Shown here: positions 1 to 39,996 of the stretch, piece after piece
Layout of the letters: every line of letters starts with the position of its first letter
Numbering within the stretch: the stretch's first letter is position 1
IMG/VR virus record: IMGVR_UViG_3300048585_000017
Coordinates: 1 to 39,996 of that record
Source of the DNA: a virus
Direction: 5' to 3' (one strand)
DNA length: 39,996 bases
Translations under genes and position numbers: made by a program
The notes under the pieces: generated by a model
The model's database searches: none
The model's input: only the letters and a program-made list of their open reading frames with translations
What the model was told of the DNA's origin: nothing

Positions 1-1713
1 CAGTACAAATACCTCCTCCTAGACTCCCCGCTGGCCGAGGAGCTTTTCTGTAAACACTACCTTGACCTCGAACTCGCTCCATACCAAGTCTTCAGCATGA
101 AACTGATTAGGGGCAGGTTCCACAGTGAAGAGGAAATCTATCGCTTCATCCACGACAACGACATGGAGTGGATGTTTGACAACGGGTACATCAAGCACGG
201 CGGAAATGACGGCATCAGCCCTTACTACTGGGAGAAACCTAATGTTCTTATCCTTTGGCCAGCAGGGTTTGGCAAGACAACCATCGTCTCCACTCGGGCG
301 ATTCCTGTCATGGAGATATGCGACAATCCTAACAGCAGAAACCAGTACATCGGAAAGAACGAGACAGAATCGTTCTCCTTCTCAACCAACATAAGGCGGG
401 AACTCCAGAACCCGCGCATCGTCAAGGACTTCGGAGACCCCAAGCCGACCGACAAGGCTGTGCCGTGGGCGAACCAAGCATTCTCTGTCCAGCAGCGGCA
501 ATGGAGGGATGTACGTGAGAACTTTGAGTTCTACGGAACTAACAGTCACGCCGAACTCGGCAAGCGCAGCGACAGAGTATACATTGACGACGTTGAGACT
601 CCCGACACGGCCCGCACTCCGGATATGCGAGACAAACTACTGGAATGGATGCGGATTGGGCCGCTTACATCTGCGCGTCCTATTTGGCCAAGAGACGGAC
701 TCGGAAATGTAAGGATTCCAAAGACCATCGACTGGAGCAGGACTGCCCGCTACTGGAGCGCAGCTTTCGTTGGAACCATCTTCCATCCAGAGGGTCTCTA
801 TGCCATGCTGATGAGGGACCCGACATTCACCTGTGTAAAGTTCGACTGCTATAAGGACAAGAAGTGCACTGTCGGACTTTCCTTCAACGAAAAGACCAAC
901 GCCGACACGATGCTCAGTGCAAAAGACCTCCAACGAGAACTGCGCTCCATCGGGATATTGTCGTTCAACAAGCGTTACCGCAACATCGCGTACAATGAGG
1001 AGGAAATGGCGTTCCGAGAGGCATGGGTGCGCGGGACCGAGGAGGAAGTGAATGGACAACGCATCCATCACGTCGGGTGTCTTGATAAGGACCGTTCTTT
1101 TGGCGACCCAGACCAACGCTGGGACCTTTACTGCGGATTCGACCCTGCTTCAGGCTCTCGCTCTCGCTGGTCAGCTCATGCCGCATATGTCATTCTTGGT
1201 GTTGACAAAGAAGACCCAAGGGGACGAATACACTTGGTCGATTACCTTAAACTCCAAGAAAACTTCGACCGTATGCTAGACCACCTTCTTGAGGGCAACC
1301 CTAAATACGCGATAGAGGGTTTCTACGCCAAATACCGCTATGGGTGTGCAGTGGTGGAGGACAACGCCTTTGGGAAGTGGATTATCGACAATGACAGGAT
1401 GAAGCCCTACATTGACAAGGGCCTTATCCGCTCCCACCACACGGGTGCGAATAAGACAGACCCAGAGGCCGGTGTTTTCTCAATGGGCAGCATGATTCAG
1501 GACGGACGCTTCCGCATCCCATACAAGGAGTCCTCTGACATGGACAAGGCGGAATCCTTCATCGGTGAACTCCTCATGTACCCGAAGGGCACCTGTGACC
1601 TCGTTATGAGCATGTGGCTGGCCACACGATATATGCGCATCGGCAAGCCGGAGTACAAAACTGTGGTTGGACCGGGGAGTCGGGTCAAGCACTATCACAA
1701 TCCTTCCAGATGA
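1..1713 (+). CDS. terL: Terminase large subunit (5' end outside window)
   Basis: This is the ATPase and nuclease motor that packages phage DNA into the prohead. The frame is open from the first base of the window, so the N-terminus is missing; an internal ATG at 97 is unlikely to be the true start because the frame upstream of it encodes family-like sequence. A P-loop WPAGFGKTT (bases 256-282) has the deviant Walker A form typical of large terminases. VYIDDVE (near 577-597) serves as Walker B plus catalytic Glu. The C-terminal half has RNase H-fold nuclease signatures: YCGFDPASG (near 1130), an acidic strand CAVVEDNAFG (near 1350), and a late Asp in GTCDLVMSMW (near 1590-1620). The portal gene follows after 45 bases that carry a promoter-like site. 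The small terminase subunit is not in the window. The assignment is firm. Confidence 0.93.
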   Translation, partial: QYKYLLLDSPLAEELFCKHYLDLELAPYQVFSMKLIRGRFHSEEEIYRFIHDNDMEWMFDNGYIKHGGNDGISPYYWEKPNVLILWPAGFGKTTIVSTRAIPVMEICDNPNSRNQYIGKNETESFSFSTNIRRELQNPRIVKDFGDPKPTDKAVPWANQAFSVQQRQWRDVRENFEFYGTNSHAELGKRSDRVYIDDVETPDTARTPDMRDKLLEWMRIGPLTSARPIWPRDGLGNVRIPKTIDWSRTARYWSAAFVGTIFHPEGLYAMLMRDPTFTCVKFDCYKDKKCTVGLSFNEKTNADTMLSAKDLQRELRSIGILSFNKRYRNIAYNEEEMAFREAWVRGTEEEVNGQRIHHVGCLDKDRSFGDPDQRWDLYCGFDPASGSRSRWSAHAAYVILGVDKEDPRGRIHLVDYLKLQENFDRMLDHLLEGNPKYAIEGFYAKYRYGCAVVEDNAFGKWIIDNDRMKPYIDKGLIRSHHTGANKTDPEAGVFSMGSMIQDGRFRIPYKESSDMDKAESFIGELLMYPKGTCDLVMSMWLATRYMRIGKPEYKTVVGPGSRVKHYHNPSR

Positions 1714-1715
1714 TG

Positions 1716-1724
1716 TGGTATACT
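1716..1724 (+). promoter_or_regulatory. Extended -10 promoter before portal gene
   Basis: TGG followed by TATACT lies in the short gap between terminase and portal, and the same TGGTATACT core recurs before the capsid gene. No convincing -35 hexamer is visible 17 bases upstream, which fits an extended -10 class promoter. Inference from sequence only. Confidence 0.5.
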
Positions 1725-1758
1725 GTGAAGTGGACACTTATGAAAGTAGGGGGGTGTT

Positions 1759-4038
1759 ATGGCTGACAGCGGCGTTGATGCCATCGTAAAGCTGTTCAAG
1801 GAGCGCGAAGAAGCTGAAGGTGCTCGCAATAGCTCATACGACGAGGTGCTACAGTTCTACAGCGGTAACACGTTCCAAGAGGCGAAGAAGCAGGGGTTCC
1901 TCTCCGGCATCGCCAATGCTCTCACTTCCATCTTCACTCCAGATGTCGGCGACGAAGACGCCGAACTCACCACCCCCATCAACCTTGTCAAACCGGCGAT
2001 TGAGAACAAGGTCGCGTTCCTTGCACTCCCCCCCACCATCAGGGTCATTGAGCCGCCTGACAAGTTCGCCCCGATGGAGGCCCCGCCCGGTGGGCCGGGT
2101 ATGCCGGGGAACGACCCCGCTGCGATGGGACAGATTCCAGAACCCATCCCCGGAGCGGCCCCGATGGAGGGTCCCGATGGGCAAGAGGCGATTCCCGCAG
2201 CCCCGCCCGGACCTCCTCCCGTCCCCATGGAGGGCGGTCAGCCGCTGGCACCCGGACCTACGAACGCCGACTGGGGACTCGACTTCGCAGACCGCCTACA
2301 GAACGTCATCGAATCCCTGCTGGCCTTCTCCAACATGCCGCAGAGATGTAGAGATGTGGCGTGGAGCATGTGCGCCATGGATGGTGCTGTCATCGGCGTG
2401 TGGCCCGACCTACGGCACGGACGCCCACGCATCATCACGCGCACCCCGCAGGACTTCTACCCGATTGCCTACGACCCTGACGGACTTGACCTGAAGGTGG
2501 CTATGTGGAAGGACACCCTCAGCGGGGCAGAGATTGTGGCTAGGTACGGAGACAAGTTCCTCAAGGACTATGACGGCAGGCCAGAGGTGGATGTCATCTA
2601 CCACATCGACGAGAAGAAGTTCTCCACCGTCCTTGACGAGAAGGAGTGGGCGCACCCGCCGATGGACAACATGGCCGGTATCGTCCCGTTCGTCTGTGTC
2701 GGCGCACTTGGACTCCCCGGTATGATTTTCGGCAGCACTGACATCAAGGACGCTATTCCGGTAGCCAAGCAAATCAACAAGCATATGTATCTCGTAGAGG
2801 AAATGGCTGCCGCCATGATTCGTCCCACCATCGCAGTGAAGGACCCGCTGGAGGTACCAGACGACATCGCCATCGGGCGTGGTGGCCTGATGACCATGGG
2901 GCCGAACGGCTCTGTCGAACTGCTTGGTCCGATTCAGCTTCCCAGCGCATTCTGGGGCCTCGCCTCACAGCTTGAGAACTGGTTCAACATCATCGCCGAC
3001 AACCCAGACGCGCTGAGGTCAGTTGACGGTGGAGGGATGACCACCGGCAAGGGATTCAACGCCAAGCTCGGCCCCATCGGTGCTCGTATGCAGCAGCGGC
3101 TTGAAATCCTGATGAGCGCATGGCGTCAAGCCATCAAGTACATGCTGATTATGTGGGCGAACTTCCCCGGCATGAAGTCTGTGACCGCCTCTGGCGTGAA
3201 GATGAAGGAGTCGTTCTACCTCGACGCGACACCGGAAGAGTTCAAGGTAAATGGAGAAATCTGGACAGAGATTGACGTGTTCCTTGAGGCACAAGCCTAC
3301 ATCGACCGTCAGGGTAACGCCGTGGAAATCATGCAGCTCTACCAGAACGAACTTCTTGACTGGGATACGGCTGTCGACAACCTCCATCAGGTGAAGAACC
3401 GGAAGAAGACACGCTCTAACATCGACAAGGACCGTCAGTGGAAGGCAGAGGGTCTGGCAACGGCTCAGGCCGCCGCACAGAGTCCGATGACGGCGAACCC
3501 CTCTATGGCTGCCCAGCCAATGACCGAGTTCGGGCTTGAGACTGGGTTCAAGGGCGAGACCGGCCCGCCGCCGGGTCCTGAAGGCATGATGGGCGAGGGT
3601 GCTCCAATGGAAGGTGGCCCGATGGGTGGCGCGGCTGACGGAGAGGTAGACACCGCAGCGGAAGTCATCAGCCTCATGCAGGAGTTCTTCACGTCGATTG
3701 AAAAGCTCAAGGGCAGCGTCTGGTTCGGTGGAGACCCTGTTACATCGCCGGAGAAGTTCTCTGACGACAGTTGGACCGTCACGGTGTGGGTCACGGACCC
3801 GCTGGACCAAGGCACCATCACTCGGGCCGCAGAAAAGGTCGATGTGCTGTACGGTCGCCTCAGGTTCAAGCGCGGTGAACCCGGTCCTTCACTGAACGCG
3901 ATACAGGTCGCTGGTACTGGTGAGGACGAGACTGACGACGAGATGCTACTGGGAGGGGAGGTCCCGATGGGAGAAGCACCGCTGGAGGGGGCACCCCAAG
4001 AAGAGGATGAGATAGCGATGATGTTGGGCGGGCAGTGA
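1759..4038 (+). CDS. Portal protein
   Basis: Probable dodecameric portal at the capsid vertex, through which DNA enters and leaves. The call rests on position directly after the terminase, on its 759-residue length (podophage-like portals are often 600-800) and on portal-like sequence: an N-terminal alpha-helical part (FKEREEAEGARNSSYDEVLQ), a wing and stem region with DFYPIAYDPDG (near residue 235), and a C-terminal helical barrel-like segment (AYIDRQGNAVEIMQLYQNEL near 515). Two low-complexity Pro/Gly/Met-rich segments, at about residues 105-172 and 575-630, look like flexible insertions, and the C-terminus is acidic and Met/Gly-rich. The start is supported by an AGGGGGG ribosome site 6-7 bases before the ATG. 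Family name below portal level is not claimed. Confidence 0.85.
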   Translation: MADSGVDAIVKLFKEREEAEGARNSSYDEVLQFYSGNTFQEAKKQGFLSGIANALTSIFTPDVGDEDAELTTPINLVKPAIENKVAFLALPPTIRVIEPPDKFAPMEAPPGGPGMPGNDPAAMGQIPEPIPGAAPMEGPDGQEAIPAAPPGPPPVPMEGGQPLAPGPTNADWGLDFADRLQNVIESLLAFSNMPQRCRDVAWSMCAMDGAVIGVWPDLRHGRPRIITRTPQDFYPIAYDPDGLDLKVAMWKDTLSGAEIVARYGDKFLKDYDGRPEVDVIYHIDEKKFSTVLDEKEWAHPPMDNMAGIVPFVCVGALGLPGMIFGSTDIKDAIPVAKQINKHMYLVEEMAAAMIRPTIAVKDPLEVPDDIAIGRGGLMTMGPNGSVELLGPIQLPSAFWGLASQLENWFNIIADNPDALRSVDGGGMTTGKGFNAKLGPIGARMQQRLEILMSAWRQAIKYMLIMWANFPGMKSVTASGVKMKESFYLDATPEEFKVNGEIWTEIDVFLEAQAYIDRQGNAVEIMQLYQNELLDWDTAVDNLHQVKNRKKTRSNIDKDRQWKAEGLATAQAAAQSPMTANPSMAAQPMTEFGLETGFKGETGPPPGPEGMMGEGAPMEGGPMGGAADGEVDTAAEVISLMQEFFTSIEKLKGSVWFGGDPVTSPEKFSDDSWTVTVWVTDPLDQGTITRAAEKVDVLYGRLRFKRGEPGPSLNAIQVAGTGEDETDDEMLLGGEVPMGEAPLEGAPQEEDEIAMMLGGQ

Positions 4039-4039
4039 C

Positions 4040-4426
4040 GTGGCTGGGCGCGGAACCATCTCGGTGAACCAGTCGCCGCAGCATGGAGACAAGACGGCTC
4101 TTGACAGCGCAAGCAAGGCCATTACCTACACGCCAGACACCATGGTCCCCACCCCGGCCAAGGGGGCTGGAAGGCCGAGAACGTCAGGACCACAACAGGC
4201 GCAGCAACCATCGGCACAGCCTCAGGCACAGCCAGAAGGTGTCCCCACGCAGCATCAGGACGCCATCAGGCGTCTTCGGGACGCCTACAGGGTCAACCAG
4301 TATTGGCAGAACGTCTACGCAACCTACCCAGACGAGTGGACGAGATGGTACGCACAGGACGCGCAGAGGAATCTCGAACAGGTGAAGATGATGGTCCGTA
4401 ACTCTACCCCATTCTTCTCTGAATAA
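4040..4426 (+). CDS. Small Gln/Pro-linker virion-region protein, unknown
   Basis: A 128-residue protein starting with GTG two bases after the portal stop; its stop overlaps the next start as TAATG, so the three genes are probably translationally coupled. The first half is disordered and rich in Gln, Pro and Ala (residues about 30-70). The second half is a predicted amphipathic helical domain with many aromatics, for example YRVNQYWQNVYATYPDEW. I do not recognise the family. Its place between the portal and the giant protein suggests a virion or assembly role, such as a portal-associated or chaperone-like factor, but this is inference. No strong ribosome site precedes the GTG. Confidence 0.65.
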   Translation: MAGRGTISVNQSPQHGDKTALDSASKAITYTPDTMVPTPAKGAGRPRTSGPQQAQQPSAQPQAQPEGVPTQHQDAIRRLRDAYRVNQYWQNVYATYPDEWTRWYAQDAQRNLEQVKMMVRNSTPFFSE

Positions 4427-7400
4427 TGGCCCTCATTGGTCCGGGCGGCAAGCCCTATCGTAAGAAGAAAAAGAAGCCACAGAAGCCGCAGAGGCCACAG
4501 GCGGCTAGGGTCAACCGCGAACGCGCATCAGGCTATGCTCCACCGAAACCTGCTGCGAGGCCCCCGCGAGAGCCGAATGTAAACCCACAGCGGTATAAAG
4601 ACCTCGACCCAGACCTAACCCCGACCATCACCACGAATGTACGGACTCTCACCGACGCATTCGAGGCGAAGTTCAACAGACGGCCCACCTCAACGCAGGC
4701 ATTCCAGATGCTCTCAACCATCGGGAACGAGGAACTCGGGCCGGGGGATTGGGGAGCGTTCCTAGCCCCAGCCATCGCCAGCAACTCCGCAAGTGCCGAA
4801 CTGATGAAGTATGCCCACCAATACTACCGGGAAACCGGGTATTTCCCCAACGCTGCACATATGAAGATTATTATGCAGTCAGGCGGGAAGGTGAACTTCG
4901 GAGATATGGCAACTCCGCGCAACGACCACGTACTCGCCGACGTTCTGTTCAACGGAGCATTGAAGGATGCCCGAACGAAGGAGCGTGAACGCGCCAAGAA
5001 AAGCAACTACCGCTTTTCCAACAAGGACATCATGAAGATGCCGGGTGGGCCGAAGACGCTGGCCGGGGCTATGAAGGCCCGCCAACTCGCCAACCGCCCG
5101 ATGTTCACACTTGGTAAGACATGGGACGCTGAAGACCCCGACGAGCGCATCAACCAGAAGGACCTTGACCGTATCAACGAGGTGAGAACGTGGTACGGTA
5201 TGACGACTTTCAAGAAGAAAATCGAGAAGAACATCATCGACCGTGAGACCATTGAGAATGCAGGAAGTTGGATGGTGAACCCGGACGGCAGCCACAACAA
5301 GGAAGCTGCCAAGGTCGTCTCCACGCTTGCCGGGAAAGATGCGCTCATCGGCCTCGATACATTCGTCGGCCTGAAGGACAAGGCATTCCACAACAAGGAC
5401 CTTGGCAAACCGGCGCAGCGTCATGTCGATGCATTTGGGAAGAGGCTCATGGAAATCTTCCCAGACATGCAGGGTCCGGGGAAGGACGGCCATTTCCTCT
5501 GGAACGACAACTACGATAGATTCGCAGCCATGTTCCTCTTCAACGCCAACCTTCCCGACGCACTGCTGAGAAATGACTTCCCAGAGGACAGTGCTGAGTG
5601 GAAGCGCATCGAGAAGAGAAAGAAACTGGCACAGGCGGGACTCTCCATCGCAACATCGGGTGTCATCAAACCGACTGACGACATCCGTGAATGGATAGAG
5701 AACGCACGTTTCCTTGGCCCAGTCGACAGCCCTGCACACTTCAGCGACATCCTCGACGAGTACCTGTTCGAGAACTGCTATCTTGGCACCATAGCTGGAA
5801 TGGACACCCCGCTGGCCACCGCAATGGCAGAGTACGTCACGAAGTACGGTGGAGGAAGGGTAGAATCTCTGCCCCTGAAATACCGCCAGCAGTATCAGGA
5901 CATCGAGGCCGCCGCCTACGCATCCCGTAAGGACGCGAGGGTGAAGTACGGAGACAGCCCCCTTAGCGTAAACTTCGGGATGATGTTCGACGAGGAAGTG
6001 GCGAGGCTGGAGAAGTTCAACGAGATTGAGTATCAGAGGGCGATGAGCGACCAGCCTCTGAGGGAGAAGCACAAGGGTTCCTTCGCGGAGATGAACACCC
6101 AGCAGGTGGACGATTGGGTGCAGAAGGCGTTGGACGACGAGCGGCCACCCGTCGTCGTTGGTCGCGGTGGTGGACCAGTCATCGACCCAAGAGACCCGCT
6201 TTCAGACAGTCAGATGTTCTACCATACCCGCATTCGTCCACTTGTGTATAACATGGTGGAGAAGCCACTGAACGCCCCCTATCGCTGGATACAGCGAATC
6301 TATCTAACTGCTGAACTTATGAAGGCGTACAGCAACGGGAAATACACGACGCTTGCCGAGGTTGGATTTGTCGGCGGTCCACAGGCCAAGGTGATGCGCA
6401 AGGTTCACGAGGGGGTTCAGGAGAACTATGGTGACTACACCCCAACCGTGGGAGCACTCAGAGGGACCAAGCCTGTTGCCGGTCTTGGTGTCGCATATTA
6501 CCTCGACCCGAGAAACCTCACAATTCCGCTGGACCCATCAGCATATACGTCCGAAGCCATCAGCAAGGCGTGGAATGATGCGAACAAGGCCGTCTCAGAG
6601 CATGGTTCAGACGCCTATATGCGGTATGAGTTCCGCCAACTCGGACTCGACCCAGACCAACATGGCGGGATGCTGTTCTTCGCATCCTTGGCACACTCTC
6701 TCGCCTTCGAGACAGTCGGAGATTTCGGTATTGGTGCGGCGGCCAGAGGTGGCACGAAACTCGCCGCACGTCTTGCCCGTGCAACCATCAAGCCAAGACT
6801 CCTCCAGCGCGTAGAGATTGCTCAAAAGACACTTGCGGAGACAAAGCGCGTCTCGTTGGATTCGGAGCTAGCCACTTGGCAGGGAAGGCTGGACACAGCT
6901 ACTGAGGCTCTGCGCAGGAATCCCGACTGGCTGGAAATCGAGCACGAGCGCGAACTAGCGGCTGCCAACGTCGACTACCTCTTGAAGTCAATCGAAGACA
7001 CTAAGAGGGTCGATGGTGATAAACTCATCCCAGTGGACATCGAAGACACCATCTATGGGCCAGACGAACTGGCAGCCATCAGGGTGAAGGACTATTACGC
7101 CGATGCCCACCTTCTCGAACGCCCTCTGTGGTATGATACCTTCGCAGAAAACCTCTCGAATGTGACCATCGACTCAGCGAGAGTGCAGTTCCTGTTCGGT
7201 ATCAAGGAACGCCACGTACCGGGTGGTGTGGTCGACGGCGTGAGCAACAAGGATGAGTACAACAGGCTGCTCCGCGTCATCGGCGAAAGCAGGGACGCAG
7301 ACGAGATTCAACTGGCGATGAACAAGCTGCGCTCAAGTTTCCTCCTGAAGGTGGACCCCGGAGCGTTGGCCCTCGGCAAGCTCCATCACTGGAACAGGAT

Positions 7401-10400
7401 TGTCCGTGGAGAGTCGTTCGGTAACATCACCATGGTCATGCCCGAAGGCAACATCATCAAGGGCGGTCTTGAGGAGGTAGAGGAGCACCTGCATGAGGTA
7501 TGGACGCTGGTGAACGGCGGTCAGGGTGGGAAGCACTCTGTCTCCGCAATGGACAGGATGTGGTACTACCTTCAGCGACTCCGTGACGTAGGGACCAAGT
7601 TGGATGAGACTGGTGCGCGTGTCTCAGCGAACCTCCCAGAGGCCACCAAGCGCGATATGCGGCTGGCGATTTGGCATGAGAGCCAACAAGAAATCGTCAA
7701 AGCCCTCATGGGCCGCACGCCCAGTGAGAGATTGGTACGCTCCATCGAGAGGTGGGCCAAGGCGAATGGCATGAAGGTTGACGATGGGATGCTGAACAAG
7801 ATACGCGAGTCCGAGTGGGCCGCGTACCAAGCCTTCCAGCTCATCAAGGGCCACAAGCATGTGCGCATCCCGATAGTCAAGAAGAGGTACAAAGACCTCG
7901 GCGAAGAACGCTGGTTCGATGAAATCCAATCGGGGGACCCCTTCATGCTGGGAAGCCAGAAGGGTGCTGGTCAGACGGGCAGCGACCTAGTTATGCACTT
8001 CAACCTCCAAGACCTCTCACACTTCCAGCGCGGCAAGTCATTCTCACAAATGGCCCTGAACACGAACCCCGGAGGCTGGCTGCCGTCATGGATGGGGGTC
8101 GTGAACGCCTCGAAGACACTTGCAGTGGCCTCTATGTCGTTCCCGCTGTCAGCACTCTTCATCGATGAGATATGGAGATTCGTTCCGGAGATTCTCGGCG
8201 GAAGAATCAGCCTGCGGGCTGCTGCGCGAGGATATGGGAGAAAAGAGCTTGAGGCTGTCGGGGACAGACTGACTGATGCCAGCCGCACGATGGTCATTGC
8301 ACACGCCAGCGGGAACAAGGAGGCCATCAGCACCGCCAAGAAGCAACTTGAGAAGGCGCAGAAGGAGTTCCGCGAAGTCTCTGAATACCACCGGGCAAGG
8401 TCGAAGGGGGCGCGACTCTCTGGCAACAGTGCCGCGATGGAATTGATGCAACAGAACAACTCGGAGTACATCCCCATCCTCCCCGGCACCAAGAACTACC
8501 ATATATTCCTCTCCAACCTAGTCAGGCAATATCAGGACGACCTTCTGTATATGGAGTTCACCGACTTCAGAAGACAACTGCAACTCCAATTGCTGGAGGG
8601 GCGCATCAAGCGTCGCATGTCTGCCGGGATGTCGCATGACGAGGCCGTGGCAGCAGCCACCAAGGAAGCTGACGAGTTCGTTGACAACATCGACCCGCAG
8701 GAATTCAAGGCCCTGTTCCGCCAGCACCTTATTGACCGCATCGTCAACAACTTCGAAGAGGGTACTGAAGCCAGCCTTGAGGCGGCTGGGCTGCGGCATA
8801 GCCTAAAGTCAACGGGTCGTTTGACTGACGACATGCTGGAGGAGGTAGACAAGGTTCTGGCGCGGCAGGAGGAGTATCTGCGGGCGACCAGCGAACTTGA
8901 CAACACGCGCATCGCCATCCGTCAGGAGCGTGAGCAGGCGATAGAAGAGCTACAGGAATGGAATGCCGCCCCACATGTCGTCCCTGCCAGCGAGGGTTTC
9001 CCCGTTCGTCGGGGATATGACGCTGAAGTGGTGCAGGGTGCCTTCGCAGATGCGCTGGCTCACATCCCCAAAAGTCAGAGAAAGGGAGGCCTCGCCAAGG
9101 CACTCCGTGATTTCAAGGACAACCCAAACGAGTCTAGGTGGAACAACCTGCGCACGGAAGTTCTTGCCTCACTACGGTCGCAGCGCGACGCGCTGAACAA
9201 ACAACTCAAAGAACTTGACAAATCTGCTCCAACCCCAGCAGCAGCGAAACAGGTGGATACGTCAGCACTACAGGCTGACCTCGCGAAGGTTGAGCAAACC
9301 ATTGCCAATCTCTCTGCTAAGGATGACAAAGCTGTTGAGGCGGCAGAGGCCCTTGCAAAAGAAAGAGCTGGACTCGCAGCCCGCATCAATGCGATAAGTG
9401 ATGCCGTAAACAGCGGCACCACACCAGCTCCAGATGTTGCTAGGTCCATAGAGCCAGACTTCGAGCCGATTCCAGAACCGTTGGTGCGCCCAGAGCTTAT
9501 GGCTGACGACGACTACTCCGACTTCACCACCGAATACCTGCTGCAAGAGGTTGAGGGACTGAAGTACAACAATAAGACTGGTGAGTGGAACACCAAGGCG
9601 TACCAGCGGGAGCAGGCTGGGTATGATAGCCACGCTGCCTTTATGAACGCTGGCGAAGAGTACGAGGATGACATCGACGTTATCCAAGAAATCATGGAGG
9701 AGAACGCCGAGGATATGCGCTTTGCGTATGTCGGTGAAAACGGCAACCCGGCTGAGGGTAATCTTCCTGATGGATGGGAGGCCCAGTCCACCGATAGGTA
9801 CCATAGGGGCGTCGAGCTTGACACTGGCGAGACTTATGACTTCTACGTTGAGTTCGACCCAGATGACAACCAGTGGCACTTGATTGAGGAGACTTCACTT
9901 GGTGATGTTACTCCTCGCGGTAAGACTGACTTTGATACGCTTGACGATGCTATCCGTTACTTTGAGCGCAAGCTGCTTGATGATGCGCAGGCACCTACAG
10001 CAGCCGCGCCCACCCCCAATATAGAATCCCTCAAGAAGCAAGTAGCTACTGCACAGAAAGAACTTGATGAGTTGGAGAAGAGTGCCGCGCCTGACGCAGG
10101 AACTGCTCCAAGCGCAACGTGGGGTAGAGTTGACGGAGTGCATACGCTGGAAGTCGACGGAAAGAAATTCACCATCGTCAAGGAGCGAAGCAAGTGGCAT
10201 GTCAAGGAAGATGGCAGGCCGATGCACAACCCCCTCCTTGGCGGTAAGGAAGACCTCCGCGAGGGGTGGGATGTCGGGTTTGAGAATCTAAGGTTTGCGA
10301 AGGATGCGGTTGAGGGACGCCGCAAGGAACTCGCGCCTGCCGCAAAGCGCGAAACTCCAACCACACCAGCGGCTGCACCAGACCTAGTTACCAAGGACAG

Positions 10401-13400
10401 CATTCGTGCGGCAAATGCGGAAGCTCTCAGTCTTGGGAGGAAGCATCAGGCAACGTACTATGTCTACCGGAATGAAAATGGGAAGTACGACGTAACAACT
10501 CGTATGCGCGAGGGTGAAGCCACTCTCAACCAGCCAGTCACGTACTCGCAGGTTGGTGGCAAGAAGACCAAGACCGCAGCGGAAGCCAGCAAGGAAGCTC
10601 TAAAAGAGAGACAAATCGCAAAGAAGCAGGGGCTTCTGGACGACCTCACGCAACAGCTTAGGGACGCGGAAGCTGGGCAGACGCCCGGTCAGATAGAGAT
10701 GCCCGAGGCCCCGAAGGGTGAGGTGCCAGCGGTCAAGGCAGACCGGCCCGAGGCCCCGAACCTTGAAGACCTCAACCGGCAACTCGCCGAAGTGCAGGAA
10801 AAGGCCGACGAGATTCTGGATGCGCTGACTGAGAAAAACGAGCAACTGAGCAAGGCGAATGCCGAGAAAGAACGCATCCAGCAGGCAATCACCAAGGCCG
10901 ACGAGGCTCCAGTAGACGACGGGATGACCTACGAGGAGATGGCCGAACTCATCGACGGTGCGGATGGCTACATGTGGGACGAGTTGCAGGCTTCTCGCGC
11001 AGCTCTCAAGGCCGACCCATTGAACGAAAGTCTCCATAACGCCCATCAGGTGATTCTCCGCAAGAGAAGAGAAAACTTCGCGAAGAAGAATGAACTCAAG
11101 TTGACGCAAACATATATTCGCGGAAGAAGAGACGCACTCAACAGCGCAATCAACAAGATGCCACGCACGGCACCAAAGCGGCCACCAGACAGAATGACGT
11201 ATGTCCGTCCGGAGAGAGTCACGACACGCGGCGAAGCTCGCCGCAGGGCCATGTTGAGTTGGAAGCAACTCCAGCAAGACCCACGAGGCCGGATGGCGAT
11301 TGTGGAGAGGATGAAGAGTCAGCTTCCAACCATAGAGGGTGCTGGTGCTGTTGCCGACGCCGCAGACCCCGCTACGCAGAAAGCTATTCTCGACGCAGTG
11401 AACGACGAACGGTTGAGAATGGCTGGGCTGCTGGATGACGACCCGGCGAAAGCGTCTCCGATGGACGGGTACCGTGACATCAGAAGCAGGCTTGACGGCC
11501 TGCGTGACCAGCGGCGCGTGAATGAGGAACAGATAGAGGCACTCGGCTCCTTCCCACGACACCAGTTCCTCACTGACAAGGGTGAAGAATGGATGGAGGA
11601 ATCCATCGACCGCCTGATGCTGCTGCACAACCAGCCGGAACTCCGTGATGCGATTCTCCATCAGCGCGACCTGACGGACTATGAGGTTGCCGAGATAAGG
11701 ATGAGGCTTGGCGATATGTATGGGCGAAACCCAGCCGGTGACCCACTGAAGGACCTCCCGCAGGTGTACGGGGTGAAGAACAGCGGCACATCGTGGTTCG
11801 CCTCCCCCGGCAGTGCACCCGGAAACATCCCCCTCGTGTCGAGACTGGCGGAGATAACTGCGTACAGGCTTCTGAACGCCATGGGCAACACTACGAGGAA
11901 AATGGCATTCTACGGGAACTTCAATGTCGAATTGCGTCGCCTCATGGACGCAGGGTACACCATGGAGGATGCGGCAGAAGCCGCCATGTGGCGTGCGAAG
12001 GACTACGCCGACTCCGTGATGTATAAACCGGGGATGACAGCCCTTGAAAGCGACCTCGCCGGGTATATGTACTTCCTCCCGGCCTACCGACAGGGCACCA
12101 TATACTGGGGGCAGCAGTTCCTCAAGCACCCGCTGGTGTACTCGCACCTCGCCTCAGCAGGACAGGAAGAGTTCCCCGTGCAATACCTTGGCGACTATGG
12201 CGCGTACATCCCGCTGCCGCTGTTCATGGGTGGGAACCTTGGGGAGATGGCCATTCCGGGCCTCACGGCACCACTGCTGGCACCGTTGAGAATTGCAAAC
12301 AGCTTCACCGGGTGGGAGTACGTCAACGTCTCCCCAAACGACACCACCACCACCTCTGACGACGACATGAAATGGGTCTACACCGGGAACACCAAGATGG
12401 ATTGGCTGTCCGAGAACAGGTTCCTGAACCCTATGACTGGGTTCGCCGACAAGAATGCATCCCCTACCTCTTGGATGGACGACTTCATCTACGGATATGC
12501 CGGGACTATAGCCCCATTGGAGGTAGATGGGGACTTCGGCAGGATATTGTCGTCCATCGCCATTTCAATGCGTAAGGACCCGATGGCCAGAGAACGGGCA
12601 TCCTTCAACATCATGCAAGAGCAAATAGCGAGAGGGCACGCCCCCGATACAGACCTCTTCGAGGCCCGCATCAAGGGGCAGCCGGGGTGGTACACCCTCC
12701 TCACCAAACTGAAGGCGAAGCACCCGGAAGCTGTACTCGGGATGCTGACACGGCAGCTCACGCTGAGAAAGATTCTGTACTCACCGCGCAGCATCGGTGA
12801 AATCGAGCCTGTTGAAATCGAAGGAGAACCGGGCAACCTCTGGAACTATATCGGGATGTTCAGGGACGATAATGCCCGCACACTCTCAGAGGCCGACTGG
12901 GAGTACACGCAGGCTTCCGGCAACCCAGAACTACAGAAGCGCATCCTTGAGAAGTACCCACGCCTAAAGGCTACGAAGCTGTTCTTCAAGATGACGGCAG
13001 AGGAGAAGCAGGACTTCCTTCTGAAAGAGAAGAACCACCACCTCATCCCCTACATCACCGGGAAGAACATGTATGGCGACGGCAGGCCATTGAACGAATG
13101 GGAGTTCATCCACCTCCGCGAGCGCGGCATCATCAGGCGGAAGGATAACGCAGACTGGCTTAGGTCGGCGAACATCCTCCACGCCACCTCAAACTACACC
13201 AAGCAGCACAAAATCATCGAGGACAAGAAGAAAAGCGACCTCAAGGCCGCAAAGAAGTACATCTATGACCTCATGAAAAAGGACAATCTCCCTGCTTACA
13301 CCGAAGCACATCGCAAGCGGGAACTTGAGGGCTATTTTGAGGAGTATTGGGGCAAGGAGAATGTGTCTTCTGATGTGAACTCTGACACGAAGTACGCTCC

Positions 13401-14472
13401 GCCTGAATGGCTGCCCAGCCTTGTCAGGCGGAAGGGGGCAAAGGGCGACTACAACAAGCCGTCACTATGGGACCCCGGTGCCATTCGGCTGAACTTCGAC
13501 GAGAACGAACAGGCGATGAGGGATGACAAGTCTGCCGAGTGGGCCGGGGCATACACCACCCTTGAGGACTATTACGACAACAACATATACAAGAAGGCAA
13601 AACTTGAGGATGGCGGCGTTGGAGACTTCAACCGCATCAGCGGGGCTTTCAACGACATGCTGCTGCCGGAGGACCGGAAGGAATTCGCCCTCAATCGCAG
13701 CGCATCCATCAACTACATCAGGGAACGGACGAAAGAAGAGAAGGAAGAGCGGGAGCGTGCCATTGTGAAGGTCGTTACCTCCAAGTCTTGGGAGTCGAAC
13801 AGCGTCGAGGACATCGTGAACGCCTGTCCCGGTATCATCACCCCCGGTTCTCCGAACTACGTCGGCTCATACGATGATTTCAGTGACTGGCTTGACCTCG
13901 CCGACAAGGCCTTTGGAGCGAAGAAGGACGCCTATGCGGCCAGCAAGAACAAAATCAATCCAGACACATACTCAGATGCTGCCGAGAAGGCGCAGGATGT
14001 CTATAATAAAGAGATGGCTAGGCTTGAGAAGACACCAGTCGGAAGGTTCTTCAGCCTCGGCCTCCCCTACCGCATCCTCAACACCAGTCTCGCAGACCCC
14101 GGACATGGGAGAAAGCTGAACAAGGAGTTCATCAGCGACGTGGTGAAGGCCACTGGCAAAGACGGCGACCTCACCGACGTGTTGCCGGAACTCCCCATAG
14201 CGGGGTACAAGGACCAGAAGAAGAATCTCTCCGCACACGCATGGGCTTCAATCATGCTGGCGGCAGAGAAGGAAAAGCGGAAGATAGACAACGAGCGCAA
14301 GTACCGCCCGGATGACGGCCACATCGGTGATGTGGAGAGAAAGGCAGGAACGAGACTTACGAGGCTTGTTGAGCACTGGATGAAACGCCCCCTGAGTAGC
14401 CGATTCAAGAAGGAATGGGAGAAATACTACGGGTACAGCATCCTTACTTCTTACTTTGGGGGTGACTACTGA
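4426..14472 (+). CDS. Giant 3348-residue virion-type protein
   Basis: One uninterrupted frame of 10 kb between the portal-side genes and the 542-residue protein. The N-terminus is a Lys/Arg/Pro-rich basic tail (residues 1-50), followed by mostly helical sequence. A hydrophobic helical stretch lies at about 1222-1260 (around ASKTLAVASMSFPLSALF). Long charged coiled-coil segments lie at about 1470-1670 and 2065-2160, interrupted by three small beta-rich modules joined by Ala/Pro linkers (about 1690-1855, 1900-1970 and 1990-2060). A second hydrophobic, Gly/Pro-rich patch is at about 2545-2630 (GYMYFLPAYRQG, then EMAIPGLTAPLLAPL). The C-terminal 600 residues are charged and helical. I see no lytic transglycosylase, peptidase or RNA polymerase signature. 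By analogy with very large internal or ejected proteins of short-tailed phages it may be packaged and ejected with DNA, or act as a tape-measure substitute; that is inference. No ribosome site is visible, and the start overlaps the previous stop. Confidence 0.85.
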   Translation: MALIGPGGKPYRKKKKKPQKPQRPQAARVNRERASGYAPPKPAARPPREPNVNPQRYKDLDPDLTPTITTNVRTLTDAFEAKFNRRPTSTQAFQMLSTIGNEELGPGDWGAFLAPAIASNSASAELMKYAHQYYRETGYFPNAAHMKIIMQSGGKVNFGDMATPRNDHVLADVLFNGALKDARTKERERAKKSNYRFSNKDIMKMPGGPKTLAGAMKARQLANRPMFTLGKTWDAEDPDERINQKDLDRINEVRTWYGMTTFKKKIEKNIIDRETIENAGSWMVNPDGSHNKEAAKVVSTLAGKDALIGLDTFVGLKDKAFHNKDLGKPAQRHVDAFGKRLMEIFPDMQGPGKDGHFLWNDNYDRFAAMFLFNANLPDALLRNDFPEDSAEWKRIEKRKKLAQAGLSIATSGVIKPTDDIREWIENARFLGPVDSPAHFSDILDEYLFENCYLGTIAGMDTPLATAMAEYVTKYGGGRVESLPLKYRQQYQDIEAAAYASRKDARVKYGDSPLSVNFGMMFDEEVARLEKFNEIEYQRAMSDQPLREKHKGSFAEMNTQQVDDWVQKALDDERPPVVVGRGGGPVIDPRDPLSDSQMFYHTRIRPLVYNMVEKPLNAPYRWIQRIYLTAELMKAYSNGKYTTLAEVGFVGGPQAKVMRKVHEGVQENYGDYTPTVGALRGTKPVAGLGVAYYLDPRNLTIPLDPSAYTSEAISKAWNDANKAVSEHGSDAYMRYEFRQLGLDPDQHGGMLFFASLAHSLAFETVGDFGIGAAARGGTKLAARLARATIKPRLLQRVEIAQKTLAETKRVSLDSELATWQGRLDTATEALRRNPDWLEIEHERELAAANVDYLLKSIEDTKRVDGDKLIPVDIEDTIYGPDELAAIRVKDYYADAHLLERPLWYDTFAENLSNVTIDSARVQFLFGIKERHVPGGVVDGVSNKDEYNRLLRVIGESRDADEIQLAMNKLRSSFLLKVDPGALALGKLHHWNRIVRGESFGNITMVMPEGNIIKGGLEEVEEHLHEVWTLVNGGQGGKHSVSAMDRMWYYLQRLRDVGTKLDETGARVSANLPEATKRDMRLAIWHESQQEIVKALMGRTPSERLVRSIERWAKANGMKVDDGMLNKIRESEWAAYQAFQLIKGHKHVRIPIVKKRYKDLGEERWFDEIQSGDPFMLGSQKGAGQTGSDLVMHFNLQDLSHFQRGKSFSQMALNTNPGGWLPSWMGVVNASKTLAVASMSFPLSALFIDEIWRFVPEILGGRISLRAAARGYGRKELEAVGDRLTDASRTMVIAHASGNKEAISTAKKQLEKAQKEFREVSEYHRARSKGARLSGNSAAMELMQQNNSEYIPILPGTKNYHIFLSNLVRQYQDDLLYMEFTDFRRQLQLQLLEGRIKRRMSAGMSHDEAVAAATKEADEFVDNIDPQEFKALFRQHLIDRIVNNFEEGTEASLEAAGLRHSLKSTGRLTDDMLEEVDKVLARQEEYLRATSELDNTRIAIRQEREQAIEELQEWNAAPHVVPASEGFPVRRGYDAEVVQGAFADALAHIPKSQRKGGLAKALRDFKDNPNESRWNNLRTEVLASLRSQRDALNKQLKELDKSAPTPAAAKQVDTSALQADLAKVEQTIANLSAKDDKAVEAAEALAKERAGLAARINAISDAVNSGTTPAPDVARSIEPDFEPIPEPLVRPELMADDDYSDFTTEYLLQEVEGLKYNNKTGEWNTKAYQREQAGYDSHAAFMNAGEEYEDDIDVIQEIMEENAEDMRFAYVGENGNPAEGNLPDGWEAQSTDRYHRGVELDTGETYDFYVEFDPDDNQWHLIEETSLGDVTPRGKTDFDTLDDAIRYFERKLLDDAQAPTAAAPTPNIESLKKQVATAQKELDELEKSAAPDAGTAPSATWGRVDGVHTLEVDGKKFTIVKERSKWHVKEDGRPMHNPLLGGKEDLREGWDVGFENLRFAKDAVEGRRKELAPAAKRETPTTPAAAPDLVTKDSIRAANAEALSLGRKHQATYYVYRNENGKYDVTTRMREGEATLNQPVTYSQVGGKKTKTAAEASKEALKERQIAKKQGLLDDLTQQLRDAEAGQTPGQIEMPEAPKGEVPAVKADRPEAPNLEDLNRQLAEVQEKADEILDALTEKNEQLSKANAEKERIQQAITKADEAPVDDGMTYEEMAELIDGADGYMWDELQASRAALKADPLNESLHNAHQVILRKRRENFAKKNELKLTQTYIRGRRDALNSAINKMPRTAPKRPPDRMTYVRPERVTTRGEARRRAMLSWKQLQQDPRGRMAIVERMKSQLPTIEGAGAVADAADPATQKAILDAVNDERLRMAGLLDDDPAKASPMDGYRDIRSRLDGLRDQRRVNEEQIEALGSFPRHQFLTDKGEEWMEESIDRLMLLHNQPELRDAILHQRDLTDYEVAEIRMRLGDMYGRNPAGDPLKDLPQVYGVKNSGTSWFASPGSAPGNIPLVSRLAEITAYRLLNAMGNTTRKMAFYGNFNVELRRLMDAGYTMEDAAEAAMWRAKDYADSVMYKPGMTALESDLAGYMYFLPAYRQGTIYWGQQFLKHPLVYSHLASAGQEEFPVQYLGDYGAYIPLPLFMGGNLGEMAIPGLTAPLLAPLRIANSFTGWEYVNVSPNDTTTTSDDDMKWVYTGNTKMDWLSENRFLNPMTGFADKNASPTSWMDDFIYGYAGTIAPLEVDGDFGRILSSIAISMRKDPMARERASFNIMQEQIARGHAPDTDLFEARIKGQPGWYTLLTKLKAKHPEAVLGMLTRQLTLRKILYSPRSIGEIEPVEIEGEPGNLWNYIGMFRDDNARTLSEADWEYTQASGNPELQKRILEKYPRLKATKLFFKMTAEEKQDFLLKEKNHHLIPYITGKNMYGDGRPLNEWEFIHLRERGIIRRKDNADWLRSANILHATSNYTKQHKIIEDKKKSDLKAAKKYIYDLMKKDNLPAYTEAHRKRELEGYFEEYWGKENVSSDVNSDTKYAPPEWLPSLVRRKGAKGDYNKPSLWDPGAIRLNFDENEQAMRDDKSAEWAGAYTTLEDYYDNNIYKKAKLEDGGVGDFNRISGAFNDMLLPEDRKEFALNRSASINYIRERTKEEKEERERAIVKVVTSKSWESNSVEDIVNACPGIITPGSPNYVGSYDDFSDWLDLADKAFGAKKDAYAASKNKINPDTYSDAAEKAQDVYNKEMARLEKTPVGRFFSLGLPYRILNTSLADPGHGRKLNKEFISDVVKATGKDGDLTDVLPELPIAGYKDQKKNLSAHAWASIMLAAEKEKRKIDNERKYRPDDGHIGDVERKAGTRLTRLVEHWMKRPLSSRFKKEWEKYYGYSILTSYFGGDY

Positions 14473-16100
14473 TGGGATGGAAACCGAAAGATTGGACAGA
14501 AGAAGATAGCGTCAAACGCGAGAAAGCACTACAGCAATGGTGGAATAACGAAGGCTACCCCGGCAAGCCTCCTGAAGCACTGAGAAAGTGGTATATGGAG
14601 GATGTCTCCCGCACGCCGGGAGCTGGGCTTACCTACCTCCGTACAAAGAAGAAGGACATCTGGCGACAGACTGTCATCTATCGCAATCGGAGGGAGGAGG
14701 CGCGGAAGGCTCTCCTCGATACCTTCGGGGATATACCAGAGTTCATCACCAAGGACTTCCTCGACGAGCACGCAGACCGCATCGCGTTTCTGAACCCCAA
14801 TCGCAAGTTCGGCGAAATCATCACCACCCTCCTGCAAAAGAAGCTCATTGGCAGCAGGGTCTTCACCGAGAACCACCCGTCCATGGATGCGTGGTTGCGG
14901 GCGAACGGCTATGTTGGCATAAAAGAAGTCACTGGCGACTCACTCAAGTTGTACTTGGCAGCACGAAAGGGTCTCATCGAAGCGTGGAAGTCTTGGAACA
15001 GCGGGAACGGGTTCAAGCCGCCGACCGACGAAATGCTGAACAGGGCACTTGCTGAAAACTGGTCCCCTACGCAGTGGGAGGCTGAGTTCACCAAGAGTGC
15101 AGACTACGGCAGCACTGGGGCCTACAAGGATAAGGCAGCCGACTTCGAGGAGTTCTGGGAAAACAACATGCGTGGAGTGAACTTCGACGAGGGGGTCTTC
15201 GAAAGAGCAATGGATGCCTACGCCCGCAGCAGTAGTTCGAGGGTGGACGACTGGATGACGCGGTACGGCGTTGACTATGAGTGGTGGGACCAAGCATTCC
15301 CCGAATGGGACGATTGGTTTGCGGCTTATGACGAGGATAGTAAGGCCGGATTCGATGACTACCTTAAAGAACGGAGGGCATACATCGACAGATGGGACCA
15401 ACTGTTCGGAGACAACAGCGAAATCGACCCAGCCCTCCTCTCGAAGGCGTTGAGAGAGAGATGGGACCTCAACTTCTTCGAGAAGCAGGTGAAGAGTCTC
15501 CCTGCATATGGAAATACTCCAGATGCAAAAGAAAAGGGGATGAGGTTCGATGACTACTGGCACAGCATCATGGGAGAGGGGGCACCAGTGGATGAGAGTC
15601 TGCGCCAGAAGTACATCTCATCCGGCTCCTCCGACACCTCGCTGATGTGGGATGACATCAAAGAGACATCACTCTTCCGTGCACAGTTCCCGAACTGGGA
15701 AGCCTTTGCCGCCTCACAATACGCAGCCGGGGTGAATGTCACCAAGGACCCGGCGCGGTATAATGCATACAGGAAGGCTATGCAGGATGCCTTCGCCGAG
15801 ACCGGGACGTTCATGCCAGCCGGTCTTGAGGCGGAGATATTCGGGTCTGGCCTCAGTGAAAGCGACATAGAAACTGGTGTCGGTACATGGGCAGCAGGCA
15901 AGGATTCACTCGCGATAGTCGGCGGGCAGCAGGCCGACCTTCGCACATCGATGGGACTCAACGACAAGGTAGTAGGAGGTCAGCTACGGGATAGACTACG
16001 GCAGGCTATCGACGCGCACGCGAAGTACCTCAACAGCACCACAGCACAGTACAAGGTAAGGGAGACCGGCGAAGCAGAACTGGTCACCCAGAAAATCTGA
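14472..16100 (+). CDS. Trp-rich internal-repeat protein, probable virion component
   Basis: A 542-residue protein whose ATG overlaps the stop of the giant gene (TGATG), so the two are co-translated. It is acidic and unusually rich in Trp, Phe and Tyr. Two segments, about residues 186-258 and 320-390, align as a duplication: both read AL-x-E-x-W, then an aromatic/Glu core, then YG-x-T-x-x-x-K-x-K, then FxxxW or FxxYW, and end in a Ser-rich turn. Between them is a Trp/Asp-dense stretch (WWDQAFPEWDDWFAAYDED). The C-terminus (about 460-542) is Gly-rich and then helical. I do not recognise a named family. Tight coupling to the giant gene and placement before scaffold suggest it is a partner or second ejected or internal virion protein; this is inference. 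Confidence 0.75.
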   Translation: MGWKPKDWTEEDSVKREKALQQWWNNEGYPGKPPEALRKWYMEDVSRTPGAGLTYLRTKKKDIWRQTVIYRNRREEARKALLDTFGDIPEFITKDFLDEHADRIAFLNPNRKFGEIITTLLQKKLIGSRVFTENHPSMDAWLRANGYVGIKEVTGDSLKLYLAARKGLIEAWKSWNSGNGFKPPTDEMLNRALAENWSPTQWEAEFTKSADYGSTGAYKDKAADFEEFWENNMRGVNFDEGVFERAMDAYARSSSSRVDDWMTRYGVDYEWWDQAFPEWDDWFAAYDEDSKAGFDDYLKERRAYIDRWDQLFGDNSEIDPALLSKALRERWDLNFFEKQVKSLPAYGNTPDAKEKGMRFDDYWHSIMGEGAPVDESLRQKYISSGSSDTSLMWDDIKETSLFRAQFPNWEAFAASQYAAGVNVTKDPARYNAYRKAMQDAFAETGTFMPAGLEAEIFGSGLSESDIETGVGTWAAGKDSLAIVGGQQADLRTSMGLNDKVVGGQLRDRLRQAIDAHAKYLNSTTAQYKVRETGEAELVTQKI

Positions 16101-16113
16101 TTAGGAGCGGGAC

Positions 16114-16674
16114 ATGGCTGATGACATCGAAACTCAGGATACGTTCGACGAGGGCGATGGCAGCGACAATCTTTGGGACATCATCGAGCGGGAAGACCCC
16201 GAAAACGAGCGGTATGCAGACGAGGAAGAGGAGCAGGACGAGGTTACGGCCAAGCAGGACAAGCTTGAGCGTAAAATCACCGCGAAGATGGAGAACATGA
16301 CGAAGAAGTTCGAGCACTCCATGCTGCGCGACAAGGTGGAGAAGTTCCAGAAGGAAGCCGACGAGATTGAGCGCGACCTCTTCAAGACCGTGGCAGCCGA
16401 CGTGAAGACCATCGAGGACTTCGACAAGGCTGTGGCCGTCGCCAAGAAGCAGGCTAAACAGCTACGCGAGACTGCCGATGCGTACAAGAAGCAGCTTGAA
16501 GAGAAGGCCGAGCAAGAGGCCGCTTCGGCGTGGGGCATGGGTCCTGTCGGTGCTCCCCGTCAGTCCAAGCCGCCGGATGGTGAACAGGAAGTGTTGGACC
16601 GCATCCGTAACAACGAACCCGGAGCAGCCTTCGAGTCCATTGTCGGGGGTGACCTTCCGCCGTACAAGCGATAA
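16114..16674 (+). CDS. Scaffold-like acidic coiled-coil protein
   Basis: A 186-residue, strongly charged protein immediately upstream of the major capsid gene, the usual place of a phage scaffolding protein. The first 45 residues are very acidic (DEEEEQDE). Residues about 45-140 are continuous Lys/Glu heptad-like helix (for example KFQKEADEIERDLFKTVAA). The tail is Pro/Gly-rich, then a short C-terminal segment ends in PPYKR with basic residues that could bind the capsid shell. The start has a good ribosome site (AGGAGCGGG, five or six bases before ATG). Known scaffolds are poorly conserved, so the call rests on composition, length and location. Confidence 0.7.
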   Translation: MADDIETQDTFDEGDGSDNLWDIIEREDPENERYADEEEEQDEVTAKQDKLERKITAKMENMTKKFEHSMLRDKVEKFQKEADEIERDLFKTVAADVKTIEDFDKAVAVAKKQAKQLRETADAYKKQLEEKAEQEAASAWGMGPVGAPRQSKPPDGEQEVLDRIRNNEPGAAFESIVGGDLPPYKR

Positions 16675-16688
16675 ACCACGGAAACCTG

Positions 16689-16697
16689 TGGTATACT
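16689..16697 (+). promoter_or_regulatory. Extended -10 promoter for capsid gene
   Basis: TGG plus TATACT in the gap after the scaffold gene. The wider context AACCTGTGGTATACT closely matches AACCTATGGTATAAT at the promoter before the leftward HNH gene (35456-35470, minus strand) and the TGTGGTATACT before portal. It would start a leader of about 130 bases ahead of the capsid gene. A weak hairpin (CCACGG/CCTGTGG with a small loop, 16677-16692) overlaps it. Confidence 0.6.
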
Positions 16698-16717
16698 ATG
16701 TAAAGAAGAGAGCCACG

Positions 16718-16751
16718 GCAATCTGTAGTTGCGTATGCAATCTCCAGTTGC
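16718..16751 (+). repeat. Imperfect 15-base direct repeat in capsid leader
   Basis: GCAATCTGTAGTTGC at 16718-16732 recurs as GCAATCTCCAGTTGC at 16737-16751, with two mismatches and a 19-base offset. It lies in non-coding leader RNA downstream of the promoter. It could be a protein or RNA contact site, but no function is known. Confidence 0.55.
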
Positions 16752-16762
16752 CACAACGAATC

Positions 16763-16827
16763 GCCTCCTTGCGTTCGTCTCTTGTAGGCTCGACATACAT
16801 TGACTTACGTACATCTACAAAGGAGGC
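16763..16827 (+). promoter_or_regulatory. Capsid leader fold able to mask the ribosome site
   Basis: GCCTCCTT at 16763-16770 is exactly complementary to AAGGAGGC at 16820-16827, which is the capsid gene's ribosome binding site. Just inside, TTGTAG (16782-16787) is complementary to CTACAA (16815-16820). Base 16820 is shared, so about 7 plus 6 pairs could form one stem with a bulge on the 5' side. The exact pairing is seen; translational control is inferred. Confidence 0.5.
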
Positions 16828-16834
16828 TGGATAA

Positions 16835-18052
16835 ATGGCTTACCCCGAATCCCCAGTCGCAGGCGTAACCTATACTACCAATAAGACTGCCGATACCTTC
16901 GCACGCGAAGTCGACCAGAAGCTTTGGGTCGCCATGCAGGCGAAGAGTCCCATTCTCTACATGCTGGAACGCCCGAAGGTGGGCAACCGCAAGTTCGAGT
17001 GGGAGATTGACAGTCAGCCGCCGCGCAGGTACACGCTTGCTGCCGGTGGTGCTAACACCATCGTCGGTTCTGCGCAGGACGCAGACACCAAGATGACCCT
17101 CACCAGCGTTACCGGCCTCGAAGTCGGTGCCCTGCTGAAGAACATCACCCGCGCCACCACGGTCGGCAGTTACGGTCAGGACGAAACCCTTGAGGTCACG
17201 GCGATTGACGCTCTCGTCGTCACCGTTGACCGTGATGCTGGCGGGCAGGCGACCGCCAACGCCAACTCCGCTGTTCACACCGCTGGCGACATCATGGAGG
17301 TCATCTATACGCCGAAGCCTGAAGGTTCCGGCCCGGATGCCAACAAGTACACTGATGTCACGCTGGACTACAACTACACCAACACCGTCGACTTCTTCCT
17401 GACGGTCACCGGTGACCAGCTTGAGACGCAGCGGCTGGTTGGTGGCGACACCATCAAGAACCAGTTCGACAAGAACCTCCTGAACCTCAGTAACCAGCTT
17501 GAGTCGATGCTGTTCTATGGGGTCCAGCAGGCGCAGGCCGCTGTCACCGCCGGTAGCAACATCATGCGCACGAAGGGCCTTGACAACTTCATCGGCGTTG
17601 CCGGTGGCAACACCGACTTCACCACGAAGGATGTCACTCCCGCCGCGCTGGACGGTCTTCTGGCGGAAATCATCTACGACAAGTCAGACCCGGCCGACAA
17701 GTACATCATCGCGACCCATCCCGCCAACGCCCGTAAGGTGTCCACCTTCGGTGCCGACAAGGTGCGGCTGGGTCAGGAAGAGAACCGCTTCGGTCGGTTC
17801 GTCGACACCTTCATGTCTGACCTCGGCGTTCAGGTGCCCATCATCTGGTCGCTGAACGTCAGCCGCTCTGACCTCTTCATCCTCGACATGGACAAGATTT
17901 CCATGCCGATGTTCCGGATGTTCGAGAAGGCCGAGTGGAGCTATGGTGACGACGGCGTTGACGCTTGGCGTCAGCGTTACATGGGCAGCCTCGGCGTCAA
18001 GTGCGTCGATGCTCTCTACAGCCACGCCAAGCTGGGTCTCATCAGCTGGTAA
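16835..18052 (+). CDS. Major capsid protein, SU10/DUF5309-like
   Basis: The 405-residue shell protein. The middle and C-terminal part match, from memory of the family, SU10-type major capsid proteins (DUF5309, HK97 fold): a YTNTVDFFLTVTG strand, then TQRLVGGDTIKNQFDKNLLNL helix, ESMLFYGVQQ, and a conserved MRTKGLDNFI-like loop near residue 250. Later come the IIATHPANARKVSTFG segment and a C-terminal MGSLGVKCVDALYSHAKL strand. Residues about 60-155 form a beta-rich insertion (TLTSVTGLEVGALLKNI, VTVDRDAGG) as seen in this family. The ribosome site AAAGGAGG sits about 8 bases before ATG. It has its own promoter and a folded leader and is followed by a strong hairpin, consistent with high separate expression. 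Codon use is strongly C-ending, as expected for a highly expressed phage gene. Confidence 0.88.
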   Translation: MAYPESPVAGVTYTTNKTADTFAREVDQKLWVAMQAKSPILYMLERPKVGNRKFEWEIDSQPPRRYTLAAGGANTIVGSAQDADTKMTLTSVTGLEVGALLKNITRATTVGSYGQDETLEVTAIDALVVTVDRDAGGQATANANSAVHTAGDIMEVIYTPKPEGSGPDANKYTDVTLDYNYTNTVDFFLTVTGDQLETQRLVGGDTIKNQFDKNLLNLSNQLESMLFYGVQQAQAAVTAGSNIMRTKGLDNFIGVAGGNTDFTTKDVTPAALDGLLAEIIYDKSDPADKYIIATHPANARKVSTFGADKVRLGQEENRFGRFVDTFMSDLGVQVPIIWSLNVSRSDLFILDMDKISMPMFRMFEKAEWSYGDDGVDAWRQRYMGSLGVKCVDALYSHAKLGLISW

Positions 18053-18061
18053 TCGGATAGC

Positions 18062-18083
18062 GGGGGGAGGGCGACCTCCCCCC
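18062..18083 (+). terminator. GC hairpin after capsid gene, no U-tract
   Basis: A perfect 9-base stem (GGGGGGAGG with CCTCCCCCC) and a GCGA loop stand ten bases after the capsid stop. There is no run of T after it, so it may be a leaky terminator, a transcript-end protector or a processing site rather than a classical intrinsic terminator. Confidence 0.55.
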
Positions 18084-18111
18084 ACTCTCCCTATGAAACA
18101 GGAGGTTCCCC

Positions 18112-18696
18112 TTGGCTATTTATGGTGAACTGGTCGAACGAGTCGGTGATGCGGCTCGCGCTATGAAGTCCAACGGCTCGCACATCTTCAAGCGTAGCTG
18201 GTATGAGCATGTCGGTAGTGGTGACATGCGCGGTGAATACGTTGACGGCATCTATTCTGCGGCTACTGCCGCTGGAGAGGCCCTGCGCGTTCGCGGCATC
18301 GCCAACGCCCTTCTGACGGCCACTGGTGGCACCATCAACGCCATCCACGCCACCGGCAGGGTTGCGGCTGGCAAGACTGTCTCTGGTGCCCTCAACGGTA
18401 TCAGGGCTACCCTTGAGGTCGCGGGCACAACCCCGACCCCCGGCGGCACCCTCGCCGCGCTACAGGTCGACAGCAACATCGTCACCGGGGCGACGATGGG
18501 CACGAACGACGCCTTCATCCGCGTGACCAACAGCGGTGCCACCAACCTTACCAACTTGCTCAACCTTCCTGCGGTGTCAAACGGGACTGTCATCGCAGCG
18601 CATACGGCCCAAACCAACACCCACAGCATCAAAATCGTTGCTGGCGGGACCGCATACTACATCCCCTGTCACGCTACTGCGACAGGGCGTAGCTGA
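18112..18696 (+). CDS. Probable capsid decoration or head-fibre protein
   Basis: A 194-residue protein directly after the major capsid gene. It starts with TTG, supported by AGGAGG six bases upstream. The first 60 residues look helical and charged. From residue about 60 on it is Ala/Gly/Thr/Val-rich beta sequence with repeated strands (IANALLTATGGTINAIHATG, then GKTVSGALNGIRATLEVAG) and a compact C-terminal sheet (HSIKIVAGGTAYYIPCHAT). That layout resembles small proteins often coded after SU10-like capsid genes and thought to decorate the shell, but I cannot name a family with certainty. The call rests on location and composition. Confidence 0.6.
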   Translation: MAIYGELVERVGDAARAMKSNGSHIFKRSWYEHVGSGDMRGEYVDGIYSAATAAGEALRVRGIANALLTATGGTINAIHATGRVAAGKTVSGALNGIRATLEVAGTTPTPGGTLAALQVDSNIVTGATMGTNDAFIRVTNSGATNLTNLLNLPAVSNGTVIAAHTAQTNTHSIKIVAGGTAYYIPCHATATGRS

Positions 18697-18711
18697 TAGG
18701 GAGATGATGAA

Positions 18712-18828
18712 ATGGCAGTTATCAAGAAGGGTCCGAAGCCTCCTCCGCCGAAGAAGAAGCAGCGGCCCCCGAGCTATCTACGGAAACCCTCGTCGGCCGA
18801 GCGCATCAGGAAGAAGCCGAATAAGTAG
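18712..18828 (+). CDS. 38-residue Lys/Pro-rich basic protein
   Basis: ATG at 18712 with an AGGGAG site upstream, ending TAG at 18826-18828. The product is almost entirely Lys, Arg, Pro and Ser (KKGPKPPPPKKKQRPP, then a KKPNK tail), with no hydrophobic core. Such a peptide could bind DNA, RNA or the acidic scaffold, or be a virion-internal peptide; none of this is shown. It sits between two proposed structural genes and is followed at once by a perfect hairpin. Confidence 0.6.
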   Translation: MAVIKKGPKPPPPKKKQRPPSYLRKPSSAERIRKKPNK

Positions 18829-18837
18829 ACAATTGTG

Positions 18838-18865
18838 ACTGGGGCGGGCTTCGGCCCGCCCCAGT
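18838..18865 (+). terminator. Perfect 12-base hairpin with TTCG loop
   Basis: ACTGGGGCGGGC and GCCCGCCCCAGT pair fully around a TTCG tetraloop, ten bases after the small basic gene. No T-run follows. The extra-stable UUCG loop and long GC stem suggest a transcript-end or partial terminator that separates head genes from the next set. Confidence 0.6.
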
Positions 18866-18911
18866 ATTGACACGGTGACCCATATGGGCAACGCGAAACT
18901 TGGAGGATGAC

Positions 18912-19616
18912 ATGGCACTTCGCATCAGTATTCCGGCGGTTTCCCCGGAGAAAGTTCTTATTGACAACCTGAAGATAGACGCCAGCAAGGTGGTCTATGT
19001 TCGGGCCGATTGCAACAAGTACACCCCGGCTACGAACCTCGTAGACTGGCGAGTGAAGTCAAACAAAGCAGCCACCATCCTTGCCTACCGCTCATTCACC
19101 AACGACCTTTCCGCCACCATCACGCTGGCAGACGCGACTGCGGTGGACGATACGGACACGTTTTTGCTGAACGGGGTCACCCTTACCGCAGAAGACACCG
19201 AGGTCGAAGCGATTGGAACCAAGTATTACTCTGGCGGGGCAGATGAGACCGTCACCGCCACTGCTCTTGCCGCCTGCATCAACGCAAATGTCCCCGGCAT
19301 CCTCGCAACTGCTGCCGCAAGGGTCATCACGCTGGTTCCGAGTGCCACCCCAGCGTTGCCGTTCGGTGCCCCGGCGATTCTCTTCCAGCAAGGCACGTCG
19401 GCAGCCAACGAGATTGCGTTTGCTGACACCACGCTATCCAAGCTGAGGAAGGACAACTCCTTCACCTCCGTCACCGGAGCCGACAACTCCACCACGGCAG
19501 GCACCATCTACAAGCAGTTCGCAGACGGCTACCCATTCTGCTATTTGGGGTATACCGACACGTCTGCCGCAGAGACCACCTTAACCATCGGAGCGACCCT
19601 CCACGATTACGCATAA
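18912..19616 (+). CDS. Virion protein with small beta module, unknown role
   Basis: A 234-residue protein. ATG at 18912 is preferred over an in-frame TTG at 18900 because GGAGG falls just before the ATG. The N-terminal 65 residues contain a strand-rich start (KVVYVRADCNKYTPATN). Residues about 70-165 form a module of the type DTFLLNGVTLTA... followed by TALAACINANVPG and a Val/Ile strand, a pattern I recall from many phage structural proteins where it acts as an added beta domain. The C-terminal part (YKQFADGYPFCYLGYTD) is again strand-rich. Whether it is a head, collar or tail component cannot be decided. Confidence 0.6.
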   Translation: MALRISIPAVSPEKVLIDNLKIDASKVVYVRADCNKYTPATNLVDWRVKSNKAATILAYRSFTNDLSATITLADATAVDDTDTFLLNGVTLTAEDTEVEAIGTKYYSGGADETVTATALAACINANVPGILATAAARVITLVPSATPALPFGAPAILFQQGTSAANEIAFADTTLSKLRKDNSFTSVTGADNSTTAGTIYKQFADGYPFCYLGYTDTSAAETTLTIGATLHDYA

Positions 19617-19625
19617 GGGGGAAAC

Positions 19626-20294
19626 GTGATACCCTGCCCCTTCTGCCAACGCCCGATGGCTGGGACCATCTGCCCGGTGCATGGCGACACAACTACACCA
19701 GACCCCGTTATCGGGTTCCCTGTCGGTGGCATCATCATGTGGAGCGGAACGCTGGCGAAGGTCCCAGTCGGATGGGCACTTTGCGACGGTGCCAATGGCA
19801 CCCCCGACCTGAGAGACAAGTTCGTCTGTGGCGCTGGCAACTCGCTGTCAGTAGGGGCCACAGGCGGCAGCAACGTCGCCCACTCACACTCCGTCTCGAT
19901 GAGTTCATCCGGTACGGCCACGGGCACCATCGGCAACGCCAGCCTCAGTGCTCACACCGGGGCTGCGGTCTCTAGCCACGGCACCCACTACCACGAGTAC
20001 TACGCGACGACCAGTGGAGCCAGCACCGAAGTCCAGAAGCAGGAGGGTACCGGGACTAGCTTCTGGCTTACGCAGAAGGGGCACACGCATGACATCGGCA
20101 GTGAGTCCGTCCCCAAGCAGACCTCAGGCGCAAGTGCCACACTCAGTCACACCGTCACCCAGCCCTCTGACCACGACCAGCACAGTCACACATTCTCATC
20201 CGGTAGTGCCAGCGTCAGCGGCTCTGCCACCAGCGGCACAGCCTCATCCATGCCCGCGTACTACGCGCTGGCATACATAATGAGGGTAGCATGA
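19626..20294 (+). CDS. Tail-collar-domain protein with N-terminal zinc ribbon
   Basis: A 222-residue protein with a GTG start after an AGGGGG site. Residues 4-19 read CPFCQRPMAGTICPVHG: two Cys pairs, or CC/CH, spaced like a small zinc ribbon. From residue about 30 the sequence matches the phage tail collar pattern (GGIIMWSG, PVGWALCDGANGTPDLRDKFVCG) found at the tips of many fibres. After that come Ser/Thr/Gly/His-rich strands with repeated His (AHSHSV, HYHEYY, GHTHD, HDQHSHTF) that probably bind metal ions along a trimeric fibre, and a short hydrophobic end. Stop overlaps the next start. It is most likely a fibre or receptor-contact protein. The zinc ribbon fused to a collar domain is unusual to me. 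Confidence 0.75.
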   Translation: MIPCPFCQRPMAGTICPVHGDTTTPDPVIGFPVGGIIMWSGTLAKVPVGWALCDGANGTPDLRDKFVCGAGNSLSVGATGGSNVAHSHSVSMSSSGTATGTIGNASLSAHTGAAVSSHGTHYHEYYATTSGASTEVQKQEGTGTSFWLTQKGHTHDIGSESVPKQTSGASATLSHTVTQPSDHDQHSHTFSSGSASVSGSATSGTASSMPAYYALAYIMRVA

Positions 20295-20755
20295 AACGCC
20301 AGACATTCGACGAGGTGGCGCAGGGGTTGCTGAGAGATGGACAGTCGAACGGTGGACTCACGATAAAGAGTCTGTTCGACCTTATAGTAGCGTCACATAA
20401 TGACGCCTCTACAGCCGCCGCCGCCATCGCTGAGGAGTTGAAAGAGACCCGCTCTGAAGACCACATCGCGCTTGAAAGGATAGTGCATGGAGTGAACGAA
20501 GAATGCGAACGCACAGGACAGCGGTTGGACCAGATAGAGGGCATCGTGAACGGATTGGAATGCGTCAAGAATCCTCGTGCGCCCAGACGTAGTAGTGATA
20601 CAATGGAGGTGAACTACTCTGACACGAACTTCCAGAGCAAGTTCATGTGGCTGATAGGTGGAAAGATAGCCTACGTCTTCATCGCGGTGATAGTCGCCGT
20701 GCTGGTCACAGCCATAAATGTTCTGTTGAAGATGGTTTGGTTCGGAACGCCCTGA
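20291..20755 (+). CDS. Holin-like protein with one C-terminal membrane helix
   Basis: A 154-residue protein whose ATG overlaps the collar gene's stop (ATGA) and which lies nine bases before the endolysin gene. Residues about 30-100 are charged helix. A single clear membrane span lies at about 120-145 (WLIGGKIAYVFIAVIVAVLV), followed by a short tail. Position beside the lysin suggests a holin or a lysis-timing protein, but a single C-terminal span with a large cytoplasmic coiled coil also fits a different membrane role. No recognisable holin family motif is seen. Confidence 0.6.
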   Translation: MKRQTFDEVAQGLLRDGQSNGGLTIKSLFDLIVASHNDASTAAAAIAEELKETRSEDHIALERIVHGVNEECERTGQRLDQIEGIVNGLECVKNPRAPRRSSDTMEVNYSDTNFQSKFMWLIGGKIAYVFIAVIVAVLVTAINVLLKMVWFGTP

Positions 20756-20764
20756 GGAGGGAGC

Positions 20765-21541
20765 ATGGCCTATTTGAGATATGGGGATAGGGGGCCACAG
20801 GTAAAGAGGTTGCAGCGTGCCCTAAACGACAACCCCTACTACAAGCCTAAGCCGAAGTTGAAGGTCGACGGTGAGATGAAGAACCTTACCTGCGCCGCTG
20901 TGCAGGACTCCAAGTTTCTAATTGGATACCCAAAGGACCACCTCGACCCCGACGCCCGTGACCAGATTGCGGGTGAACTGCTGCTGAAGCTTCTTGAGCG
21001 AAGGCTTCCACTCCCGCCTGAGTATGCCCGTCGCCGCAAGGCGCGGCTGGCGCAGAAGCGCAAACGCAACAGCATCGTCAGCCAGCAGACCCTGATGCGG
21101 CGGCGTGCGCTGAAGTGCGTCAAGGCCGAGGTAGGCACGATGGAGCGCGGAAACAATCGCATCCGGTACAACGACTGGTGGGGCTGGGGGCCGGTCGCCT
21201 ACTGCGTCATCGGCATCTCGTGGTGCTGGGTCAAGGCCGGGTCGGTCGCATTCAAGAAGGGTTCACGCTGGGCTGGGACCGACGCGATGCTGTGGGACGC
21301 GAAGGCGGGACGGAACGGCATCCACCTCACCAGTTCCCCAAAGGCCGGTTGCCCCGGAGTCATCGACTTCAACGGCCATTCCGACCCCGACCACGCCATC
21401 ACGTTCATCAAGTGGGCGAACCGAGAGAAGACTCTCGTGACTACTGCTGAGTTCAATACAGGAGGACCGAACGGAGTGCAGGGAGTATGGTACAAGACAA
21501 GACCGAATTGGCAGTGCTGGTGGATGGAGGTAGAAAGGTGA
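20765..21541 (+). CDS. Endolysin: peptidoglycan-binding plus CHAP-like domain
   Basis: A 258-residue cell-wall hydrolase for host lysis. Residues 1-60 look like a peptidoglycan-binding-1 domain (RYGDRGPQVKRLQRALN, DGEMKNLTCAAVQ). A basic linker (about 85-118, many Arg and Lys) leads to a CHAP/NlpC-like papain-fold domain. The likely nucleophile is Cys147 in PVAYCVIGISWCW, with His210 in DPDHAITFI; a second Cys is at 154. There is no signal peptide, so export would need a holin. GAGGAGGG lies before the ATG. The last four bases overlap the start of the next gene. The bond cleaved (amide or cross-bridge peptide) cannot be read from sequence. Confidence 0.85.
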   Translation: MAYLRYGDRGPQVKRLQRALNDNPYYKPKPKLKVDGEMKNLTCAAVQDSKFLIGYPKDHLDPDARDQIAGELLLKLLERRLPLPPEYARRRKARLAQKRKRNSIVSQQTLMRRRALKCVKAEVGTMERGNNRIRYNDWWGWGPVAYCVIGISWCWVKAGSVAFKKGSRWAGTDAMLWDAKAGRNGIHLTSSPKAGCPGVIDFNGHSDPDHAITFIKWANREKTLVTTAEFNTGGPNGVQGVWYKTRPNWQCWWMEVER

Positions 21542-23025
21542 GTTCCAAGCCGCATGTGTTGATAGCTGCGCCTACGTGGTCTGGCGGAGAGTACGCGCTC
21601 AAGTCGTGGGCTGCCGCTGTCAAGGCACAGGTCTACGATGGACCGCTGTCCTACTTCATGGTGGACAACTCGAACGGCCCGCAGAACCCGGACAATCAGG
21701 GACTCCACTACCTGCACCTCATCCGTGGTCAGGACATCCCCGCCGTCTGGCAGGAGGTGCGCTGGCCAGCCCTGTGGGACACACTAGAACTCTCGTGGCG
21801 GCTCATCGTCGAGCACGCTCACGAGGTCGGCGCGGAGTTCATCTTCTCCGTCGAGCACGATGTCATCATCCCGCCCGATGCCACCGAGAAGATGGTGGCT
21901 GCCTCTCTACAGCACGCCGTGGACGGGAAGCCCGCCGTGGTCACGCAGCGGTATCACCCGAGGGGCCAGCGCGGCATCTTCTGGTGGGACACGCTGGGCT
22001 GCTCGCTGTTCCCGACCGAGCCGCTATGGCAGGACCGCAACCTCGTGCGAGCCATGTACGAGACAGAGGTGTTCCTCACCACTGAGAGGCATGGCCACCC
22101 GCGCTACCGCCCCGGCAAGAACGACGAGGACCTGTTCATCCCCGAGCACCTTAAAGACCCCAAGGACCTCTACGGCAACACCAGTGGCGCGACTCCGGCG
22201 CAGGACACCTATCGTATCCGCGTCGTCAACCACAACCGTGAGTTGGCCGGGGAGCAGCCACTGGTCCCCAGTGCCGAGCTGCCAGAAGAGAAGCCCAAGC
22301 CCAAGGCCAGCCCCGCCGCACTGGACAAGTCCACCATCCCGCCTGCGTTTGGCTCGTGGGAGAACCTCCATCCAGACATACCCATCGCGCTGGGAGACAT
22401 CAACCTCGCTGATGATGGGGCAATCGACCTCATCCAAGACCGCGACTGCATCCGTCTCAATCTCGGCTCAGACCGGCAGCAAATCAGCGGTTTCCTCTCC
22501 GTAGACTTCCGGCCCGAGGTCAGCCCCGACGTTGTGGCCGACATCAAAGACCTGTCCATGTTCGAGGACGACAGCGTTGAGGAGATTTACGCCAGTCACG
22601 TTCTCGAACACCTGACATGGGAGGAGGGACTTGAGGCACTGAAGGAGTGGATGCGGGTGCTGAAGCCAGCCGGGATGCTTACCGTGGTGGTGCCCGACAT
22701 CGTGCAAATCTACCACATGATGAAGCACGGCCAGCGGTGGGGCGAGTACCGGATGCCGATGGACCAGCAGTACGTGCAGGCGTGCGCCTTCGGAGCGCAC
22801 CTGCTGTCCGATGTCATCCCAGAGATGCGTGACCAGTACGGCAATCAGGGGCACGAGCACAAGTCCATCTACCTGTACGACATGCTCCTCAACCGCGTCA
22901 TCGAGGCTGGCTACGTGCTGTGCCACGAAGTCGCAATGTGCTTCCTGCGCCCGTCGAACATCGGCGAGGTCATGGTGCAGGCACGTAAACCGTTCATCCC
23001 GATAGAAGGAGAAACACATGGCTAA
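21538..23025 (+). CDS. Glycosyltransferase (GT2-like)-methyltransferase fusion
   Basis: A 495-residue two-domain enzyme. GTG at 21538 is chosen because GGAGG lies seven bases before it and it overlaps the lysin stop (GTGA). Residues about 5-200 look like a GT-A glycosyltransferase: KPHVLIAAPTWSGG at the N-terminus and FSVEHDVIIPP near 104-112, where EHD may act as the metal/sugar-nucleotide site. A Pro/Lys-rich linker lies at about 245-265. Residues about 300-410 are a class I SAM methyltransferase: LNLGSD at 307-312 as the AdoMet loop and SHVLEHL near 353, with MRVLKPAGMLTVVVPD as strand 4 and flanks. The pair could add a sugar and then methylate it, or act on separate sites. Substrates could be fibre, capsid or host envelope; it sits among appendage genes. 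No DNA-binding feature is seen. Confidence 0.78.
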   Translation: MSSKPHVLIAAPTWSGGEYALKSWAAAVKAQVYDGPLSYFMVDNSNGPQNPDNQGLHYLHLIRGQDIPAVWQEVRWPALWDTLELSWRLIVEHAHEVGAEFIFSVEHDVIIPPDATEKMVAASLQHAVDGKPAVVTQRYHPRGQRGIFWWDTLGCSLFPTEPLWQDRNLVRAMYETEVFLTTERHGHPRYRPGKNDEDLFIPEHLKDPKDLYGNTSGATPAQDTYRIRVVNHNRELAGEQPLVPSAELPEEKPKPKASPAALDKSTIPPAFGSWENLHPDIPIALGDINLADDGAIDLIQDRDCIRLNLGSDRQQISGFLSVDFRPEVSPDVVADIKDLSMFEDDSVEEIYASHVLEHLTWEEGLEALKEWMRVLKPAGMLTVVVPDIVQIYHMMKHGQRWGEYRMPMDQQYVQACAFGAHLLSDVIPEMRDQYGNQGHEHKSIYLYDMLLNRVIEAGYVLCHEVAMCFLRPSNIGEVMVQARKPFIPIEGETHG

Positions 23026-23425
23026 CCTGCCCGACACGATGGAGACGGCACTGCTGGACTACTATCTCCAGACCGCCAACTCCACCAACTACGCGACCCA
23101 TGCTTCATTCTGGGTCGGACTCTGCACTGGGGCCTACCCGACCGACTCCTCGTTCCCAGAGGTGACGCAGGCGTCCTACAGCCGCAGGCAAATCACGTTC
23201 TCGACTGCTTCCGGCGGTCAGGCCACCGGCCCCGCCGTGTCCACCGCCTTCCCCAGCGCCTCCGCTTCGTGGGGTACGCTGTACGGCTACGGCGTGTTCT
23301 CGGCCTCGACCGGCACGACCGGCACCACCTACCTGTTCCACTCGTCCCTGAACCCGACCGTCGCCGTCACCACCAACGACACCGTTTCGTTCGCGGCGAA
23401 CGCGATGACGTTGACGATGGCGTGA
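23018..23425 (+). CDS. Small phage appendage protein, widespread virion family
   Basis: A 135-residue protein whose ATG lies inside the end of the fusion gene, with AAGGAG just upstream. The order of motifs recalls a widespread phage virion family. It begins with MANLPDTMETALLDYYL, then ASFWVGLCTGAYP, then EVTQASYSRRQITFS. Near the end it has FPSASASWGTLYGYGVFSA and a closing beta strand. Known relatives are annotated as tail fibre or structural proteins; the exact role is not known. It opens a run of four appendage genes. Confidence 0.7.
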   Translation: MANLPDTMETALLDYYLQTANSTNYATHASFWVGLCTGAYPTDSSFPEVTQASYSRRQITFSTASGGQATGPAVSTAFPSASASWGTLYGYGVFSASTGTTGTTYLFHSSLNPTVAVTTNDTVSFAANAMTLTMA

Positions 23426-23437
23426 CCCGGCGTTGAC

Positions 23438-24910
23438 ATGGACAACCTCATCTGGAGGTTCTTCAGGCCGAGGCGGCGTAACGTCAGTCTGCGCGGAAGC
23501 TCGCGGCTGGCGTTGCGCTGTCTGCCGACCCCTGCCCGCGTTGTCCACACTCCGGCGGCAGGGCGGAATGTCACGCTCAGGGGACTCTCTCGGTTGGCAC
23601 TACAGTGCCTGCCTACTCCCGCTCGCATCGTCTACCAGCCGGGGACGGGGCGCAGCCTCGCACTCCGGGGCCTCTCGCGCCTTGGATTGAGGACGAGCAT
23701 GAGCAACATCCTCATAGCCCGGAACCCGGTTACAGGGAACTACTACAACGCTGTCACACAGGGCGGCCTCGACAATACGGGCGCTACCTCCGTCACCAGC
23801 GGCGTGGGAACCTGCGTCACAGCCTACAAGAACGGCGGCTACGACGGCCTCTACTTCCCCACCGGGACGTACCTGCTCTCGACGGCACTCACGGTCCCCG
23901 ACGGCACGACGCTCGTCGGTTCCGGCATGTCGAGCGCATGGCTGCGGGGGTTGGTCAACTTCGGCTCGTCATCATCCTTCACCGACCTGAAGATAGGCCC
24001 CAACACGGCGTCGTCGAGCGGCGGCTTGCGCAACGTGTCCGGAGCGGCGAACACGAGCTTCACCCGCTGCCATGTGCGCGGCGGCGACACCGGCAACAGT
24101 TACGCCAACTTCGCGCTCACCAACACCTGCTCGTACCTGACGTTCACTGACTGCGAGTTCGAGAGGTCGCTGTACTCAAGCGGCACCGACTTCTGGAATA
24201 CCATCTCCATCTATCCAACTGGGGTCATCCACCACTTGACCTTCGACGGCTGCAAGTTCGGTGTCACGAACGGCACAGCCGAAGGGGCAAGTCGTATGGT
24301 CATCGAGGTGTGGACGAACCACGGCACATCGAACCGCTGGGAGTACCTCACCTTCACTGGCTGCGAGTTCATGGCCTCGGACAACCACCAACTCGACCTC
24401 GCCTGCTACGGCGACTCTGGGCAAGCAAACCATGTACTGGTCGAGGACTGCACCTTCCACGGAGCGGATAACAGCGGAGGGCGTCGCTGGGGCTACGGCA
24501 TCTGCCTTGAGTGGCCCACGGATGTGGTCATCACCGGCAACCACTTCCACCGCTGCTCGGAGGCAGGCATCTACAGTGCCAACTTTGGTCAGTCCTACGA
24601 CACCTATTGGGAAATCACGGACAACACCTTCGACTGGGACACCGCCGAGAACGGCATCGACATCACGCGCAGCATCATCGCACTGACCAGTTCGTACAAC
24701 ACTGTCACCGGCAACACGTTCGATTCGCACTCCGCTCTTGGCTGGCCTTACGGCTGCGTCGAACTCAACGGCGAGAACGCCGCCACCTGTCACGACAACA
24801 CCGTCACCGGCAACACCTTCAACATGACCACCGGGCTGGACTCCTCCATCGTGCAGGTGCTGGGCGCGACAGGCAACACGATCACGCCGAACACCGTGAA
24901 CAGGAGCTGA
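23438..24910 (+). CDS. Right-handed beta-helix appendage with Arg-rich triple repeat
   Basis: A 490-residue protein. Residues 1-87 hold three tandem copies of a 29-residue Arg-rich unit (see repeat entry). From MSNILIARNP on, the sequence looks like a pectate-lyase-type beta-helix: an N-terminal capping region with Gly-rich strands (GVGTCVTAYKNGGYDGLYFP), then ladder strands with ITGNHFHRC, DNTFDW, VTGNTFDSH and VTGNTFNM that are typical of tailspike or depolymerase-like right-handed helices. A second in-frame ATG at 23699 has GAGG upstream and would give 403 residues without the repeats. No ribosome site is clear for 23438. I keep the longer form because the repeats are conserved as protein. 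It may bind or cleave host surface sugars, but no catalytic residue set is identified. Confidence 0.72.
   Translation: MDNLIWRFFRPRRRNVSLRGSSRLALRCLPTPARVVHTPAAGRNVTLRGLSRLALQCLPTPARIVYQPGTGRSLALRGLSRLGLRTSMSNILIARNPVTGNYYNAVTQGGLDNTGATSVTSGVGTCVTAYKNGGYDGLYFPTGTYLLSTALTVPDGTTLVGSGMSSAWLRGLVNFGSSSSFTDLKIGPNTASSSGGLRNVSGAANTSFTRCHVRGGDTGNSYANFALTNTCSYLTFTDCEFERSLYSSGTDFWNTISIYPTGVIHHLTFDGCKFGVTNGTAEGASRMVIEVWTNHGTSNRWEYLTFTGCEFMASDNHQLDLACYGDSGQANHVLVEDCTFHGADNSGGRRWGYGICLEWPTDVVITGNHFHRCSEAGIYSANFGQSYDTYWEITDNTFDWDTAENGIDITRSIIALTSSYNTVTGNTFDSHSALGWPYGCVELNGENAATCHDNTVTGNTFNMTTGLDSSIVQVLGATGNTITPNTVNRS
23477..23692 (+). repeat. Three tandem 29-residue Arg-rich coding repeats
   Basis: Units at 23477-23563, 23564-23650 and a partial third to 23692. 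The protein pattern is RNVxLRGxSRLALxCLPTPA followed by RxVxxP. The nucleotide copies differ mainly at synonymous positions, so the protein, not the DNA, seems selected. That supports translation of the region upstream of the second ATG. Confidence 0.75.
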
Positions 24911-24911
24911 T

Positions 24912-25667
24912 ATGGCAGTCGTCACATCAGGACTAGCGGCAGAGTTCGTCGGGGCCTATGCCACCGGGTCCGGGCCGGGTACCAACAGCCCCGCCGTCGA
25001 GACGTGGGCGAACCTCGCCGCCAACAACGACGCCGCGCTGTCCAACTTCCTCTGGACATCATCGAGCGGCTGGGTCGGGGCGGGGACGGCGGGCGACCCC
25101 TACCGGCTGCGCTGGAACGGGGCGACGAGCGAATCAACCGCCGTGCTGAACACCGGCCTCGGACTCGGCGGCACCAAGACCTTCACATACGAGACGTGGT
25201 GCTACATCACCGGGACGCGGGCCGCTATCTACATGAACCTCATCACCGAGCGGCCCGCTTCCGGCAGCGGCTTCTCAAGCATGCTCGTCAGCACCACCGA
25301 TGTGTACGCCGACTGGATGGACTCGTCCTCCGGCGAAATCTATCCCAGCCTCGGGTACCTGCCCGACACGGGGCTGCATCACATCGTCATGTGCGGCACC
25401 GGGACGGCCCTGCGCATCTACTTCGATGGGGTCTATGACAGCCAATCGACGTTCCCCGGCGGCTCGCTGACGACGACCACGACGCGCTTCGGGAACTCGC
25501 CGTCGCGCACCGCCGGGTTCCTCGGCGACATTGCGACCGTGCGCATCTACTCGACCAACATCGGTGACTCTGGGGTCACGGACAACTACAACGCCGGGGT
25601 GCTCGCCTACGGCGGCAATCTGGACACCGGCTTCACCGGCCTCACCGTCACCAGACCACTAGGATAA
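24912..25667 (+). CDS. LamG/concanavalin-like lectin-fold appendage protein
   Basis: A 251-residue protein starting just after the beta-helix gene, with an AGGAG site. The sequence has the order of a LamG jelly-roll domain: N-terminal VTSGLAAEFVGAYATG, then WTSSSGWVGAG, TKTFTYETWCYITG, GLHHIVMCGTGTALRIYFDG, and TTRFGNSPSRTAGFLGDIATVRIY near the end. This fold commonly binds sugars and appears in phage fibres. The exact ligand is unknown. It lies between the beta-helix and Gly-rich repeat genes, so all three probably form host-contact appendages. Confidence 0.78.
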   Translation: MAVVTSGLAAEFVGAYATGSGPGTNSPAVETWANLAANNDAALSNFLWTSSSGWVGAGTAGDPYRLRWNGATSESTAVLNTGLGLGGTKTFTYETWCYITGTRAAIYMNLITERPASGSGFSSMLVSTTDVYADWMDSSSGEIYPSLGYLPDTGLHHIVMCGTGTALRIYFDGVYDSQSTFPGGSLTTTTTRFGNSPSRTAGFLGDIATVRIYSTNIGDSGVTDNYNAGVLAYGGNLDTGFTGLTVTRPLG

Positions 25668-25670
25668 GAC

Positions 25671-28334
25671 TTGGCAAAGTCGCAGACATGGACCTCGGAC
25701 CAGAGCACCACTTGGACGCCTGACTCTGATGTCACCACCATCACCGTCGAGTGCTGGGGAGCGGGGGGTGGCGGCGGTGGTGGCGCGACACCGAACGGCG
25801 GCTCTGGTGGCGGCGGCGGCTCGTATGCGCGCAAGACCATCGCCAACCCCAGCGGCTCGTACACCGTCGTCGTCGGTAATGCCGGGGGCGGTGGCGCATC
25901 GGGAGCCAGCGGCGGGACCGGCGGTGACTCCTACTTCTCGTCGACCAGCGTTTGCCTCGCCAAAGGCGGCACCGGCGGGGCGATAAACGGCGGCACGGTA
26001 GGGACTTTCCAATCTGGCTCGGTAGGGGACCAGACCTACAACGGTGGCGCAGGCGGGCCGGGTTCCGGTACCTCAGGCTGGGGCGGCGGCGGCTCGGCTG
26101 GTACCGGCGCGAACGGCAACACGGCGACCAGCGCGGCGGGCGCGACTGCGGTCACTGGCGGCGGTCCCGGCGGCGCAGGCTCCGCTTCCAGCAACGGCTC
26201 TGCTCCTTCATCCGGCCCCGGTGGTGGCGGCGGCGGCGCGAACGACGCCGCAGGCGTATCCGGTGGCGCGGGCTTCGACGGTCAAGTCGTCATCAAGGCG
26301 ACCTTCACTGCCACGACCAGCTCCGCCAGCGCGTCCTTCACCGCCTCAACATCTGCACTCGACAAGTCCTCGGGCACCGTCACTCCACTCACCACCACCG
26401 CCGCGACCGCCTCTCTGGCGGCTGCCCAAGTCCCGGCTGGCTACCACTTCGTCGTTCAGAGTACGACCCTCGCCACCGCGTCCCTCTCGGCGGCTACTGC
26501 GGTGCTGGACAAGAGCGGCGGCGGAACGACCTATGAACTGACCACCACGGCGGCAACGGCCTCGCTTGCTGCATCGACTGCGACACTCAACAAGCCGCTC
26601 ACGACGACCGCCGCTACAGCGTCCCTTACTGTGTCGGCAGCCACACTCAACAAGCACCTCACCACTACGGCAGCGACGGCATCCCTTACGGCATCTGCCG
26701 CGACGCTGAACAAGGCCCTTACCACGACTGCCGCCACCGTCTCCCTCACGGCTTCCGCAGCGACCCTCTCGAAGCTCCTCATAACTACTGCCGCAACGGC
26801 GTCACTGACAGCATCAGCGGCTACGCTGCTCAAGCAGCTCACCACGACACTGGCCACCGCGTCCCTGTCTGCGTCAGAGGCCCTTCTCACCAAGAGCAGA
26901 GCCATCGAACTGTCGACGGTGGGCGCGACGGCATCGCTCACGGTCGGTCAGGCAGCCCTCGTCAAGAGCACCGACTACCCGCTGGCGACTACAGGAGCCA
27001 CGGCCTCTCTGACCGCATCAGAGGCTTCCCTCACCAAGAGTGGGACCATCGCGCTGACTACGACTGCCGCTACCGCTTCGCTCACGGCATCGACTGCGCT
27101 GCTGACCAAGTTGCTGACCCCGACCGCAGTCACTGTTTCGCTGAGTGCGTCGGCTGCGACATTGAACAAGGCCCTCGTCACCACCGCTGCGACTGCATCA
27201 TTCACGGCGTCGTCGGCTACTCTCACAAAGGCACTCACGACTACGGCGGCGACCGCCTCGCTCACCGTGTCCACGGCCACGCTGATGAAGGCACTGGAGA
27301 CGACGGGTGCCACGGCCTCACTCACCGTCTCCGAGGCGACTCTCGGCAAGGGCACCGAGTACGCGCTGACCACCACACTGGCGACTGCATCACTCACCGC
27401 CAGCGAGGCGTTCCTTGGGACTCAGGGACAGGTCAACCTCACTACCGAACCGGCAACTGCCAGCCTGACTGCGGCAGAGGTGCCGACGCGGTATGACTAC
27501 TTGGCGCAGGGTACGGCGACGTTCAGCCTCACCGCCTCTGAGGCCACGCTGGACAAGTCAACGTCGGCGTCCACCAACCTCACCACAACGGCTGCTACGG
27601 CGTCCCTCACGGCCTCGTCCGTCGACCTCGACCGCATCATCTACCCGACAGCGGCGACGGCTGCGCTGACCGCCTCGGCAGCAGCCCTCGCCAAGTCCGG
27701 ACAACTATCCCTGACTACGACAGCAGCTACGGCATCGCTTACAGTTGCGCAGTCATCACTGATAAAGAGTGGTGCCATTGACCTCATCACGACTGGGGCT
27801 ACTGCTTCACTCACGGCGTCCACGGCAGTCCTTACCCGCACTGGGTCTACGTCACTGGCGACTACGGCTGCCACAGCTTCGCTGATAGTCAGCCAGTCCA
27901 CCGCCACCAAGCATACGGCCCTCGCCACGACGGCAGCGTCTGCCAGCCTGACAGCATCCTCTGCGCTGGCTCCTCGCAACCGCAGCCTTACTGCTAACTC
28001 CGCCAGCGCGTTCCTCGCGGTGGCTCAGGCGTCACTCGATGTGGACAGTGGCGGCACCAACCTAACTACTACTGCCGCTACAATCACCCTCATGGCCCAT
28101 GGACCCAACGTGGCACGCGGTCGCTCACTCGGTACCTCTCCGGCCTCTTCTACGCTCGTGGTGGGGAGGACACGCCTGAAGAGGCATCGGGATGTTCTGT
28201 TCATGAGGGCCAGCAGGGGTGGCCCGATTGTCACAGAGAACCGAACCCCATCAGCCCGCACGCACATCACCGTGGCCGACGACGTGGCACCGCCGATGCG
28301 AAGTCATGGTATCATAGTAGCAGACCATCGGTAA
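25671..28334 (+). CDS. Long fibre: Gly-rich domain plus Thr/Ala/Ser repeats
   Basis: An 887-residue protein with a TTG start just after the previous stop. Residues 1-210 are a glycine-rich domain (ITVECWGAGGGGGGG, then SGSYTVVVGNAGGGG and GGAGFDGQVVIK) of the kind found in tail adhesins, which may form a polyglycine type II sandwich. Residues 213-840 are about 28 repeats of roughly 20-26 residues, consensus LTTTAATASLTASxATLxK, forming a long rod. The last 47 residues lose the repeat, turn Arg/His-rich and end in HGIIVADHR; they may be an anchor or tip. Cys is absent from the repeats. It is the best candidate for the longest fibre. Thr and Ser density also makes it a possible substrate for the nearby glycosyltransferase, which is inference. 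Confidence 0.78.
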   Translation: MAKSQTWTSDQSTTWTPDSDVTTITVECWGAGGGGGGGATPNGGSGGGGGSYARKTIANPSGSYTVVVGNAGGGGASGASGGTGGDSYFSSTSVCLAKGGTGGAINGGTVGTFQSGSVGDQTYNGGAGGPGSGTSGWGGGGSAGTGANGNTATSAAGATAVTGGGPGGAGSASSNGSAPSSGPGGGGGGANDAAGVSGGAGFDGQVVIKATFTATTSSASASFTASTSALDKSSGTVTPLTTTAATASLAAAQVPAGYHFVVQSTTLATASLSAATAVLDKSGGGTTYELTTTAATASLAASTATLNKPLTTTAATASLTVSAATLNKHLTTTAATASLTASAATLNKALTTTAATVSLTASAATLSKLLITTAATASLTASAATLLKQLTTTLATASLSASEALLTKSRAIELSTVGATASLTVGQAALVKSTDYPLATTGATASLTASEASLTKSGTIALTTTAATASLTASTALLTKLLTPTAVTVSLSASAATLNKALVTTAATASFTASSATLTKALTTTAATASLTVSTATLMKALETTGATASLTVSEATLGKGTEYALTTTLATASLTASEAFLGTQGQVNLTTEPATASLTAAEVPTRYDYLAQGTATFSLTASEATLDKSTSASTNLTTTAATASLTASSVDLDRIIYPTAATAALTASAAALAKSGQLSLTTTAATASLTVAQSSLIKSGAIDLITTGATASLTASTAVLTRTGSTSLATTAATASLIVSQSTATKHTALATTAASASLTASSALAPRNRSLTANSASAFLAVAQASLDVDSGGTNLTTTAATITLMAHGPNVARGRSLGTSPASSTLVVGRTRLKRHRDVLFMRASRGGPIVTENRTPSARTHITVADDVAPPMRSHGIIVADHR
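26307..28190 (+). repeat. About 28 coding repeats in fibre gene
   Basis: Units of 20-26 codons, protein consensus LTTTAATASLTASxATLxK. Spacer residues after the Lys vary in length (none to about six, e.g. SGTIA, STDYP, GTEYA), while the core is nearly constant. DNA copies are well diverged, so the array is old and not a recent slippage product. Confidence 0.85.
28307..28315 (+). promoter_or_regulatory. Possible extended -10 promoter before adaptor gene
   Basis: TGG plus TATCAT lies in the last codons of the fibre gene, about 30 bases before the adaptor ATG. The TGGTAT core matches the other sites, but the hexamer is weaker. A ribosome site GGAGG follows at 28334-28340. Confidence 0.35.
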
Positions 28335-28346
28335 TGGAGGAATGAA

Positions 28347-29192
28347 ATGGCATTGACCCTCGCACAGTTGAAGACCCGTGTGAACCTTGAGGTGGAGAAC
28401 GCTCCCAGCGTTGGCACGGCAGAGGCTGTTGCCGATGGGCTGGCCATCTCCTTCCTCATCGTTCCGCTTAACCGCACCGCCGTTGACAACAGCGTGGTGT
28501 CCTACATCGACGGCGTACAAAGCGCAGACGGCACCATGGACTACAGTTCAGGCGTCTACACCTTCGACACCGTACCAGCGGCTGAGAAGGAGTTGACGTG
28601 GGGACTGGAGTATTGCTATTGGAGCGATGATGTAGTCGAGCACTCCATCTATGCTGCTCTTAACTCTCTCTTTCCTCAACTCTATTATAGTGTAGTAGAA
28701 GAGATAGTTAGTGATGGTTCTTCTTATGAATACTCTCCTCTTACTACTGGAGTAGAGTTCGTAGTAGGACTTGAGACTTCCACTACAGGAGGGGAGCCGT
28801 GGAACGCTCTCCGCAGCAGACGCTTCACCACCTACCAGAGTGGCGACACGAAGACGCTGCGCTTCTTCTCTCCTCCCCCGGCGGGCAGCCTGCGCCTTCA
28901 CCTCATCTGTAGGCCGGGGTTCATCCCCGACCCTACAGACCCACCCCCCGTCCCGGCCAACCCTGACATCCTCAACGTCCCTGACAGGGCGGCAGACCCG
29001 ATTGTCTCCTATGCTGCCTATTACCTCATGAGCCAGAAGCTCACACCACGCATCAGGGCTGATGTGTCGGCGGTGACGAAGGCTACCGGCGGGCTGTCCC
29101 CACGGCAGATGGTGGACGCCGCCAACTCACTCTACCTTCGCCACCAGATGCAACTGGACCAAGTTCGCATGTCTCCATGGAGTAAGTTTTGA
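28347..29192 (+). CDS. Putative adaptor (head-tail connector) protein
   Basis: A 281-residue protein with GGAGG before the ATG. N-terminal ALTLAQLKTRVNLEVENAP and the C-terminal helical part (DPIVSYAAYYLMSQKLTP, then QMVDAANSLYLRHQMQLDQV) resemble podophage adaptor proteins (T7 gp11-type) or gp6-like connectors in layout, with a beta-rich middle. The next gene is a large beta protein, as in the T7 gp11-gp12 adaptor-nozzle pair. No clear motif proves this, so it is a context-based call. Bases about 28645-28790 inside the gene have unusually AT-rich codons (see separate entry). The stop overlaps the next TTG start. Confidence 0.5.
   Translation: MALTLAQLKTRVNLEVENAPSVGTAEAVADGLAISFLIVPLNRTAVDNSVVSYIDGVQSADGTMDYSSGVYTFDTVPAAEKELTWGLEYCYWSDDVVEHSIYAALNSLFPQLYYSVVEEIVSDGSSYEYSPLTTGVEFVVGLETSTTGGEPWNALRSRRFTTYQSGDTKTLRFFSPPPAGSLRLHLICRPGFIPDPTDPPPVPANPDILNVPDRAADPIVSYAAYYLMSQKLTPRIRADVSAVTKATGGLSPRQMVDAANSLYLRHQMQLDQVRMSPWSKF
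28645..28790 (+). other. AT-rich codon island inside putative adaptor gene
   Basis: Codons switch to TAT, AGT, GTA, TCT, CTT, ACT and GAT use. In 28681-28740 I count 20 G or C in 60 bases, while flanking sequence is clearly GC-rich. The frame stays open and the encoded residues (YYSVVEEIVSDGSSYEYSPL) still look like protein. Confidence 0.75.
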
Positions 29193-31840
29193 GACGCCAA
29201 GGAACAGACCTCATCATCACGGCCCCAGACGGGGAGAGCCACGGCTACTATCTGGACGGCTCCGCCACCTCCGCCCTCCATGTCACGAAAACGCCGAACC
29301 CTCCGGGTGGCGGTGGCTATACGAGTCCCATTCAGGCCGGTGGTATGTACGACACGAGGGATGCTGATGGTGATAAGGCCCTCACCACTCTGGACTGGCT
29401 GGTTGGGGAGGGGCAGTCCACGCTGGATTCCTCGAAGTCTGAAAGCAACATGTACCATCGCGGAAGGTACGTCGACCGCCACATCCCCGGCAGGCTGCAA
29501 CTCCTCAAGGAGATTGTCGAGACTCCCATGGATGGGTGCCTCGGCCCCATGCTGAGTTTTGGGAATGTGCTCTTCATGGGAGTCAGCCCCACCGATGGGT
29601 GCCTGCTGTATACGACCGTTGACAACCCGGATGCCTTGGACTGGAGCACGGTCACCATCACCGGGACAGACCCTGACGCCTCCATCACTGACATCATCAC
29701 GGACGGCTCTCGGGTGTTCTTCTGCGTTCCCACTGGCACCACGAAGGGCATCTGGGCGAATACTATCGCAGACCCATACGTCTTCGCCAAGCTTGGGTCC
29801 ACCCCCACCACCGAAGCCATCACCCATCTTGCCTACGCTGGCGGGATGTTGCTTGCGGCCACCCCAAGTTCGGTTGGTGTTGTGAATACTTGGACGACGA
29901 CTCCGGGGATAGGGACTGGCGTGTTCACCCCCGCCATGTCGAACCAATTGAACGTCAGCAACGGCAGCGTCGACCTCGTTGGGGCGGGGACTAAGGTATA
30001 CTGGGTGGTCACGTCCGGAGGACTGTCGTTCGTCTACGAGGTCTCCATCAACGAGGAGACAAAGGCGTGCACCGTCGAGCAGTTCCTAGAGTTCCAGTCG
30101 GACTTCGTTGCCACATGTGCTCATGGGTATGTCAGCACCATCTACGTCGGCGGCTACTTCAAGTCAGTCTACTCGGGGGTTGGGCGCGGTGCCATCTACT
30201 CCGTCTCCACCAACAAGCAGAACCTTGCTCCGCTGATTGAACTGGGTGACTATCCGGAAGAGACAGCCGACCCGTCCTCCACAGAGAACGACAACCGCAT
30301 CTTCGCCATCTGCGAGGCTGGAAGAGACATCTACTTCCTCACCCCTCGCGCTGGCTACCGCTGGGACATCGATGACGCCGGGTACTCCCACGCCTTCGAC
30401 TTCCCCGGTGTCGGCTCTGCCGTACAGCAGCTTGAATTCAATACGGACTCTCTGCTGTCGTGGGACGGTACCGACGAGACTGTGCCGGTGACTCACCCCA
30501 ACTTCCACCCCAATGGGTGGACGCTCACTCCAGTCGCCAACGATAAGACCGACTGGACGTTCAGTGGTCCTGCCGGGACGGCTCAATACTCGGGGACAGG
30601 CCAGACGTGGAATGCAGAACTCCCCACAACTGGCGGGAAAGACGCGGCCCTTTCCAACAGCACTGGTACGCTCATCAGATTCGATACCGGCAACCTTCAG
30701 GCCGGTGACATCGACTGTTACATCAAAGACGGGACGAGGGAAGCTCGCTTCACCATCGGTACCTCACTGTGCTATGTTCATCAGTACGGCCCCACCACGC
30801 ACGTCGTCACGGAATCCTACCAGCAGTGGGTGGACGGCTACTGGAGTTGGTCATGGCCCATCGGGTGGGTAGCCGGTCACTTTGAGACACGCTATAGGAA
30901 CGTGGTGCAGGACACCACCAACTTCCTCTGGTCCTACGAGACTCCTGCGGCTGGGGAGTCCATCAAGCTCCCCTCTGTGACGTTCCCCTGCGCTGCTCAG
31001 AAGTCCGTCACTGTGAAGTTGCAGGACTCCACGGCCAGCATCGCCGTGGACCGCACTTCTGGGGTCGACATCTCCTCTACGGCAACGAAGTCACTCGTCG
31101 GAGCAGACAGTGTTACCATCATCTGGAAGGCGGGGGCAGACATCAACCGCGTCATCTTCAACCCCGTTGCGTCCATTCAGGTGGCATCCACCACCTTCCA
31201 GCCCTCCATTGTCAGGCATAGGGGGAGGCTCTTCGCGCCCTACCTCGACGGCTCAGTCTCACCTGTCGTCGACGGGTACGCCATGACTGGCGACTCCTAC
31301 GCCGCAGAGGGGTGGCTTACCCAGTCGTCCACCAGTTTCCACACCGGCTCCCTCCTCAAGGACTTCCGCTATCTGTCCATTGCCCATGAGATGCTGCCAG
31401 CAGGGTGCTCCATCTCCGGGCGTTGGGAGATAGACGGGGCCACCTATGGGGCTGGCACTCCCATCAGTAGTGCGAATGAGACAAGGTTCCTCATCAACCA
31501 GCGTGGGTTCACCATCGCCCCGACCCTCATCATGCGTAGCGACGGAGTGGGGACCCCTATCATCCGTAGCGTCAACGTGGTGTGGAACTTCGTGAAGGGT
31601 CGCACCCATGTCTACACCCTTGACTGTACCCCATCGGCACACTCCGGACAATGGAACGAAGACCCAGAAACAGCCATCAGGTTCCTCTTCAATGTCGCCG
31701 ACCTCCGAGCCTTGTTCGACGACAGGTTCAGTCGCACCTACTCCGGTGCCGTGGAGAAGGTGGAGTTCCAGCCCTCAACAGCGTCGATTGCGGAGGGGCC
31801 GTGCGGGTTGGTGCGGCTTGAGGTGAGAGAAGAATATTGA
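29189..31840 (+). CDS. Putative tail nozzle (tail tube B-like) protein
   Basis: An 883-residue protein beginning with TTG that overlaps the previous stop (TTGA). It starts RRQGTDLIITAPDG and is almost entirely beta-rich, with long Ser/Thr/Gly strands, Trp-rich patches (about residues 545-570, YQQWVDGYWSWSWPIGWV) and a C-terminal sheet domain (STASIAEGPCGLVRLEVREEY). Length and the adaptor-nozzle order fit a T7 gp12-like nozzle, and no other large tail protein is in the window. Recognition is by context and composition, not by a distinct motif; a large appendage or baseplate-like protein is the alternative. It is the last gene of the rightward set. Confidence 0.5.
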   Translation: MRRQGTDLIITAPDGESHGYYLDGSATSALHVTKTPNPPGGGGYTSPIQAGGMYDTRDADGDKALTTLDWLVGEGQSTLDSSKSESNMYHRGRYVDRHIPGRLQLLKEIVETPMDGCLGPMLSFGNVLFMGVSPTDGCLLYTTVDNPDALDWSTVTITGTDPDASITDIITDGSRVFFCVPTGTTKGIWANTIADPYVFAKLGSTPTTEAITHLAYAGGMLLAATPSSVGVVNTWTTTPGIGTGVFTPAMSNQLNVSNGSVDLVGAGTKVYWVVTSGGLSFVYEVSINEETKACTVEQFLEFQSDFVATCAHGYVSTIYVGGYFKSVYSGVGRGAIYSVSTNKQNLAPLIELGDYPEETADPSSTENDNRIFAICEAGRDIYFLTPRAGYRWDIDDAGYSHAFDFPGVGSAVQQLEFNTDSLLSWDGTDETVPVTHPNFHPNGWTLTPVANDKTDWTFSGPAGTAQYSGTGQTWNAELPTTGGKDAALSNSTGTLIRFDTGNLQAGDIDCYIKDGTREARFTIGTSLCYVHQYGPTTHVVTESYQQWVDGYWSWSWPIGWVAGHFETRYRNVVQDTTNFLWSYETPAAGESIKLPSVTFPCAAQKSVTVKLQDSTASIAVDRTSGVDISSTATKSLVGADSVTIIWKAGADINRVIFNPVASIQVASTTFQPSIVRHRGRLFAPYLDGSVSPVVDGYAMTGDSYAAEGWLTQSSTSFHTGSLLKDFRYLSIAHEMLPAGCSISGRWEIDGATYGAGTPISSANETRFLINQRGFTIAPTLIMRSDGVGTPIIRSVNVVWNFVKGRTHVYTLDCTPSAHSGQWNEDPETAIRFLFNVADLRALFDDRFSRTYSGAVEKVEFQPSTASIAEGPCGLVRLEVREEY

Positions 31841-31856
31841 AATCTAGGACAAAAAA

Positions 31857-31893
31857 ATAGGGGGACCGGGAGTATGTCTCCCGGCCCCCCTAT
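31857..31893 (-). terminator. Intrinsic terminator of the leftward operon
   Basis: A 16-base stem (31857-31872 with 31878-31893) has a five-base loop and one A/C mismatch on the plus strand that becomes a G-U pair in the leftward transcript. The leftward RNA then runs into a 7-base T tract (complement of AAAAAAA at 31851-31857). For the rightward transcript there is no T tract after the stem, though it could still slow polymerase at this convergent junction. Confidence 0.8.
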
Positions 31894-31910
31894 GGCTCTA
31901 AAATAGCCCT

Positions 31911-32102
31911 CTATGTGTCTCTACGGGCCTCTGAGTACCTAGCCCACTCGTCTAGTGCGTCCTCCAGTGTCAGTCCCGTATCTGAAAGGTACTCACACAT
32001 CCAACTCAGCCGCTCCACCTGAGCTGCCAACTTGGCAATACGCTGCTCGTCTCTTGTCTGCCCTTCCATCAGTGCGTCCCAACTTTCCTGAGTGATGTTC
32101 AT
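31911..32102 (-). CDS. 63-residue coiled-coil protein, unknown
   Basis: ATG at 32102 overlaps the stop of the upstream gene (ATGA), and an AAGG site precedes it. The frame extends further upstream but that part overlaps the neighbour and lacks a ribosome site. The product is charged and helical: a short start (MNITQESWDALMEG), then a run of heptad-like helix (RIAKLAAQVERLSWMCEYL) and an acidic end. No family is recognised. It is the last gene of the leftward operon, directly before the terminator. Confidence 0.55.
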   Translation of the reverse strand: MNITQESWDALMEGQTRDEQRIAKLAAQVERLSWMCEYLSDTGLTLEDALDEWARYSEARRDT

Positions 32103-32383
32103 GGTACGCGGAGCCTTGACTGAAGCCCGGACTCGATGCGGTGAAGTGAGGACTCCTCTGACTTTATCATCTTGATGCGCCACTCCATAGCCGCGATGTC
32201 ATCCTCATCGTCAGTTGACTCAAGTTCCTTCCTTATGGACCGCTTCTCAAGGTAGAGTTCAGCCAGCATTGCAATCACAGCCCCCAGAGTCCTATCTGTA
32301 GAGGCGGTGTCTGCCGACGCTGCCTCCTCTGGGGTGAGGTACGCGCCCCACACTCCATTATACACATCTAACGCTCTGACCAT
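32099..32383 (-). CDS. 94-residue charged helical protein, unknown
   Basis: ATG at 32383 overlaps the end of the HNH gene by 16 bases. The product has a short N-terminal segment (MVRALDVYNGVWGAYLTPEE), then mostly helix rich in Glu, Lys and Arg (LYLEKRSIRKELEST and AAMEWRIKMIKSEESSLH). The acidic run TDDEDD lies mid-protein. No family recognised. The bases encoding VYN read TGTGTATAATGG, a -10-like string, but it lies within coding sequence and may be coincidental. Confidence 0.55.
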   Translation of the reverse strand: MVRALDVYNGVWGAYLTPEEAASADTASTDRTLGAVIAMLAELYLEKRSIRKELESTDDEDDIAAMEWRIKMIKSEESSLHRIESGLQSRLRVP

Positions 32384-32640
32384 TCTTTCCAGTCCTTCGG
32401 TAGGAGTTGTCTCAGGTAGTCATAGTGGTAGTTGCCGTTGTATACGAGTTGCTGGATGGCGGCGTTGTCGCCCCGGTGCACCTTGTCGTGACATGTCCTG
32501 CATAAGGGCACCATCTCGAAGATGGAATTGCCAGCACCGTGTGATTTCCGGACGGGCCAGTGGTGAGGGTCACATCCGAAGTGCCCGCAAAGGACACACG
32601 GCCACGCCCTCACCTCTTCTCGTTCGTCCACCTTCGTCAT
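32368..32640 (-). CDS. Small HNH nuclease
   Basis: A 90-residue protein; the ATG overlaps the RusA-like gene's stop (ATGA). The fold is a compact treble-clef HNH: CVLCG at residues 15-19 (first Cys pair), DPHHW at 24-28 with the catalytic His, and CRTCHDKVH at 47-55 with the second Cys pair and final His. All metal and catalytic positions look intact. It sits after helicase and resolvase genes, so it may cut DNA in packaging, recombination or host degradation, or be a free-standing homing-type nuclease; the first is favoured by its embedding in the operon. Confidence 0.82.
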   Translation of the reverse strand: MTKVDEREEVRAWPCVLCGHFGCDPHHWPVRKSHGAGNSIFEMVPLCRTCHDKVHRGDNAAIQQLVYNGNYHYDYLRQLLPKDWKEWSER

Positions 32641-33053
32641 TCGAGTTCAAGGAGGAACGCGGTTACCTCCACTCTCGGGTCGGAGTGGTCATACCCGAAG
32701 TCCACATCCCTTATCAACATCCACTGGTCATCGTCGCACACCTTGCCCTCCAGACAGTCAGCAATCAGTTTGTGCAGGTTATGAACATCACGCTTTCGCT
32801 TGTCGGGCCACCACACCCTCAGCTCCACCACCACCTTCTCCCCCTTCGGGGCAGACTCCCACCCACACTCCTTCATGGCCTCCAGTGCCCTGTCTCCTGC
32901 ATCCTCCATCCATCGCTGCGCCCTGTCACTCAGCACGTTCATCAGTCGCTTCTTCTTCTTCCCGTTCTTGAAGTAGGACTTGTAACGCCTGACATACATG
33001 TGGTTGGAAGAGGGCGGAAGCGGGAGAACTGCTTTGAAGTCAGGGCTACTCAT
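32637..33053 (-). CDS. RusA-like Holliday junction resolvase
   Basis: A 138-residue protein. ATG at 33053 is chosen because sequence upstream in frame overlaps the helicase and is not family-like; it overlaps the helicase end by 8 bases. RusA features: N-terminal LPLPPSSNHMYVRR, a Lys-rich patch (KNGKKKKR), and the acidic core D89-x-x-N-x-x-K95-x-x-x-D99 (in RDVHNLHKLIADCLEG), followed by Asp107-109. RusA resolvases cut four-way junctions as dimers and would resolve recombination or replication intermediates before packaging. No clear ribosome site is seen, so translation probably couples to the helicase. Confidence 0.85.
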   Translation of the reverse strand: MSSPDFKAVLPLPPSSNHMYVRRYKSYFKNGKKKKRLMNVLSDRAQRWMEDAGDRALEAMKECGWESAPKGEKVVVELRVWWPDKRKRDVHNLHKLIADCLEGKVCDDDQWMLIRDVDFGYDHSDPRVEVTAFLLELE

Positions 33054-34308
33054 TGTAACGCTGGTAAGCAGGTTCCCAGAACAAATCCACCTTCCCCATC
33101 GGCCCGTGTCTGTTCTTGGCGATGGACACTTCCACTGTCTTCGTCGCGCCGAACCCGTCACCGTCCTTCTTCGGCCAGTCCATCAGCATCACCATGTCAG
33201 CGTCCTGCTCAAGCGAACCGGACTCCTTCAGTTGGCTGATGTCCACCTTCCCGCCATCGAATGTACTCAGCCGGTTCAACTGACTGAGTGCCACTATCGG
33301 AACGTCCAACTCCATTGCGAGAGACTTCAGCCTTCTGGACATTTCGCTGATTTCTTCCCGCCTGTTCTCTGCCCTGCTGCCGAGATTCATAAGTTGCAGG
33401 TAGTCCACCACCACCAGCTTGAGGTTCTGCTTGGCCATGGTGCGAGCACGGGACGCCAGCCCCAGCATTGACAGCGTGGAGTCGTCGATGAACTGGAGGT
33501 CACACTCGTCAAGGACTTGCTGCGCTCGACTGAGGGCTACCTTCTCGTCGTTACATACGCTTCGCTCCCTAATCTTAGTAAGCGATACACATGCAAGGCT
33601 GGCCAACAGACGCTCACTCAGTTCACTGGCCTTCATCTCAAGCGAGAAGTATGCTACCGACCCTCCGACTGAGGCCACCCTCTGCGCCATTGCCATCCCC
33701 AAACAGGTCTTGCCCACTCCGGGCCGCGCCCCAAGGATGATGAAGTTCCCCCCGTAGAACCCCTTTGCATACTTGTCGATGGACTCGAAGCCCGTACTAA
33801 TCATCTTGGGCTTCTCTCCACTCTCGATGGATGCCATCACCTTGGATGCAGACTCACTGGCACGGTGTACGTGCTGCCCTCTGTCTCTCCTCACGCTGCT
33901 GAGTTTCGACTCTGCGGTGTCCACCATCATGGACTCTTCAAGCTTACCGTCGTACCCAAGTTCCGCAATCTCCCCACCAACACGGATGAGGTTGCGGCTC
34001 ATGGACTCATAGCGCACGATTTTTGCGTAGTGCTTGACCGATGTTGCTCCGGGGCATGTCTCCACTAAGGAGAAGATGTAGTCTCGCTGGTCCTTCAGCT
34101 TGTTTCCTATGGTAACTTGGTCTACTGCACCCTCATCGCGCAGCCAAGTGGATACGATGGTGTCGAACACCTCACCGTCAGAGGGCTTGTAGAAGTCTGC
34201 GGCGCACAGGATGTCTGCGGCTACAGCCACAGCATTTGGGTTTATCAGCATCGCTCCAAGGACGGCACGCTCTGCCGATGCATCCCACGGGAGACTCTTC
34301 ACCATCAT
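33046..34308 (-). CDS. DnaB-type replicative helicase
   Basis: A 420-residue helicase. ATG at 34308 overlaps the exonuclease stop (ATGA); in-frame sequence upstream is antisense-like. The N-terminal domain (residues 1-100, DASAERAVLGAMLINP) matches DnaB-N. The RecA-like core has Walker A GARPGVGKT (193-201), then SLEMKASEL (motif H1a), Walker B LVVVDYLQLM, SQLNR (H3), and a late Arg/Lys segment (AKNRHGP) as in DnaB arginine-finger regions. It unwinds phage DNA as a hexamer at the fork. No primase domain is fused, and no separate primase was seen in the window. Confidence 0.92.
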   Translation of the reverse strand: MMVKSLPWDASAERAVLGAMLINPNAVAVAADILCAADFYKPSDGEVFDTIVSTWLRDEGAVDQVTIGNKLKDQRDYIFSLVETCPGATSVKHYAKIVRYESMSRNLIRVGGEIAELGYDGKLEESMMVDTAESKLSSVRRDRGQHVHRASESASKVMASIESGEKPKMISTGFESIDKYAKGFYGGNFIILGARPGVGKTCLGMAMAQRVASVGGSVAYFSLEMKASELSERLLASLACVSLTKIRERSVCNDEKVALSRAQQVLDECDLQFIDDSTLSMLGLASRARTMAKQNLKLVVVDYLQLMNLGSRAENRREEISEMSRRLKSLAMELDVPIVALSQLNRLSTFDGGKVDISQLKESGSLEQDADMVMLMDWPKKDGDGFGATKTVEVSIAKNRHGPMGKVDLFWEPAYQRYNE

Positions 34309-35042
34309 ACGGACACCAGCCTTGGGTGGTATTTCTCTGCAATACGCTCCCGACTCCAAGAGCCACAGTCGAGACAGACAAAGCGGTGGTAGGTGCTGAG
34401 ATTGGTCGTGGCGTACCCCCTCCATTCGGTGTGCAGGCTTGAGCAGCGCGGGCAACCTTCCTCTTTCGAGACAGATACATTCGGGTGGTTGGTGATGTAG
34501 GGTCGCAGCTTCAAGTACAGCCGCTCCAGCAGCACAACATCTTGGTTGTTGTACTTCACCATCTTCTTCCAAGCCTTCTCATCCCCGCTGATGCAGTCAT
34601 ACCACAGGCTGGCGTGCGTGGTCTTCGGCTTCTCACCAAGACCAAGCATAGCACAGAGGTCATTGAGGCTGTTGCTGGGGAAGCGGAAGTACCTCCGCGC
34701 CGCCGTCAGCGTATCCACCGTCTTGTAGGGGCTGGGTGGGTCAAAGCCATGCATGAGCATTCTAGCACTCGCCACCCGGTTGTCAAACTTACGGGCGTTG
34801 TGAGCCACCACCACGTCGGCATCATCGAGAAGGTCGCGCAACTTCCGAGTCAGGTGCATGTCGTCCACGTCGTCCTTCATGCAGTAGTTACTGACCTTCT
34901 TATCCGACAGCCACTTCCACGATACGGACATGATGTACGGCTCTTCCTCAATCCTGATGAGGTTTGTGTCCCATTTCTCGTAAGCCCACCCGAGTATCGG
35001 CGTTATCTCCAAGTCAAATAGGAGAGTTTTGATTCCGTTCAT
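34305..35042 (-). CDS. DnaQ-fold 3'-5' exonuclease with C-terminal zinc ribbon
   Basis: A 245-residue protein. ATG at 35042 has AGGGAG just upstream and the first residues form the exonuclease strand, so longer in-frame starts are rejected. Exo I is FDLEITP (Asp10, Glu12), Exo II is AHNARKFDNR (Asp87), and Exo III is YNNQD (Tyr164, Asp168), all intact. The C-terminal part carries Cys197, Cys200, Cys223 and Cys226, a four-Cys zinc ribbon. The core recalls the stand-alone exonucleases related to the PolB proofreading domain. It may proofread, trim recombination ends or process RNA primers. It overlaps the HNH gene by 29 bases. Confidence 0.85.
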   Translation of the reverse strand: MNGIKTLLFDLEITPILGWAYEKWDTNLIRIEEEPYIMSVSWKWLSDKKVSNYCMKDDVDDMHLTRKLRDLLDDADVVVAHNARKFDNRVASARMLMHGFDPPSPYKTVDTLTAARRYFRFPSNSLNDLCAMLGLGEKPKTTHASLWYDCISGDEKAWKKMVKYNNQDVVLLERLYLKLRPYITNHPNVSVSKEEGCPRCSSLHTEWRGYATTNLSTYHRFVCLDCGSWSRERIAEKYHPRLVSV

Positions 35043-35418
35043 TTTGCTCCCTGTTGTGGATTTCTCTATGGCAATTAGAGCACAGGAGAATGCACTTATC
35101 AATCTCCCTCATCAGTACGTCCCAGTTGCCATACATCATGGTCCCAATCCCCCATCCCTTCTTGTCTTTCTCAAGATGGTGGAAGTCTAGAGCGGCGGGA
35201 GATTTGTTGTACCCACACAGGATACAGCCACCAAGCGACAGTTTATATTCTGCATACTTTTGCCCGCGAGCATACCTCCACCGCTTGCGGTACTCCCTAT
35301 TCTGAGTACTCTCCCGAATCTTAGTGTTGTACTCTGTATTCGCGGCGGCGCAGGCGTCACACCTGCATCCATGCCGAACGTACTCGCTCCTAGTCCCGTG
35401 CTTCCTTGACATGGCCAT
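35014..35418 (-). CDS. HNH nuclease with actinophage-type N-terminal zinc motif
   Basis: A 134-residue protein with AAGGAGG five bases before ATG. Residues about 7-24 (HGTRSEYVRHGCRCDACA) match a pattern I associate with actinobacterial phages, probably binding a metal. The HNH core follows: CILCG at about residue 65, FHHLEKD near 79-85 with catalytic His, and CSNCHREIH near 113-121. All key residues are present. It is the first gene after the strong internal promoter and doubled GTAATTAC site, so it may lead its own transcript ahead of exonuclease and helicase. Function may be packaging-linked cutting, recombination or host DNA attack. Confidence 0.82.
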   Translation of the reverse strand: MAMSRKHGTRSEYVRHGCRCDACAAANTEYNTKIRESTQNREYRKRWRYARGQKYAEYKLSLGGCILCGYNKSPAALDFHHLEKDKKGWGIGTMMYGNWDVLMREIDKCILLCSNCHREIHNREQNERNQNSPI

Positions 35419-35434
35419 GAGAACCTCCTTGGGT

Positions 35435-35455
35435 GTAATTACATATCGTAATTAC
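35435..35455 (-). promoter_or_regulatory. Doubled GTAATTAC operator-like site
   Basis: Two perfect copies of the palindrome GTAATTAC (35435-35442 and 35448-35455) are separated by five bases, so the dyad axes lie 13 bases apart. They lie directly downstream of the leftward -10 element and would cover the expected start point. A repressor or activator binding site is the simplest reading, but no regulator gene is identified in the window. Confidence 0.6.
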
Positions 35456-35464
35456 ATTATACCA
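35456..35464 (-). promoter_or_regulatory. Leftward extended -10 promoter for HNH-helicase genes
   Basis: On the minus strand TGG plus perfect TATAAT, in the wider context AACCTATGGTATAAT that closely matches the capsid promoter. It lies in the 69-base gap between the Cas4-like gene and the HNH gene. The -35 region is poor. Confidence 0.7.
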
Positions 35465-35487
35465 TAGGTTCCCATAAAGTAATGTCC

Positions 35488-36336
35488 TCACATATCCTCC
35501 ATTATCTTAGCCGTGTAGTCTGCAATGAACTCCGCCAGCATCTTCTCATGCCCATGGGCTGCCTTCTTCACAGTCCATGCGGAGTACGTTCCGCCTTCCT
35601 TTGTCCGTGTGGCGAGAACAGAGGTGGACATATCCTGCCCACAGATGCCGGTGTACTTGCAGTATGGACGGCGACACCTGCTGTCTGGCTCCAGCACGAT
35701 GTTCTTCGACCAGTTGCGCAGCACCAACACCTTACCAAGTCGCGGCGGCACATCCGGTAGAGAGGCTCTGGCGGTGTCGAGTTCATCCATGGCCTCACGA
35801 GTTGCAGACCACGGCATCCTCACCTCAACCTCTTGAGGCGTGTTCTGCCCACCCCTGTCCCAGTACGAGAGAAGCGGTACTGCATCGAGTTCGAAGGTGT
35901 CACGGCAGTACATGTCATAGGCGTTGGCCTGATGGTGGTGCTGCGGGTAGCGTTCCCTTAGGTCGTAGTTGAACGCTCCGGGGTAGATGGATTTCACCTC
36001 GATGACCCTACGGCCATTGTAGTCTGCCAGAATGTCGAACCGCCCACCCCAGTTCTCTCGGTCTGGAATACTCACGTCACGCTGGGCCGCTATCAGTATA
36101 CCCTCCCTCAGCAGGGCCATGGTGAGGTTGTCCTCAATCCTCTCGGCGAGGTCGAACATGATGGACTTGTTGATGAGTTCTTGCTGTGTCTCGTGGTCAC
36201 GTTCACACTCAGACAGGCGAAAGGTAACTTCCCTTGGGCATTTGCCGATGTCTGAGAGGAACAAACGCTTGGGGTCACGCTCCTTCTCTTCTTTGTCTTG
36301 GTCTATATACGCAGCTACCATCGCAGAAAGACTCAT
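35488..36336 (-). CDS. Cas4-like PD-(D/E)XK nuclease with Fe-S cysteines
   Basis: A 282-residue RecB-family nuclease. Active-site residues: Asp101 in GRFDILAD, Glu113 and Lys115 in VIEVKS, and the QxxxY motif Gln136-Tyr140. Four Cys suited to a 4Fe-4S cluster are Cys33 (GKCPRE) and Cys221, Cys226, Cys232 (CRRPYCKYTGIC), the spacing seen in Cas4 and AddB-type nucleases. It lies in a phage replication operon with no cas1, cas2 or CRISPR array, so a DNA end-processing role in replication or recombination is likely. Start: GGAGGT before ATG, directly beside a perfect hairpin. No recombinase-annealing partner (RecT or Red-beta type) is recognised. Confidence 0.85.
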   Translation of the reverse strand: MSLSAMVAAYIDQDKEEKERDPKRLFLSDIGKCPREVTFRLSECERDHETQQELINKSIMFDLAERIEDNLTMALLREGILIAAQRDVSIPDRENWGGRFDILADYNGRRVIEVKSIYPGAFNYDLRERYPQHHHQANAYDMYCRDTFELDAVPLLSYWDRGGQNTPQEVEVRMPWSATREAMDELDTARASLPDVPPRLGKVLVLRNWSKNIVLEPDSRCRRPYCKYTGICGQDMSTSVLATRTKEGGTYSAWTVKKAAHGHEKMLAEFIADYTAKIMEDM

Positions 36337-36346
36337 AGATACCTCC

Positions 36347-36368
36347 GGGGGTACCAGACGGTACCCCC
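36347..36368 (-). promoter_or_regulatory. Perfect hairpin touching the Cas4-like gene's ribosome site
   Basis: GGGGGTACC and GGTACCCCC form a perfect 9-base stem with a four-base loop. The stem ends at 36347 and the GGAGG (36342-36346) starts next to it on the minus strand. No T-run follows. It could be an RNA element that controls or protects the Cas4-like transcript, a weak terminator after the small gene, or a DNA-binding dyad. The GGTACC at each end is itself a palindrome. Confidence 0.5.
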
Positions 36369-36379
36369 ATACGCTGTTT

Positions 36380-36520
36380 CTACTTTCCCCACTTCTTCTT
36401 CTTAGCTTTCTTGGTCTTGGGAAAGGCTAAGTTGGGGTCCGTGTAGTCCATCTGTGGTCCAACTGCCTGCTTGCGAGGGTACTTCTCTGGTAGTGAGTCC
36501 CGAATGTTTGGTGCCTTCAT
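36380..36520 (-). CDS. 46-residue Lys-tailed small protein
   Basis: ATG at 36520 (a GTG four codons earlier at 36532 is possible) to TAG at 36380-36382, between SSB and Cas4-like genes. The product starts MKAPNIRDSLPEKYPRKQAV, has a central Asp/Tyr patch (MDYTDPNLAF) and ends in a Lys-rich tail (KTKKAKKKKWGK) that could touch nucleic acid. No family recognised. No strong ribosome site is seen, so support is the open frame, small gap and composition. Confidence 0.5.
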   Translation of the reverse strand: MKAPNIRDSLPEKYPRKQAVGPQMDYTDPNLAFPKTKKAKKKKWGK

Positions 36521-36534
36521 CAGAACGGCCACGA

Positions 36535-37095
36535 TTAGAACGGGATTTCATCGGGGTCGCCCCCAGCATCCATACCGCCTGTTGCACCAGCAGAGTCAGG
36601 CTGACTTTTGGGAGACTCACTCACCCAACCGTACACCACATCGGCGATGGTCTTGAATACGATGGCAAGCTCATCGAGGTCATCCATCACAATGCCCATG
36701 CCCTGAGTGCGCTGTCCGATGATGTTCGCGGCGACATTCGCAGCAGTCTGACGCTTGCTCACTTCAGGGTCAAAGTCCTTCTTCATGCCTCCGCCTTTGT
36801 TGCCGCCGCCGTAGGAACCGCCTCCACCCTGATAGGGAGCCTTCTCAGGAGGGTCAACCGGGCCATCCCCATCCTTCCAGAACCGAGCCTGATTGACCCA
36901 CTTCATCTCTACGGGACCACGGGAACCCTGAAAGGAACTGGTGTTGAAGTCAATCTTGTACTTCTCTCCGGCGGCCCAGTGCCCGTTGAACTCTTCCTTA
37001 TTGCAGTTATAAGTAAGGTTCGCGGTGGACCTGAACTTGGCTGTCCCCGGCTTCGTCGAGGGGAGGATTTCCCGAATCTCAATAACGTGAATCAA
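36535..37095 (-). CDS. ssb: Single-stranded DNA-binding protein (SSB-like)
   Basis: A 186-residue protein with AAGGAG eight or nine bases before ATG. The C-terminus ends DPDEIPF, the acidic-plus-IPF tip by which SSBs recruit partners. Before it is a helical segment (about 110-160). The N-terminal 100 residues are strand-rich with KFRSTANLTYNC, WAAGEKYKIDF and EMKWVNQARFW, which could be an OB fold, then a Gly-rich linker (GGGGSYGGGNKGGG). It lies just upstream of the Cas4-like, exonuclease and helicase genes, a replication context. The OB fold itself is inferred, not proven by motif. Confidence 0.75.
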   Translation of the reverse strand: MIHVIEIREILPSTKPGTAKFRSTANLTYNCNKEEFNGHWAAGEKYKIDFNTSSFQGSRGPVEMKWVNQARFWKDGDGPVDPPEKAPYQGGGGSYGGGNKGGGMKKDFDPEVSKRQTAANVAANIIGQRTQGMGIVMDDLDELAIVFKTIADVVYGWVSESPKSQPDSAGATGGMDAGGDPDEIPF

Positions 37096-37108
37096 AGCAA
37101 TCTCCTTG

Positions 37109-37528
37109 TCAGTCCTCTTCGTCCATCAGGTTCTGTGAGCCTATCTGCGCCCCCCACCAGTTCATCGTCGCCACAGACAGCATCCCGATGATGTGGTCGT
37201 TACGGTCAAGAGTGGTCATAAGCATCTGCTCTCCATCTGGGGTATTCACTACCACCAGAAAATCCTCCACCTCCCCATTCAGGTTCATATCTCGAACCGT
37301 TCTCAGGATGTCTGGCACGGTAACCGGGGAATCAAGAGTGTCTTCAACCTCTACCTCCGCCCCTCCGGCGAGGGGGTGAAGATGCGGGGAGGCGGGCACA
37401 CCTGCCATGCCAGAGTCTCCGCCGTCTTCGTCGTCATCGGCGAGCGGCACGCTCCGAGGTTGCTCCCATTGGGTCGCCTTGTCCAATGAACACAACGGAC
37501 ACACACATTCTTTTCCGTGGTCATGCAA
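37109..37528 (-). CDS. 139-residue Cys-tipped acidic protein, unknown
   Basis: TTG at 37528 with GGAGGG five bases upstream; it overlaps the stop of the next upstream gene. Residues 8-12 read CVCPLC, a small Cys cluster that may bind metal. A disordered acidic stretch (DDDEDGGDS) follows, and the C-terminal 60 residues form a compact domain (VEDFLVVVNTPDGEQML, MLSVATMNWWGAQIG). It sits directly upstream of SSB. I do not recognise it; a replication accessory or regulator is possible. A GATACAAT-like string lies about 25 bases upstream inside the neighbouring gene. Confidence 0.6.
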   Translation of the reverse strand: MHDHGKECVCPLCSLDKATQWEQPRSVPLADDDEDGGDSGMAGVPASPHLHPLAGGAEVEVEDTLDSPVTVPDILRTVRDMNLNGEVEDFLVVVNTPDGEQMLMTTLDRNDHIIGMLSVATMNWWGAQIGSQNLMDEED

Positions 37529-37847
37529 CAGAACCCTCCACTTCTTCTATTGTATCATCTTTTCGGCTGAACACATGCTGATTGCCTGTCAAATAGGGGT
37601 GCGTCCAAGGTGTCAGGTGGTCGTGCGCATAGCACCACACCTTCCCCATGTGAGCATCCTTGTAACTACAGACCTCCTTCCCACACGCCTGACAATACCT
37701 AGCCTGCGGGCACCTATCTGGTGCTCGTCCGTCATCTTCTATGCGGTGTCCACTGATGTAGTGTCCATCGCTATACGCAGATAGCGTATCGTCCATTGGA
37801 CCTGATGCCCTTCCGGAGTGAGGCCCAGTCCTCCATCCATTATACAT
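37521..37847 (-). CDS. Cys/His-rich small protein, unknown
   Basis: Up to 108 residues from ATG at 37847 (AAGGG about eight bases upstream), or 91 from an inner ATG at 37796. Residues about 46-76 hold a Cys/His cluster: CPQARYCQACGKEVC and then WCYAHDH, which looks like a zinc-binding knuckle. The first 20 residues are Gly/Arg-rich and uncertain. The stop overlaps the next start. No family recognised. The bases at the first start read ATGTATAATGG, a -10-like string, so part of the N-terminus could instead be promoter. Confidence 0.5.
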   Translation of the reverse strand: MYNGWRTGPHSGRASGPMDDTLSAYSDGHYISGHRIEDDGRAPDRCPQARYCQACGKEVCSYKDAHMGKVWCYAHDHLTPWTHPYLTGNQHVFSRKDDTIEEVEGSVA

Positions 37848-37860
37848 CCCAACATCCCTT

Positions 37861-37950
37861 CTAGTATTGCCGATAGAACACCATGAACAGTCCGACGCCC
37901 ACTATCCATGCTATCGATAGGATGGATAGAACCCACTCAGAGAGGCTCAT
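37861..37950 (-). CDS. 29-residue single-span membrane peptide
   Basis: ATG at 37950 overlaps the stop of the upstream gene (ATGA) and a GAGGAA site lies before it; TAG at 37861-37863. The product is a short polar start (MSLSEW), one hydrophobic helix (VLSILSIAWIVGVGLFMVFY) and a short polar end. It could be a small membrane effector, such as a host-envelope or superinfection factor, or a pinholin-like peptide. Function is unknown; the case rests on overlap, ribosome site and composition. Confidence 0.6.
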   Translation of the reverse strand: MSLSEWVLSILSIAWIVGVGLFMVFYRQY

Positions 37951-38444
37951 GCCATTTCCTCGGCGCGGGCGCGGTACTCATCGATGACGTCTAGACTGGA
38001 CGCGCCGATGGGGGACGCGGGGTCGGATGAACCCCAAACGCTTGCGTCCCATGCTAATGACTCGAACGCTCGCGTCAGCCGCACCACCTCGGCCTCGGCC
38101 TGCTCGGCACGCTCAGCCAGTTCGACGTTGGCCGTTGCGAGTGCCTGTTGGTTGAGGAGCGCGGCCTCGGCCTGCCTCTTCTCTACCAGCAGGTCGTCTC
38201 GGTCCTCGGTCAGCGAATCGCGCTCGACGGTCATGTAGCGCAGCGCGGCCTCGGCCTGCTCTAGCTGCTCGGCGCGCTGGCAGAACTGTGCCTCTGTCAA
38301 GCGCACTCTCTCCTTGAGCCACTTGTTCTCGGCCTCAAGTTCGGCGATGGCGGCGTCGGCGTACTTCTCTGGCATCGGGACCGAAATGCCGTTCACCTCG
38401 CTTGGCATGGCCTTTCGTCTGTGGTACTCCTCAAGTGCACTCAC
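37947..38444 (-). CDS. Coiled-coil protein, unknown
   Basis: A 165-residue protein with GTG at 38444 overlapping the upstream stop (GTGA) and AAGGAG before it. Longer in-frame sequence upstream is Arg-rich antisense-like and lacks a ribosome site. The product is almost one long charged helix: YADAAIAELEAENKWLKERV, EQLEQAEAALRYMTVERDSL, then VELAERAEQAEAEVVRLTRA, with a short non-helical end. It probably forms a coiled-coil dimer. Family unknown. Its neighbour upstream is also helical with a similar style (next entry), so they may be partners or related. Confidence 0.6.
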   Translation of the reverse strand: MSALEEYHRRKAMPSEVNGISVPMPEKYADAAIAELEAENKWLKERVRLTEAQFCQRAEQLEQAEAALRYMTVERDSLTEDRDDLLVEKRQAEAALLNQQALATANVELAERAEQAEAEVVRLTRAFESLAWDASVWGSSDPASPIGASSLDVIDEYRARAEEMA

Positions 38445-38629
38445 GACTCTCTCCTTGCGTCTTCCAACCTGGAGCGGAGGTTGCCGTTCAACTTCTTCTG
38501 CTCTGCCAGCGCGGCCTCCAGTTCGGCGATGTAGGGCTCCACGATGTCGGGGACGATGCTCGCTCCCCGCGCCCGTTCTGATTTCAGAAACGACACACAC
38601 TTCTCCCGCGCTGTGTCCAAGTCAGTCAT
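38441..38629 (-). CDS. 62-residue helical protein, unknown
   Basis: ATG at 38629 overlaps the last codons of the Ala-rich gene by 8 bases; AAAGGG precedes it. The product begins MTDLDTAREKCVSFLKSERA and then has EPYIAELEAALAEQKKLNG, a charged helix similar in style to the next gene, and a basic end. It may work with the next coiled-coil protein. No family recognised. Confidence 0.5.
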   Translation of the reverse strand: MTDLDTAREKCVSFLKSERARGASIVPDIVEPYIAELEAALAEQKKLNGNLRSRLEDARRES

Positions 38630-39311
38630 CCCCGTCCCTTTCCACTAGCGGCCCCACCTCGCCGCTCAGGTAACGGGCGAGGAGGTCGGATTGGGCGTCC
38701 CAAGCGGCGTCCCCAGCGGCGTCCCGAGCGGCGTCCCAAGCGGCGGCCCCAGCGGCGGCCCAAGCGGCGGCCCGAGCGGCGGCCCAAGCGGCGTCCCCAG
38801 TGGCGTCCCAAGCGGCGGCCCCAGCGGCGGCCCGAGCGGTGGCCCCAGTGGCGTCCCAAGCGGCGGCCCGAGCGGCGGCCCAAGCGGTGGCCCACTCCTC
38901 GCCGTATTCGGCATACGCGACACATACATCGAGTATCGCGTGCACCAGTTCCGGGTCTTCTGTCAGGTGCGCCACCTGCCTCGCGCAGTCGACCGCGAAC
39001 AGCCGCAGGTTCGTCTCGTTGTACGTCTCCACCGGGAACAGCAGCCGGATGGTCTCGGATGCGCACTTGTCATCGCCGCGAACCGTCTCGCCCTTGTGTT
39101 CGATGACGTAGCAGGCTTCGCCGAGGTGACGGAGCAGTTGCAACTCACCGTCGCACCAATGATACCCAGACTTGCACAGAACCGGCCTCACAGGCGGCAG
39201 CCACTCGCCCGGCGTCCACGTCCCGTCTGCGTTCTGGGTCGGCATGTAGTCGGAGTAGTCACCGTGACCGTAGGCCCCGGCCACGCCGGTGAAGGTCTTG
39301 TAGTCAGTCAT
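38622..39311 (-). CDS. Phage accessory protein with Ala-rich tetrapeptide array
   Basis: A 229-residue protein; ATG at 39311 lies just after the upstream stop (an earlier ATG at 39323 is less supported). Residues about 1-140 form a compact domain with CKSGYHWCDGELQLL near 46-60 and VVIEHKGE-like strands (YVIEHKGETVRGDDKC). This resembles, from memory, a family found in phages and actinobacteria whose members often end in Ala-rich arrays. Residues about 142-210 are the tetrapeptide array (see repeat). The last part is DLLARYLSGEVGPLVERDGD. Function unknown; the array could be a long helix with Trp, Arg and Gly on one face. Confidence 0.65.
   Translation of the reverse strand: MTDYKTFTGVAGAYGHGDYSDYMPTQNADGTWTPGEWLPPVRPVLCKSGYHWCDGELQLLRHLGEACYVIEHKGETVRGDDKCASETIRLLFPVETYNETNLRLFAVDCARQVAHLTEDPELVHAILDVCVAYAEYGEEWATAWAAARAAAWDATGATARAAAGAAAWDATGDAAWAAARAAAWAAAGAAAWDAARDAAGDAAWDAQSDLLARYLSGEVGPLVERDGDD
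38694..38893 (-). repeat. 12-base tandem array coding Ala-rich tetrapeptides
   Basis: About 16 copies of a 12-base unit (forms of AGCGGCGTCCCA and AGCGGCGGCCCG on the plus strand). The protein unit is [A/D]-A-[A/T]-[W/R/G]. Only the first and last positions change freely, giving a mix of Trp, Arg and Gly at one fixed spot. Slippage-prone DNA, and the source of a long meaningless open frame on the plus strand. Confidence 0.8.
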
Positions 39312-39313
39312 GG

Positions 39314-39634
39314 TCACCACCATCCCACTAGTCCAAGACCGTGTTCTGTGCACACACAGAGAAATCTGTAGAGGTTTTCCACCTCGTCGAGGTATTCGCC
39401 CATTCTATCGCGCATGAAATCAACTCGCTCTGGCGGAATCCATTCTTGGTAGAGGCTTTCATCCGTAGCAGCCTCAAAGATGTGGTTATACACCTTGCCA
39501 CGGAATGACCCATCATTCCCATTGCCGGAGAACATACCCCCGCAAAGATGGATGTTCGCGTCCATAAATGCTTGCTTCTGCTCGTCGGTAAGAGAGTCTT
39601 GGCCGTGTGGAGATGCAAAGGTGTCGAGTCCCAT
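39314..39634 (-). CDS. MGLDTFAS-type small conserved protein
   Basis: A 106-residue protein; ATG at 39634 has AAGGAGGAAG just before it and overlaps the upstream stop (TGATG). It starts MGLDTFASPHGQDSLTDE and contains LCGGMFSGNGNDGSFRGK, then YQEWIPPERVDFM. I recall this order (MGLDT..., CGGMFSG..., SFRGKVY..., YQEWIPPE) from small proteins of unknown function in phages and high-GC bacteria. The Cys/Gly centre and Trp-Ile-Pro-Pro motif are probably a fold core. Function unknown. Confidence 0.65.
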   Translation of the reverse strand: MGLDTFASPHGQDSLTDEQKQAFMDANIHLCGGMFSGNGNDGSFRGKVYNHIFEAATDESLYQEWIPPERVDFMRDRMGEYLDEVENLYRFLCVCTEHGLGLVGWW

Positions 39635-39783
39635 CAGTCTTCCTCCTTGCACTCTCGGTTGAAGGAGTGCCAGCCAGTAGCGGTGGTGCCGCCGTACACA
39701 GTGGTCCACTGGATACAGAGACGCTTGGCAGAGCGCGGCCTTACGTTAGCGAGGTACTTACTTCCGTCATGGGGTCTGCTCAA
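39634..39783 (-). CDS. 49-residue small basic protein, unknown
   Basis: TTG at 39783 overlaps the stop of the upstream gene (TTGA) and has AGGAGG just before it; the stop overlaps the next ATG. The product (SRPHDGSKYLANVRPRSAKR, then LCIQWTTVYGG and TGWHSFNRECKEED) is basic at the start and acidic at the end with two Cys. The strong ribosome site and close packing support a real gene. Not recognised. Confidence 0.55.
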   Translation of the reverse strand: MSRPHDGSKYLANVRPRSAKRLCIQWTTVYGGTTATGWHSFNRECKEED

Positions 39784-39996
39784 CGCTCCTCCTCTGCGCC
39801 ACTGGCCTTCACAATAGCGGCGATAATGGTGTTGAACTTGCGTTCCTGTTCAAGGAGTCTTGTGCTTAGGTTGATGACGGCCTCCTGTAGGGAGACTATG
39901 TGGTCGTAAGTGACGGGGAGGGTGTCAACGACTACCTCATCTTCCTGTCCATCGAACTCGTCGCAGGCTGGCGACTCAGGGTGCTTCTCTTTTCCC
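39780..39996 (-). CDS. Small helical protein, start outside window
   Basis: The frame is open to the right edge of the window with no internal start, so the first part is missing. The visible 71 residues are acidic then helical: DEFDGQEDEVVVDTLPVTYD, then VSLQEAVINLSTRLLEQERK and IIAAIVKASGAEEER. A short coiled coil is likely. Stop TGA at 39780-39782 overlaps the next gene's TTG start. No family recognised. Confidence 0.6.
   Translation of the reverse strand, partial: GKEKHPESPACDEFDGQEDEVVVDTLPVTYDHIVSLQEAVINLSTRLLEQERKFNTIIAAIVKASGAEEER

Follow-up and report, generated by a model that had tools for sequence, protein, structure and literature searches.

The window analysed here is a 39,996-base viral contig, incomplete at minimum at its terminase end, and contains a single open reading frame at positions 4426-14472 on the plus strand, which starts with ATG and comprises 3348 codons, encoding a protein of 377.6 kDa (the giant). 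With 10,047 of the 39,996 bases, it occupies 25% of the window, as had been read from the sequence in the original prediction of one 10 kb frame. The genes follow the order terminase, portal, 128-residue protein, giant, 542-residue protein, scaffold-like protein and major capsid protein (MCP), and then fibre, lysis and tail genes (Table 1). The predicted location between portal and scaffold is correct as to order, but the 128- and 542-residue genes also intervene. The terminase frame is open from base 1, with the start in relatives lying about 54 residues upstream of position 97. The window portal matches the Beephvirinae portal in hhalign with an E-value of 5e-5, and the putative scaffold (186 residues) was without a credible match in Pfam or PHROG searches. 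A 281-residue gene was considered as a homologue of the SU10 adaptor and dismissed, the Pfam match being sub-threshold and hhalign giving no confirmation. The ATG of the giant lies inside the stop codon of the 128-residue gene (TAATG), and that of the 542-residue gene inside the stop codon of the giant (TGATG), each with a one-base overlap; the three genes are therefore probably coupled in translation. Promoter and terminator scans of the giant's region yielded sites at counts not above those in shuffled sequence.

Table 1. Genes around the giant and regions within it, in window coordinates (MCP, major capsid protein; aa, amino acids of the giant unless a protein length).
Feature	Position	Strand	Basis or remark
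Terminase large subunit	1..1713	+	PHROG 38, E 3.1e-36; 5' end lost at window edge
Portal protein, 759 aa	1759..4038	+	PHROG 332 / 104, weak
Small protein, 128 aa, 0 Cys	4040..4426	+	30-46% conserved in four relatives compared
Giant, 3348 aa, 2 Cys; proposed ejected internal virion protein	4426..14472	+	ORF, homologues, cysteine statistics
Giant, N-terminal region, aa 1-116 (to 274 vs one clade)	4426..4773	+	Lysine-rich tail (MALIGPGGKPYRKKKKKP)
Giant, mid motif, aa 1225-1284, weakly conserved	8098..8277	+	hhalign E 7e-4, 0.0026
Giant, expansion, ~900 residues, mid motif to core	8278..11583	+	Charged; apparent coiled coils, small beta inserts
Giant, conserved core, aa 2387-2876	11584..13053	+	Motif FLPAYRQ-x3-YW-x6-HP
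Partner protein, 542 aa, 0 Cys, C-terminal ...TQKI	14472..16100	+	Tandem ~145-aa helical repeats
Putative scaffold, 186 aa, 0 Cys, acidic	16114..16674	+	Position directly before MCP, composition
MCP, SU10 type	16835..18052	+	Pfam PF17236 SU10_MCP, E 2.4e-29

Neither Pfam, PHROG nor GenBank phages yielded a match to the window giant, and PDB yielded no credible one; a PDB match to RNA-binding protein 40 (E 0.05) was read as chance. No RNA polymerase or other enzyme domain was found in it with Pfam, PHROG or PDB, in accordance with the earlier remark that no enzyme motif is visible. The whole giant and direct peptide patterns retrieved no relatives from viral contigs, and halves of the giants gave no match in GenBank phages. 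Relatives were instead recovered via TerL, portal and core-motif searches, which yielded eight further distinct uncultured phages or viral contigs with a giant ORF after the portal, two of them (L078 and L080, from the core-motif searches) more distant. With near-identical contigs tallied once, nine distinct giants of 2205-3513 residues, including that of the window, are available. End overlaps of 127 bases suggest that G002 (51.6 kb) and G004 (50.8 kb) were assembled as complete circles. The portal lies upstream of the giant in all nine, and a relative of the 542-residue protein follows wherever the next gene is visible; in L078 this position is outside the stretch, and in L080 the partner has 278 residues and its start overlaps the giant's stop codon. 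As searched, the giant family is undescribed in Pfam, PHROGs, PDB and GenBank phages, and its IMG/VR members may have been met by others without description.

The contigs recovered by the terminase and portal searches have terminases of about 61-77% identity. In the gene-by-gene comparison, conservation between the window and its relatives is highest for the terminase (66-76% identity) and lower for the portal (56-65%), the MCP (37-47%), the putative scaffold (32-42%) and the 542-residue partner (24-30%). For the giant it is about 22-26%, close to the noise of forced global alignment. The ratios of nonsynonymous to synonymous divergence in the closer pairs are about 0.25-0.4 (G004 vs G005, dN 0.20 / dS 0.79; G005 vs G011, dN 0.53 / dS 1.36), which are rough values since dS is large for several genes and which indicate purifying selection on the giant. 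Together with its presence in eight further contigs, this shows that the giant is a real gene. High divergence and mosaicism have been reported for genes of internal virion proteins (PMC10386132; PMC8954989), and the fast divergence of the giant under purifying selection fits this behaviour.

Profile comparison places the homology among the giants mainly in a C-terminal core. For the window giant, hhalign located homology in three places, namely the N-terminus (aa 1-116 against other giants, E 2e-6; aa 1-274 against the clade of G008 and G002, E 1e-16), the weak mid motif, and the core (E 5e-10 and 9e-8 against two other clades); the giants of other clades align further, up to about 1300 columns. 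A short basic, lysine-rich tail is found at the N-terminus of all nine. The extra length of the window giant sits mainly between mid motif and core, which are spaced by about 165 residues in the clade of G008 and G002 vs the expansion of about 900 residues here; the sequence makes coiled coils and beta inserts (around aa 1780-2060) plausible. Two hydrophobic patches had been announced, of which one is clear: aa 1228-1249, inside the mid motif, is the sole stretch with a Kyte-Doolittle mean above 1.2 (19-residue window). Beyond it there is, by composition, a hydrophobic region of low charge at about aa 2400-2700. AlphaFold2 modelling of the core (aa 2380-3348) gave a mean pLDDT of 38 and was unusable.

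The window giant has two cysteines in 3348 residues. From the mean cysteine content of the other structural genes of the window (1.09%), about 36 would be expected, and the deficit has a P of ~8e-14 under a binomial model, with phylogeny outside it. All nine giants together have 16 cysteines in 24,229 residues; six of the 16 are found in G006, one of them in the FDCSG motif of an NlpC/P60 domain. The 128-residue, 542-residue and scaffold-like proteins of the window are free of cysteine. Among ejected controls, N4 gp50 (3500 residues), gp51 and gp52, T7 gp15 and gp16, and P22 gp7, gp16 and gp20 have no cysteine and T7 gp14 has one. SU10 gp20-gp24 have none, and the terminase, P22 tailspike and N4 DNA polymerase controls contain 0.85-1.4%. 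Cysteine is also absent from the scaffolds of T7 and P22, from some capsid proteins and from the tape measure of lambda (gpH), and the signature therefore marks a broader class and not ejection alone. The depletion probably arises because proteins that are forced to unfold and refold through a tail avoid cysteine. In a limited literature search, no paper was found that states such a rule for ejected proteins, and we treat cysteine depletion as an empirical correlate of ejection proteins, not as a literature-defined hallmark. Seen across the ejected controls, it offers a simple finder for such proteins when sequence search fails.

In the 542-residue protein, a profile self-comparison (E 1e-23) shows repeats of about 145 residues in tandem, and the AlphaFold2 model of the protein is all helical (pLDDT 76, pTM 0.45). 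A fold search with this model gave no significant match; scattered rows of phycobilisome-linker and TAL-repeat proteins had Z-scores of at most 4.5, below an interpretable level. Co-occurrence with the giant, the coupled start and the shared cysteine depletion all speak for the original suggestion that this neighbour may be the giant's partner. In the partner of G006 (804 residues), a lysozyme-like N-terminus was suspected and discarded, with no match in the library, PDB or phage searches. Aligned full-length partners share a TQKI-like C-terminus except that of G006, where the C-terminal part is out of register; it is a matter of speculation whether this C-terminus and the lysine-rich tail of the giant serve as docking signals for packaging.

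The NlpC/P60 domain of the G006 giant (aa 2023-2127, Pfam E 1.6e-23) carries the catalytic FDCSG motif and is cleanly inserted, splitting a region otherwise alignable with other giants. It was the only such domain in the six giants scanned against Pfam, the window giant being among those without it. The domain matches families annotated as 'tail protein with lysin activity', and in blastp it is 42% identical to the Beephvirinae NlpC/P60 peptidase (E 5e-20). According to a review of ejection proteins, the hydrolase domain of T7 gp16 is able to pass from one component to another (PMC8954989).

The window also codes for a protein related to the podophage GP4 fibre protein Gp80 (PF23140, E 8.5e-18). 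Searches of the window and of late genes of the circular G002 turned up no recognisable tail tube, tape measure, baseplate, terminator or chaperone family. The SU10-type MCP, this fibre relative and the lack of a recognisable tail tube or tape measure make a short tail likely on sequence grounds. Terminase matches among GenBank phages were confined to Streptomyces phages (27-29% identity), which hints at an actinobacterial host. No prophage or host was found in TerL and portal searches of about 85,000 GTDB genomes.

How podophages move their DNA across the envelope is understood mainly from T7, P22 and N4. By gene order, the window resembles the Beephvirinae, isolated Streptomyces podophages with the arrangement terminase, portal, small genes, giant and, further downstream, MCP. 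Between portal and MCP they encode a cysteine-free protein of 1646 residues, an NlpC/P60 peptidase and a glycosylase; the large protein (gp9 or gp10, about 1640 residues) is annotated as hypothetical, and both it and the next one are cysteine-free, as here. In contrast to the window, the Beephvirinae giant is half as large, and peptidase and glycosylase are separate downstream genes. Neither the giant nor its partner showed detectable homology to Beephvirinae gp10-14 in hhalign. Abafar, a member of the Beephvirinae, is podoviral, with a very short tail in electron micrographs (PMC11536984). N4 gp50 of the Schitoviridae, a virion RNA polymerase that is packaged and ejected (PMC12633501), is similar to the giant in its size of about 3500 residues, its absence of cysteine and its location near head genes, but it carries an RNA polymerase, aligns nowhere with the giant and belongs to a phage of a Gram-negative host. 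With T7 gp14, gp15 and gp16 and P22 gp7, gp16 and gp20, the giant shares the cysteine depletion and a cell-wall hydrolase domain whose presence varies between components (T7 gp16; PMC8954989), whereas the T7 and P22 ejection genes come after the tail tube or neck genes. At 609-1337 residues, gp16-like ejection proteins (PMC8954989) are also much smaller. SU10 (Kuravirus) has the same type of MCP and, in gp20-gp24, a cysteine-free set that includes annotated ejection proteins and a protein of 1473 residues, but these genes are placed after the tail fibres and the sequences are dissimilar. All hhalign comparisons of the giant with ejection proteins of T7, P22, N4 and SU10, made with shallow profiles, gave E-values above 0.03; at such divergence, a common origin would be compatible with undetected similarity.

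We propose, with a probability of roughly 0.75, that the giant is an ejected internal virion protein of a podovirus. The earlier proposal of a packaged, ejected protein is supported by the cysteine depletion, the NlpC/P60 domain of G006, the podophage signature proteins with no recognised tail tube or tape measure, and the Beephvirinae-like gene order; on its suggested roles as a DNA conduit or in the host, the results speak neither for nor against. Tape measures combine length and helical structure with fast evolution and are sometimes cysteine-free (lambda gpH), and cell-wall hydrolases also occur in tail proteins of long-tailed phages (phrog_1015); the giant could instead be the tape measure of an unrecognised siphovirus-like long tail. 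We consider this improbable, as its gene precedes every tail gene and is placed between portal and MCP, no family of tail tube, terminator, chaperone or baseplate accompanies it in the window or in circular G002, and the MCP and the GP4 fibre point to a short tail. No better are the odds of a packaged enzyme that works in the host in the manner of the N4 virion RNA polymerase: the similar size (3348 vs 3500 residues) and near-absence of cysteine would suit it, and the N4 enzyme is itself ejected (PMC12633501), but hhalign found no match to N4 gp50, Pfam, PHROG and PDB no enzyme, and the only enzyme domain detected among the giants is that of a cell-wall peptidase.

Slightly lower still we place the reading as a 'large polyvalent protein', which would shield the incoming DNA or block host defences and could also be packaged. 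Its size, its virion-gene neighbours and its insertion-prone middle are as such a protein might have them; against it, none of the six giants contains a polyvalent-associated, ADP-ribosyltransferase, nuclease or methylase Pfam domain. The least probable of the four is a role in head assembly or structure, with the giant retained in the particle as an internal core or scaffold. The giant does adjoin the putative scaffold region, and scaffolds are cysteine-free too, but a separate scaffold-like gene is present, and the peptidoglycan peptidase in the giant of one relative must reach the cell wall.

By function, the giant most likely joins the ejection proteins of podoviruses, as a giant, polymerase-free variant. 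As such, it would be co-produced with the head proteins and packed close to the portal within the capsid, a step in which its basic tail and the 542-residue partner possibly help. It would exit via the short tail in an unfolded or partly unfolded state, before or with the DNA. Once outside, giant and partner would refold into an assembly that forms or lines the DNA path and brings the genome across the host envelope; the giants of some relatives may also deliver a cell-wall hydrolase. Any specific design of such a conduit is held with far less confidence than ejection as such. Doubtful, too, is the further idea of a separate class of podovirus DNA delivery, where the usual three-protein ejectosome gives way to a single non-polymerase protein of 2200-3500 residues and one repeat-protein partner, possibly for Gram-positive hosts. 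If ejection is correct, the family adds polymerase-free giant ejection proteins whose genes take up 6.6-10.5 kb in genomes of about 40-52 kb. Such delivery machines have hardly been studied in phages that infect Gram-positive bacteria, and the Streptomyces Beephvirinae provide relatives, by gene order, that can be cultured.

The giant of G006, a related uncultured phage, is the one among the six giants scanned against Pfam to carry a complete NlpC/P60 peptidase, present as a clean insertion, and illustrates well how a putative ejection-type protein can gain a domain. The largest giant among the relatives is that of L080, a more distant relative found via the core motif of the giant; it is encoded on a 49.9-kb contig and has the motif KKKKKK near its N-terminus. 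The G006 partner gene, which encodes the relative of the helical repeat protein that follows the giant in the window, probably contains a frameshift or an error of sequencing, because the C-terminal part of the product does not align to the partner family and, being basic and of low complexity, appears out of frame.

Positions and properties of the features described
Feature	Location	Strand	Details
Giant, G006	L048:4175-11152	-	NlpC/P60 peptidase at aa about 2000-2160
Partner gene, G006	L048:1746-4160	-	804 aa
Giant, L080	1724-12265		3513 aa, 3 cysteines
Tail fibre protein	window 25671-28334		887 aa, glycine-rich
Tail-region protein	window 29189-31840		883 aa
Methyltransferase-domain protein	window 21487-23025		512 aa; Methyltransf_11, E 9e-8
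Amidoligase_2 and gamma-glutamyl cyclotransferase-like genes, G002	L017:14922-17200	+	Amidoligase_2 E 2e-30

The capsid proteins of the related phages G004 and G005 (L021/L047) share only 45% identity, against near-identity of the terminases (93%) and of the portals (92%), which suggests an exchange of the MCP gene. The tail fibre protein of the window gave numerous cross-matches to several proteins in each relative, as if fibre genes had its repeat modules in common. The tail-region protein of the window, for which database searches gave no match, is encoded by a single gene there and likewise in G006, G010 and G011, but is divided between two genes (about 600 and 650 aa) in G002, G004 and G005.

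The methyltransferase-domain gene of the window sits amid lysis and fibre genes, with its class I domain confined to the C-terminal part of the product. In the circular genome of G002, the Amidoligase_2 gene adjoins the gamma-glutamyl cyclotransferase-like gene, the two perhaps forming a peptide-tagging or wall-modifying pair.
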